NCBI GenBank assembly: GCA_964036045.1
Contig: OZ038381.1
Location: 123,573,708-123,637,707 of the forward strand
From: Eutreptiella sp. 'Long Island Sound 2002'
Lineage: Eukaryota; Euglenozoa; Euglenophyceae; Eutreptiales; Eutreptiaceae
DNA: 64,000 nt
Direction of reading: 5' to 3'
Positions within the stretch are counted from its first letter, which is position 1, and every line of letters starts with the position of its first letter. Below the pieces are notes generated by a model. That model ran no database searches. It was not told where the DNA came from and was given only the letters and a program-made list of their open reading frames with translations. The position numbers and the translations under genes were made by a program. Below, one piece after another: positions 1-64,000 of this stretch.

Positions 1-369
1 GCACCATACACGCACCCTCAAGTGCAACTGCCGCTCGTCACCATGCGATGTATGGACGACTCTCAGGGCATGCAACTCTAGCACGTCCGGGTGCATCAGG
101 ACTTCGAGGGTATGGTCACGGATGGTGTAGATCTTGGGCTGGTCCTGCCCGTCCACGGGGCTCTCCGTGGTCGCTCCTTCCTTCTTGCCACGTCCCTTGC
201 CCACATAAACCTCCCTTGGCAGGGCGCTCCAGGGGTTGGGAGTGGCGAAACTCAGTGGTTTTGGCTCTTCTGGAGCCTTCTTCGGCACCCGATGTGCCTC
301 GGATTCCTCAGGGATTCCACTGATTTTCGGAGGAGAGACCTCCGAGGTCCCACTCCCGTGGGGGCTCCT
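1..369 (-). CDS. Element 1 Pol, N-terminal part (cut by window edge)
   Basis: This is the start of the Pol part of the minus-strand Ty3/gypsy element 1. It follows the gag UAG in the same reading frame, and the frame stays open to the window edge. It matches the same stretch of element 2: a Lys/Gly-rich linker, then the segment leading to the aspartic protease, with shared words such as KKEGATTESPVD and LHPDVLELHA-like sequence. The protease active site would lie beyond the left edge. No ATG is needed if Pol is made by readthrough of the gag stop. Identification rests on near identity with element 2. Confidence 0.75.
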
Positions 370-3300
370 CTAGACTTGACTTCCCGCAGCCCCTTCCGGC
401 TGCGATCTGCCAGGACTTTGTCCACCACGCTGCTGGGCTTTGAGTTCCTCCAACGTCCTCAACATGTCCTCAGCAACTTCCTCAATCGACCTCACTCGTC
501 GGTCTTGGCCAGGTCCACCACCATAGGCTCTTCCTCTGCCTTTTCCTCGGCCTTTGCCTTGGCCTTTTCCCCCGTCTCCGCCCTTCGCCTTCCAATCGGA
601 AATCAGCTGCTCCTTGGGCTTGTTCTCGGGCTGGGCGGCGAAGTAGGCCTTCTTGTCCGCCTCATACACCTTGCACTGACGGTGGTCGTGTGCATGGTTG
701 TTTCCCTTGCCATAACAGACCCAGCACCCGTCCTGCTGAGACCTGTACTCCCGGAACGAGAGCGGTGGGTTCCCGATCCTCCTTGGCTCATTGCCCTTCT
801 TGGGTCCCACCCGGCTCCATCTGGACCGCTCCTGCCCATGGTCCCTCAGGTTGTGCGCCACAAACGCGAAGAAATGGGCCTCCTCGTGATCCTCCCAGGA
901 CCAGGTCCAGTGGTCTTGGCCACTTCCACTACCATTCTCCGCGGAGTTGGCCGTGTACTCCTGGATCTCCCGATGATGGCGGTCTTCTCGGTGGCCTCGT
1001 TGTCCATGACCATGTCGATCCTGCACGTGGGCCTCGTTCTTCGCATTGAGCTTCAACTCCACCGTGATGTACTTCACAATCTCGTCCAGGCTCATGCGGG
1101 CGAAGATGACTTGCATTCTCAGCGGCTCCCCGTGCCTCCACTCCACGTTGTTGAGGCGCAGTAACCTTTGCCCCATGGAGTCTCCAAATACCTCCACGTA
1201 CACGGCGTTCTTCAGTCCCAACATCCGGTTGGGCTCGCCTAGGTTCCTCCTGAAGAACTCCATGATACCCGCATGGGTATCCTCCGCCGCCATGATCCTC
1301 ACCGCCAACCGCTTCTTGGCTCGCTTCTTCTCCTCGTCCTCCACTCGCCTCTTCCAGTGGCCGGGGAGGACGTCCTTCAGCAGGTGGCGGAGCTCGCTGG
1401 ACTCGTTCCAGTCCTCCACCAGCTTGAGGCTCCGTCGGTACTTCCGCAGGTACCGGTTCCACTCCCGGACCCGCAACTCACCGCGGTCCAGCTGCAGCGG
1501 GATGGGCCACAAGTCCTCCAGCTTCTGGTTCGGAGCGTCCACCCGCTCCTCATCCTCCAACCTCTGGAGGCAGGCCTGCTCCGTATGGATCAGTCCTTCC
1601 CGGATCTGATCCCGCAGCTCCTCCTTCAGGTCCTGCGCCAGCCGGTGTGGGAATGTCCGGCATACCCACTTGTCCCGCGGCGCTCCCCGCCTCTCACCGA
1701 CCACCTCCTCGGCAACGTCCTCCCAATCCAGGATGAAGTCATCCAGGTTGGAGGGGTTGCCATCGTAGTAGGGGATTTTGATTCCCCTGAGGTCGTCAAT
1801 CCGGATGGCGTCTCCGACGTCCCCAGCCACCACTCCACCCAGACGGATACCACCGGTGGCCGGGGGGTGCGAGTACACTCCCCGTACATCCCTCTCCTCC
1901 ATGGAGTGCGGTCCAGCTGGGCCTGAACCCATGGGGTTTGGAATGCGGGAAGGACTTGCCCCATCGGCCGTCCATATCCCCGTATTGGGATCCTTCGCCC
2001 ACAGGTTTCCGCCTGGATGACCTCGACCATGTCCGTCGGCGCTTCCCATGGTTCGCCCCTGCATGGTCTCGCTCTGGATCTCCTCTTCCGCATAAGCTGC
2101 ATGGGCAGTTGTAGTGATCGGTAGATCCTGGGCGGCGTGGGACATCTGTACCGTCAGGCTCCTCGGGTCCGTGGTTACGTGCCCTTCCCGCATGGACCCA
2201 GCCGGTGCCGTGTGTTCCCCGAGCATTGTGGATTCGCTGAACATGGGAACAAACGGCAGCGCACCCGGGTCAACACGCGGAGGCGCGTAGGGTGCCTCTG
2301 CCGGACCGCCCATGGGTTTATCCATGGCACTCCGGAGGGTCTTAACCCGCTCCACCAGCTCTGCCGCTGCCGGCTTTGCCGGGAGCTCCGGACCCGAGGC
2401 GAGGGGCTGTAGCTCCTCTAGCCTTTTCAGGCGTCCCGACATGTCCTCCACCAGGTGGAGGAGGCTGTCCACCACTCGCTGCTGCTTCTCCAGGGCCAGC
2501 TCCAGATTCTGCCGGTACCGGTCCCGTTCCGCTCGCAGCTCCTCCATGTCTTCATCCGCGGCCGACTGGTCATCCAGGATCCCGGCGACGTCCTCCTCTA
2601 GGCCGTCCTTCGCGTTGTGCAGGCTGTCGAGGCGATGCACGATGGCGTCCATCCCCATCTTTGGGTACTTGCCCATGAGGAAGGACACGTGCTCGCAGTG
2701 GCACTCAGCGTACTTTCTACCTGATCCAGCGCATCCCGCGGTTCCCGGCGCCTCAGACTCATCGCCCATGGGTGTATCGCCTATGGCGTCCATGCCTGGT
2801 CCCGTGTGCCGGGGCACAGGTGCCGTCCTGGCCCTGGCTGGCCTCTCCAAGCCCTCGGCGTCGTGCTTCAGGGCGGACTCGGGGGCCGTATGCGCCCTGG
2901 CGGTCGGCGCGGGCATCTCCTCCGACTCCGAGGGGAAGCAAGTCCGATAGCCATCGGAGTGCCTCTCGGATTTCCACAACCTGACCGGGCTGGGGTCCGT
3001 ATCAATAGCACCGGCGTCCCCTGCCGCGGGCTTGGGTGACCCGCGCTTCCGGTATCGCCGGGCCCGTCCTCCACTGCTGCCTGAATGGCAGGCCTCCTCA
3101 GAGTCCTCCGCGGCGGAGCAGAGGTTGCATGCCTTTCGGCAGCGACGCTCACACATGGAGACCAGGTCCTCCATGTCAAGTCCTCCTCTTCCCGAACGTC
3201 GTACTTCTCTTCGGGCTTCAACTTCCGGCGTGGTCTTCACCGAGTCCACAATACGCACCCGGGGCGTACTTGGGCAGGGCTCATAGGGGCCCAAGTCCCC

Positions 3301-3429
3301 GGGTCGGCGGTAGGTAGGGGCAGCAGGTACGCCTCTGCTACCATAAAGAAGGTCCATACCAGGACCGGCTTCCGCTGTGCCCCTTCCGCCTGTAACCCCT
3401 GCTGACTTGCTCCTGATCAACGATTGCAT
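370..3429 (-). CDS. Element 1 Gag (1019 aa), chromovirus-type Ty3/gypsy
   Basis: Capsid/nucleocapsid polyprotein of a long-Gag Ty3/gypsy element, nearly collinear with the 1035-aa Gag of element 2. In order it shows a basic, low-complexity N-terminus, a coiled-coil stretch (about residues 255-345), a conserved capsid-like core beginning near IKIPYYDGNPSNLDDF, and an unusual Cys/His knuckle (CWVC...HAHDH..C). A Gly/Lys/Arg-rich RNA-binding tail (GKGQGKGRGKGRGR) follows. The ATG lies inside the LTR, and the frame runs across the primer-binding site. Relative to element 2 it lacks a 16-residue repeat near residue 65. The ORF is intact. It ends in UAG in frame with pol. Confidence 0.88.
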   Translation of the reverse strand: MQSLIRSKSAGVTGGRGTAEAGPGMDLLYGSRGVPAAPTYRRPGDLGPYEPCPSTPRVRIVDSVKTTPEVEARREVRRSGRGGLDMEDLVSMCERRCRKACNLCSAAEDSEEACHSGSSGGRARRYRKRGSPKPAAGDAGAIDTDPSPVRLWKSERHSDGYRTCFPSESEEMPAPTARAHTAPESALKHDAEGLERPARARTAPVPRHTGPGMDAIGDTPMGDESEAPGTAGCAGSGRKYAECHCEHVSFLMGKYPKMGMDAIVHRLDSLHNAKDGLEEDVAGILDDQSAADEDMEELRAERDRYRQNLELALEKQQRVVDSLLHLVEDMSGRLKRLEELQPLASGPELPAKPAAAELVERVKTLRSAMDKPMGGPAEAPYAPPRVDPGALPFVPMFSESTMLGEHTAPAGSMREGHVTTDPRSLTVQMSHAAQDLPITTTAHAAYAEEEIQSETMQGRTMGSADGHGRGHPGGNLWAKDPNTGIWTADGASPSRIPNPMGSGPAGPHSMEERDVRGVYSHPPATGGIRLGGVVAGDVGDAIRIDDLRGIKIPYYDGNPSNLDDFILDWEDVAEEVVGERRGAPRDKWVCRTFPHRLAQDLKEELRDQIREGLIHTEQACLQRLEDEERVDAPNQKLEDLWPIPLQLDRGELRVREWNRYLRKYRRSLKLVEDWNESSELRHLLKDVLPGHWKRRVEDEEKKRAKKRLAVRIMAAEDTHAGIMEFFRRNLGEPNRMLGLKNAVYVEVFGDSMGQRLLRLNNVEWRHGEPLRMQVIFARMSLDEIVKYITVELKLNAKNEAHVQDRHGHGQRGHREDRHHREIQEYTANSAENGSGSGQDHWTWSWEDHEEAHFFAFVAHNLRDHGQERSRWSRVGPKKGNEPRRIGNPPLSFREYRSQQDGCWVCYGKGNNHAHDHRQCKVYEADKKAYFAAQPENKPKEQLISDWKAKGGDGGKGQGKGRGKGRGRAYGGGPGQDRRVRSIEEVAEDMLRTLEELKAQQRGGQSPGRSQPEGAAGSQV
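3331..3343 (-). other. Primer-binding site of element 1 (initiator Met tRNA type)
   Basis: On the minus strand the LTR end CTTCTTTA is followed directly by TGGTAGCAGAGGC. This is complementary to the CCA end of an initiator-methionine tRNA of the ...CCUCUGCUACCA type. The site is read through by the gag frame as YGSRG. Confidence 0.8.
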
Positions 3430-3785
3430 TTATCAAAATCCAGGGTTCCAAATCCAAAAATATAGAAAATACTATCCTCCTTCAACCCTGAACAGCAACC
3501 AGATCCCACAAATACAGCAATAACCCAATCCACAATCCAATCCACACTGCGGGCTTCCGTTCAGCACACCGGTCGTCCCACGGTGGCGGGCATGTACAAG
3601 AATTGCACCAAAGAGGAAAGCCCTGAAATTGGCATATGAACACAAATAAAGCAAAGTTGGGGAAAGAGGTAAACATACACAGACTCAGCCATAGACCCCT
3701 CATTCCCTGGACTCAAGACCTTCCCTTGACTCACCAACATGATGCCCTGAACCCAGTCAAATAAGATGGCTAAATGCCATGAGTC
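3344..3785 (-). repeat. Element 1 5' LTR, 3'-terminal segment
   Basis: This is the last ~440 bp of the element 1 5' LTR in reverse orientation, ending at the PBS. It is homologous to the last part of both element 2 LTRs and contains the gag ATG at 3429. At 3786 it is cut by the insertion of element 2, and the rest resumes in the same orientation at 16800. The three LTR pieces add up to about 2.36 kb, matching the 2366-bp 3' LTR of element 2. Confidence 0.85.
3782..3785. repeat. Target-site duplication of element 2 (AGTC), left copy
   Basis: AGTC directly precedes the TGAAGCC start of the element 2 5' LTR and recurs at 16800-16803 directly after its 3' LTR. A 4-bp duplication is usual for Ty3/gypsy integration. 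Confidence 0.75.
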
Positions 3786-3974
3786 TGAAGCCGGTTCGGA
3801 CCCCCGTGGCCATCTTGGGGTCACTTGGGGTGTGTATCTATGTGCCGGCAAGCCGCCATTGGCTGATATCATACTCTTCCATCCATCTGCACTAACCCGA
3901 TGTGATAGTGTGATAGGTTTGGCCATTTCGGCTATGAGCGGCCATATTCAGTACCGAGGCGCCGCCAGCGGAGA

Positions 3975-3983
3975 TTTATATAA
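3975..3983 (+). promoter_or_regulatory. Putative TATA box in LTR
   Basis: TTTATATAA lies ~190 bp into the LTR and is preserved in the 3' LTR (14623-14631). It is the best core-promoter candidate for element 2. The start of transcription is not visible. Confidence 0.4.
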
Positions 3984-4322
3984 CGGAATATCAGGAATCA
4001 ACAGGGTTTTATTATCATGATGTTTCCGTAATTTTTCAGCCTTTCGTTCTGATGGTCAATGTATCGGCGACTGTCAGTTGGCTCGCGATTTTGCGTTAAC
4101 CGATTGGTTAACTGTTATTTCCAGATATTTTGGCGGATACTCTGTTGAAGGGTCAGATTTCATCAGCAAAGGGTTCGTTGCTTCCGCAATTTTCTAAATA
4201 AGCACTCGAAATTTTAATCTGAATTTTTCGCGATGTCGAAATCGGATTTTCGACTTCGACATTGCCGCACTTGATTTTGTCGTCTTCGAGTGGTCATACT
4301 CCTTTCCCTATGCCCGAATCAG

Positions 4323-4370
4323 GTTTCCCTTATACTTGCCACCCATTTGACTTGGAGATATAAGGGAAAC
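4323..4370 (+). other. LTR hairpin with 12-bp arms
   Basis: GTTTCCCTTATA (4323-4334) and TATAAGGGAAAC (4359-4370) are perfect inverted repeats separated by 24 nt. The same hairpin is in the 3' LTR near 14972-15019 but is degraded in the element 1 LTR. Function unknown. Confidence 0.6.
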
Positions 4371-5864
4371 AAAAGTGAATCGTGGGACCACTTTGAAGGA
4401 CCATATCTACGCGCGAGTGTGAGGAAAGAGAATAAGGAAGGTTGGTTTGCAAACGCCTTGGTCTCAACTTAATTTAGGAAGCATCAAACGCCTTTGGTGT
4501 GTACACATGCCCGATGTAGCAAGGGATAATGGTCAAGAGGGTATAAAGTGATATATAACTCTTGGACCGTGCAACCGAACATTTTATTGTGACTTTCGAG
4601 TGTACCGCATTAGTGTTGGGGTTGCATAGCAACTTTCCTTGGGTTCCTACGTATTTTTAACGTGAAGTTATGTCAATGGAGGGACATGGCATATCATGGT
4701 GGGAGCCATATTTTGAGGGTATGTGTTGTATGCATGGTATATGTTTGATATGCTCACGCCCATGTTATATATCTTCGTGTGGCCGAAGAGAAGGGGAGCC
4801 ATACGTGACAAGGGCTTTGCCCATGTCCCAATTGTGGAATTCAAAGCGCTAGACCAAGTCTACCGCGTATGTATTGCTCATGGTATGTTTGACAAAGAGA
4901 TCCATGGGTGCATTTTTGCTCATTTTTGCGTTTTGTGTACTTACCTGGTCGGCAAACAGCAAGAAGCCTATGGAGAGTCGAACCATGGTATGTTGTTCAT
5001 ATGTTGGCATATGCTTTGGACTTGAACACCACCGTATGCCGGATCGCGTACTCCATTTGGCTTGGCGCACGAAGGATCACAAGAATTGGTCTCAAGATCA
5101 TGGGCTGACTTGGGCAGTGCGTGGCGCCCATATCCGAAGGGGTTTCGAGGGTAAAGTGGGGATGTACATGGGCATTGGCCTTTGGTCTCTATCCTCCATG
5201 AATACTAGACTTCGATTCCATGCATGCTTTGAGCCTTCGGATAAGTAGTAACTTCAATTTCGAGCATATTTTTGATATATGGCCAATATGGTGTGAATTG
5301 GCAGTTTTTGACATGTTATGAGTTCAAACTCATAGGTCATTTCTCCAAGCCCATTCGACTCCAAGTCCAACCAAGGTTATGTCAGGGTACGGCAGGGTCC
5401 TGAGTGCCACTCTAGGCCATGACACACCACCTCCCCTATTGGGCTAGGATTTAGAGGCTTGGGAGTGAACACATTTTTGGGGTTTGTGTAATGACTTATG
5501 ACACATGGCATTCAGCCATCCCACTTGACCTGGTTCAGGGCAATATGTTGGTGAGTCAAGGGAAGGTCTTGAGTCCAGGGAATGAAAGGTTTATGGCTGT
5601 GGATGTGTATGTTTACCTCTTTCCCCAACTTTGCTTTATTTGTGTTCATATGCCAATTTCAGGGCTTTCCTCTTTGGTGCAATTCTTGTACATGCCCGCC
5701 ACCGTGGGACGACCGGTGTGCTGAACGAAAGCCCGCAGCCTGATTTGGATTGTGAATTGGGTTATTGCTGTATTTGTGGGATCTGGTTGCTATTCAGGGT
5801 TGAAGGAGGATTTTATTTTCTATATTTTTGGATTTTGGACCCTGGACTTTGAGGATTTTGAGAA

Positions 5865-8800
5865 ATGCAATGGTTGATCAGGAGCAAGTCAGCAGGGGTG
5901 ACAGGCCGAAGGGGCACAGCGGGGGCCGGTCCTGGTAGGGACCTTCTTTATGGTAGCAGAGGCTTACCTGCTGCCCCTACCAACCGCCGACCCGGGGACT
6001 TGGGCCCTTATGAGCCCTGCCCAAGTACGCCCCGGGTGCGTATTGTGGACTCGGTGGAGACCACGCCGGAGATTGGAGCCATAGAAGGACCGAGACGTTC
6101 AAGAGCATGGCGAACTCCGGAAGTTGAAGCCCGAAGAGAAGAACGACATTCGGGAAGAGGAGGACGTGACATGGAGGACCTGGTCTCCATGTGTGAGCGT
6201 CGCTGCCGAAAGGCATGCAACCTCCGCTCCAACGCGGAGGACTCTGATGAGGCCTGCCATTCAGGCAGCACTGGAGGACGGGCCCGGCGCTACCGGAAGC
6301 GCGGGTCACCCAAGTCCGCGGCAAGGGACGCCGGGGCTATGGACACGGACCCCAGCCCGGTCAGGCTGTGGGAATCCGAAGGGCACTCCGAGGGCTACCG
6401 GACAGCCTACGAGCCACCTTCGGAGCCGGAGATGTCCGCGCCGACCGCCAGGGCGCATACGGCCCCCGAGCCCGCCCTGCAGCACGACGCCGAGGGCTTG
6501 GAGAGGCCAGCCAGGGCCCGGACGGCACCTGTCCCCCGGCACACGGGACCAGAGACGGACGCCATGGGCGATACGCCCATGGGCGATGAGTCTGAGGTGC
6601 CGGGAACCGCGGGTTGCGCTGAATCCGGCGGAAAGCACGCTGCGTGCCACTGCGAGCACGTGTCCTTCCTCATGGGCAAGTACCCGAAGATGGGGATGGA
6701 CGCCATCGTGCATCATCTGGACCGCCTGGACAACGCCAAGGATGCCCTAGAGGAGGACGTCGCGGGGATCCTGGACGATCAGTCGGCCGCGGAGAACCAC
6801 ATGGAGGAGCTGCGAGCGGATCAGGCCCGGTACCAGGAGAATCTGGAGCTGGCCCTGCAGAAGCAGCAGCAAGTGGTGGACAGCCTCCTCCACTTAGTAG
6901 AGGACATGTCGGGACGCCTGAAAAGTCTAGAGGAGCGACAGCCCCTCGCCTCGGGTCCGGAGCTCCCGGCAAAGCCGGCCGCGGTAGAGCTGGTGGAGCG
7001 GGTTAAGACCCTCAGGAGCGCCATGGAGAAACCCATGGGCGGCCCTGCAGAGGCACCATACGCGCCTCCGCGTGTTGACCGGGGTGCGCTGCCGTTTGTT
7101 CCCATGTTCAGCGAATCCACAATGCTCGGAGAACACACGGCACCGGCTGGGTCCATGCGAGAAGGGCACGTGACCACGGACCCGAGGAGCCTGACGGTAC
7201 AGATGTCCCATGCCGCCCAGGACGTACCGATCACGACGAACATGGTAGTGTATGCGGAAGAGAAGATCGAGAACCATACCATGCAGGGGCGAACCATGGG
7301 AAGCGCCGACGGACATGGTCGAGGTCATCCGAGCGGAAACCTGTGGGCTAAGGATCCCAACACGGGGATATGGACGGCCGATGGAGCAAGTCCTTCCCGC
7401 ATTCCAAACCCCATGGGTTCAGGCCCGACTGGACCGCACTCCATGGAGGAGAGGGATGTACGGGGAGTGTACTCACACCCCCCGGCCACAGGTGGTATCC
7501 GTCTCGGTGGAGTGGTGGCTGGAGACGTCGGAGACGCCATCCGGATTGACGACCTCAGGGGAATCAAAATCCCCTACTACGATGGTAACCCCTCCAACCT
7601 GGATGACTTCATCCTGGACTGGGAGGACTTCGCCGAGGAGGTCGTCGGCGAGATGCGGGGAGCGCCGCGGGACAAGTGGGTATGCCGGACATTCCCACAC
7701 CGGCTGGCGCAGGTCCTCAAGGAGGAGCTGCGGGATCAGATCCGAGAAGGATTGATCCGTACGGAGCAGGCCTGCCTCCAGTGGTTGGAGGACGAGGAGC
7801 GGTTGAACGCTCCGAACCAGAAGCTGGAGGACCTGTGGTCCATTCCACTGCCGCTGGACCGCGGTGAGTTGCGGGTCCGGGAGTGGAACCGGTATCTGCG
7901 GAAGTACCGCAGATGCCTCAAGGTGGTGGAAGACTGGAACGAGGCCAGTGAGATCCGCCACTTGCTGAAGGACGTCCTCCCCGGCAACTGGAAGAGACGA
8001 GTGGAGGACGAGGAGAAGAAGCGCGCCAAGAAGCGGGTGGCGGTGAGGATTATGGCGGCGGAGGATACCCATTCGGGTATCATGGAGTTCTTCAGGAGGA
8101 ACCTGGGCGAACCCAACCGGATGTTGGGCCTGAAGAACGCCGTGTACGTGGAGGTATTTGGGGACTCCATGGGGCAAAGGCTGCTGCGCCTCAACAACGT
8201 GGAGTGGGGGCGCGGGGAGCCGCTGAGGATGCAAGTCATCTTCGCCCGCATGAGCCTGGACGAGATCGTGAAGTACATCACGGTGGAGTTGAAGCTCAAT
8301 GCGAAGAACGAGGCCCACGTGCAGGATCGGCATGGTCATGGACAACGAGGACACCGAGAAGACCGCCATCATCGGGAGATCCAGGAGGACACGGCCAACT
8401 CTGCGGAGGATGGAAGTGGAAGTGGCCAAGACCACTGGTCCCGGGAGGATGACGAGGAGGCCCATTTCTTCGCGTTCATGGCGCACAACGCGAAGAACCA
8501 TGGGCAGGATCGGTCCAGATGGAGCCAGGTGGGACCCAGGAAGAACAGAGAAGGACCAAGGAGGATCGGGAACCCACCGCTCTCGTTCCGGGAGTACAGA
8601 TCTCAGCACGACGGGTGCTGGGTCTGTTACGGCAAGGGAAACAACCATGCACACGACCACCGTCAGTGCAAGGTGTATGAGGCGGACAAAAAGGCCTACT
8701 TCGCAGCCCACCCCGAGAAGAAGCCCAAGGAACAGCGGATTTCCGATTGGAAGGCAAAGGGCGGAGACAGGGGAAAAGGCCAAGGCAAAGGCCAAGGAAA

Positions 8801-8972
8801 AGGCGGAGGAAGAGGCTATGGTGGTGGACCTGGCCAAGACCGACGAGTAAGGTCGATCGAGGAAGTTGCTGAGGACATGTTGAGGACGTTGGAGGAACTC
8901 AAGGCCCAGCAGCGTGGTGGACAAAGTCCTGGCGGATCGCAGCCGGAAGGGGCTGCGGGAAGTCAAGTCTAG
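5865..8972 (+). CDS. Element 2 Gag (1035 aa)
   Basis: Structural polyprotein that should form the virus-like particle and bind element RNA. It shows a basic, disordered N-terminus, a coiled coil (about residues 275-360), and a capsid-like core from about residue 560 (IPYYDGNPSNLDDF). Near residue 918 is a Cys/His knuckle spaced C-x2-C-x6-H-x-H-x-H-x2-C instead of the canonical C-x2-C-x4-H-x4-C. The tail is GKGQGKG-rich. The first ~28 codons are inside the 5' LTR, and the frame crosses the PBS as LYGSRG. The same ATG and frame in element 1 support this start. It ends at UAG (8970) in frame with pol. At ~1000 residues it is long for a gypsy Gag. Confidence 0.9.
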   Translation: MQWLIRSKSAGVTGRRGTAGAGPGRDLLYGSRGLPAAPTNRRPGDLGPYEPCPSTPRVRIVDSVETTPEIGAIEGPRRSRAWRTPEVEARREERHSGRGGRDMEDLVSMCERRCRKACNLRSNAEDSDEACHSGSTGGRARRYRKRGSPKSAARDAGAMDTDPSPVRLWESEGHSEGYRTAYEPPSEPEMSAPTARAHTAPEPALQHDAEGLERPARARTAPVPRHTGPETDAMGDTPMGDESEVPGTAGCAESGGKHAACHCEHVSFLMGKYPKMGMDAIVHHLDRLDNAKDALEEDVAGILDDQSAAENHMEELRADQARYQENLELALQKQQQVVDSLLHLVEDMSGRLKSLEERQPLASGPELPAKPAAVELVERVKTLRSAMEKPMGGPAEAPYAPPRVDRGALPFVPMFSESTMLGEHTAPAGSMREGHVTTDPRSLTVQMSHAAQDVPITTNMVVYAEEKIENHTMQGRTMGSADGHGRGHPSGNLWAKDPNTGIWTADGASPSRIPNPMGSGPTGPHSMEERDVRGVYSHPPATGGIRLGGVVAGDVGDAIRIDDLRGIKIPYYDGNPSNLDDFILDWEDFAEEVVGEMRGAPRDKWVCRTFPHRLAQVLKEELRDQIREGLIRTEQACLQWLEDEERLNAPNQKLEDLWSIPLPLDRGELRVREWNRYLRKYRRCLKVVEDWNEASEIRHLLKDVLPGNWKRRVEDEEKKRAKKRVAVRIMAAEDTHSGIMEFFRRNLGEPNRMLGLKNAVYVEVFGDSMGQRLLRLNNVEWGRGEPLRMQVIFARMSLDEIVKYITVELKLNAKNEAHVQDRHGHGQRGHREDRHHREIQEDTANSAEDGSGSGQDHWSREDDEEAHFFAFMAHNAKNHGQDRSRWSQVGPRKNREGPRRIGNPPLSFREYRSQHDGCWVCYGKGNNHAHDHRQCKVYEADKKAYFAAHPEKKPKEQRISDWKAKGGDRGKGQGKGQGKGGGRGYGGGPGQDRRVRSIEEVAEDMLRTLEELKAQQRGGQSPGGSQPEGAAGSQV
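5951..5963 (+). other. Primer-binding site of element 2 (initiator Met tRNA type)
   Basis: TGGTAGCAGAGGC directly abuts the 3' end of the 5' LTR. The matching copy of this junction after the 3' LTR is absent, which fixes the LTR end at 5950/16799. Confidence 0.85.
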
Positions 8973-9027
8973 AGGAGCCCCCACGGGAGTGGGACCTCGA
9001 AGGTCTCTCCTCCGAAAATCAGTGGTA
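8970..9027 (+). promoter_or_regulatory. Probable UAG readthrough signal between gag and pol
   Basis: UAG is followed by AGG AGC CCC. Downstream RNA can fold: CCCAC-GGGA-GTGGG, then ACCT-CGA-AGGT, both enclosed by GAGGAG pairing with CTCCTC. Element 1 has the same sequence, with ACCTCGGAGGT for the second hairpin. Pol continues in the same frame with no further stop for 1135 codons. The arrangement recalls gammaretroviral gag-UAG-pol. Readthrough itself is inferred. Confidence 0.65.
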
Positions 9028-12000
9028 TCCCAGGAAAAAGCGAAGGCACATCGGGTGCCGGAGAAGGCTCCAGAAGAGCCAAAACCACTGAGTTTCGCCA
9101 CTCCCAACCCCTGGAGACCCTGCCAAGGGAATTACACGTGGGTACGGGACATGGCAAGAAGGAAGGAGCGACCACGGAGAGCCCCGTGGACGGGCAGGAC
9201 CAACCCAAGATCTACACCATCCGTGACCATACCCCTGAAGTCCTGATGCACCCGGACGTGCTAGAGTTGCATGCCGTGAGAGTCGTCCATACACCTCATG
9301 GCGACGAGCGGCAGTTGCACTTGAAAGTGCGAGTACGGTGCGGACGAGAGGAGAAGGTGGTGGATGTGTTGGTGGATACGGGTGCCCAGGTGAGCCTGGT
9401 CCGGAGAGGGTTGTTCAAGGAGGAATTCCTGCAGCCCAGCCGGAGACCGGTCCGCCTGAAGGTGGCCAACGGTGAGATTATGGGTGGTGGCACCCATGAG
9501 GCCACTATCAGTATGGAATTCTGGGAGCATGAGCGCTTGAACCGCCCTGATCTGGCGAAGAGAAGCACTCTATCCGGGAACTTCTATGTGGCCGACATTA
9601 CTGATTGGGATATGATCATGGGGTATGACTTCATGGTGGCAAATGCCATTGGAGCCCTTCTCCATCGTGCAACGCTGGTCCGTGAGGATGATGAATGCCT
9701 CACATGGCTGTCCACGGACTATGCATGCGGATCATCCCAATGGAATGCTGAGGAAGAGGATCAGATCGTCCAAGCGGTGCAAGCTGTGGGTGCCAAGTCC
9801 AGAGGAGACCGCGGAGTTCAGCTCACGGAGTATGGAATGGCGCCGCAGGGGTACGACAGGATGATCCAGACGCTGGGAGCCGAAGCGCCCGAGACGGACG
9901 TCTTCGCTTCCCGGGATGCCCCACTTCTGCGGAAGTGTAGGAGGCATTGGCATCGAGGAGACTCGGCCTGGCACAGGCATTGGGGTTTGAAGGAGTGGGG
10001 ACCCATGTATTGGCATGGCTCCCTGGACAATACCAGACGTACGGTGGAGAAGATCATCGCGGATAGGGCGAAGGGGATCCTGGTCATAACCGGCATAGGG
10101 TCCACCCCATGTCCGCTGGAGGGTCTCAAGTCGACGCTGGACTCCATCACCCTGAACGAGATGTCATTCGGGCTAGAGGAGGATTTGTTCATCGACGCCA
10201 AGGGTGTATCAATGCCCTCCCCGGGTCAAGCGTGGGGTACCAAGGCTTTCCTGGTGGATGGGGCGCAAGCCCAGCCCACGGGTGATGAAGCATTCATCCG
10301 TAGGGTGGAGGCGGTGCCCATGAAGGTCATGTTTGAGCCCAAGGAGGGGACGGATCAGCCAATTGATGGCATTGATGTCCTGTCCCACGCCGAGATCGAC
10401 GACGTCGTCAACTACATGCGAATGGGGATGCACGACCGTGTGGCAGCCAAGAAGAGGCGAGCCATGGTCACATCTCCGCATTGGTGGGATGACAAGATGT
10501 TGGTCACCGGCAAGTACGAGAAGGATATGTTCTTGGCGGGGGTCATGGATCACATTGCGGACCAATACGATGGTCCGGTTGGGTCGGACCCATCAACGTG
10601 GAATTTTCCAAGAGTGGGAACCGGTAGCGACGAGCACCAGCCCGAGGCCGCAAATTTTCGAGGATTATCGGTGGGAATCGCGACCCACGACGATGAAGAC
10701 GGCATATCGGACGAGGAGAAGTCGGACTCGGACCCAGAAGAGGTCTACACCGCAGTGCGGTCGGGTGTATCGATACCGAAGCAAGCGGCTGAAGAGGCCC
10801 AGGAGAACCCGAAGGTCCCCGAGCTGAAGGAGAGGCTGATCAAGGCCTATCCGCGGCTATTCAGTGGCGTCGCCAACAAGAACCCTCCAGATCGTGGGAG
10901 GTTTGGTACAGCGAAGATCAAGCTGAAGCCGAACCCGAAAGTCTATCATCATCGGGAGTACCAACTTCAGGGCGATCGGGCCGAGGCCATGAAGAAGCTG
11001 TTGGCCGAGTTCATTGAGCGGGGATGGATCGAACCCTCCGACAGTGAATGGGCCAGCCCAGCCTTCATCGTGGCCAAGAAGGAGAAGGGCGAGTGGAGGT
11101 TGGTGGTTGATTACAGAGGTTTGAACGAGCAGACCGAGCACGACTCGTACTCGCTTCCCCTGATCGACTCCATCCTCCAAAAGCAACAGAAAAAGCGGAT
11201 TTTCACGGTGTTGGACCTGAAACACGGTTACCACCAGATGCCGCTACACCCGGACTCCAGGCCCTGCACAGCGATGTCGACGCCGCTGGGGCCCATGCAG
11301 TGGAAAGTGGTGCCTATGGGTGCCAAGAATGGCAACGCCGCTTTCCAGCGCATGTTGGAGGACCTACTCGGTCCTGTCCGGGACTGTGCCGATCCCTTCG
11401 TAGATGACATCATCATCGGGTCCGGCACGGAGAACATGACTGAGGACGAGCTCATCGACGCGCATGAGAAGGATCTGCGCCGAGTGCTCAGCGAGTTGGA
11501 CAAGCACAACATGGTGTGCAAGCCCACCAAAGCCTCACTCTTCGTGAAGGAAGTGGAGTTCGCGGGTCACGTGGTTGGTCACGGGCAACGCCGTCCCATG
11601 CCTGGGAAGCTGGCGTCCCTGCACCACTGGGAAAAGCCCCAGACCATCAGCGAACTCCGATCCTTCATGGGGTTCTGCAACTACTATTCGGGCTATGTCC
11701 GGATGTATGCAGAACTGTCGGGGCCGCTGCACAAGATGCTGCAAGTGGGCAAGTTCGATGGCCGGAAGGGGAGCAAGAAGAAGCTTGCTTGGACCCCTGA
11801 GGCCGAAGATGCGTTCAGCCGCCTGAAGGAGCGACTCCTGGGGCAACTGGGGCTATTCCTGGTGGACCCGGACAAGGGATTCGTGCTACGGATGGACGCC
11901 TCGGACTATGCTGTGGGGGCAGTCCTCGAGCAGATCCGAGACGACGGGTCACATGTACCCGTCGCGTTCTGGAGCCGGATCCTGGCCGAGAGCCAACGCC

Positions 12001-12380
12001 GCACCTGGACCGCGAGGGAGAAGGAGACGTACGCCATTGTTTGTGCGCTCAGGAGGTGGTCTGGCCACATCGGATTGCAACCGGTGGTGGTTTGTACGGA
12101 CCATCAGTCCTTACAGAGCTGGCACAAGGAGCACGTCGATACCCCCTCGGGACCGGCAGCAAGGAGGTCCCGATGGCATGAGACGTTCGCCAAGTTCGAC
12201 CTCAGCGTCGTATACGTCCCGGGGAAGGACAACACTGTGGCAGACTGCCTCAGTCGATGGGCCTACCCCGAGGGCAAGGCTTGGATGGACATATCCAGCC
12301 ATGGGGACGCCGAGGAAACCGAGGAGGCCAAGCGCATCATCGAGATGGAGAAGGTCATGGAGCAAGAGGGGGTCAAGTGA
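8973..12380 (+). CDS. Element 2 Pol: protease, extra module, reverse transcriptase, RNase H
   Basis: In frame with gag after the UAG. An internal ATG at 9138 exists, but the open frame reaches back to the stop. The retropepsin motif VDTGAQVSLV is at 9372. A ~330-residue spacer contains TDVFASRDAP (about 9892) and a following KIIADRAKGILVI segment. Reverse transcriptase shows DLKHGYHQMPL, TPLGPMQWKVVPMG and FVDD (about 11398). RNase H shows RMDASDYAVGAVLEQ, REKETYAIV and CTDHQSL. Compensating 1-nt indels against element 1 between ~9030 and 9115 change the local sequence without closing the frame. It ends at TGA (12378-12380), where element 3 has a Cys codon, so the stop looks like a nonsense mutation. 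Integrase follows in the same frame. Confidence 0.9.
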   Translation, partial: RSPHGSGTSKVSPPKISGIPGKSEGTSGAGEGSRRAKTTEFRHSQPLETLPRELHVGTGHGKKEGATTESPVDGQDQPKIYTIRDHTPEVLMHPDVLELHAVRVVHTPHGDERQLHLKVRVRCGREEKVVDVLVDTGAQVSLVRRGLFKEEFLQPSRRPVRLKVANGEIMGGGTHEATISMEFWEHERLNRPDLAKRSTLSGNFYVADITDWDMIMGYDFMVANAIGALLHRATLVREDDECLTWLSTDYACGSSQWNAEEEDQIVQAVQAVGAKSRGDRGVQLTEYGMAPQGYDRMIQTLGAEAPETDVFASRDAPLLRKCRRHWHRGDSAWHRHWGLKEWGPMYWHGSLDNTRRTVEKIIADRAKGILVITGIGSTPCPLEGLKSTLDSITLNEMSFGLEEDLFIDAKGVSMPSPGQAWGTKAFLVDGAQAQPTGDEAFIRRVEAVPMKVMFEPKEGTDQPIDGIDVLSHAEIDDVVNYMRMGMHDRVAAKKRRAMVTSPHWWDDKMLVTGKYEKDMFLAGVMDHIADQYDGPVGSDPSTWNFPRVGTGSDEHQPEAANFRGLSVGIATHDDEDGISDEEKSDSDPEEVYTAVRSGVSIPKQAAEEAQENPKVPELKERLIKAYPRLFSGVANKNPPDRGRFGTAKIKLKPNPKVYHHREYQLQGDRAEAMKKLLAEFIERGWIEPSDSEWASPAFIVAKKEKGEWRLVVDYRGLNEQTEHDSYSLPLIDSILQKQQKKRIFTVLDLKHGYHQMPLHPDSRPCTAMSTPLGPMQWKVVPMGAKNGNAAFQRMLEDLLGPVRDCADPFVDDIIIGSGTENMTEDELIDAHEKDLRRVLSELDKHNMVCKPTKASLFVKEVEFAGHVVGHGQRRPMPGKLASLHHWEKPQTISELRSFMGFCNYYSGYVRMYAELSGPLHKMLQVGKFDGRKGSKKKLAWTPEAEDAFSRLKERLLGQLGLFLVDPDKGFVLRMDASDYAVGAVLEQIRDDGSHVPVAFWSRILAESQRRTWTAREKETYAIVCALRRWSGHIGLQPVVVCTDHQSLQSWHKEHVDTPSGPAARRSRWHETFAKFDLSVVYVPGKDNTVADCLSRWAYPEGKAWMDISSHGDAEETEEAKRIIEMEKVMEQEGVK

Positions 12381-13295
12381 TTTGTGGTGATGGCGAACCG
12401 TACGGACCTGGCCAAGTTCCGGGGTGCCCGTGTCCAAGCTATTCGAGAGGAAACCCTCGAGCAATGGATGGTGGCCCCTGTAGAGCTAGTCAGGTCGGTG
12501 CTCACAGAGGACTGGTCGGATGACTACGCGGCATCGGAGCACTGGAGCAAGTACTGGAATGCCGTGAGCGCCCCGTCGGACGACGAATGGCCCGAGGGCT
12601 TGACCGAGGATGGCGACAAGTTGTTCCTCAAGGACAAGCTGCTGGTGCCCGAAAACCGAGTGGAGGAGCTCATTGACCATTGGCACAACGCCCAGCTCAT
12701 GCACCCTGGCCGAGACAAGATGCAGCAGGACCTGGAGTGGCGTTTCAAGTTCCCTCCGGGGTACTACGCCATCCTGGATAGGTACTGCAGCGACTGTGCC
12801 GTGTGTCGGGCCACGAAGAGCCCCAACCACTCCACAGCGGGCAACCCGGTGTATACGGCTATACCGGAGGCCCCTATGCGGTCCGTGGCCATGGATGTAT
12901 TCGCCATGCCTGAGGTCACCGTGGAAGGAGAGACCTACGACTGTGTCATCCTGGCGGTGGATAGGCACAGTGGGTACATCGTGGCGGTCCCTGGCAAGAA
13001 GTCCAAGAAGAAGGACAAGAAGGACAAGCATGGAGTGGGGCTGCAGGCCAAGACTGTCGCTAATGCCATGATCAGGCATTGGCTGACAATTTTCGATGTC
13101 CCGGCTGTCATCTGCAGCGATCGGGGCAGTCAATTCGTGGGGACGTGGTTCAAGACGATGTGCAAGCACATGGGTATTCGGCACGCCAAGACCGTGGCGT
13201 ACCACAGCTGGTCGAATGGCCGGGCTGAGGTGGCCGGGCGGCAGATGTTCGAGAAGTTCCGCCAGCTGCACATTGACGAACCGGGCCGGAATTAG
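12381..13295 (+). pseudogene. Element 2 integrase, N-terminal and core domains (separated by nonsense codons)
   Basis: Continues the pol frame after the TGA. The zinc-binding HHCC domain is visible (HWHNAQLMHPG ... CSDCAVC), followed by the DDE core: D in AMDVFAMPEV, D in CSDRGSQF, E in SNGRAEVAGRQ. The core holds a Lys-rich insertion (KKSKKKDKKDKHG) not seen in element 3. It stops at a TAG where element 3 has Trp (NPRRNW), so that codon is probably a mutated TGG. Intact, this part would join viral cDNA to the genome. Confidence 0.85.
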
Positions 13296-14040
13296 TATAA
13301 CTCGCTTTTTTCGAGTACTCCAGGCGTATCACGACCTTCCGGGACCCACTGGACTGTCGCCCCATCGCATCCTGTTCCTACGGGATCGAGTGTCACGCAC
13401 TCTCCCGTGGATGAACCATGGCAAAGTGGCCCGGGATGCGAACGCTATGATGGCTGAGGCGGACGACACGGCGGCCAAGGTGTGCAAGGCACTTCAGGAC
13501 GAGCATGACAAGAGGGCCAAGTACTTCAAGCAAGGAAAGTTCCAGAAGTATGCTCTCCAAGACACCGTGTGGGTGGAGCGGCACCACAAGGATGTCCTGT
13601 CCAGGCATCGGCAGGCATCTTCGTATGTGCCGGTGGTAATCGTGCGGAAGGTCGGGCAGGATGTGTATGCGGTTCGTGTGGGGGATAACAAGATCCTGGA
13701 CCGCGACCATACCCAGCTTCATCCCCGAGCACCAGACCCCAGCGGACGTCCCGTCACCTTCGAGTTCACGGCCGGCGATGTGGACTCGGACGACGAGGGT
13801 GAGGACGACGATTTCACCGCGGAGAAGATCCTGGCGGACAAGCCGGACCCGGGGACGCCTGGGGGAAGGCTTTATAAAGTCCGTTGGAAGGGATTCGCCG
13901 CATCCAGGGATTCGTGGGAACTTCCGAGCAGTCTCGTGCCGAGGTATACCACGGTCTGGATGGACTACCTAAAGAAAAAGAATATTTCTTTGGATGTCAA
14001 GGACGTGTTGGTCCATTTGGTTGCTGCTGTAGCACCGTAA
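13296..14040 (+). pseudogene. Element 2 integrase C-terminus with chromodomain (frameshifted)
   Basis: After the TAG a T-run near 13307-13313 shifts the frame by one. The downstream frame then encodes the integrase C-terminal region (HRILFLRD, DTVWVERHHKD) and a chromodomain at about 13810-13990 (DFTAEKILADKP, YKVRWKGF, SWEL). Chromodomains on gypsy integrases steer insertion to modified histones. The domain itself looks intact. It is followed by a short hydrophobic tail and TAA. Confidence 0.85.
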
Positions 14041-14422
14041 TGGATCCCCCCTTGGCATTTTGTTTGTTTCTGTGCTTGGGGAGACGGGTGAGGGCGTTCA
14101 TCCGGGGATTTTTCGGCCTTGATTGGCCATATACCCCCTTCACTCGATCTCCACATATATATTTCATTGTGGTATACTTATTTAGGTCGACCGACGACGT
14201 TTTTCTATCTTTGATCCCCTTGGTCCATGTTGTAGGTCAAGAGGAGACCGGATATGGCTAGGGCGCTGAGTATCAGTGTCCTCACCCCTCCCTTGGGGCA
14301 TGGAGGACGCCTACGACGTGTGTGGGGCCTCCATGTGTCCTTCGGACATGGAGGGGGAGGTTGGAGCCCATTGGGGTCCTCCCGTCCTCTCTTCAATGAA
14401 TTCCGAGCGGTAACAACGCTCT
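14041..14422 (+). other. Element 2 3' untranslated region
   Basis: About 380 bp between the pol stop and the polypurine tract. I see no ORF of note and no second envelope-like gene. Confidence 0.6.
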
Positions 14423-14433
14423 GAGAAGGGGGG
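14423..14433 (+). other. Polypurine tract of element 2
   Basis: GAGAAGGGGGG immediately precedes the TGAAGCC start of the 3' LTR, as expected for plus-strand DNA priming. Confidence 0.85.
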
Positions 14434-16799
14434 TGAAGCCGGTTCGGACCCCCGTGGCCATCTTGGGGTCACTTGGGGTGTGTATCTATGTGCCGGCAAG
14501 CCGCCATTGGCTGATATCATACTCTCCCATCCACCTGAACTAACCCGATGTGATAGTGTGATAGGTTTGGCCATTTCGGCTATGAGCGGCCATATTCAGT
14601 ACCGAGGCGCCGCCAGCGGAGATTTATATAACGGAATATCAGGAATCAACAGGGTTTTATTATCATGATGTTTCCGTAATTTTTCAGCCTTTCGTTCTGA
14701 TGGTCAATGTATCGGCGACTGTCAGTTGGCTCGCGATTTTTCGTTAACCGATTGGTTAACTGTTATTTCCAGATATTTTGGCGGATACTCCGTTGAAGGG
14801 TCAGATTTCATCAGCAAAGGGTTCGTTGCTTCCGCAATTTTCTAAATAAGCACTCGAAATTTTAATCTGAATTTTTCGCGATGTCGAAATCGGATTTTCG
14901 ACTTCGACATCGCCGCACTTGATTTTGTCGTCTTCGAGTGGTCATACTCCTTTCCCTATGCCCGAATCAGGTTTCCCTTATACTTGCCACCCATTTGACT
15001 TGGAGATATAAGGGAAACAAAAGTGAATCGTGGGACCACTTTGAAGGACCATATCTACACGCGAGTGTGAGGAAAGAGAATAAGGAAGGTTGGTTTGCAA
15101 ACGCCTTGGTCTCAACTTAATTTAGGAAGCATCAAACGCCTTTGGTGTGTACACATGCCCGATATAGCAAGGGATAATGGTCAAGAGGGTATAAACTGAT
15201 ATATAACTCTTGGACCGTGCAACCAAACATTTTATTGTGACTTTCGAGTGTACCGCATGAGTGTTGGGGTTGCATAGCAACTTTTCTTTGGGTTCCTACG
15301 TATTTTTAACGTGAAGTTATGTCAATGGAGGGACATGGCATATCATGGTGGGAGCCATATTTTGAGGGTATGTGTTGTATGCATGGTATATGTTTGATAT
15401 GCTCACGCCCATGTTATATATCTTCGTGTGGCCGAAGAGAAGGGGAGCCATACGTGACAAGGGCTTTGCCCATGTCCCAATTGTGGAATTCAAAGCGCTA
15501 GACCAAGTCTACCGCGTATGTATTGCTCATGGTATGTTTGACAAAGAGATCCATGGGTGCACTCCCATTTTCATGGGGCATGTAGATATTAGTGGCGAAG
15601 GTATCTCCATGCGCCCGATTGGGGATCCAAGTGGGGGAATTGTTGGCAAACGGTTCCAATCATTTGTGTATTGAATCATGAGCGGATATCATGGGTGAGC
15701 ATAGAGATATACTATCATGACAACTTTGTATTTGGTCATATTTTCATGTTTTTGACCTCAATTTTTGCTCATTTTTGCGTTTTGTGTACTTACCTGGTCG
15801 GCAAACAGCAAGAAGCCTATGGAGAGTCGAACCATGGTATGTTGTTCATATGTTGGCATATGCTTTGGACTTGAACACCACCGTATGCCGGATTGCGTAC
15901 TCCATTTGGCTTGGCGCACGAAGGATCACAAGAATTGGTCTCAAGATCATGGGCTGACTTGGGCAGTGCGTGGCGCCCATATCCGAAGGGGTTTTGAGGG
16001 TAAAGTGGGGATGTACATGGGCATTGGCCTTTGGTCTCTATCCTCCATGAATACTAGACTTCGATTCCATGCATGCTTTGAGCCTTCGGATAAGTAGTAA
16101 CTTCAATTTTGAGCATATTTTTGATATATGGCCAATATGGTGTGAATTGGCAGTTTTTGACATGTTATGAGTTCAAACTCATAGGTCATTTCTCCAAGCC
16201 CATTCGACTCCAAGTCCAACCAAGGTTATGTCAGGGTACGGCAGGGTCCTGAGTGCCACTCTAGGCCATGACACACCACCTCCCCTATTGGGCTAGGATT
16301 TAGAGGCTTTGGAGTGAACACATTTTTGGGGTTTGTGTAATGACTTGTGACACATGGCATTCAGCCATCCCACTTGACCTGGTTCAGGGCAATATGTTGG
16401 TGAGTCAAGGGAAGGTCTTGAGTCCAGGGAATGAAAGGTTTATGGCTGTGGATGTGTATGTTTACCTTTTTCCCCAACTTTGCTTTATTTGTGTTCATAT
16501 GCCAATTTCAGGGCTTTCTTCCTTGGTGCAATTCTTGTACATGCCCGCCACCGTGGGAATACCGGTGTGCTGAACGAAAGCCCGCAGCCTGATTTGGATT
16601 GTGAATTGGGTTATTGCTGTATTTGTGGGATCTGGTTGCTATTCAGGGTTGAAGGAGGATTTTATTTTCTATATTTTTGGATTTTGGACCCTGGACTTTG
16701 AGGATTTTGAGAAATGCAATCGTTGATCAGGAGCAAGTCAGCAGGGGTGACAGGCGGAAGGGGCACAGCGGGGGCCGGTCCTGGTAGGGACCTTCTTTA
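14434..16799 (+). repeat. Element 2 3' LTR (2366 bp)
   Basis: Full-length LTR of the family, from TGAAGCCGG to CTTCTTTA. It contains ~200 bp (15561-15760) missing from the 5' LTR. Because the gag ATG is in the LTR, the 3' copy also encodes the first ~28 Gag codons (near 16715-16799) and then stops. Confidence 0.88.
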
Positions 16800-16803
16800 A
16801 GTC
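16800..16803. repeat. Target-site duplication of element 2 (AGTC), right copy
   Basis: AGTC follows the 3' LTR end and matches 3782-3785. Confidence 0.75.
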
Positions 16804-18548
16804 AAAAAAGACCAAACAAACCCCAAAAATGTGTTCACTCCCAAGCCTCTCAATCCTAGCCCAATAGGGGAGGTGGCGTGTCATGGCCTAGAGTAGTACT
16901 CAGGACCATGCCCTACCCTGACATAACCTTGGTTGGACTTGGAGTCGATTGGGCTTGGAGAACTACCCCATGAGGATGACCTCATAACATGGCAAAATCA
17001 GGCAAATCACACCATTATGCCCAAATATCAATTATATACTCAAAAATGCATATGGCAAATATCCAAATGCTCCATGCATGAGTCAAACCGGAAAGTAATA
17101 TACAAGGATGATATAGACCAAAGGTCGATGCCCAAGAATATCCCATCGTTGCCCCCGAAACCCCTCCGGTTATGTACATGACATGCTTCACAAGTCAACT
17201 CATGAATTTGAGACCTAATTTTGTGAGGCCTCGTGTGCCAAGCCAAAGTGACCACGTGATCCGGCATATGATGAGGTACAACACCAAAGCATATGCCACC
17301 ATATAAGCAACATACCGTAGTTCACGGATCTCTAGGCACTTTACTGTTAGCCGACCAGTTGAGCACATAGAACACCAAAATGAGCATAAAATGAGGTCAA
17401 AAACATGCAAATATGTCCAAATACAAGGTTGTCATGATAGTATATCTCTATGCTCACCTATGATATCCGCGCATGGTTCAATGTACAAATGATTGGAACC
17501 ATTTGCCAACAATTCCCTCACTTGGATCCCCCATCGGGCGCATGGAGATACCTTCGCCACTCATATCTACATGCCCCATGAAAATGGGAGTGCACTCATG
17601 GATCTCTTTGCCAAACATACCATGAGCAATACATATGCGGTAGACTTAGTCTAGCGCTTCGAATTCCACAATTGGGACATGGGAAAAGCCCTTGTCACGT
17701 GTGGCTCCCCATCCCTTCGGCCACACGAAGATATATAACATGGGCGTGAGCATATCAAGACATATACTACCAATATCACACATAGCCCTTAAAATGGGCT
17801 CCCACCATGGTATGCCATGCCCCTCCATGGTCATAACTTTGAGTTAAATGGACGTGAGAACCTAAAGAAAGATGCTATGCAACCCTAACACTCATGCGGT
17901 ACACTCGAAAGTCGCAATAAAATATTCGGTTGCACGGTCCAAGAGTTATAAATCACTTTCTACCCTCTTGACCACTATCCCTTGCTATATCGGGCATGTG
18001 TACACACGAAAGGCGTTTGATGCTTCCTAAATTAAGTTGAGACCAAGGCGGTTCCAACCCAATTCTCGAAATTGTTATACCTCGCCGTGAGCCGGAGATA
18101 TGACCTTTCAAAGTGGTCTCACAAATCACTTTTGTTTCGACTATATCTCCAAGACAAATGAAGGGCATAACAAAAGGAAGGCTGATTCGTGATCGGGGAA
18201 AAATGTCGGAACACTCGAGATTCATCATATCAAGTGCGGCGATGTCGAAGTCGAAAATCCGATTCTGAAAGTCTGAAAAAATCGGATTAATTTTGCGAGT
18301 GTATAATATGAAAATTGCGGAAGCAACGAACCCTTTACTGCTGAAATCTGACCCTTCATCGGGGTTTCCGCCAAAATATCTGTAAATAACAGTTAACCAT
18401 TCGGTTACCGCAAAATCACGAGCCAACTGACAGTCGCCGATACATTGACCATCAGAACGTAAGGCGGAAAAATTACGGAAACATTATGATAAAAAAACCC
18501 TGTTGATTCCTGATATTCTGATATATTAACCTCAGCTGGCGGTGCCTC
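16800..18548 (-). repeat. Element 1 5' LTR, middle segment
   Basis: Reverse-complement homology to the element 2 LTRs runs through the whole stretch, with clear divergence (substitutions and small indels). It stops on the left exactly at the element 2 target duplication and on the right at the TIR of the DNA transposon. It is the middle ~1.75 kb of one interrupted LTR. The short ORFs here are not genes. Confidence 0.85.
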
Positions 18549-18572
18549 CCCTAGTGACCCCTTTTGCACACC
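18549..18572 (+). repeat. Left terminal inverted repeat of DNA transposon
   Basis: 24 bp, from CCCTAGTG to GCACACC, perfectly inverted at 25933-25956. Preceded by the TC duplication at 18547-18548. Confidence 0.9.
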
Positions 18573-18582
18573 TTTGAGCGTA

Positions 18583-18676
18583 GCGGTTGAACAGCGGTTG
18601 AACCCAGTTGAACAGCATGTTGCTGTTCAACCTCCCAGTTGAACTCGGTTGAACGCGGTTGAACAGTTCAACTGGC
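18583..18676. repeat. Left subterminal GTTGAAC cluster
   Basis: Eight copies of GTTGAAC/GTTCAAC within 94 bp, most preceded by CG (CGGTTGAAC). Dense short subterminal motifs are typical transposase-binding sites in large plant DNA transposons. Binding is inferred. Confidence 0.75.
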
Positions 18677-19050
18677 CTATCGCGCCAATCGGTGGCGCGT
18701 GCTCACGCGATCACGCGTTCAACAGTGGTTAATTGGTAAATGTAGCCTGTCCCGCAATTTTGGTTTTGAGCTGTTCCCTAAAACCCAGTTAAAACCTGGA
18801 ACCTACTACCAATGGGCAGGTGGCGGTGTGGTGACCACATACATGAAAACTGGAGCCGGCACGTGGTGGCCAACACGTGGCGGTAAAGGGAATGCACATG
18901 GTGTGTAGTAGTTGCCACCTGCTCGCTTTTTACTATATACATGACGCATTGAATTGAAGAATATTTAATTTCACCTTTGTGCAATATGGTAGTGTCACCA
19001 AAAATAACGTAACAATAAGAACAAGTTAGAGCACCAAGAGATTTCCCATT

Positions 19051-21114
19051 GTGGTTTCTTACTTGTATGCAAGGATCCCTCTCATTTTACAATCAAAAAT
19101 GCCAACGTCAAACTTGAAGCAATGTATTGCAGATCACTACACTGGATTACAATCGGATGAATTGATGAGTGATTTGGTCAACTTGTTCACCGCATCCAAG
19201 GGTGGTCGTACACTATGGGAACGCCTCAAGACTAGAATGGGTAGTGGGCGGCGTAGTCGACGCAATGACCGGAAGGTCATGGAAAGGGTGTTTACACCCA
19301 AGGATGCCGTCCGGTTGATCCTTGACTTGGAAATGCCGAAAAATAGGTGCTCTACATGTCCTACATGCATACCATGGTGCGTTGCATGTATGCAAGGAGT
19401 GTTCAACCGTATGCGAGATGCGTTCAAGTGTGCGGTTGAACACATATGAAACAAATGCGACTCATGTTTGTGCAACATGGAGTGCCTACCTAGGTTTCAT
19501 CGAACTATCATGTATATGTCTTCTTCCACATGCAATTGTGGCCCCATTTACATGCTACCATCAAGTGTTTTTTCATGAAAACAACAAATTGAACATTTGT
19601 TAAAGTCATGTTCAACTGCCCGGTTGAACAAGTTGAACGATTTCAACCAACGCTCACGTTGTGCACCAACGTTCACGTTGTGCGCGTCACTTTGTTCGAA
19701 TTAACATGCCTCAAATTTAGGTACAAGAATCTAATATCTTGGGCCAACCGGCGAACAAAAGCTGCCCAAGAAAAGTTGGATGTTCATTGGGTGCACCCAT
19801 TTCCATCTTTCAAGCGTATGCACCGTGAATGGCAACGATTGGGTAAGGCGCAAAAATTGGAAACCACTATTCACAATGGCAAAGTTGGTGTACGATGGGA
19901 CTTACCGCATTTTTTTAAATTATGTCGCAACACAAAAGGAGCTCATGGAGTCCATGGACTTTCCAATGATCGATGGCGAGCAATTATTCGTCATCATAAT
20001 TAGAGGCGACGGGTTCCCATGTGGCTCACGCCCATGGGTGCAAATTGCGATTGGCTTTGCCAATCACATGGAAAAGGCCCGCACTCTTCAATATAATTGG
20101 ACATTGGATGTCGCATTGACATCTGAACATGACGACGAAGCAATGCGTGTCTTATTTTGTGCCACGTTGCAACACATCCAAACTATCATTGATAGTGGAT
20201 ACATCCAAATAAATAATGTTTATTATCGTGCACGAATCATGTTGGGTGGAGACTCTCCATGGTTGCGTCTACTTTTAGGATTGTCGCCTTACTATGCCAT
20301 TGGAAGCATCTACTCTTTTTCCACATGGTGTAGTAGGCGTGAACGATGGATGAACACTAAGGTGCGGCGCACAACGCACCTTGATGGAAAATTCCGCGCT
20401 TTGTACGATAAAGGTTTGGATTGCACTACGGCCAAAGGGTGCACTTCAAAACCAATGCTCCGCGTGGATGACCGCACACGGTTCATTGTGATGTGCATTT
20501 TGCACTTGGTGATCCGACTTGGCGACTACCTTACACACTTCATTCGCGCGTTTTGCAAACGTTTGCCGCCTCTTGTCCGTGCACGCGTGCAAACCGTGTT
20601 GAATGAATCTAAGACTAATATTAGTCTCAAAGGTAAGGCAAGCCCGGACGGTGAGGAGACATGGCGTCTCCTCGCTAACTGGACAATAATAGGTAAGACC
20701 ATGAAGTTGCCTCCAAAGTATATATCTGTTGTACAAGAAATGGCAAACCTTTTGACGGCCATGCAATCATGGCGCTACGAGGCCGCGGCCCTTTCAAAGT
20801 GTAAACGTGTGGCACGTCGATTTCAGAAATTAATTTGTCCGCATAAGCGGTCACCTTACCTTTTGTGGCTTAGAAGAGAGGCTACGGAGGTTCTGAAAAA
20901 TATTTACCCATGGGGGGCGGGAATGTTTAGTGGGGATATAGTAGAATCACTAAACTATATATTAAAAGACCACTTCTTATGCTCAAGTGGGCGTGGCGGT
21001 GGCCCCGGTGGGCGTGTAGCTCGTGATAAGAGCATGCTAAAACAAGCGCACGAAAGGATCTTTCTGGCAAAAGAGCTACCACGGTGGGAACGTACGAGTG
21101 CGGCTGGAGAATGA
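19051..21114 (+). CDS. Spliced DDE-type transposase of the DNA transposon
   Basis: Exon 1 is 19051 (or ATG 19099) to 19346. Intron 19347-19720 (AG|GTG...TTTAG|G, phase 2) joins it in frame to an exon starting RYKNLISWANRRTK. Somewhere between ~19850 and 19940 the frame must move by one, through either a short intron (for example 19890-19938) or an indel. The rest runs open to TGA at 21112. Candidate catalytic residues are D in RGDGF (codon 20008), D in LGGDSPW (20251) and E in DIVESLN (20944), spaced 80 and 230 residues. Between the last two is a helical insert with RFIVMCILHLVIRLGD. The order D-G ... G-G-D ... L-H ... E-S resembles large uncharacterised repetitive protein families I recall from other protists and animals. 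Role: cutting and joining the element ends. Confidence 0.72.
19347..19720 (+). other. Intron of transposase gene, with GTTGAAC motifs
   Basis: Donor AATAG|GTGCTC, acceptor AAATTTAG|G. Splicing keeps the frame (phase 2). It holds five GTTGAAC/GTTCAAC motifs (about 19401, 19434 and 19608-19640). Confidence 0.75.
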
Positions 21115-21124
21115 TCAAACTCTA

Positions 21125-21279
21125 GGTGTGGGCTATGTGGTTTGTCGTTGGTGCTTCATACTTTATGCTCCGTGTTCCGTGTGCAACCGTGTTCAGCGGC
21201 ACTTCAAGTTGTTCAACCGGTCGGTTGAGGTGTGCAAGCATGTTCAACCGCGCGAGTGTCTATTTTTCTTTGTTTTTAG
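21125..21279 (+). other. Spacer between the two transposon genes, ending in a splice acceptor
   Basis: TATTTTTCTTTGTTTTTAG ends at 21279, 9 nt before the ATG of the next gene. This suggests a 5'-UTR intron or a spliced link to an upstream exon. Contains GTTCAACC motifs at 21217 and 21242. The matching donor is not certain. Confidence 0.5.
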
Positions 21280-21288
21280 GGGGGCGTC

Positions 21289-24200
21289 ATGGAAGGACAA
21301 CAAGCGTCGGCGCAACAAGCGATTGGGCTCGCACTCATGCAGTTCTTACAGGCCGCACAAGGGGTACAAGGACCGCAAGCAGCACAAGGTGCCCAAGTGC
21401 CCCAATTGGGACCACCGCAATTGGCCGCGCCGCAATTGCCACACCCAAATGTAATTGCGCCGACCCAAAGTGGGCCTACGGGATCAACGGGGCCGATAGG
21501 CGGGGGTACAACAGGAGGAGCATCCTTGCCTTTGCCACAAGTGGTCCCAGCGTTGGATGCTTTGTTCCCAGCGAAGGAGGAGTTGACCCAATTTGGGGTG
21601 TGCCACGACTCATCGTCGTTGGCGGATGACTCCCCTCAATGGAGATGGCTCCGGGACATCACACCCCGGTTCATGTACCGGAGGAGTGTCGGGGTGTGGA
21701 TGAAAAAAAACGCCCCGTATGACCTCCATGGCCACCGGAGCCACCCGTGGACAACGAAAGCACTCACAGCCCAGAATTGGACCGAGTGGAAACTTTTGAG
21801 GATTGGTTTGAGCACGCGCCCCGGAATTGCCATGACGTTGTCGGAGACCGCCCTCCATGTCCTCTTTAGGGTATGGGAATCCTACGGGCTGGGCACTGCA
21901 GTGGCACCCCAATGGACCGGCCCTGGGTGTGCTGGCCGAAGTGGCGGCCATGGCAAGGGCCATGGGCCGCAATTCTTTTTTAAAAACGTGGAGTCCGTGC
22001 CGCACAATTGGTATGACGCCTCCGACGCCACCAACTACAACGCGTCACCGCCATCCATGGTCGAGGTCGGGGGAACCATATCAAGTGGCGGGCGCAGCAA
22101 GAAGTCCAGCATGGAGGAGGCACCTGCAGCGGTTGCACCACCAACCACACTACCCAATGCGGCCACAAGCACTTCGTCAATGATGCGAGGCGTGGAGCAG
22201 GTGTGTGCAACAACTGTTCAACCGGTGTTCAACCGTGTTCAACCGGGCAGTTGAAGCAAAGCGAACGGAGAGAGTATGGATACAGTCCGTGTGTGACACG
22301 TTCGCAGTGGATGTTTTGGGCAATTGGTGGCTAGGACATTGAGACCTGCATGTCTGGGATGCATACATGGTTCAATAATTGAATACCCTGTGTTAGTGCG
22401 CTGAGGGTGCCGTGCATATGAGGTGGTGGCCACATGTGTTCAACCGGTGTTCAACCGGTCGGTTTCGCACCTCAACCCCATTCAACCGCTCATCTCTCTT
22501 AGTTGTCGGCCCAAGACGTCCCACCCCACATGTTCGTCATTGACAAACGCGGACCGGCGGTCATGCTCCATGGAGCATGGCCGCCATTACCCATCGATGA
22601 ATGGTGGCATGGGCCAGGTGCACGGGTTTCCGATCGCGACGCCCTCGTGAAGAAATGGACCCGAGGACTCCATCGCGCACTCCAAGAGCTTGCACATGGC
22701 GGGTCCCCACATGCGATTGACACACATGCGATTGGCACACCCATGGAGTCCACCCCAAAGCATCGCAGTCAGTCGGGCAAGGCGAAGCAATTCCCCCAAC
22801 CAATGTTTGGCGTGAAGGAGGAATTGAGGGATGACATGAACACCAACGATGGCACGTGGTGGGAGAATTCTAATGCATGGTTTGCGCCGGATCATGGAGA
22901 CGTGAAGAGTGAAAATCCCGTGGTCGACGAGGCAGAGAGCTCAACATCACCCTTCCGAGAAGAGCCAAAAGTCCACGTCCCCATTCGTGGACTCTTGAAG
23001 CCTCCACCAAAGGCAATTCCACAAGCAAAGGGAGGAAGTGCAAGCCCAAAGGTTTTGCTCCTCCAAGCGCAAACTGCGCTCAAACAAAGGGTGCAAGACA
23101 AAACCGACAAGAAGAAGAAGAAGGACGGGCGGGGAGTGCATTCCAAAAAGCGGCAACGGGTGGCAACGTCAGCGGACTCGTCGTCCGACTCAAAAGGGTC
23201 AAGTGCAAGCCAATTGTCGGACAATGATGAGGGGTGGACACCTCCCAAGAAAAAGGAGGCTCCCAAGGCAAACAAGAAGAAGAAGATCGAAGCAAAACCA
23301 AAGAAGGACAAAAAGGACAACGACAAGAAGGAGAAGGCATCTCTGCGGCCCAAAGACGCCAACAACGCAAATGTGGGAGCAAAGGAAGGACAACGGTCAA
23401 CACCGAACGTGACGGAGGCAAGTGGCACAGCGAAGGCAAGTGGCGCGACGAAGGCAAGTAGCGCGATGGAGGCAAGTGGCGCGACGGAGGCAAGTGCCGC
23501 GACAGAGGCAAGTGGCGCGATGGAGGCAAGTGGCGCAATGGAGACAAGTGCAAGCACAAGTACCACGGTGCAAGCAAGCGCACCAGCGGAAGAGGTGATG
23601 TCCCCATGTTCCTGCGTATGCATATGCCTCTACATTTGGTTGCAATGCGCCGTCACAACGTCGAAGCATGCCGGTGCTATAGTGTGTGGCGGTACGTCGT
23701 GAAACACGGTTGAACACAGTTGAACACTTCAACCGGTCGGTTGAACACGGTTGAACGCGGTTGAACTCGGTTGAACTCTCTGCAACGCTTTTGCATAGGA
23801 GATGGTGAAAGTGCAACGATTGGAGGAAAAACGCCGCCTCGACGAGAAGCGCCAAGAGGCACCTGAGAAGTTCGGGTTGCCAGCGGGATCCGCAGTACGG
23901 TGGGTGCTGACCGAGGGTCCAGACAAGCGCCACCGCATCGCAGTGGGCGCCGTGGCAAAGCCAACGAAGGACGACCCCAAGCCACGGAAGGGGGAGGAGA
24001 TGGTGAAACTCCCCCCCCAATGGCCCGGAGAGCAGAGTGAGGCCAACGTCACGTGGCCAGTCATTGTGCGCCTCCGCCACACAGCGCTCACGAGCGAGGA
24101 TGAGGCAAAGGCCATGTTGGCGAAGTGGGAGGAGAACATGGAGAAAGCGACCAAGGAAACCGAGAGCGGAGATGCAAGACATGGAGGCCACGACAAGGAA

Positions 24201-25295
24201 ACCGAGAGCGGAGATGCAAAACATGGAGGCCAAGACGCGGCAACCGAGAGCGGAGATACAAAAGATGGAGGTCAAGATGGGGCAAGCACGGAAGCAATCG
24301 CAAGCACGGAAGCAATCGCGGGAAGTACCACCAATGCGTCGGACAATGGCACCAAGGAGGACTCCGAGGATCCCATGAAGGAGAGCACTTCAAATGACGT
24401 GGACGATTCCAACAAGGAGGGCATGTCCGTGGAGGATTCGAACAAGGAGGGCACGTCCGTGGACGATGCCAACAAGGAGGGCATGTCCGATGCCCTCAAC
24501 AACCCCAAGGTGGAGCACGATGCCAAGGAGAATGAACGACCTCATGTTGGAGATGATGCAAAGGAGGAAGGTGGACCTCAAGACGGCATGCACGAAGGTG
24601 GGAGCGAAAGGGCAATGGCGAGCACAAGGGAGAAGGAGTGTGCCGATGATGGGAAGGAGGAGGTCAGACCGGAGACGCAAGCGCTATGGGCCGTGGACTC
24701 AAAGTGACTAGCCGACAAGGTCCATGAAGCCTTACAAGGCTTGAAGGGATGGCTCCACAAGAAGAAACATGGAGGAGAGTACCGCCGGATCCTATGGGGA
24801 GCAACAAGGAAGTTTCCGACGTTTACACACGTGGGCATGTCTAAGAGGACACATGATGATGCACATGTTGTGCGCCTTGTAAATAATTTCCTCACGGTTT
24901 GTTTACCGTCCCTCAGTTACACCGCAATTTCCATCGTGTGGGGCAACGGATGTGCACCCATGGATGTACACAAACATCCAAGGGATGACTCCGCGTTGAG
25001 TGGGGTGGTGGCGGTGGGTGATTTCCGTGGTCGTGGTTTCTTTACTACGGCGTGGATGGGTGGTGGGGGGGAGGGGGGGGCGCAGCGTCAAGCATGGATG
25101 CAATGTGGGCGTCAAATTGTGCAAGGCGTTGTTGTGGATGCACGAAAGGGGGTGATTTTCAATGCGTGGCGTACGCATGGGCCGGAGCGATGGGAGGGTG
25201 AAAGGTATGCCATCGTGGCGTATACATCTATCGCGTGGCACCGCCTTCCCGCTCCGATGCGCACTGAACTCCTGGACCTGGGGTTCCCATGGTGA
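21289..25295 (+). CDS. Spliced Lys-rich protein with C-terminal TET/JBP-like 2OG-Fe(II) oxygenase
   Basis: Exons 21289-22200, 22503-23594 and 23799-25295 join in frame (both introns phase 0, donors AG|GTG, acceptors TTAG and ATAG). The product is ~1165 aa with one internal TGA (24705). N-terminus: Gln/Pro/Ala-rich. Middle: Lys-rich, nuclear-looking (DKKKKKDGRG, KKKKIEAKPKKDKKD) with EASGA, ESGDAKHGGQD and SNKEGMSVDD repeats. The last ~195 residues read as a double-stranded beta-helix oxygenase: FLTVCLPSLSYTAISIVWGN, then PMDVHKHP-x3-S, VVAVGDF-x-GRG, and THG ending GERYAIVAYTS. This is the order seen in TET/JBP enzymes, which oxidise the methyl of 5-methylcytosine or thymine in DNA. The metal motif reads D-V-H (codons 24963 and 24969) where H-x-D is expected. 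Distal His is codon 25176 and the 2OG-binding Arg is codon 25203. The TGA would separate the oxygenase, so this copy may be inactive. Confidence 0.7.
22201..22502 (+). other. Intron of oxygenase gene, GTTCAAC-rich
   Basis: Donor GCAG|GTGTGT, acceptor CTCTCTTAG|TTG, phase 0. Contains at least five GTTCAACC motifs, near 22218-22245 and 22439-22458. Confidence 0.8.
23595..23798 (+). other. Intron of oxygenase gene, GTTGAAC-rich
   Basis: Donor AGAG|GTGATG, acceptor TTTTGCATAG|GAG, phase 0. About six GTTGAAC motifs fill 23706-23776, just before the acceptor. Confidence 0.78.
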
Positions 25296-25396
25296 CAGGC
25301 ACTGGGATTGTTCATCCAATTTGACGTGAATTGTTGGTGCCATTGTTGTGTGATTGCGATTACGTGCGGCATTTCTCCTAACGCGCTCCAGTGTGT

Positions 25397-25457
25397 GTTC
25401 AACCGTGTTCAACCGTGTTCAACCGTGTTCAACCGCGCGGTTGAACACGCAGTTGAA
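25397..25457. repeat. Right internal GTTGAAC cluster
   Basis: Four GTTCAACCG units in tandem (9-10 bp period) followed by two inverted GTTGAAC units, in the 3' flank of the oxygenase gene. Confidence 0.75.
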
Positions 25458-25638
25458 CATGGCCGAACGCGTATGGGCGGCAATATGAAAGTAGCAGAAA
25501 ATCCATGGTTTTGTGGTTATAATTGATTTGGATAAGGCAGGTGCACACTGCAAAAACCTCTGAACACCATCCACGATAGAATGGAAGCCAAAGGACCACA
25601 ATGAAGGTCAAAGCTTAGGGGAATGTGTCAAGTGGGGT

Positions 25639-25917
25639 GTTCAACCGCATGGTTGAACACCAAGGCGGCGTTGACGCTACTCTTGGACATGATAGAAAGG
25701 GAGTGGCAATGTGAGGGGTATGGCATGGAATAGTGCATTGGGCATTAGTATGTTGTTAAAAGCATGGTACATCGTCATGGATGGTTTGGAATGGCATGGT
25801 GATACGTCAAAAGTTTAATTTTTGGTAAAATTGCACTACGCGCGGTGGGGGTGTTCAACCGCTGTTCAGGGGTGGTTCAAGGGCCCAGGTGAAGTCAGTT
25901 GAACACCGGTTGAACAT
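25639..25917. repeat. Right subterminal GTTGAAC motifs
   Basis: Pairs at 25639-25660 (GTTCAACCGCATGGTTGAAC) and 25893-25917, plus a single copy near 25854. They mirror the left subterminal cluster. The sequence between them has no convincing gene. Confidence 0.65.
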
Positions 25918-25932
25918 AGGACATGGCACCAT

Positions 25933-25956
25933 GGTGTGCAAAAGGGGTCACTAGGG
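25933..25956 (-). repeat. Right terminal inverted repeat of DNA transposon
   Basis: Perfect inverse of 18549-18572, ending CACTAGGG, followed by the TC duplication at 25957-25958. Confidence 0.9.
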
Positions 25957-26128
25957 TCGGTACTGAATATGGCCGCTCATAGCCGGAATGGCCAAACCTA
26001 TCACACTATCACATCAGGTTAGGTCAGGTGGATGGGAGAGTATGATATCAGCCAATGGCGGCTTGCCGGCACATAGATACACACCCCAAGTGACCCCAAG
26101 ATGGCCACGGGGGTCCCAACCGGCTTCA
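25957..26128 (-). repeat. Element 1 5' LTR, 5'-terminal segment
   Basis: Reverse-complement match to the first ~170 bp of the element 2 LTRs, ending at GGCTTCA (TGAAGCC on the minus strand), the outer start of the element 1 LTR. Confidence 0.85.
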
Positions 26129-27882
26129 AGGGGCATGAAGCAGGCAGCCCTGCTCATCTCTGGCATCACACCAGAAGATATCCTGGACATTGCTCATGAA
26201 GCGAGCATTTTTGGGGGTAGTCCCCTGTCCAGGTCAGGGTCCATGGTACCCCCAGCCATGGCTCCCAGAGCCTCCTCCTCCAGGGCGGTAGGCGTTTAGG
26301 TACTGGTCGCTTTCTTTTTCGAGTGCCAGCTCCAAAAGCAGCAGAGACAGGTCTTCATAGGTGACGGCCCTTGCCCTGCGCTCCGCCGGTGCCCGCCTTC
26401 ATCCCACACTTCTCTTGCGAGCTTGGCCACCAACAAGAATAGCAGCTCGTCGCTGCCATAGGAACCGGGCGTCAGTCGCCCTACCCAGTGGTCCAAGTCA
26501 GCCAGCAGATCGGAAATCCGGGCAGACTTGGGGTTGTTGGGCAATGCTGCCAGGTTGTGGATCTCGGCCCGGATGGAGAGGTCGGTCTGGTAGGAAGGGT
26601 ACTGCCTCTCTAAGGCAACCAACACGTCCGCGAAGGTGGCGGACTTCGTCACGATCTGCTTGACTTGCTTCTCCGGGTACTTGGTCTTGCAGCACTGCAG
26701 GAGCAGATTGCACTTCACTCGCCCACTAGCGCGGGCTTGGCCAGTCATCTCAGGAACAGGCCAAAGTTCCCACCGAACTTGCTGAGGTCCTTCCCCTTGA
26801 ACTCCGGCAAGTTCACCACAATCTTGGAGGTGGCGATAGCCTTAGCCTCCTGAGACCTGCGTCTCTCGTGGCGCTTGTTCTTCCTCTTTTTCTTCTTCTT
26901 CACGCCACTCGGGTTCTCGGGGTCCTCAGGGTCATCGTCCTCAGAGGGTGAAGCAGACGTCATAGATGGGGTCTCATCATCAGAAGGATCACCGCCCAAG
27001 TCGCTAGAGCCGTAGGGCTCAACATCGACCAAAGACCTTAGGGCTGTCAATCCCAACTGGTCCAGCTCGGCTCGCCTGGAGTTCTCCACGTGGCTGTAGG
27101 GCGGCTGGGCCGTTCTGGGTACGAAAGGGCTCCTTGATATCACAGCAGGGGTTGGCATAGGTCGGCTCCTCAAGCGTCCCAGGGTGTTCGTCAGTCCCGC
27201 CACCAGATGATTGGCTTTGTAGACACTGTGGTGAAGCTCCCATGGTCGTAGGTGACCCTTGGGGAGGAATCGGGGGCGCCAACTTGGCCCGAGTTTCTTG
27301 AGCTAGATCGCCCACTAGGTCTGCAGCGGCTCCTCGAAGAGCTTCCCGTACCTCGGACCGCATCATGGACTTGTTTGAGGATCTCCCTGATCCTCTGCTC
27401 CTTCCCCCACACAACTCAGGACCACGTAGGCCACTCAGAGAGGTGAAGCCACGTGCTGGCATGGTATAACCAGTCTCGGGCGCTGCATAGCCAGGTATAC
27501 CAGTCATGTACACACCCGTAGCGGGCTTGTGATAGTCATCATCGTAGCAACGCGGCATAGACCCATGAATACCGGTGTAGGTGGAGCTGGATGCTACTGG
27601 TTCTCTGACTGCAGTCGCCATAGGTGGCGCAGTCGCGGCTGGAGTCCCACCATAGGTGGGGTAAGGCATACCAGTAAAGCCGATACCCTCAGCCATAGGT
27701 GGAGTGGTTGTGGGTGAGGATGTCGCTGGATGTGTGACTGGGAGTGTGGTGGTTGTTGGAGAGGGTACTGCAGGGTGATCAGAGGCGCTCGGCGCGCTCT
27801 CACCAGGCCTGTCTTCAAAGGGTACCTCATCGGATGGTCCGTGTCCATCTCCAGGATCTTCCTCTTGGATTCCCATATCCAC
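26129..27882 (-). pseudogene. Element 4 Gag, decayed (different LTR retrotransposon family)
   Basis: Three overlapping minus-strand frames together read as one Gag: a Pro/Thr-rich N-terminus (27882-27019), an acidic then Lys-rich linker with PSGVKKKKKRKNKR and KIVVNLPEFKGKDL (27203-26745), and a capsid-like part with LLQCCKTKYPEKQV and LVALERQYPSYQTDLS (26748-26296). A last frame gives YEDLSLLLLELALEKESDQYLNAYRPGG near 26360-26275. At least three frameshifts are needed to join them, one at 26745 (FLR/MTGQ). No pol is visible. The element 1 LTR starts at 26128 and cuts it off. No clear relation to the Gag of elements 1-3. Confidence 0.6.
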
Positions 27883-28440
27883 TGCTTACTTCTCCTTCTC
27901 CTTGTGTTTGCCTTCAGGTCCTTCAACAGAAAATCCACTGAAGGCCGCTCCTAAGCCCTCCAGGGAATCGTCCCCAAGCCCACTTAAGGGCATTGAAGGT
28001 GCAGGGTCCTAAGCTTCAGGTTCACCAGCAAGTTTGGGCGCTGCCGCTGGTTTGGCTGGTGCCACTGAGGGCGCTATCTTCTCGGCAGTGTCCTTGGTGT
28101 CCATGTTGTATTTCTTCCGCCCTTCAAAAGTGTTGTCAGTCTCGACGTACTGGCTGTACTGCACGGGGTTGCAGGTATGCAAAGACTGAAAACTTCTGCT
28201 ACGAGAAAGTTAAAACAGGCTGTCACTGTTGATTGCTTTATTGATATTGTTTTTGTTTGTGTATGTGCTTGCTCCTGCTGCTTCTTGGTGTAGCTCAGGT
28301 TTTCCAAATAGAAAGGTTTTGATGAAATCAACCAGAACTCCAAGTACCCACAGTGCAAGCAAGGAACCACAGGATGAAATCCACAACATGAAGGGCTGCA
28401 GTCAGAGGAGATAGTGTATCAACAAAGGAACTCACGATAA
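27883..28440. other. Non-coding stretch upstream of element 4 gag
   Basis: Probably leader or LTR remains of element 4, but I found no second LTR copy and no PBS. No supported gene. Confidence 0.35.
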
Positions 28441-30289
28441 CTACAGATTTATGAAGAGATATTGAGAAAATATCCTACCATCATGTGAAAATTGCCCACA
28501 TGGGCCAAGCCCCCCCTTCCCGCCGATCTCATCCACAAGGCCACGGCCAGAGCCAAAGCTGCTGCCGCACGCAAGGCAACCAGGGGCCCCCCGACCCCCA
28601 CACAGGCGACCCAGGCACCCCTGCAGCACACCGGGAAGCCCCCCAAGCTGGCGCCGGCGCCCTCACAGCTCCGGACCCAGGTCCTCCTCAACCTCGAACC
28701 GGACCCCAACCCAAAACCCGATCCAAAACCCAAACCGGCGCCCAAACGATCACACCACCAGCAACAGCACCACCACCAACACCACCCCACGCAGCCCCGA
28801 ACACCACAAACGCAAAGAAAGCAACCCAAGCGACACCGCCCTAACCCAAACCCTAACCCAAACCAGGACCCCCCGCCCGCCCCCCTCCCCCCAGCGGCCG
28901 CCGCCACCACAGAGGCGGCCACCCAACACGACCCTGTCCAGACCCTCGTCAACATCCCCATCTCCAAGCGCCCCGTCATCCACCCCCCACAAACCACCGC
29001 CGCCGGGGGCCAGACCGATACAGGGACGTGGGACCCCTCGACCTCAGTCACCGGTAAGCCCGGCCCCCGACCCGCCCCCGCTACCCACCAAACAATACAG
29101 CCCCAGGGATTGCGCACGATGCCCGACCCCCAACCCCCACCAGGGGGACCGGAATATCCACAAGGAGCCCTAGGGCCATACTTGCAGCATCATCCCCACC
29201 ACCACCAGCGCCACCGGCACCAACGGCCCCACCACCACCAACACCACCACCACCAACACCACCCCCAGGTATACGAATGCCCACCACCCTACCCCACCGG
29301 GCCACCACCCCCCGTGCACCAGCAGCACCAGCGTATGGGATGGCAGCAACCGGGCGATCCACCCCCATACCTCGCCTACCACCAGGGGCCAGCCCCCGTA
29401 TACCAGGAACTGTATCCCCCCGGCCACCACGTCCATGCCAGAGGGGCCCCCCGGGCCCAATGCCACCGGGGACAGTCACACGACCCGTACTACCAGCCGC
29501 CGCCGCCGCCGCGTCCTTACGCGGCGGATCCATGGAGGGCGGGGGACCCCCCCCCCCCCCCCCCGGTACCAGGCGGCACCACCCGAGGACCCCCAAGACC
29601 CGCCGACACCTCCTGACTGGCCCGACTCGTCCCGGGACAAGGCCTGGTCCCGCAAACGGCAGCGCACTAACTCCCCCCCCGCACGGCACACCCACCCCCG
29701 GCGCTCACGCTCCCCACACCGCCACCACGCCTCAGCCGCTCACTCGTGCTGCTCCCGCTCCCCTAGGCGCCACCAAGACCCCCCAGGGCCCCGGTCCCGG
29801 CGCCCCCTCCCCCGGGCGTCGCCACACGCGCCATCGCCGCCCCATGTCCACCTCCCCCTCCCCCCACAAGCCCCACAGGGCTTCATGTTCCCCCCGCCGC
29901 CCGTACACGTCCTCCATCCCCAGCCCTCGCGACCGCCGCTCCCGCTCCCGCTCCCCCGGGCGCCGGCACACACGCCACCGCCGCCCCATGTCCACCTCCC
30001 CCTCCCCCCACAAGCCCCACAGGGGTACCCGCTCCCCCGGCCGCCCGTACCCATCCTCCATCCCCAGCCCCCGCCACGGCCGCTCCCGCTCCCCAGGACG
30101 CCGCCACGCACGCCACCGCCGCCCCATGTCCACCTCCCCCTCCCCCCACGAGCCCCGCAGGGCTTCCCACTCCCCACGCCGCCCATACCCGTCATCCAAC
30201 CCCAGCCCCCGCCACTGCCGCTCCCGCTCCCCCAGGCGCCGCCACGCCCGCCACCGCCGTATGTCCACGTCCTCCTCCCGCCACTCCAG
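28441..30289 (+). other. C- and A-rich low-complexity tract, left half
   Basis: The plus strand is extremely rich in C and A and poor in T and G, with CCACCA-type and poly-C runs (for example near 29550). Long plus-strand frames exist but encode Pro/His/Thr/Arg-biased low-complexity sequence, so coding status is open. The same bias resumes at 47.4 kb on the other side of element 3. Confidence 0.55.
29811..30260 (+). repeat. ~140-bp tandem repeat, three copies plus part
   Basis: Units begin near 29811, 29955, 30092 and 30231 and share the core CCCCATGTCCACCTCCCC. In one frame each encodes ~46 Arg/Ser/Pro/His-rich residues (RSRSPGRRH, RRPMSTSPSPH), resembling an RS domain. It may be a real SR-like protein or just a GC-rich minisatellite. 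Confidence 0.65.
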
Positions 30290-33094
30290 TGAAGCGTTCC
30301 CGTGGGGGGCCTGGCCACGGGACGCTGCGGTGACACGCACAGGCAAGCAGGCAGGCAAAGCACTGCGCTCACAGGGGCATCATTACGCTCGTGTCATGAG
30401 ACAAAGCGTTTCAGGATCCTTGCCACTCTGCAATGAGGGAACAAAAGTATGTACAGCAACACATCGAGATATGTACACATGGGGTTAAGACTAGACTGGG
30501 GTAAGGGCATCACAGGACAATAGACACTCAGTCCCAACTCGTATCCCAATCCCAGGTCCGACCCTCTCAGTGGCTGGTGGGGGCGGGGGCTCAAACACAA
30601 CCCATGCCCTGCTCAGTCCGGACCCTGAAACCCTGCCAATAGGGGAGGTGTCCTGCCCAGCCACAGGCGAGTTACTGGGAACCAAGAAACTCCGAAACCA
30701 ACCGATCGTGGCTCCCTATGCTCCCTTAACGGCAGGTCCCAACTCCATTCTGAGCCAGAGAGATGGCCCCGCCATTATCCCCTAGGAGTTGGTAGCTGAA
30801 AATGGGCTGTTTCAGCCCAAACTGATATTCGCTCAAAAATCTCCAAAATTGACCCCTGGTCTGGACCCGCCAGAGGTAGGGACGAGGCGGCTGACCCAAT
30901 GCCCTTCGAGTACAAACTGCTTGGAGCCCTCACCCAACCCCGTTCCCTCTGAGGTCCCGGCATCAGGGCACCACGGGTTCGTCAAGTGGGGTCATGATGC
31001 CAAAATCGGCAAAATCGGCCGTCTCGGGCGACCGTCCAGCGTAGGAAACCTTGGCGATATTGACGCGCCAAGCCTTGATTCACAACCCTTGATATCCCCT
31101 CCGGTCCCATGCCCTGGGTTATGGCTTGCTGTCACACTGGCTGATTGCTGTTCATCGAGGGGATGAACACGCGGATGGGGCAGAAAGCAGCATGCGCTGC
31201 AAAGGGGGGGTTCATGGATCGCACCAAAAGTTGAATAACTCCGGATGAGCCGGAGGAGCAAATACGAAACTCAATGGCGTTCAACCCTTGGTCATTAGCT
31301 ACAATAATCTCACTTTTCTCTTGGCTAGATCCCGTGCCCCATGGAGATATGGTAATTCCAATATGGCATACAATGGCAAAAACAGCGAAATTTGGCCTAA
31401 ATGGCCCGCACTCATGATTCCATATCTCCATGGCTACGGCGAGGATCCTTCCAACCCAAAATGCTATAAACACATGGGACTTAGGTCCCAATATATGCCA
31501 CTTGCCAACCCTCATGATCGCCTCTAGCTATTTTTCCCATTGGAGGGAAAGCGACACACAAATGGGGCAGAATGGCAACATACCCCAAACTGGGTGACTC
31601 ACAACTCTCCCATCGAGAGGAGAGGCCACATGGGGGAACACCCCATTCGATGCGGGTTTATGTGCCCTCTCCAAATTGCCCTTACCCTTGGTCAAGTGGC
31701 GCACGCAACCTCGGGGGTGAGATCAGGGGGAGATGGGGTTTCTGGCCATTCCGGGCAAAACAGCCAAAATTCACCCAAAGGTGGTCCCTCCAAATATCGT
31801 ATCTCCGTATCACAAGAGAAAGGAGCCTCGGGCTTTTGCATGGATGCAAACCGAAGCTTTGCTTCCCTTTTGCAACAAGGGTTGAGGTTCAAAGCATAAT
31901 GGAAACATTTTTAACACCTCAATCCTTGAAGCACACTATTTATGGGAAAAAGTGCATATATCGGCGATATTGGCATGAACATATCTTTGGGACCTTGAGG
32001 AACAAAAATATGAGTAAACACTTTTGGAGTAGGCCCATAGTAGGTGCTTTCAAATATGTACACTATGGTTAGATTGTCTCCGCCCACTCGTGTCACTAGT
32101 GCTTGCATATCAGCGCGTGTGCAAAGAGGCAATATGGCACGCGTGCTCACAAGGCGAAATTATATAAAATAGAAGACAAGGTTGTAAAAATCAACCAAGC
32201 CATTCACGATGTCCTTCATGGTCTCTACTTTACATATTGTCTTGGTTCGAGGCTCAACTCCCCATAGGCTTCGAGTACGAGCCTCGGGGGTTTGGCCATT
32301 TTGGCCTAATTTTCGACCAAAACTTGCCCTCTTTCGAAAATGGAGTTTTGGTACGCATTGAATTGCGTGGAGCCATCGTTGAGTTGGCTCGAAAAACGAA
32401 AATGGCCTCGGGCTTTTGGTCTTGTGAGCATTGTGTTCGGTTATTAACGTTCATGCTCACAAGGCCACAAAGTTAGTGTTTGCGCACGCAAACGACTTGG
32501 GTTTGCGAGACCCATAGGCTGCCTAGAACATCGCCATTGCTCGCTTCCCTATACAAAATGATATGCCCGGCTGAAAGGGGCATGAATGAAAGACATAGGG
32601 GGGAGATGTAAAGTTCCGTCCAAACTCATGGTCCTTGAGAAGCATGAGTTCGCACGATCGACGGAAAGCCTTGCGCGTTGATTTTCTCCAAAACGCAACG
32701 GCGAAAAATTCTGGTGAACACACCAGATGAAAGTACATTAAATACCCTCTAGATTCAGCCCCTAAGTTCTCTTAGAACCTCACAGGTACTCGAGAAAAGT
32801 TCATCACAAAACTCGCCACGGAGAAGCGACGAAGGCGCGCGAACAGGCGACATCAGGCGGCGATTTCACGACAATTAGAAATCGCGGTAGAAATCAGGTA
32901 TTTCACCGATTTCTGACCGAAAATCGATCAAGACAATAAAATTACGGTAATTCTACATCGATTTATTGGTTAGAAATCGGATTCCAGATTTCGCGGGTTA
33001 GAGAACAGGGATAGCCGGTGTCAACGGCTTCCGCACGGGTGTGACGGCTCGCAGGCCTCCGAGCCATGGGCCATAGGTTCTGGGTACCGCTTCA
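30290..33094 (-). repeat. Element 3 3' LTR (2805 bp)
   Basis: Matches 44286-47090 along its length with scattered substitutions. The short ORFs in it are conserved only because the DNA is, so I do not call genes. The AT-rich part near 32870-33000 has repeated AGAAATCG words. Confidence 0.88.
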
Positions 33095-33105
33095 CCCCCC
33101 TCCTT
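33095..33105 (-). other. Polypurine tract of element 3
   Basis: Minus strand reads AAGGAGGGGGG directly before TGAAGCGG, the start of the 3' LTR. Very similar to the tract of element 2. Confidence 0.85.
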
Positions 33106-34656
33106 AGAGCAAACCCTGGGGGGGCTCGATAACACCCAAGCATGGCAGCGGGAACCCAGGACCATCCCCTGAAGGGGGGGGCTGTCACATCCTCACTTCA
33201 GGCTGATTTGCAGGTTAGGCTGCCCAAATCCCACAGTAAGACAGGTACGGTGCTGTAGCTGTTAGTAACTGGAAGTATGGTATGAAGTATCAAGTCCCGG
33301 GTCCTGGCGGCGATTGTTCGGCATCCAAAGGACCCGTTAGCCAATACCAGGCGCACCGGGTGCAGGCTGCGACGGTCACTACCACAGTGGCAGTGGCATA
33401 CACAGCAAACATAGGCGTCACACGACGACCGAGGTGGTCCCACAGGTCAAAAGCGACCACAAAGATCCATCAGGCTACCCCAGGCTTCCCAAGGCCGCAG
33501 GCTGGGGGAGAGTCCCCACGGGTCCTTTCTTGGGCGCACCATGTCCATATCCACGACGCGAGTCCAGAGTGGTACAGCCGAACGAGCTCCTCCTTACGGT
33601 ATCGGGCATCAAGGCCGTCTTTTCCCTCGCCCTATTACCACGAAGGCCATGCATGAGGGAGTCCTCATGCAGTGTGGGCGGAGGCGTCGACTCCTCATAC
33701 CACCAGTTTCCCAGGCAAACTGACCGAGGTCAGGACACCGCAGGTCGCCACCCGACTGCAAGTGCGTCTGCGAGTCGGTAGGCTCACACTGGGACTGACA
33801 GTGGCGGACCGCTGGGAGTGTAGTCAGGCAACTGGGCTTCCCGCCTGGCGCCATCAGGATCTCAGCACATCACAGCCACTAGGGCACACGGTATCACGGG
33901 CACTCAAACAGAAGAATCTGTACTTAGGTACTGGTCCAGGCTGGACCTTATGTATGAACATGTAAACGGCGACTCAGGGCGCTCTCGTATTCCGATTCGC
34001 ATTCCTTCGCGGCGAAAAACAGTCCACATCTCGGTGATGGGCTGATAACACTTAACATACAGATGCACATATCCTGGGGAACAGAAAAACAAGCAATAAG
34101 CGGGGTAATAGGCGTGTAAACACACTCTGGACAGAGCGCCAAACCACGCCCCGGTTAGGATAAGGCATATGCAGGAGGGTGGACAGGAAAACGCCTGAGC
34201 TCAGGCCATATATAGTCTGCAGACACACGTAGACTGGTCTGGATCCCGCAAGTGCCATCGGACCAGACCACACACCAAAAAATCGCAATGCCGATGACAG
34301 CGGCATCCGTTGCGCAACGTCGTATGGGCTTCAAGGCCCCAAGAGCTCAGAAAATACGAAGGTCAGTTGCCCTGCCTGGTTTCCCAAGGATTCAGCAGGT
34401 GGGGAGTGACGAATAGGAGTTGAAGAGAGGGGCCATCCTCCTCTGGATGCAGCAGGGGGGGGTATATGGCCACTCTGATGGCAGGTCACCGGAAGATGAA
34501 AGAGAGCAAGCAAGTGAGGGACGATCCGTCGACCACACAAGCGCTCAAACTGCATCCGGGGAGAGCTCAGGGCGATGATCAGGCGCCCCTGGCTGCAATC
34601 GCCCGGGTGAGTGCTGCCAAGTCCGAGACATGGATCTTGGTCTTGTGCTTGCGGAT
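33106..34656 (-). other. Element 3 3' untranslated region
   Basis: About 1.55 kb between the chromodomain stop and the polypurine tract, four times longer than in element 2. I see no convincing ORF and no envelope-like gene on either strand. Confidence 0.55.
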
Positions 34657-35460
34657 TTAGTCCATGAAGGGGGTATTGATCCGCGGCACGAACGAGGAGA
34701 CGGGTTCCCAGGTGTTGTGGGACGGCCCATAGCCTCGCCAACGAACCTTGAACTCCAGGCCTCCGGGTGCCGAGGCGTTTGGACGCTGAGCCAGGATCTT
34801 CTCGACCGTATAGTCGTCCTGCTCAGCATAATCGTCGTCCGAATCGGCCTCATGTGCGGCATAGTCCAGGAACGCATGCCGGCCACGGAGGTCGGGTTCC
34901 CGCACACGGAGTTGACTCTCGTGGCGCTCCCGGAACTGTCCGTGACCCACCTTGATGCGGTAGGTGTCCTCACCAATCCTGCGGACCACCTCTCCGGGTG
35001 TGAACCAGGTTTTGGTGCGGTGGGTGCCCATAGGGCGGGGTCTGATCACCCACACCGGGTCTCCCACCCTGAACCTTTGCGCTGTCGAGCTCGGGGCGGA
35101 CTTCTGACGCTCAGCATGCTCCTTCTCGAGCTGCTGGCAGATGTCCCGCGCCGTCGCCTCTTGCCGCGCGCAGAATTCCTTGGCGTCCATAGCCATACCA
35201 TCACCAGACAAGAGAAGTCCCCGACCCAGGGGGTCCCTGCCGAACAGGATCCGGTGAGGGGACAAACCACCCGGAGTGGGGGTGTCATGATGGGCCTTCA
35301 GAGCGGGCCACATCTTTTCAAACCAGTTCCGACGTGGATTGGTGATGTGAATCTTGCGCAGCTTCTCGATCAGCTGCCGTCCAGCCACTTCAGCTCGGCC
35401 GTTAGACCGGCTGAGATAGGCGACGATCTTGGCGTGACGTATTCCCATGAGGGAACACAT
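34657..35460 (-). pseudogene. Element 3 integrase C-terminal half with chromodomain
   Basis: Reads on from the integrase core in another frame: GIRHAKIVAYLSRSNGRAEV (with the catalytic E), HRILFGRDPLG, DPVWVIRPRP, and at the end a chromodomain (DYTVEKILAQRP, FKVRWRGYG, NTWEP). The preceding core lacks 19 bp relative to element 2 (between the second Asp motif and GIRHAK), which shifts the frame. The chromodomain has no frameshift or stop. Confidence 0.85.
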
Positions 35461-38400
35461 GGAAACTGGGGCCCTCGGTCACTGCAAATGGTGCGGGGGA
35501 TGTCAAAGATGGTCAGCCAATGACGAATCATCATGACTGCCACTTCCTTGGCAAGCAACCCCTTTTTGCGTGCCGGAACGGCTACTACGTAGCCACTGTG
35601 GCAATCCACACAAAGAACCACACAGTCAAAGGTCTCCTTGCCAATGTTCACTTCGGGCATGGAGAAGACGTCCATGGCCACGCTCTCCATGGGCTGGTCA
35701 GGCACCGGAGTCCATTGGGCTTCCCCCTTGACGTTCCGGTTGTCAGGATTGCAGGCCTGACAGACCGAGCAACCCTTCCTGACCTTCTTGATGGCGCTGT
35801 AGAGATTAATCTGGTCGATCTCGAACCGGCGCTGCATGTCCAGGGCTTGCTTCTTGACCCCTGGGTGCATCATGTGCTGGTGCCAAGCCTCACACAGCTC
35901 GAGCACCCGGGACTCCGGTACTAGCAGCTTACCATTCCGGTAGAGCTTGCCATCTTCCTCAGTCAGCCCCTTTGGCCACTTCTGCCCGTCATCAGGGTCG
36001 GTCACAGCCCTATACTCGGCCGCAAAGGCCTCGGACTTAGCGTAGTTGTCGGTCCAGTCGTCCTGGAGGCAAGATTCAGGGAAGAGGTGCTTGTCGGACT
36101 CAGCTCCATCAGGGGCGAGTACTCTGACCGCTCTGCCCATCCTCGTTCCGAGGGGGGCATCCGCAGCCATGACATCGAAGCATTTAACACCCTCCTGCTC
36201 CATCAGGCGCTCCATTTCGATGATCCTTTTGGCTTCAGCGGTCTCAGCCTCATCGCCATGGGCAGACACATCTGTCATGCCCTTGCTGGCGGAATAGGCC
36301 CACCTACTGAGACAGTCGGCCACGGTGTTGTCCTTACCAGGAACATACACAACCGTGAGGTCAAACTTGGTCAAGGTCTCATGCGATCTTGCCCGTCGGG
36401 AGGCGGGACCAGAGGGGGTGTCCACGTGCTCCTTGTGCCACGACTGCAGACTCTGATGTTCGGTGCAGACAGTGACGGGATGGAGGGCTATGTACCCAGC
36501 CCATTTCCTGAGAGCCATGACGATGGCATACGCCTCCTTTTCACGGGGCGTCCACGTCCGTCTCTGGCCTTCCGCCAGGACTCGGCTCCAGAAGGCCACG
36601 GGCACGTGCCTCCCATCGTCAAGCACTTGCTCCAACACAGCGCCAACGGCGTAGTCGGAAGCGTCGGTGCGCAGGACGAACCCTCGGTCGGGATCCACGG
36701 GGTGCAGACCCACTGCGGATAGCAGCGCCTGCTTCATCCCCTCAAAGGCACGGTCGGACTCAGCAGTCCAGACCAGAGCCTTCTTGGACCCTTTCTTGGT
36801 CTCCTCTCGGTTGCCCTTGAGCATGGTCATCATGGGGGCTGCATACTCGGCATACATCTTGATACACCCCGAGTAGTAGTTGCAGAACCCCAGATACGCC
36901 CGTAGCTCAGAGACCGGTTTGGGCTTTTCCCAGTGCTCAATTGCAGCCACCTTGCCAGGTATGGGCTTTCGCTGCCCGTTCCTGACTACGTGGCCAGCGA
37001 AGACCACCTCGCTTACCGCAATGGTGGCCTTGTCACTGCTGCCCGTGAGTTTGTGCCGAACAAGAAGGTCCAGCACTCGAGTGGCATCCCTCTCATGTGC
37101 CTCCAGGAGCTCCTCGTAGCTCATACTGGGGTCCCCGGGCGCGATGATCACGTCGTCCACGAAGGGGTCCGCACAGTCACGCACCGGCTCAAGCAGGTTC
37201 TCCAGCATCCGCTGAAAAGCCGCATTGCCGTTGGTAACGCCCATGGGCATCAACTTCCACTGGAGAGGTCCAAGTGGGGTGCTCATGGCTGTGCAGGCAC
37301 GGGACTCCTCGGGGAGAGGCATCTGATGATAACCATGTTTCAGGTCAATCACCGTGAAGATCCTCCGCCGGTGTTGTTTTTGCAGCATGTCCTCAATGAG
37401 GGGCAGCGTATAGCTGTCGTGCTGCGTTTGGGCGTTTAGGCCGCGGTAATCGACCACGAGCCGCCACTCACCGGCCACCTTCTTGGGGACGACGAAGCAC
37501 GGGGAGGCCCACTCGGAGTGGCACGGCTCCAACCAGCGTCTCTCGATGAAGTCACGGAGGATCTTCTCCATGGCCTCCTTCCTCTCGCCCCTCAGGGCAA
37601 ACTCCCGGTGCCGATACACAGGGGGGTCCTGCTTCAGTCGTATCTTGGCCTCGCCATACGGTCCACGCACCGGTGGGGGAAACACAGGTTTTCCGCTGAA
37701 GAAGGTATCACCATACTTCTGCTTCAGCCTGGCCCTCAATGCCTGGATCTTGGGGCAATCGTCAGACTCCGCCTTGGCTTTTCCGGGCACCTGGACCACT
37801 GAGCTTACTTGAGGGGTAGCGACCTCTCTCGGTTTCGGCTCGGACGGTCTTCCCAGGTGGCCCAAAGGGCCATCTCTGGTCTTGCCTCGGAATAGATCGC
37901 CGTAGGTGGGTGGGTTACCGCCGATTGGCTCGTCCTGGCTGGACATGTGGTCCAGCACCCTCTGCACGAAGGTGTTCCCATCATAGGAACCAGAGACGAT
38001 GGACTCCACTTCCCACCAGGCTTTGTCCTGGCCTCTGCCCTCACGCTGGCTTCCCCAGTCGTGAAAGGGCTGATCCATATACCCCTGAACCAGATCCAAC
38101 TCCTCTTCTGTGAGGGGGTCTTCCGATTCTCCGATGTCAACAGGGGAAACCGCAAAGCATTGCCGCCAGGGCTCTGCTATGATGCGGTTGACACATACGA
38201 AATCCGTGGCGTTGGCCTGATCAAGGCCCCCATCCACATAGTGGAATTCCGTTGGCCATCTCTGGGGTGGCATGGGCTGTCCCTTAGCGTCCTGATAGAC
38301 ACTCTCTCCAGCCGGTAGGACGACCTTGTTTAAGGTCATGTTGGTCAATGAGACCACCCAATGTGAGGTACTTTCCTCGTCGGTGCATCCCATAGGAACA

Positions 38401-39536
38401 ATCAGCACTGCCTTGGAGCGGTCCTTGCAAATCTTCGCTACCGCCCTTGGAATGTCCCAACGAGGGCAATGGATCCACATCAAGCCCTGATGCGGACCCC
38501 ACTGCTTCTTCCACGCGGAGCCCTGGGCGCTCCAGTACTTCTCACAAACCCGAAGATGGGCGGAGGTTCCTGAAGAGAACGCATCCAGGGCCAGATCCGA
38601 AGCTCCCAGGTCCGCAACCACTCGGCTCGCCACTTCCGGCATTACGCCGTACTCCTGGTTTGCTGGCCCGGTTGCCTCAGTGCCCAGCGTGGCTACTTCG
38701 AGCTGATTGCGTTCTGGGTGGATCCATTGGCATTCCACATGGTGCTCAGGTGACGAAAGCCACGAGAGCTGGTCGTCCTGGTACAGGGTCATGGAGGCCT
38801 GGGCCGGGAGGACGCCGGAGTTCGTCTCCATCATGAAGTCGTACCCAACGATCATGTCCCAGTCCATCTTGGCCTCGTAGAAGCGAACTTGCAGGAGGAT
38901 TTCCTTGCCGAGGTCTGGGCGGCTCAGTTCACGGTGGTTCAGGAACTGCAGCCCAATGGCCGCTCCCTTCGTGCCTCCCACCATGTACTGGCCGTTCGCC
39001 ACCTTCAGCCTGACAGGTTTCCGACTGTCGGTCAAACACTCTGGTGGAAGTAGGCCAGCCTTGACCAAGCTGACCTGTGCTCCCGTGTCGACCAACACGT
39101 CGAAGACCTTTTCCACTTCCCCGCATAAGGCACGTACCTTAAGGTGCAACTGCTGCTCACGCCCCACTCGGCGCACGGCGTGCAAGCTCAGGATCTCCGG
39201 CCGTTCCAGAAGCTCAACAAGCGACGGGTGCAGGTCGCGGACAATGGGCTCAGGCTGCCCATCTGCAGCATCGAGCTGCGGTCCGGGTGATCCTCCGATA
39301 CTCTCGGATAGATCTTGAAGTACATCAAACACATTCTTGGTCGCGAAGGATGGACGGGTGCAAGGGTTCGTGCCTTCACTTGCCCTCACCCCGCCACCCC
39401 GACTGGGTGCCGGACCGGGCCTTCCGCCCGCAGCAGTCCCTTTGTGCTTACCGACTCCCGACTGGGATGGTGTGGCGCTTCCCACGACACCATCCTGCGA
39501 CCGCCCTAGCTGGGGCCCTTGGCTGCAGGGGCTCCG
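35370..39536 (-). CDS. Element 3 Pol: protease, extra module, reverse transcriptase, RNase H, integrase start
   Basis: Follows the gag UAG in frame. Protease FDVLVDTGAQVSLV is near 39085. The extra module is near 38590 (LALDAFSSGTS ... RSKAVLIVPMG). Reverse transcriptase has DLKHGYHQMPL and FVDDVIIAPG (near 37160). RNase H has RTDASDYAVGAVLEQ and EKEAYAIV, but CTEHQSL: the third catalytic Asp is Glu (codon 36459-36461; element 2 has Asp). Then EGVKCFDVM, the HHCC finger (WHQHMMHPG, CSVCQAC), AMDVFSMPEV and CSDRGPQF, after which the 19-bp deletion shifts the frame and it ends in ~25 wrong residues. Confidence 0.88.
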   Translation of the reverse strand, partial: RSPCSQGPQLGRSQDGVVGSATPSQSGVGKHKGTAAGGRPGPAPSRGGGVRASEGTNPCTRPSFATKNVFDVLQDLSESIGGSPGPQLDAADGQPEPIVRDLHPSLVELLERPEILSLHAVRRVGREQQLHLKVRALCGEVEKVFDVLVDTGAQVSLVKAGLLPPECLTDSRKPVRLKVANGQYMVGGTKGAAIGLQFLNHRELSRPDLGKEILLQVRFYEAKMDWDMIVGYDFMMETNSGVLPAQASMTLYQDDQLSWLSSPEHHVECQWIHPERNQLEVATLGTEATGPANQEYGVMPEVASRVVADLGASDLALDAFSSGTSAHLRVCEKYWSAQGSAWKKQWGPHQGLMWIHCPRWDIPRAVAKICKDRSKAVLIVPMGCTDEESTSHWVVSLTNMTLNKVVLPAGESVYQDAKGQPMPPQRWPTEFHYVDGGLDQANATDFVCVNRIIAEPWRQCFAVSPVDIGESEDPLTEEELDLVQGYMDQPFHDWGSQREGRGQDKAWWEVESIVSGSYDGNTFVQRVLDHMSSQDEPIGGNPPTYGDLFRGKTRDGPLGHLGRPSEPKPREVATPQVSSVVQVPGKAKAESDDCPKIQALRARLKQKYGDTFFSGKPVFPPPVRGPYGEAKIRLKQDPPVYRHREFALRGERKEAMEKILRDFIERRWLEPCHSEWASPCFVVPKKVAGEWRLVVDYRGLNAQTQHDSYTLPLIEDMLQKQHRRRIFTVIDLKHGYHQMPLPEESRACTAMSTPLGPLQWKLMPMGVTNGNAAFQRMLENLLEPVRDCADPFVDDVIIAPGDPSMSYEELLEAHERDATRVLDLLVRHKLTGSSDKATIAVSEVVFAGHVVRNGQRKPIPGKVAAIEHWEKPKPVSELRAYLGFCNYYSGCIKMYAEYAAPMMTMLKGNREETKKGSKKALVWTAESDRAFEGMKQALLSAVGLHPVDPDRGFVLRTDASDYAVGAVLEQVLDDGRHVPVAFWSRVLAEGQRRTWTPREKEAYAIVMALRKWAGYIALHPVTVCTEHQSLQSWHKEHVDTPSGPASRRARSHETLTKFDLTVVYVPGKDNTVADCLSRWAYSASKGMTDVSAHGDEAETAEAKRIIEMERLMEQEGVKCFDVMAADAPLGTRMGRAVRVLAPDGAESDKHLFPESCLQDDWTDNYAKSEAFAAEYRAVTDPDDGQKWPKGLTEEDGKLYRNGKLLVPESRVLELCEAWHQHMMHPGVKKQALDMQRRFEIDQINLYSAIKKVRKGCSVCQACNPDNRNVKGEAQWTPVPDQPMESVAMDVFSMPEVNIGKETFDCVVLCVDCHSGYVVAVPARKKGLLAKEVAVMMIRHWLTIFDIPRTICSDRGPQFPCVPSWEYVTPRSSPISAGLTAELKWLDGS

Positions 39537-39539
39537 CTA
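39512..39539 (-). promoter_or_regulatory. Probable UAG readthrough site, element 3
   Basis: GCC CCC UAG CGG AGC CCC, the same context as in elements 1 and 2 (UAG, A/C-GG, AGC, CCC). A short CCCT/AGGG stem can form downstream. Pol is in frame. UAG-CGG is also a known leaky stop context in plant RNA viruses. Confidence 0.6.
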
Positions 39540-42500
39540 GGGGGCGTCGGTTGTGGAAGTAGGGGTATTCTCCTCCGCATCAACCTCGTTGACACCCTTC
39601 TTCTTTCCCCTATTCCTAGGCTTCTTGTCCTTGTCCTTGTTCTGGTCGTTCTGTTTGTTCTCCTTGTTCTTGTTGTCCGACCTGGGGACCCAGTTCCTCT
39701 TGATCTCGTCGATCTCCTTTGCCAACTCGGTCCCCACCGACATCAGCTTGGAGAGCTCCTCCTTGTCCACCTCCACTTTGGCTTCCCGGATACCCGCAGG
39801 TGCACGCTTTTTCGACCCGTGCGCCTTCTTGTAGGCCTCCGTGTCGGCCTGGTGGATGGGGCATGTCCGGTGGTCATGGTTGAAGCCTTGCTTCCTCCCA
39901 TAACACACGAAACAGCCCTGAGGGTGAGCTCGTATGAACTCCCCAAAGGACAGCGGAGGGTTGCCAATGCGGCGAGGGTCCCTCTTCTGCTTCTTCTTCC
40001 AACCCGGCTGCAGGGGCTTCCAGCTTCCCCGGTTGCTCCCCGCGGTCAGGTTGTTGGCCACGAAGGCACAAACGGCCATCTCGGCGGGCTCATCGTCGTC
40101 GTCATCGTTGACGAGAGTCTCATCGCCGTCGGCTCCCGCTGGGTTCATGGCAGCTTCCCCGCCAGACCCCTCGCCAACGTAGTTGACGTCACGGTCGCCG
40201 GGCCTCAACCCGCGGGTGTGGTGGAGGTTCTGGTACTCCTTGAGCACCTCCTCTCCAACCCACTCCAGGGTCTCGTCGCAGCTCATCCGCGCCGGGATAG
40301 CCTGCAGACGGATGGTCTGGCCGCTCACGTCACACTCGTCCAGGCGCCACATCGCAGTCCTTTCGCGATCGCCCGAGACGGTGATGAGGAGAGCGTTCCG
40401 CAGGCAGTGCCGTTTGACATCCCGGGCCACGTTCTTCCTCGTCCAAGCCACCACGTTTTAATGATACTCTTTGGGGAGCATCATCTTGACCGTGTGGCCG
40501 GACTTGGCCCTCTTGGCTTCCTCCTTGGTGACCCTCTGGATCCATGCTTCCGGCAGCATGGAGAGCAGGCGAGCCTGCTCGTCACCCTCGTTCCAGTCCT
40601 CCACGTTGCGGCGGAAGAGGGTGTATTGCCCTCGGAAGTCTCGCCAGTCCCGTAGGCGGGTCTCCCGTCCATGATGCTGAAGCTTGATGGACTTCCACCG
40701 CTTGGCAGCCACCTGCGGAGCGTCCACCCGCTCCTGGTCGTTGAGCCCCTTCTTGGCTTCCTTGAGGGTCTTGTTTTTCCCCTGCTTGGTCGCCACGAAG
40801 TATAGCTCTTGGAGCACTTCCGGCAGGCGGTACCTGAACCGTCTGAAGACATATTTCTCCGAATCTGCGGGATCCATGTCCTCAGTGACGGTCACCCCCC
40901 AATCGTCCAGCTTCTCCAAGAAGCGGTCGAGGTTCAGGGGGTTGCCATCGTACATGGGGGGCTTGATGTCCTTCAAGTCTTCCCACACGGCGGCATCCGC
41001 AGCCTTAGAGACCATGAACGCCGGCCGCGAGGTCGACCGAGGTTCCCATCGGCCTCTCCCACGGACTCCCACGGCTGCCACTTCCATCTCCTCCCCGGTA
41101 TCCACGTGGCTACGCCGTGGCTCCTCCATGTACGCTGAACCTAGATGTTCACGCCGTACTCCTTCCATGTACGCCTCCTCATCACGGTGCCGGCGGCTGC
41201 GTTCAGCGGCCTCCCGTCGTACACCACGCGGCGGGGAAATGTCGAACTCCTCCAGGTCCAGGTCCAGGTCCTCACCTCCGCCGACATCCCACTCCACGTC
41301 TCCTCTGGGGACCTCATCCCTGAGTCCACCATAACGTCCACCAGCCATTGGGATTGGCTCCGGGGCTGGTGCGGGGCGTCGGGGGCGTACCGGTGTCCGC
41401 GGTGGAGCACGGCGGTTGTGGTACTCCGCGCTGAGCCACTCATCACGCCAATCCTCACTGCCACTGCCGGGCGGCACGCGCTCGTTGCCGCGGCCCGCGC
41501 TGTGGTGAGAGGGGGCGCTGAGAGAGGGGGCACTGGCGCTGGGGCGACTCCTGGGGGCTCCGCCGGGGGCGTGGGGTCTGCCTGGACCTGGTCCGGGTCC
41601 CCAGCCGTCGTCCGACGAGCCAGACTCCAGGGGTGGGTGGTCGCTGCCGACGCTCCCACGGCCTGCCAGCGCGTCCAACCTCTGCTGCAGGCCGCTGACG
41701 ACCTTGTTCAGCTGCCTGGTCTCGCTCCTGGCGATGTCCAGCTGCCTCTGGGTGGCGGTGGCGACGTTGCGGCTCTTGACCATCTCGATCTTGGCGATGT
41801 CCAGCTCTCTCTGTGCGCGCGCGGCGACCCTGGCGATGCGAGTCATCTCGCCCTTGCCCGTGTCTACCTCGCGCTCGAGCAACTGGACCCTCCTGCGGAG
41901 GTAGACAATCCACCGCCAGGTGGAATCCGGGTCGCCGTTCCCTGGTGGGTCGTCGGGGTCCCCAGGGGGTCCTCCAGGAGGGCCTCCGCCGGGTCCGCCC
42001 GGTCCAGGGGGTCCTCCCCCGCCCGGTGGTCGGCCTCCAGGGGATCCACTTAGTGGGCGTCCTCCAGGGGGTCCTGATGGTCCTCCGCCAGGGGGTCCCG
42101 GTGGGTCCGAGGATGGGGGCTTCTTCGTGTAGTCAAAGTCCATGTCGTCATCCTCGTCCATGTCGCCCCACCTAGGCGTCTCGGTCTCGGAAGACTCCGA
42201 GCTCCGGTAGGGAGGAGGGAGATCCTCATCCTCACCTTCCGGCTCCATGGGGACATCTCCGCCTCCTCCGCCAGCCACTCCTCGGCGATGTCGGCGGCCT
42301 CGTTCATCCCCGTCGCTGGCGGTGAAGATTGGGTCACTGTCGTGGGGGTGTCCGCCCGCTGGCCTCCGTGACCTCTCAGGGGTCCTCCCCTTACCCTTCC
42401 TCCGTCGGTAGGCAGTGGGGCCACTGCTCCCACTGCTGCCCGTGTCCAACTCCTCCGGATCCAGCGCCATCCTGGAGGGGGCGTCCGCTTCGAAAAGCTT

Positions 42501-43886
42501 TCGAAGGGTCATCACTCGGCATCCTCCCGGGGGAGTCTCGCGGCGGAGCTTGGCCTCCGCCTCCGCCATTGCGGCGGCCGTGGCTGCGGCAGCTCGCCCT
42601 TCGGCCTCCTCCCGGGCACGAGCCGCCTCGGCTTCCCGGGCCTGCTGCAGCCGAGCCTTCTCCGCTTCCAACGCCGCCAGCTCCGCCTCCGTCTTGGCCC
42701 TCTCCTCAGCGACCTTCCGTCGCGCGGCCTCGATGGCGTCCTTCTTGGCGGCGTCCGCTTGGGCCTTGGCCGTTGCCTCGGCGTGGGCCCTTTCCTCCGC
42801 CTCCTTCTTTGCCCTCTCTTGGGCAAGCGCCTCTTCCAGCGCCTTCACCTCGGCCTCCTTGCAGGCAATGGCCTCCTGCGTCAGGCGGGCTTCCTCGGCG
42901 GCTGCTGCCACCTCACCCTTGACCCTGGCAGTCGCTGCCTCATGGGCGGCTCCGACCGTGAGTCCGGCCGCAATGGCCGCCACAGTCGAGGCGTGGATGG
43001 CCATGCCATGCTGCCACTCCGCAGCCTCCTGCTGGGCGATGCCAACGGCGCCCTCCATGGCAGCGTTCTCCTGCGTGGCCCGTTGCCGGGCAACCCGGGG
43101 GTTGCAGGGCACTCCACAGGCGCGCTCACAGGCGCGCGCCACGTCCCTTTGGTTGGGAGCGACGCTGCTGCTGGAGCTGGCCTGGTCAGCCGGCATCCTC
43201 CCGCGGTGGGCCGACTCCACGTCGCTGCTGGGGCCTGACTTCCTCAGGTGCAGCTGACGGGGCTTGGCCTTGGCATGCTTGGCGACTTGGAGGAAGTCGC
43301 CGAGGGTGGTGTGGCCGGGGTGGTGACCACCACTGGCCCGTTGGGGACTGCGGGCTGGGGTTCCGCCTTTGGCGCCTTGGGCGGCTTCGGCGGCCAGGGA
43401 CTCCTGGTACTCCCGCCACTTCCTGTCCCGCCTCCTGTCCCCGGCGGACCGCTTCTCCTTCCCCGGAGACGCGCTGCTGCTGCTGCCCTGCAGCGTGCCC
43501 TCGCTCCCCGGTTCCGGGAAGTTCTTCTCGATCATGTCCCACATGGAGACGTTGATCGTGGCGCCCGACGGGTACTCGTTGGGCTTCTCGTCCTCCTCAA
43601 TCCCGTCGGGGCGCAGCCCTTCGCCCGGCCTGTCCGGCCGGGTCCAGACCCTCCAGCGCCTCTGGCGGAAGCGGAAGGCAAACCCTTCCACCCGCAGCCA
43701 GTATTCGACTGCCTGCAGGCGGTCGGGGCCCATGTCCTCGCGGAGCTCAAAGCTCCCGGGCATGCCGCCTTCGCACTGGGGATGGCTGTGACGGTGGTGC
43801 TGGTCCCACACCAACCCACGCAGTAGGCGCACCACATGGGGTTGGGGCCGCGGCCACGTCTCACCCGCTTCTTGCCAGTTTACCAT
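39537..43886 (-). pseudogene. Element 3 Gag (1448 codons, one internal TAA)
   Basis: ATG at 43886 has a good context (GCC ATG G) and opens MVNWQEAGETWP. In order: Ser/Gln-rich linker, a long Ala/Glu/Arg helix rich in heptads (about residues 280-470), a Pro/Gly-rich stretch (PGGRPPGGGGPPG), a second coiled coil, and the capsid-like core with IKPPMYDGNPLNLDRFLEKL. Then TAA at 40458-40460, and in the same frame the rest with the Cys/His knuckle (CFVCYGRKQGFNHDHRTC) and a Lys/Asn-rich tail. Elements 1 and 2 have no stop at this place, so the TAA is a simple nonsense mutation. It ends in UAG at 39537. Confidence 0.85.
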
Positions 43887-44285
43887 GGCAGCAGGGGGCG
43901 TACTTGATCTTCAGGTCCTTGGTGGGCTCTCGTTCCGCTCAACGGACTGGTCCTGGTGGTGGTTGTTGAAGCGGTTGAGGTAGCACTGGACTGGGAGTGC
44001 GGCCGGTGCTGGTCGGCTGGTGGTTGTGGAGGTGGTTGACGCGACTGGGAGTGCGGCCTTTCTGGTCGGCCAATGGGACTCACTGATGTGGGAGTCCTGG
44101 TCTGTGCACCTCCTTCACGGTCGCGGCGCTTCCGTGGTCGCTCAGGGCGATGCTCTGGGCGACGCTGCGGGCCGCTGTGCTGCGCTGCGAGCTGCGAGCT
44201 GCGAGCTGCTGCGCCGCGCTGCTCGGGGTTGGTGGCCCCGAGTGGCACGCGAGGGATGGGTAACCCCGCGGCGGTGAAACGCTTT
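43887..44285 (-). other. Element 3 5' leader
   Basis: About 400 bp between LTR and gag ATG, so gag does not start in the LTR here. No TGG-type PBS lies within the first ~30 nt. The stretch GACTGGGAGTGCGGCC occurs twice (near 43991 and 44048). Confidence 0.6.
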
Positions 44286-47090
44286 TGACGCGTTCCCGTG
44301 GGGGGCCTGGCCACGGGACGCTGCGGTGACACGCACAGGCAAGCAGGCAGGCAAAGCACTGCACTCACAGGGGCATCATTACGCTCGTGTCATGAGACAA
44401 AGTGTTTCAGGATCCTTGCCACTCTGCAATGAGGGAACAAAAGTATGTACAGCAACACATCGAGATATGTACACATGGGGTTAAGACTAGACTGGGGCAA
44501 GGGCATCACAGGACAATAGACACTCAGTCCCAACTCGTATCCCAATCCCAGGTCCGACCCTCTCAGTGGCTGGTGGGGGCGGGGGCTCAAACACAACCCA
44601 TGCCCTGCTCAGTCCGGACCCTGAAACCCTGCCAACAGGGGAGGTGTCCTGCCCAGCCACAGGCGAGTTACTGGGAACCAAGAAACTCCAAAACCAACCG
44701 ATCGTGGCCCCCTATGCTCCCTTAACGGCAGGTCCCAACTCCATTCTGAGCCAGAGATATGGCCCCGCCAATATCCCCTAGGAGTTGGTAGCTGAAAATG
44801 GGCTGTTTCAGCCCAAACTGACATTAGCTCAAAAATCTCCAAAATTGACCCCTTGTGTGGACCCGCCAGAGGTAGGGACGAGGCGGCTGACCCAATGCCC
44901 TTCGAGTACAAACTGCTTGGAGCCCTCACCCAACCTGGTTCCCTCTGAGGTCCTGGCATCAGGGCACCACGGGTTGGTCATGTGTCGTCATGATGCCAAA
45001 ATCGGCAAAATCGGCCGTCTCGGGCGACCGTCCAGGGTAGGAAACCTTGGCGATATTGACGCGCCAAGCCTTGATTCACAACCCTTGATTTCCCCTTCGG
45101 TCCCATGCCCTGGGTTATGGCTTGCTGTCACACTGGCTGCTTGCTGTTCATCGAGGGGATGAACACGCGGATGGGGCAGAAAGCAGCATGCGCTGCAAAG
45201 GGGGGTTCATGGATCGCACCAAAAGTTGAATAACTCCGGATGAGCCGGAGGAGCAAATACGAAACTCAATGGCGTTCAACCCTTGGTCATAAGCTACAAT
45301 AATCGCCCTTCTTTCTTGGCTAGATCCCGTGCCTCATGGAGATATGGTAATTCCAATATGGCATACAATGGCAAAAACAGCGAAATTTGGCCTAATTGGC
45401 CCGCACTCATGATTCCATATCTCCATGGCCACAACGAGGATCCTTCCAACCCAAAATGCTATAAACACATGGGACTTAGGTCCCAATATATGCCACTTGC
45501 CAACCCTCATGATCGCCTCTAGCTATTTTTCCCATTGGAGGGAAAGCGACACACAAATGGGGCAGAATGGCAACATACCCCAAATTGGGTGACTCACAAC
45601 TCTCCCATCGAGAGGAGAGCCCACATGGGGAAACACCCCATTCGATGCGGGTTTATGTGCCCTCTCCGAATTGCCCTTACCCTTGGTCAAGTGGCGCACG
45701 CAACCTCGGGGGTGAAATCAGGGGGAGATGGGGTTTCTGGCCATTCCGGGCAAAACAGCCAAAATTCACCCAAAAGTGGTCCCTCCAAATATCGTATCTC
45801 CGTATCACAAGAGAAAGGAGCCTCGGGCTTTTGCATGGATGCAAACCGAAGCTTTGCTTCCCTTTTGCAACAAGGGTTGAGGTTCAAAGCATAATGGAAA
45901 CATTTTTAACACCTCAATCCTTGAAGCACACTATTTATGGGAAAAAGTGCATATATCGGCGATATTGGCATGAACATATATCTTTGGGACCTTGAGGAAC
46001 AAAAATATGAGTAAACACTTTTGGAGTAGGCCCATGGTAGGTGCTTTCAAATATGTACACTATGGTTAGATTGTCTCCGCCGAATCTTGTCACTAGTGCT
46101 TGCATATGAGCGCGTGTGCAAAGAGGAACTATGGCACCCGTTCTCACCAGGCGAAATTATATAAAATAGAAGACAAGGTTGTAAAAATCAACCAAGCCAT
46201 TCACGATGTCCTTCATGGTCTCTACTTTACATATTGCCTTGGTTCGAGGCTCAACTCCCCATAAGCTTCGAGTACGAGCCTCGGGGTTTGGCCATTTTGG
46301 CCTAATTTTCGACCAAAACTTGCCCTCTTTCGAAAATGGAGTTTTGGTACGCATTGAATTGCGTGGAGCCATCGTTGAGTTGGCTCGAAAAACGAAAATG
46401 GCCTCGGGTTTTTGGTCTTGTGAGCATTGTGTTCGGTTATTAACGTTCATGCTCACAAGGCCACAAAGTTAGCGTTTGCGCACGCAAACGACTTGGGTTT
46501 GCGAGACTCATAGGCTGCCTAGAACATCGCCATTGCTCGCTTCCCGATACAAAATGATATGCCTGCGTGAAAGGGGCATGAATGAAAGACATAGGGGGGA
46601 GATGTAAAGTTCCGTCCGAACTCATGGTCCTTGAGAAGCATGAGTTCGCACGATCGACGGAAAGCCTTGCGCGTTGATTTTCTCCAAAACGCAACGGCGA
46701 AAAATTCTGGTGAACACACCAGATGAAAGTACATTAAATACCCTCTAGATTCAGCCCCTAAGTTCTCTTAGAACCTCACAGGTACTCGAGAAAAGTTCAT
46801 CACAAAACTCGCCACGGAGAAGCGACGAAGGCGCGCGAATAGGCGACATCCGGCGGCGACTTCACGACAATTAGAAATCGCGGTAGAAATCGGGTATTCC
46901 ACCGATTTCTGACCAAAAATCGATCAAGACAATAAAATTACGGTAATTCTACATCGATTTATTGGTTAGAAATCGGATTTCAGATTTCGCGGGTTAGAGA
47001 ACAGGGATAGCCGGTGTCAACGGCTTCCGCACGGGTGTGACGGCTCGCAGGCCTCCGGGCCATGGGCCATAGGTTCTGGGTACCGCTTCA
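44286..47090 (-). repeat. Element 3 5' LTR (2805 bp)
   Basis: Same length as the 3' LTR and collinear with it. The minus-strand start is TGAAGCGGTACCC. The inner end is CGCGTCA, where the 3' copy has CGCTTCA. Confidence 0.88.
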
Positions 47091-47167
47091 GTCACCAGGG
47101 CCTCAAGCTCAGACCCCCCCCCCCCGGCCCCCGCCCACCTCGCCTGGTGGTCTGCCCCTGCCTTGCA

Positions 47168-47369
47168 GGAGCTTCGCCGCTGGGTGAAGTGGGCCGGGGG
47201 AGCTAGAAGGCGCAAAGGGGTGCACATGGTGTACACCTTCGAGGAGATCCGCTCTTGCACCCCCGCAAACCCCAACGAGGCCGCCCCGGACGCCACCATG
47301 CCGCAGGCGGCATGGGAGGCCCTCCTCCGCGACGTGGTCGAGGGCCTCCGCCACATCTACACCCCCTAA
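47168..47369 (+). CDS. Candidate terminal exon of a host gene
   Basis: A good acceptor (TGCCCCTGCCTTGCAG, ending 47167) is followed by an open frame of ~66 codons to TAA: ELRRWVKWAGG at the start and EGLRHIYTP at the end. It has balanced amino-acid use, unlike the biased frames around it. I do not recognise the protein. If real, element 3 may lie in an intron of this gene, with upstream exons left of 30290. No upstream exon could be paired with confidence. Confidence 0.3.
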
Positions 47370-50040
47370 ACCCTCCGCCGGTGGCTCCAGGCCACCCACC
47401 CCCAGGCCTGGGCCATCGGCGCCTGACAGCCCCCCCCCCCACCCCACCACCGCCACACCGGGAAAGGAAGGCGCACGGGCAAGAGGAGGGCAAGGGACAG
47501 AAAGGGACACTCCGGCAAGGGGGCAAGGAAGGGCCCAAAGTGACGGGCAGGCGCCCACAGGGACAGGGCACTGGGAGCGACACAACATGGGAACAGGACA
47601 CCACCCATGGGCCCGCAAGGGGAAGGAACAGAGACCCAGGCGCAGAGAAAGAGGACACAACGACGGGCACCAGGGCCCACACGCAGGAAGGGCACGCCAC
47701 GACGGAGGGATCAACACCGCCCCACCCCCAGGCGGGCACCGCACGACCCCCGGAGGCGCACGCCTCCAACACACGCCGCTGAAACATGAATCGGACGTCG
47801 TACGGACCACACCGGCTCACACCCATCAGCAACCAGAAACCACACAGCGGAGGAGGGCACACATGCACAGGGAGAAAGGGCTACACCCACAGAGGAAGGC
47901 GCCGAGAACACCGCCACGCAGCCCACCACCACGCCCTCAGCGCCAGGCGACAACCCCGGCCACAGCAAGGGCCACCTCACAGACACCAGAAGAGGAAGAA
48001 GGCGCGGCCACAGCACCCAGGGCTAGAGGCCAGGACCCCCAGAGAACACGGGACCACAGCAAAGGCCCCCAAGGAGGGCAACCCCACGGACACCTAACCG
48101 ACCCACCAGCCCGAGCGGCGTGCCCAGACCCCCAAAGCACAGACCCGCCGAGCCACCCCACACCTAACCGCACCCCCCGGCCACCGGCCAGCCACACTCC
48201 GACCCGCACTCCGCACCACGACACGGGCCGGACTGACCCCCACCAACCCACCACGGCACAACACGGAGCAGCACGGCACACCGCACCGCAGCGCACCACG
48301 GTGCAACGCACCACGACAAGACGCCCCAAGGCACAGCACGCCACAGCACGACGCGACGCGACACGGTACAGAGCGGCACACCACGGCACGACACAGCGCC
48401 ACACGACGCGGCCCAGCAGGGCGCACCGAAACACAGCAAGGACCAGGACGACGCAGCACGGCAAAACACGGCACGACGCAGCACGGCGCACCACAGCACA
48501 CCAAAACACCAAAACAAGGGACGCTGACCGAGGGTCTAACCAAAACAAGCCACCGCACACCCCCGGAAGGCGCCGCACCAGCCCGCCACACGCCGGCAAG
48601 GGGCCACCGCACGCCCGGCAACAACGGTAGCGGTCCGCCCACACAGACCGCCGCCAGAAAGTTAAAGCCGGCAGCGCGGGGGCGAAGGGACACGGAAAAC
48701 CCCACCCCCCCTAACCCGGAGCCTCACGGAGCCGCCTGGCGCAACCGCCCAGCCGGCAAAGCCAGAACATAACCCCCCAGGAAGGGTCGCCGAGCCCAAC
48801 GTGTACAGAACCCACCCGACCCATGGGGCCGGGGCAAGACCTGGCAAAACCCACACACCAACAGCCACCCGGAAGACCACACCGAATGCCGACCAGTGCG
48901 TGCACCAGCCCACGGAAGGCAGAGGGAGGAACAGGCAAACCCCCCTCCAAAAAAAAAGCAGGGGGGGGGGGGCACGAGAAAGGCCCAAGGCCACGAAACC
49001 GCCCACCCACGCCACAAAAGGCGGCCAAACCCCCCAGCCAGACGGCACTGAGGACGGGACCCCCCAGGGCACCGGAGGAACACCCAGCCAAACACCGGCA
49101 ACACCAAACCAGGAGCAGCGGCCCAGCAGAAGAAGGGACACCCCGAACACGCCAACACACCACGCTGGGGCAAAAAAAAAAACACACGAAGGCGCAGCCG
49201 GAACGAGAGGGGAAGAGGGGACGGACACCACGAGACCCAGGACCGGGACAGCGAGCGACCAACACCAGAAAGCCACGACACGACATGCCACGACGCCAAA
49301 AAAAAAAAACACCAAAGCGGAGGGGGGGGGGGGGCAAACCCCATCCACGACAACACCCACACACCCCCACGCCACAGGCAGCCCCCAGGAAGCAAGGGGT
49401 GCAAGCGGGGCATCCGCACGAACACACACACACCGCAACAACCCAGCCAAGAGGGACGGAACACAGCCAAAACCGGAGGCCAACAGGCACACCCACACCG
49501 CACACCCCAGCCAGGAATGGCAGGGTACAAACGGGGCGCTCACACAGACCCACACACGCCCCGACACCCCAGCCAGGAGTGGCGGGACGCGGCAGCGACC
49601 CAGACCCAAGCACACACCCCCGCACCGCACCCCCAGCCAGGAGGAGCAGGGGACCACGCGGGAAGAGCACACAAACACACACACACACCCACACCACCCC
49701 TGGGAGCGGCGGGGCGCAGCCGAAACCAAAACCCAAGCACACACGCCCACACCGCGCACCGGAAACGGGAACGGCGGAGTACAGGCGGAGCGCGCACACA
49801 GCCACGCACGCCCCAACACCTCAACCAAGAACGGTGGGATGCAGACCGAAACCCAAGCCCAACCGCAAACACCGCAAACTCCAACCGGGAAAGGAAGGGC
49901 GCAACCTCAACCCGTACCCAAACACACCCAACCAAGACCCAAGCCAAGGTTGACGGGCTCACCGGAACCCAAACCCAAGCACAACCCGGACCCATACACA
50001 AACGCCACACAAAAATAGGAAACCCAGTGCCCGTAGCCCG
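47370..50040 (+). other. A- and C-rich low-complexity tract, right half
   Basis: The plus strand is mostly A and C with embedded G (words such as CACGACA, GGCACA near 48240-48500), with runs of A and G near 48945-48970, 49170 and 49300-49330. Frames on both strands stay open for hundreds of codons only because of the composition. No supported gene. Confidence 0.55.
49380..49950. repeat. Degenerate ~62-bp minisatellite, about nine units
   Basis: Units start near 49382, 49442, 49507, 49569, 49630, 49695, 49758, 49817 and 49877. Each has a CCCAGCCAGGAGTGGC-like head and an ACACACGCCCACACCGC-like tail. Confidence 0.65.
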
Positions 50041-50560
50041 GGCACTGAGGCAGCCCGTGCCATGCAGGTGACCCGGCCAAATGAGGCCCGGAGACCGGGG
50101 GTAAGGCTGCATCTTAAGGCCAGCGCTGCTTTGGGACTCGAGGCGGAGCGTGCGACACCCAAGCGCCTCGGAACCCCAGTACCAAGAACATGCATGCATG
50201 CCTTGGGAACAGGATACGCCAGGAAGTCCAGTGAACCCCTAGGGTTCCGCCCAAAGGAGGGGATGTGCGCAAGCACGGGGGCAAACCCTCCCGGCGAGTC
50301 AAGCATGTCAGGCTGGCGGCGGTCAGCCCTCCCAGTGTTGCCCGGGGCTGCTTTGTTGGGGGCCACCAGTCAGGTCTAGCGGGATGTAAGCCGCCTCCCC
50401 TCTTCATGCGCGGAGCCTCTTCCTGTTCGTCACAGGGGCGACGCCAGGGGGAACCATGGGGCGCCTCTCCACGACGGAGTGCACCTACCTACCTACCTTC
50501 CTGCCCACATGGGCACTCGGTCTTTTATGGTGCCATCTAGAGATGTGCACTCTTTGTTTT
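50041..50560. other. No gene seen
   Basis: Transition from the A/C-rich tract to ordinary, AT-richer DNA. Short frames only. ACCTACCTACCT near 50490 is a small microsatellite. Confidence 0.4.
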
Positions 50561-50633
50561 GGGTCCCATGGGTGCTGAGGTAGCATGGCTTGTGGCGGTG
50601 AGGTCACTGCCATGTCACATGGGATCTTCCTAC

Positions 50634-50700
50634 TTAGCTAGGCTGACTGGGAATTGTACCCAGGTCCTCTCAAAAAGAGGTGCCCCACTAGGATAGCTAA
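50634..50700 (-). ncRNA. tRNA-like sequence (degenerate tRNA or tRNA-derived SINE head)
   Basis: On the minus strand TTAGCTA at the start pairs perfectly with TAGCTAA at the end (7-bp acceptor). CCTC-TTTTTGA-GAGG gives an anticodon-like arm, with UUU in the centre. CTGGG-TACAATT-CCCAG gives a T-arm close to the B box. TATCCTAGTGG resembles an A box. The D-arm and variable region are too short for a normal tRNA. Confidence 0.35.
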
Positions 50701-53040
50701 GCATTCATGAGAAAATATAGAAAAATGTATAGGCTCTGGATCAATGTCAGCGCCTCAGTCAGTCCACAAAATGTTGCTTCAATCCAATCAGTTCGGGGGT
50801 CAGGGTCCACACAACATCCAAAGTTCAATGCTTGGTTTTATAGGTCAAAATGCTTTGTCACCCCTTTTTGGATAGGCCAATACTAAGATAAAAATGTAGT
50901 ATGCCTTTGGGCATCTCTAAAACAACTGAAGCTTACCTTTTGGCAGGGAAATACACTTTTTCTTACTCAGGCATATCATCATGATTAAATACTATGTTCC
51001 ACACATACGTGCATCCATGTGTTGAGATATTTAGCTGAGTGAAGCTTTGTGCGAAGCATATATGTTTGATCATCAATTTGAATTGTCATTGGTTCATTTG
51101 TTTCTCCTTTGGGTGCATATGGGCATGTAGTCCATGGTGATCCCGGCCATGCATGGATGGGCCCGCGGGCACATGAGGCATGGGGGCGTCCTTTGTATCT
51201 CAAGAGGTTCAACCAGGTTGGGCATGGAGAGTAAAGATGCACGTATGCCGTACTGAGGAGTGCATTGCCTCAATCTCGATTTGCTGTTGCTTTGCTTTGC
51301 TTCTTGTGTGCTTGGTTAAATATCATGGTTTATCATTTTGTACAAAGGAAAACAAGGAAACAAAGACTGTATGGTTTGCATGCGTTAGACACACACAAAC
51401 ACATACACAAACACAATCGAGACTCATTTAGGGATATTTTATGTAATTGAAATGAAAAAAGAGTCAATAGTCATTTGCTTTTCTCATCCAACAATGAGTG
51501 CATGCGTTCCAGACAATTGTGTTTGGTGGTCATCTGTTGAATTTTTGAGCTGGAAATATTTTTTTGCTGCAAGAAATCTACTTGGAGTTGGGAGCACTAC
51601 TGAATCACTGAATCAAAGCGCTGATTGTTTTTCACGTCGAATTGTCCCATTTTTGTTATCAGTAGTTCATCATGCTTTTGCATGTTTTAAAGTGCATTTT
51701 TTCAATGCTGAGGTGCGTTACATACAGAGTAGCTCCCTCCGAAGCCACTGGATCTTGGGAGAAGGTGCATCCATGTGTTGGAAAGTGGCATGAGGTAGTC
51801 CTAATATGCTACGGATTGTACACAACACCCAAGGCACTCTGTTTTTGTGTATCTCCACGGCTCCGCATTCTCCGAACCCCGAAGTCGCCAGCTCAAGCTT
51901 CAAGGCCTGGCGGAGCGATGAATTCTACTATGGTCACTCCCGACAGCCAAATTATTCATCGCAGGAAAGGCTTTGGGTTCAATAACACGGCCCCTGCAGG
52001 TGCTGCTGCGCGAGCCGCACAGTGATTGGGCTAGAAAAAAAACTTCACCCTAAAGCCTGCACCAGCCGAAGGCTCACCACGTTCGTGCCTGTCACTTGTG
52101 CAGAACTGATTTTCCGGCTGAGGGTTATATGCTTCAGGGGACGTGGTGCTTTAGTTTTGAAAAAGGCAGTGCGGAATTGGTGAGGTACGGACCGTTGCAT
52201 GGTGTTGTTATAAATTTTTATGTCCGTTTGTGGGCATGCAGAGCTCCAAAGGGTGAGGGGTGAAATCAAAGAAAATAAAATTTTGCTTGAAGGATCTGAA
52301 AACCTATTTGGGGCGAGTCAAATATTGTTTTTAAGAATTTTCAAAATCATTTAGGGAGAGGCTTAGAAGGTGTATGCTCCGGGAACCACTACACAGCAAC
52401 ACTCTTTCTCTTGTTTAGAGCGACACATGAAGCGAAACTAAGAACGAAAAGAGAAAATGTTGGGAACAATTGTTGAGGGACTGCCTTTTTTTTTTGAAAA
52501 AAAGTATCGAGAACTTAAACGGCATTTGGAAGCAGTGAGTCAAACATCGATGATACATAGTCATACAAACTATTTGCAATCATAGTTTGATGGAAATGAG
52601 CTTAAAAATCTGATATTTTTTTTTAAACAAATGAGGGAGCGCTATAAATTTTTTGAACGTACCAACCGTTGGAACGGAGAAGTGGTGTGAACGAGTTCAA
52701 ACATTGTCTAACAAATGACAGCGAAGGATAGAAAATCTAGACGAGTCTATTTTTTGAAGTAAGAAGAAATGATTTAGACGGGGTACAAACGCTAGTACAA
52801 AGAAATGGTATCCCTACACGACAGTTGAATAAAGACGTTAAAGATTTCCGAAATGGAATGTTAGCAAAATTGTTTATGAAATGAAAGCCGAAAAGGAAAA
52901 TAAAATGAAACTGTACAAAACAATTGTTCGGTAGTATATAATATAATAGTAATATATACGTAATGTATAATATAGCATAATGGTGCGTCTCGTGGAAGTA
53001 CATGTGGCGTCTAACTTTTTGCCATAGTCTTCCGAGAAAC
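50701..53040. other. No supported gene
   Basis: AT-rich unique-looking DNA. A plus frame at 51672-52025 (ends ...GFNNTAPAGAAARAAQ) could hold a short exon, but no splice pairing or family supports it. Poly-T near 52485 and 52615. Confidence 0.4.
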
Positions 53041-53054
53041 GTATCATGTCTTTT

Positions 53055-53074
53055 GGAACAGTATAGACTGTTCC
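53055..53074. repeat. Palindrome GGAACAGT-ATAG-ACTGTTCC
   Basis: Perfect 8-bp arms. A related, less perfect copy lies at 53147-53166 (GGAACAGT...ATGTTCC) in similar surroundings (cgtatca ... cttttggaaca), so the two are a diverged duplication. Confidence 0.5.
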
Positions 53075-53756
53075 ACAACGTGTAGCGAATTGTCTTACTG
53101 CTCCGGTAGACGTATCACATCTTCTGGAACAAGTCTCGCGTCTTTGGGAACAGTATGGAATGTTCCAGACTTATTAGTCTTACTTTTCCGCCAGACATAT
53201 TTCTTCTACATGCCCCCCTCACACCCTCCTCTTGCACCCCATTGCTCAACGTTGTCCATCCCAAACCTTGTCCCAACCTTGTGTCCATGTGCACCCTCTG
53301 AACATGTCCCAAGCACGATCCAAGACTCCATGTCCCTACCACAGCCACAACCCCACACCGAACCTTGTCAAACATCCCGACCCCAGACGGCAGTTCGCCT
53401 CGTGTACCAGCCGCTTATCACCCACATTCCCCTGCCACACGCATTCAAAGAGCAATCTGAAGCAAACTTGAGTTTGCAGCCGCATTTGATTCTATGACAT
53501 CCCATTCCCTCTCCTACCTCCTTGCCTGAAATTTGCAACAACGGCTAAGCAACATGTACTACAAGCAGACCTAGACCTGGGCATACCATTGAGGGGGAAA
53601 GAAAGCAGTTCAAAAAATACACCTAACAGCCTACGTGGGCTCCCCCACCCCACTCACTTCCCGGGGGTATCAAAAAAAAAAATCCCACAAGCTGACCGAA
53701 CAAACTGTACTTGAAACCCTGTGGAATCTACAAAAAGCCCTCTGTAGTTGCAGCGC

Positions 53757-54060
53757 AAAACCGCTCTAAGTGTACCACAAACTCCCCAAAATGTACAAAA
53801 AAACCCCCCAACATGTGCCATAAAAAAACTCCCTGAATGTACCAAAAAGCCTCCCAAAATGTACCGGAAACCCCACCGAAATGTACTAAAAATCCCCCGG
53901 AATGTACCAAAAAAACACCCGCCGAATACCAATAACCCCGGCGAGCAACACCCAAAATATACCCAAAAAACCCCCGGGGGGGATGATCTGGTACATTTTG
54001 GCCGATTTTTGGGTACGTTTTGGCTGGGGAGTTTTTTGGTACATTTCTGCGCCACAATGG
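53757..54060. repeat. Degenerate minisatellite arranged as a large inverted repeat
   Basis: Left half: about nine ~25-35-bp units around AAAATGTACCAAAAA with C-runs. Right half (from ~53990): the complement (GGTACATTTTGG, GGGTACGTTTTGG, TTTTTTGGTACATTT). Single strands could fold into a long imperfect hairpin. The minus-strand frame encodes only repeats such as GGFLVHFGG. Confidence 0.6.
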
Positions 54061-55851
54061 GGGGTTTTTGGGTATTCAACACACTTTCCTCGGCAGCACC
54101 ACAAGGTTGAAACCCCACAACTCGGCCGATGGGCGACATCACCCCTGCCTTCTCGGGGTCTCCATGGTGGGGACAAATCAACCTAGAAAAGAGCATTTGA
54201 TTGGAATAAGCAAAAAGGTAGAAATGGGTGAAAAAGGGTGACAATCCAAGCCGGGGGGGGGGGGGGAGGGATCAAAGTGGCTACATCACCCTTGCCATCA
54301 TGGGGTCCTCGCACGCATCACGTACACCCACAAGTACAGGGGAATTGCCCATAACACTTTTTTGACCACTTCTCTAAAATTTGCAGCACTTAAAAAAATA
54401 CTCGGTGCAGAAAAACAATGTCTGGTATTTTTTAGCGCAGAATATTTCTTTACGGTGGAATCTTGTTTTCAGTGCGGACTACTTTTTGTTAGCTACAAAA
54501 AAATACAACCTTTAAAAAAAAAAAATCCGCATCTAAAAAAATACGAGGCTGCATCCTGTGGGGTTGTAAATGACGTCATTAGGAACCCAGTCGGCTGGGT
54601 CCTCTGGTTGGTGAATGGGGGGAGGCCTTGCCAGGTGAGATAATATTTTTTTCTAGATGCGAAAAAAAAAATTTAGGTGGGTGCAGGTGGGTGGGTGTGG
54701 GTGGTCGAGTAAAAGCAGGTGCTTCAGGCACGGCAGGTGATCCGCGAGTTCCTTATGGGCACCTAGGTCCACATATCCGTTTCCCGAACTGAACGGGTGG
54801 GACTCCTATTTGACTACGTGGAGGGTAACAATGCCTTTGGGTATGGCCTGTACGGCCGTCCACAGGTGTAGGGCTTGGGTGCCCAGAAAGGTGTCAACCG
54901 TTTTGTGCAGGGGTTTGGTGGCCAGGCATCATATTGCGTGCATACAGACCGCCACCTCCACCATAATCCACAGATGCTTTTGGCCAGCAGTATCGTTACG
55001 AAGGGTGTTGTTAGCTGGTAAGCGCGCACTGTAGCTCCCTGGTCTGTAATGGCCATAGGGGTGTCGGTCGAATATGCTGGAGAGCTTACACGCCCACACC
55101 CTGTTGAACCATGGTCTGCTTCAGGTGCTGTTGAAATTAAAGCATTCATTGCAGCACACAGCACAGAGAAGTCATGAAGACAAACAATAATATCTCTGCG
55201 TTCAAAACAAAGGGCGCCAAAACAGACAATGTGTTCTTGATAGTTTGTAGCCAAAGCTCGCTCAGCTGAATTACAATATCACAATGTGAATAAAAATTCA
55301 TGACTCATTGCTGGACTAGAGAAAGCAATGCAGCAGCCCAAAAAACAGCGCTTCATGCAACACTAAGCGGCTGGCTTGAAACACATCACATTCCATATTG
55401 TACATTGCACAGCCCAATCCAACAGAGCAGTAAGCCTTCAAACCAGATTGATTTCCGAAATCTTGCAGGGCCATGACACAGCAAGGTTGTTTCTGGTCAC
55501 AGCATTAATTGGACTGGGTATGTGCAGCAGCTAAGACTCAGGGAACCAAAACATGCAAGCAACAGAGGCTCACCTGTCAAGAGGCTTGGTTGCTGTTCCA
55601 ACACATGGTGCTATTGTGTGGCATCTGTTCTGGTGGACAACAATATCCTGAAACCACAGATTCAATCACCGCTTGTAGCAATCTGTGAACAGGCTTTTGA
55701 ACAGCCAGGCGACTATGATTTCACCGAACAAGTGGTGGCCTTGGACAATGCCTCGAAAAGAATATATGAGCGGGGGCAAAAAATGCGGGGCCTTCGAAGA
55801 AGGTACGGGGAGGGAGAGACATATGTTAAATCAGAAACCAGCCTGAAAGCG
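54061..55851. other. No supported gene
   Basis: Includes a poly-G run (54246-54265) and A-rich stretches near 54510. The minus frame at 54814-55254 (146 aa) is unrecognised and overlaps an equally good plus frame, so I do not call it. Confidence 0.4.
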
Positions 55852-57468
55852 TTAAAAGGCAATGTTCTCGCCACTTGTGGGCTCCGGCTCCTCACTGGTT
55901 TCCTCTTGATCCTCATTCGCCTGTTCCGTCAATCGCTTCTCAAACTCTTGCATGCGCTTCTCCGCAGCTGCAATGTCCTCCCGAAAGCGCTCTGCCATTT
56001 CTTCAGCTTTCTCGTACACAAGCTCAGGGTTGGTCAGCATGTCGCCATGAGTGGGTTCCAAACGCTTTGTGGATAGGGACAGTCGGCCCTGTACAGGATC
56101 CTGGCTGAGCACCATACATTTGATCTTGTCCCCAGCAGTGAATACCGTCTCCACGTTCTCAATGCGCGAGTGTGAGATCTGGGAGATGTGCAGCAGGCCG
56201 CTCATGCCACCAACATCAACAAAAGCTCCATACGGCTTCACATTCTGCACAACACCCTCATGGACAGTGCCCACACGGAAGCTGTCAGCAGCAACACGCG
56301 GAGTGGCGGCCCGTTGACTTACCACCAAGCGCTGCCTCTCCTGGTCAAGGTCCAAGATCTTGACATCAACTTCCATGTTCATGAAAGACTCGTCATCATC
56401 AGGGGCAGTGGCCAGGTCAGAGTTGGCTTGGCTGCGTGGCAAGAACCCAGGTACAGCCAGGTCCGACACTTCCGTCATATAGCCACCACGGTTCTTGCCC
56501 AGTAGGACACAACTGAAGGTGACGTCGTTCTCCCGGTACTGCTGCAGACGCTTCCATGCCACTTCCAAGGCAATGCGCTTCAGGCTCAGGAGTGTCACGT
56601 CGCCATCCTTTCGTCCCCCTGTTGCAATAATCTCAAACTCACGTTCATCACCTACAGCCAGCACGTCCCCAGCATTTGCAACCTTGCACAGCGCCAGCTC
56701 ATCACTAGGGCAGAACCCCATGTCTTTTCCTCCAAAGTCTACAGTCACACCCTTGTCATCAACAGCACACACAGTGCCTTTCACACAGTTGCCAGCAACG
56801 TAGCTAGTGGTGAATCCATCCAACATCTCCTCAAATTTGCCATACATCTCTTTCAGGTCTGCAGGTCCTTCGTTGCCAGGGAAGGTAGTTGTGCGCAACC
56901 CCTCTCCTTCTTCAAGCATCGGAGCCTCTGCACCCTGATGCTCAGCAAGGAACATCTGCCGGGCAAGTAGCATGTCATCATGGGTGGTCTTAGGGTCCGC
57001 TGGAGCTTCTGCAGAGACAGCAGTCATAGCCCAGTGTGGCTTACTTTGATTGTGGAACTTGCGGACAAACAGGGCACTGACAATACTCAGTGCCATCCCA
57101 ACAAGTGCAATGATGCCATTTTGCACACCACCCAAGGCCACATGGGTGGCACGAGGCTCACGCTGGGCTGCATCCGCAAACATGGTCTCAGTGGCATACT
57201 GTTGAGGAATGTACCCGGTTGCAATCCCTTGAGGCCTTGTGCCTCTCAGAACTGCAGAAGATTGAGGGAGAGTATTGCTGACAATAGCTGGGTGGCTGAC
57301 AGCAGTTACACTGTACAAAGAACTGGATGTTGCTTGGCTCAAAGCAGCAGACATGCCTCCATAGCCAACCAAGGCTGCGCTGGTAGCTAATGCTGCAAGC
57401 GCCATGGTCGACTTACGGGCATTCTGCTCTGTGACAGGGATGGCCAGAAGGTGCTGCGCAGCGTCCAT
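55852..57468 (-). CDS. RPS1: Plastid ribosomal protein S1, nucleus-encoded (538 aa)
   Basis: Component of the plastid small ribosomal subunit that helps recruit mRNA. Three S1 RNA-binding folds: about residues 224-297, 312-386 and 402-470. The last is canonical (EGVVQNVKPYGAFVDVGG, GLLHISQIS, RLSLSTKRLEP). It is followed by the family's typical tail start (GDMLTNPELVYEKAEEMAE) and a coiled, acidic C-terminus. Three S1 folds match chloroplast S1, where bacterial S1 has six. Intronless. The N-terminal extension is long (~150 residues before mature-looking sequence) with two hydrophobic segments, 22-44 and 117-137, separated by a Ser/Thr-rich part. The start ATG at 57468 is the first in the frame. 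Not repeat-derived. Confidence 0.92.
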   Translation of the reverse strand: MDAAQHLLAIPVTEQNARKSTMALAALATSAALVGYGGMSAALSQATSSSLYSVTAVSHPAIVSNTLPQSSAVLRGTRPQGIATGYIPQQYATETMFADAAQREPRATHVALGGVQNGIIALVGMALSIVSALFVRKFHNQSKPHWAMTAVSAEAPADPKTTHDDMLLARQMFLAEHQGAEAPMLEEGEGLRTTTFPGNEGPADLKEMYGKFEEMLDGFTTSYVAGNCVKGTVCAVDDKGVTVDFGGKDMGFCPSDELALCKVANAGDVLAVGDEREFEIIATGGRKDGDVTLLSLKRIALEVAWKRLQQYRENDVTFSCVLLGKNRGGYMTEVSDLAVPGFLPRSQANSDLATAPDDDESFMNMEVDVKILDLDQERQRLVVSQRAATPRVAADSFRVGTVHEGVVQNVKPYGAFVDVGGMSGLLHISQISHSRIENVETVFTAGDKIKCMVLSQDPVQGRLSLSTKRLEPTHGDMLTNPELVYEKAEEMAERFREDIAAAEKRMQEFEKRLTEQANEDQEETSEEPEPTSGENIAF

Positions 57469-58795
57469 TGTATGATATGAGGATCCCTGAAGGGGGTTGC
57501 GAAAGGTGTCTGGACATACTTACAGATGCACATTTACATAAGGTTTGCCTAAAATAACAGCCTGTCTGCCACCTATCTGGCTCAATAACTCAATGGGGGA
57601 ATCCTTGCACTGCGCGCGCAGTGCACACTACTTTTAGACTATGTTCCCCCCGAAGAGCCCCTAGGCACGCCCCTTGGAAACACCCTGAGAACTAGGCGAC
57701 CCAAACTGGACCAGAGGGGACCTTGAGGGGGACCTTCCTGGTTCTTGTGGCATGGTGAAGGACCAGGGGCCTTTGGGGGGGAACTTGACTGTGTGTTGGG
57801 CAGCGGAGATGGAGGGCAATCAGGTGGCGAGTCAAAACTTGGGATTGCATTGCCGATTCACCACTCTCAACCCATCTTGGTGGTATTCCAAGTGGAGGAG
57901 TCCGTCTTCAGCCGTCCCAACCACCGTGGCAGGAGGTCGCAGGCCATTGGAGCGGGTGTAGAACACCCTATCCCCAATACTGAGATCCATGGAGAAAATG
58001 GGCCTGAGAAATGAGGAGGGAAGTATGATGTCCTGTAGCAGGCACCCTCAAAGTGTATCACCATATCAATCAACCAAGAAAAAGAGTAGATGTGGCGGAA
58101 ATGTGCAAAAAATGTGTGCAAAAAAGTAGAAATGGGTGAAACAGGGTGAACATCCAAAAATGCCAGATCCCCGATGCATCAAAACCTACTACCAAACAAC
58201 AATGATGCCCAAAGTACCACAAAGTATGGGTTTCTACTACGGCCAGACGCCCAAATAGTTGCATTGCGTGCGCACTGCGCTTAAGGCGCCCCCAATATCA
58301 TAAATGCAATTTTGTGACTTGGGCACCCTAAAATCAAAAAAAAATTATGGCATGGCCTTGCTGTGCTTTGTGCATGCAACCCGCCAACACCCCCGCCCCC
58401 GGCACACACATGCAATGGGTGTGACAAACACGCACTAGTCAGAAAGATAGTCCGGACACCAGGTCTCATCAGGTGGAATCTGGTGCTACTAGGCACCTTT
58501 GTGCAGGAAGAAACTGCACAGCAGGGTGATGGCCACACAACGCAGCATCTTCAGCAGGCCAGGGCTGAGAAGCGCCAGGCACATCTGTGGGGGAATGTTT
58601 GCCCGGCACGCGCCCGGCGCACTACTTTTCTATTAACTATCCCGACTTCAGCCCCAGATTTACCCTCTCATGGAGAAGCCCCCCAAGTGGACCACGTTGG
58701 ACTGCACACCTTCCCTACAAAGCACGTTGCATAATAAGGCAATAGTTGTGAATTCAACAACTCCAAATGTCATTTGTATTGTACTTAACAAACAT

Positions 58796-58890
58796 CATTG
58801 GTCCCACAAGTGTGGGTGTCAATACATTCAGCACAATAGTGCTCTTCACACTCATCACAAACTTTGATGGTGAAACGCTTCTGACAACAC

Positions 58891-58947
<57 letters not shown>

Positions 58948-60341
58948 CTGCCTCATCCTCTGCCTCATCTTGCGTGGTGGCCGAGTTGCTTTCGTGCGTC
59001 CAAACATGAGGCAGTGCATGCTCCCGTGGTCCACAGGGGGGGGGGGGGGGAGACTCACCTACCTACAAATGCAAAATTGCGTAAAATGCAACAAAATATG
59101 GACTGACAGGTGCAACTGGTGGGCCGCCACACCAAATGTTCCTAACCAAGCCCCAATGCCACAAGCGAGCAAACAACTGCTCAATGTGTGCCCTATACCA
59201 CCCGTGCACATCATTGTAAGATTGTTGGCAGGCTGTCAAAGTGCCATTCTTTCTTCCAATGAATGGCACAATGACTCGAACCCGCCTTTATAAGCACCAT
59301 CATGGCCCCCAACTTCGAAATCAAAGAAATCACCTCGGGTAGAGAAGGTCCATACCAATCCCAATTTAAAACATCAGCTGATGTCCCGGGGGCCAAGGGG
59401 CAAAATCAAAAAAATGTTGCCCAACATATCAACGGCAACAGTCACCTAAAAAAACTGCGCCGCATACTTAGGATTCCACAACTACCTCACCCCTGCCTGC
59501 TCGGGGGCCCAAAAGAGGGCGGAAGTGCTACGTAACCCATGTGTTCTCGGGGTCCCCAAACAAGGGGACAAAATCAAAAGTGGCTGCCCCACCCCTGCCT
59601 TCTCGGGGGCCCAAAGGGGGAATGTTTGCCCGGCGCGCGCCCTGCGCGCGCCCGGCGCACTACTTTTAGACTATGTTCCCCCCGAAGAGCCCCCAAGCAC
59701 ACCCCTTGGAAACGCCCTTAGAATTAGGTGACCCAAACTGCCCCAGCTCAAGAAAGTTGCAAACTGGGGTACACAGTACCACTCTCGCTCCTTTAAGGGC
59801 GGTCTTGGTCAACACCTTAGCAAGTTGGGAGAATGGGGGGTTAGGATAGCACAACTGCATCGATCTCCGGCAGAAGCGATAGGCGTCATTGAGGTATCGC
59901 GAACAGTAGAGCTGCATCATAACATTGGTCCCACAAGTGTGGGTGTCAATACATTCAGTACAATCGTGCTCCTTACACTCATCTCAAACTACAACGGTGG
60001 AGCGTTATGGCAACACAACACACACACTTCTGCCTCATCCTCTGCCTCATCTTGCGTGCCACAACCGAGCAAACAGCTGCTCAATGTGTGCCCTATACCA
60101 CCCGTGCACGTCATTGTAAGATTGTTGGCGGGCTGTCAAAGTGCCATTCTTTCTTCCAATTAATGGCACAATGACATGAATCCGGCCCTTATAAGCACCA
60201 TCATGGCCCCCAACTTCGAAATCAAAGAAATCACCTCGGGTACGAGAAGGTCCATACCCATCCCAAATCTACTGATGTCCCGGGGGCCAAGGGGCAAATC
60301 CATATAATGTTGCCCAACATATCAACGGCAACAGTCCACCG
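58796..60341 (+). repeat. Diverged segmental duplication (58796-59447 and 59923-60341)
   Basis: Both copies start CATTGGTCCCACAAGTGTGG and share the AATGTGTGCCCTATACCACC and GCCCCCAACTTCGAAATC blocks in order. The first copy has an expanded (CA)n and ~190 bp absent from the second. Confidence 0.75.
58891..58945 (+). repeat. (CA)n microsatellite, ~27 units
   Basis: Uninterrupted dinucleotide repeat. The duplicate copy near 60017 has only about five units. Confidence 0.95.
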
Positions 60342-62977
60342 GTAGGGCACGGGTCAAAAAAGATGCCCGGCGCGCGCCCGGCGCGCTAACGTTCCCCCAA
60401 AAGAGGGCGGACGTGCTACGTAACCCCTGCATTCTCGGGGGTCTCCAAAAAAGGGGACAAAATCACAAGTCAAAACCTACGCTAGGGGCAACAATGATGC
60501 CCCTAGTATCTCAAAGTATGGGTCTCTACTACGGCCAAACGCCCAAATAGTTGCACATTGCGCCCTTAGTGCACCCCCTAAAAGGTGGGGCACAGGTCAA
60601 AAAAGATGCCCAGCACGCGCGCGGCGCGCTGACGCTCCCCCTGTACTGCAAGATAAACAGTACAAGAGGTAGGTTTGGATCAGATTCTCCACACCAACCT
60701 GCTGAGAAAATGCCTGCATATTCCTCTTTGGACTGGCAGCCCAAACACTTGGCCAACCTGTGGCCAAACACAAAATGGCCTACACTCATGAATGGACCTT
60801 AGTTTGCTAAAGCACATTTGGACAGTCGAGTATGGCGCCCCTGTTGGGATGGGTGCTGCAAAAGATGGAATACATGTGTATCTTTTGAGTCTAGAACTAT
60901 GCTTTGCCTGTCAGGAGGACATAGGGAAATCTCAGGGAGAAATCACAGTGGCAGTTTTAGATGGACCAAGGCTGGGGGAAAATTGGCTTGTGGGGGGGGG
61001 GGGGGGGGGGGTTCGAGCCCTTTTCCCGGACCCCCCCCCCTCTGGGCTCTTGTGACGGGGACGCCCAACAGGCTGACAGGGGAGCTTGGGGGGGGGGGGG
61101 GGGGGGGGCTGAGGTACCACAACATATCTGCTGATTTGCGCATCGTGGGGGTCGTTTTGAGGTATGTATCATGACAGAAATTTTTCTTGAAAACAAATCT
61201 TCCAGGCCACTTCGCGGCGCAGTTGGTGAGTCATCATCACAGGTTTTAGACTAGCCTCTTGGGACTGGCCTGTTACGAGAGCCCCTTTGCAAACCCCCCC
61301 CCCTCCTTTGGGGGGCTCGAATGACACCCCCCCCGCACAAGCAAATTTTCCCCATGCCTAGCTGCTACTAGGCTCACTGTGGGATGCTTGGGCCGGATGC
61401 GTTAGAGGAACCCCACGTCGCAACGACCCAGCAATTTTGTGACATGTGGACCCACACCCCTCAAGTGTGTAGAGAATCATTGCACATCTCGCACTCCGTG
61501 TACAGTAGCAACAGGGTTGTCACCCCACCAGCGTCCCTGGGAGGGGACATGCCTCGCACGCATGAAGCTGTTGACCATACAATTCTTGCTGTACATACTA
61601 CCTTGGCCTAGGTGCCCATGAACACCGACTACCTTGATGGCGTGAACTTATCCGGTGTCAGAACAAAAAAAAATCATTGCACATGTGGGTGATTGGCCAT
61701 GGGGAGGTCCATGCTCAAAGAACGGGTAAGATGAGGTTACAAATATCACTAACCGCCTCCCTAGAATGACATTCTTCTTGGCAAGATCCAATTGTACATG
61801 CAAGGTTATCCCAAAACCTCCATCTGCAGCCTGTATACCCCCCCTCAGGCCAATATGGTCCGAGGAACTTGTGGCTTTCCACTCATGGCAGTACAAAGTC
61901 CCTCTATCCGCGGTCCACATCTCCAAGCGTGAGGTTGTTCTTGAGTGACCATTACCATTCACCATTCACAGGTCGAATTCTAATCCAAGCATGGCACTTT
62001 CCACGCATGGAGCAAGCGCAAAAGCTTGCCCCCACCAGCCCCCTTGGCGCTGGAGATGGTACCTACCATCCTTCGCACGGCTTACGGCCGGGGGAGAAGC
62101 GGCACCTCCCAAGGCTACGGACATGCGAAGGCCCCCTACAAATTCCCCGCTTTTGCCGGACTCTTGAAAGGGCCAACAACACCCCACCCCCGCACCAGAG
62201 AGTGGACATGGGAAGGGGCATCCACGGGTGGAGAGTCGTCACCAAGGGAAACCCAAAATGGGGGTGTAGTTAAGGCCTCATGTCCCAACGTGAATCCAGG
62301 CTGAAAAGCGGCAATTTGCAGCCAAAAACATGTGTCGCTCACAGAAGAAATTTTGCTGTACCAACTTGGAGGGTCTTCCCAAAGCGAGCCCAAATTTGTT
62401 TGCAACCAAAAGAAGCTACAAAGGATGCAGTCATGGACAAGCACGTCAGCCAAGCCACACATTTTTGTGCATTGTTGTCGGGCCACCCAACTCTCACTAC
62501 CCAAATAAAGCCGTTACCAACACATGTAACTTGCCAGCTAGCATATCCTGACTTCGGCCAGGAGTTTTTCGCTAACTCCACCCACTGCCCAACATGCAAA
62601 ACACTGTGCTCCGATATTTGTCCTTGCTCAAAATCCTATGCAAGTCAATGCCACTCAGGCACACTCTACCCGTCAAAGCAGAGTCGTGACATCCCTGTTC
62701 CACGGGGGCCACCGCCAGCCAATGTGTGACCCCGAGGGGTGTTTGACAGTTTGGGGGGCTGTAGGGGGGGGGGGGGGGACCCCACCCCCCTCCGAAGGCC
62801 CCCCCCCTTCGTTGACCCAAACCCAGCACCTTTTCCGTCAGGCCCCGTCCAAGCGCGCAAACACACAAAGCTAACAAGACGCACTATGATTGGTCATACC
62901 TCAAGATTGTTTTGCTGCACTACAGCACTTTCACAGCATTACTGAATGTTGCCTTGAGTTCGCCCAAAGGCCTTCCC

Positions 62978-63176
62978 TTCCCCTTGTCACAAACCACAGA
63001 CATATATATAGAGAAGCGAAGGGAGGGGAGGCGCCTCAAGCATCGGAATCATCCTCCCACTCGTCGCGTGCCCTCCATTCCCCTTGTCACAAACCACATA
63101 CATATATATAGAGAAGCGAAGGGACGGGAGGGGCCTCAAGCATCGGAATCATCCTCCCACTCGTCGCGTGCCCTCT
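62978..63176. repeat. 100-bp tandem duplication, two copies
   Basis: Units start at 62978 and 63078 with TTCCCCTTGTCACAAACCAC, then ATATATATAGAGAAGCGAAG. The duplicated unit includes the last codons of the minus-strand exon at 63136. Confidence 0.9.
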
Positions 63177-63380
63177 TCCCGGTACTCTTGGGGCGAGCAC
63201 GCTTCTTTGGCCGGGCTGCTTGCGATCTTGTGACCCGGCAGGTTGCCGGCCCATCAGACATGGATTCCGAAGGCACATAGTCACGAGTGCCTGCCGGGGC
63301 ACTACTGCTGGAGGATGCACTTGTACTGGAGGAGGCATTGGTGGTGGAGCTGCTGCTGCTACTATTGCCAGAGCTACTGC
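63136..63380 (-). CDS. Probable C-terminal exon of a nuclear protein
   Basis: The minus frame ending at TGA 63136-63138 encodes a Ser-rich stretch, then DYVPSESMSDGPATCRVTRS, a basic cluster (ARPKKRARPKSTGKRA, a likely nuclear localisation signal) and an acidic end (DEWEDDSDA). This is a common layout for chromatin or nucleolar proteins. The upstream boundary is uncertain (a CAG acceptor lies near 63381) and earlier exons would be in or beyond the gap. A competing frame on the same strand (63087 upward) is Pro/Ala-rich and less convincing. Family not identified. Confidence 0.4.
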
Positions 63381-63518
63381 CGGAGCCGGGGGCAGAATCA
63401 CAAGTGGCCCAAAAGTGGGCAAGGTGGCTACGTAACCTTTTTTGTGCTTTTCAGCCATTTTTGAATTCTTCATGAAATTCTGGGTATTTTGAGTATAGAC
63501 ACATATTGACATACATAC

Positions 63519-63718
63519 NNNNNNNNNNNNNNNNNNNNNNNNNNNNNNNNNNNNNNNNNNNNNNNNNNNNNNNNNNNNNNNNNNNNNNNNNNNNNNNNNN
63601 NNNNNNNNNNNNNNNNNNNNNNNNNNNNNNNNNNNNNNNNNNNNNNNNNNNNNNNNNNNNNNNNNNNNNNNNNNNNNNNNNNNNNNNNNNNNNNNNNNNN
63701 NNNNNNNNNNNNNNNNNN
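63519..63718. other. Assembly gap (200 N)
   Basis: Exactly 200 unknown bases; the true length may differ. Frames crossing it mean nothing. Confidence 0.99.
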
Positions 63719-64000
63719 GGGCTGCAATCAATCGTTACTCAAAGTCGAATGCAATCAATGCCACCCAGGCACACTCGGACTTAATGGATATTTCTCCAGG
63801 AGGCTACTTCAGAAACCTGAGGCAATTACTACTGGGCACGATTGTGCACTACAATCATCAACTGCACACCCACAGTCCAATTTACCAAAAAAAAAGGCCG
63901 ACGAAAATCCCAGCATATCCGAATAGTAACTAATAAGCACCACACTAAGCACCCTCTTTCCTCCATGGAATCGGGGGCCCACACGAACTAAAAATGAAGG
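63719..64000. other. No gene seen
   Basis: Short unique stretch after the gap with no open frame of note. GCCACCCAGGCACACTC near 63759 also occurs, slightly changed, near 62650, so a repeat may span the gap. Confidence 0.4.

Follow-up and report, generated by a model that had tools for sequence, protein, structure and literature searches.

The window, that is, the whole stretch of 64,000 nucleotides that was analysed, contains a transposon, designated element A, which carries two spliced genes, an open frame lying behind an in-frame stop codon at the end of the second gene, and several clusters of a short motif. The exon borders of genes 1 and 2 were assigned from open frames, splice consensus and homology. 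The features are the following:

18549..25956, plus strand: element A, whole transposon; 7,408 bp, TIRs starting with CCCTAGTGACCCC, TSD of 2 bp (TC here)
18586..18723, no strand: GTTGAAC cluster at the left end, 9 sites
19099..19346, plus strand: gene 1 exon 1; open frame, GT-AG, with a homologous stretch in families B and C
19401..19638, no strand: GTTGAAC in intron 1 of gene 1, 5 sites
19721..21114, plus strand: gene 1 exon 2, encoding the transposase-like core, whose D, D and E-type motifs were recognised from relatives and alignment, frameshifted in the window copy
21211..21248, no strand: GTTGAAC between genes 1 and 2, 2 sites
21289..22200, plus strand: gene 2 exon 1; open frame, GT-AG phase 0, domain kept in families B and C (tblastn, 32-44%)
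22216..22455, no strand: GTTGAAC in the first intron of gene 2, 5 sites
22503..23594, plus strand: gene 2 exon 2; open frame, GT-AG phase 0
23709..23776, no strand: GTTGAAC in the second intron of gene 2, 6 sites
23799..24704, plus strand: gene 2 exon 3, ending where the UGA starts; 302 open codons, N-terminal part 44% identical in family B
24705..24707, plus strand: UGA in frame, with CUAG behind it, as the proposed site of readthrough; TGACTAGCC in families A and B, TGA in C, D, E and F
24708..25295, plus strand: domain judged TET/JBP-derived; 195 codons and a stop, with HKH, distal HGP and GER, from hhalign and a six-family alignment
25397..25915, no strand: GTTGAAC at the right end, 11 sites

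Twenty copies from the 2.28-Gb genome to which the window belongs served to fix the ends of the element at 18549 and 25956. The terminal repeats start with CCCTAGTGACCCCTTTTGCACACC, and a 2-bp TSD, the dinucleotide varying from site to site, was present at all 16 loci with both ends found among the 20 loci fetched. The aligned parts of the copies are about 98-99.7% identical, many copies being internally deleted, and the domain of this family (family A) was matched at 95-100% identity at 150 places or more, which is a lower bound, scoring having been confined to the 150 best among 3,688 first-look candidates. Element A is a very abundant DNA transposon. The original prediction had placed a transposase, the domain and a motif array inside one pair of TIRs, and all three were indeed found within 18549-25956. 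An amplified partial element is found at C10:25541000-25550900 (L018), where right-hand pieces occur three times in tandem at a spacing of about 2,630 bp.

The protein search with the gene 1 product gave 87 relatives at E <= 10, from 34 to 99% identical, and the D, D and E-type motifs are conserved across the 22 of them that were aligned. The family B transposase is 60% identical to that of A. The transposase exon of the window copy is frameshifted relative to 14 of the 15 copies covering the place, and intact copies, such as P0006, exist. The transposase-like protein has no sensible match in Pfam, NCBIfam or PDB, so that its superfamily stays unclassified; a single member matched NblA at E 0.0011, which was taken as chance. 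The C(2)C and H(3-4)H motifs were not seen by eye between the second D and the E of the alignment. An identity of the element as KDZ was rejected on the 2-bp TSD at 16 of 16 loci, as against 7 or 8 bp, and on the lack of a Pfam transposase match, and an identity as CACTA/EnSpm on the ends, which read CCC..GGG and not CA..TG. A KDZ, Plavaka or CACTA transposase was likewise discarded, as no sensible profile match was obtained and the ends and TSDs do not fit. In the best explanation element A is autonomous, a DNA transposon whose superfamily stays unclassified.

Other sequences of the window are of interest for the genomic setting. At 15000-18152 the element adjoins another repeat, whose inverted arms are long (958 nt at 84%), and a sequence like the right part of this repeat interrupts, from about base 5660 as judged by eye, the first family C copy (C1, L029 joined to L043). 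Reverse-transcriptase and RNase H frames of LTR-type retroelements lie at 8973-14037 on the plus strand and 35373-39536 on the minus strand, a chromodomain frame (13087-14037) standing behind one such stretch, and a 138-bp tandem repeat of 3.5 copies occurs at 29803-30284 in a proline- and serine-rich open frame. The minus strand carries an S1-domain gene at 55855-57519, and a photosynthetic host is suggested by its best matches, a 'Ribosomal protein S1 homologue' and, closest among solved structures, chloroplast S1.

The frame 24708-25295 had been described originally as the last exon of a spliced gene. The frame and the strings quoted from its translation were found exactly there, except that the GRG string reflects a substitution of the window copy, all 20 aligned copies having another base there and reading GGG, like P0001. 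The frame is no plain last exon, because the in-frame TGA at 24705-24707, and nothing else, separates it from the upstream exon. The junction of the window reads AAG TGA CTA GCC, and TGACTAGCC was found at every family-A site read, namely 23 distinct sites in 21 loci (30 sites in 28 loci before duplicates were removed, L001-L008 repeating the window and L009-L015). Family B (L044, L040) has the same nine bases. The junction is TGACTCGCA in family C (L048, L049), TGACTTTCC in family D (L061) and GCTTGATGG in families E and F (L062 and L064, a single copy each), so that TGA is conserved in all six family representatives, followed by CUAG in A and B and by other contexts in C to F. A second D copy (L063) is frameshifted close to the junction, and in four B-related proteins the stop is replaced by a sense codon (P0095 R, P0102 C, P0132 W, P0136 F). 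Of the 150 scored A places, 146 have a frame that is open for exactly 195 codons and bordered by stops on both sides, as do 57 of the first 63 rows listed for family C. Reading of TGA as a sense codon was dismissed, since TGA also terminates the transposase and domain frames. Folding of the RNA behind the stop showed nothing unusual in the three stretches considered.

It is unlikely that the domain is reached by a route other than readthrough, either with the UGA spliced out in a small unseen intron or with translation from an internal start. GT and AG dinucleotides do lie on either side of the junction in the sequences read, and the A domain has no Met before residue 44 (P0001). Against this, the upstream frame is long, homologous and in phase with the domain in each of families A, B and C, the stop is TGA in six families, and the residues ahead of Met 44 are conserved: over residues 1-43 pN is lower than pS in 14 of 15 family pairs, and therefore coding conservation starts directly behind the stop. 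The UGA-CUAG context is known for efficient readthrough, and according to PMC4132726 it acts in this way in mammalian OPRL1, OPRK1, AQP4 and MAPK10. The comparison of the families thus makes it likely that the UGA is read through in part of translation, and the domain is probably made as an occasional extension of the product of gene 2 (protein 2).

Five further families with a related domain were recognised, 28-48% identical, that of family B being 42-48% identical to that of A. The first C copy seemed to have no domain and is in fact interrupted by other sequence; the domain is present in two further C copies, of which L049 is internally frameshifted. In 15 of 15 family pairs pN is lower than pS when the domain is taken as a whole, pS being near saturation. 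The related domains and the low pN indicate that the frame is more than a chance one. The occurrence in other copies that the original prediction had asked about was found at the 150 or more places and in the five further families. Family D was observed at many places with nearly equal scores and intact 187-codon frames (e.g., C15:23861974), and for this reason it may be a second lineage that moved recently.

The proposed relationship to TET/JBP proteins could be examined at the level of profiles. Single domain sequences matched no 2OG-oxygenase model in Pfam, PHROGs or NCBIfam, neither 44 aligned domain members nor family C gave a 2OG-oxygenase match in Pfam, and the comparison with PDB sequences gave no sensible match. 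As yardsticks, a TET/JBP protein encoded on a 49-kb contig of the assembly (L050; PF12851, E 6.9e-21) and seven phage relatives (L054-L060) were used. With nine A, B and C sequences hhalign scored 34.9 against them, compared with 26.8 for the best of 300 column shuffles and 14.8 for the reversed profile. The six-family profile scored 46.1 against phage TET/JBP (Prob 89.8, P 1.8e-6). None of 200 shuffles came near this score, the highest giving 22.7, though shuffles make an easy null; eight segments of the transposase alignment, taken as a control, reached at most 13.1. The predicted 2OG-oxygenase match was thus missing for single sequences and appeared once the six families were combined. By family, B alone scored 36.8, A alone 20.6 and C alone 19.2, the last two below the best shuffle of 26.8.

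The domain and the phage proteins (PF12851) are co-linear in the core and share the first His, an Asp at +5, the distal His and the Arg, and they differ in the second ligand, which is Asp in the phage proteins and His in the domain, in an insertion ahead of the distal His and in a shorter His-to-Arg spacing. That the domain is unrelated to TET/JBP and its motif order due to chance is very improbable. The missing matches in Pfam, PHROGs, NCBIfam and PDB would fit such a view, while the hhalign score exceeds those of the shuffled, reversed and transposase controls, and the alignment puts the first His, distal His and Arg on their TET/JBP counterparts. The comparison with other 2OG oxygenases gave a divided result, as four of the eight TET/JBP templates scored above all 14 E. 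coli controls (AlkB, YbiX, RoxA and TauD among them) and the other four did not. On this alignment evidence the domain is, with high confidence, TET/JBP-derived.

Three TET-like genes of the host lie below the Pfam cut-off (L051, L052 and L053 on C21, C5 and C10), two with HRD and L053 with a changed motif. They do align with phage TET/JBP (hhalign 51.1), whereas hhalign gave no alignment between them and the domain (13.3 and 13.6). The gene L050 (contig C2034) is of the canonical phage type and perhaps belongs to a contaminant phage. A search of viral contigs for relatives of the domain or of L050 confirmed none.

The metal site departs from that of TET/JBP. The first metal motif is not HxD, but reads HKH in family A, and HTH, HVH, HTH, HTH and HDH in the representatives of families B to F, so that none of the six has HxD or HxE. 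All six families keep the distal histidine, which is aligned with that of the phage proteins, and the arginine after it, the 2OG-binding one in TET/JBP, occurs as G[EQD]R in five families, being replaced by P in the single F copy. Three B-related database proteins, with HTD (P0094), HTL (P0106) and HTN (P0112), look like decayed copies. TET and JBP have HxD, according to PMC11065753, and HxE occurs in one type of fungal transposon (PMC12730594). The descriptions of TET/JBP and of fungal TET transposons in the parts of these two papers considered here contain no HxH, and a literature search for HXH in the facial triad of 2-oxoglutarate enzymes pointed to Jmjd6. With HxH in place of HxD in the six representatives, the domain is not supported as an ordinary DNA-base oxygenase; of the original TET/JBP-like DNA-base oxygenase the ancestry stood, on profile-profile comparison, and the ordinary enzyme did not. 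The name 'TET/JBP-derived' is preferred to 'TET/JBP dioxygenase'.

Alternatively, the extension might be a TET/JBP fold without catalytic activity that reads or clamps modified DNA or recruits host factors, any anti-silencing being then non-enzymatic. The replacement of HxD in all six representatives, the loss of the arginine in F and the report that HxD mutants of JBP are inactive, giving no product (PMC11065753), speak for it. On the other side, families that are 28-48% identical to one another retain both histidines of the motif, the distal histidine and, in five of six, the arginine. Free drift explains this less well than a working metal site does, and a dead fold is on the whole rather unlikely. 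Judged from the sequences, catalytic activity of the domain may be assumed only tentatively, at slightly less than an even chance.

Counting both strands, the window has 43 GTTGAAC sites, of which 38 lie in element A. None of the 38 is in coding sequence, which makes up 69% of the element (binomial 3e-20, a figure that is overstated, the true one being weaker because tandem sites are not independent). Families B and C have words of their own, GTTGCAC with 23 of 25 sites non-coding and GTTTGAA with 13 of 16, each in one copy with approximate exon borders; two of the three coding GTTTGAA sites lie at the end of the transposase frame. A family-specific word is thus massed in the non-coding DNA of A, B and C. 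As described in PMC5735166, Arabidopsis VANC21 binds a nine-base motif massed in the non-coding parts of its own element, and the VANDAL/VANC motifs differ from one related element to another. The arrays might instead be transposase-binding sites or expression enhancers with no relation to the domain, a reading that has a real though lesser likelihood. Subterminal repeats occur at the ends of some transposons, and motif clusters are present at both ends of element A too; most of the 38 sites, however, are situated in introns, between the genes and at a distance of some hundred bases from either end, and coding sequence is free of them. No DNA-binding domain was recognised in protein 2.

The genome has 55 matches to C5-methyltransferases. 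In 19 copies of element A, the window included, singleton C-to-T changes were counted at 37 of 13,321 CpG sites and at 48 of 45,423 sites elsewhere, a 2.6-fold excess per site, compared with 1.3-fold for transversions (25 and 66). The excess and the methyltransferase matches fit CpG methylation of the element, which is plausible.

It is tempting to speculate on how these parts act together. Element A would produce the transposase-like protein and protein 2; the majority of ribosomes would halt at the UGA, giving protein 2 alone, and a minority would pass it, giving protein 2 joined to the TET/JBP-derived domain with its HxH...H metal site. Protein 2 may bind the family-specific motif in the introns, the intergenic gap and the ends of its own element, and because it would recognise the motif both products could be brought to the element's DNA. 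There the extension may act on modified bases, most likely by processing 5-methylcytosine, and so counter silencing. This model of readthrough, motif targeting and base processing against silencing is, as a whole, the most likely of the readings listed here, and is put forward as tentative. Targeted anti-silencing, taken by itself, is possible, at a somewhat lower grade. More doubtful still is the wider view of a self-targeting epigenome-modifying transposon, in which a DNA-binding protein reads its own sites and a leaky UGA doses a three-histidine enzyme, possibly with a new reaction or base specificity.

If the model is true, transposon-borne TET/JBP would extend past the surveyed fungi to a probably photosynthetic host, a DNA transposon would dose a DNA-modifying domain via stop-codon readthrough, and sequence-targeted anti-silencing, as in VANC, and enzymatic anti-silencing, as proposed for fungal TET+ elements, would be united in one gene. 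No oxygenase domain is known in VANC. The natural HxH form in six families offers a sharp test of how much change the iron site tolerates in the TET/JBP superfamily, and mapping of methylation over the element is directly feasible because at least 150 near-identical domain copies exist in one genome. The UGA gate and the HxH site appear to be new.

Among known systems, the likeness to VANDAL/VANC of Arabidopsis (PMC5735166) lies in the motif pattern, a short motif in the element's own non-coding DNA with a word that differs between relatives. Close counterparts are the fungal DNA transposons with a TET domain (TET+), reported in eleven lineages (PMC12730594), which likewise carry a TET/JBP-related domain beside a transposase. 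They have HxD, or HxE in one type, whereas element A has HxH; they show the TSDs and transposases of named superfamilies, unlike the 2-bp TSD and unclassified transposase found here; the portions of that paper considered here mention no stop-codon gate comparable to the UGA junction; and they reside in fungi, the host of element A being non-fungal as far as the S1 gene tells. With OPRL1, OPRK1, AQP4 and MAPK10 (PMC4132726), families A and B share a conserved UGA-CUAG and conserved coding sequence behind it; families C to F lack CUAG, readthrough in element A is predicted, and the extension is here a whole domain of 195 residues.
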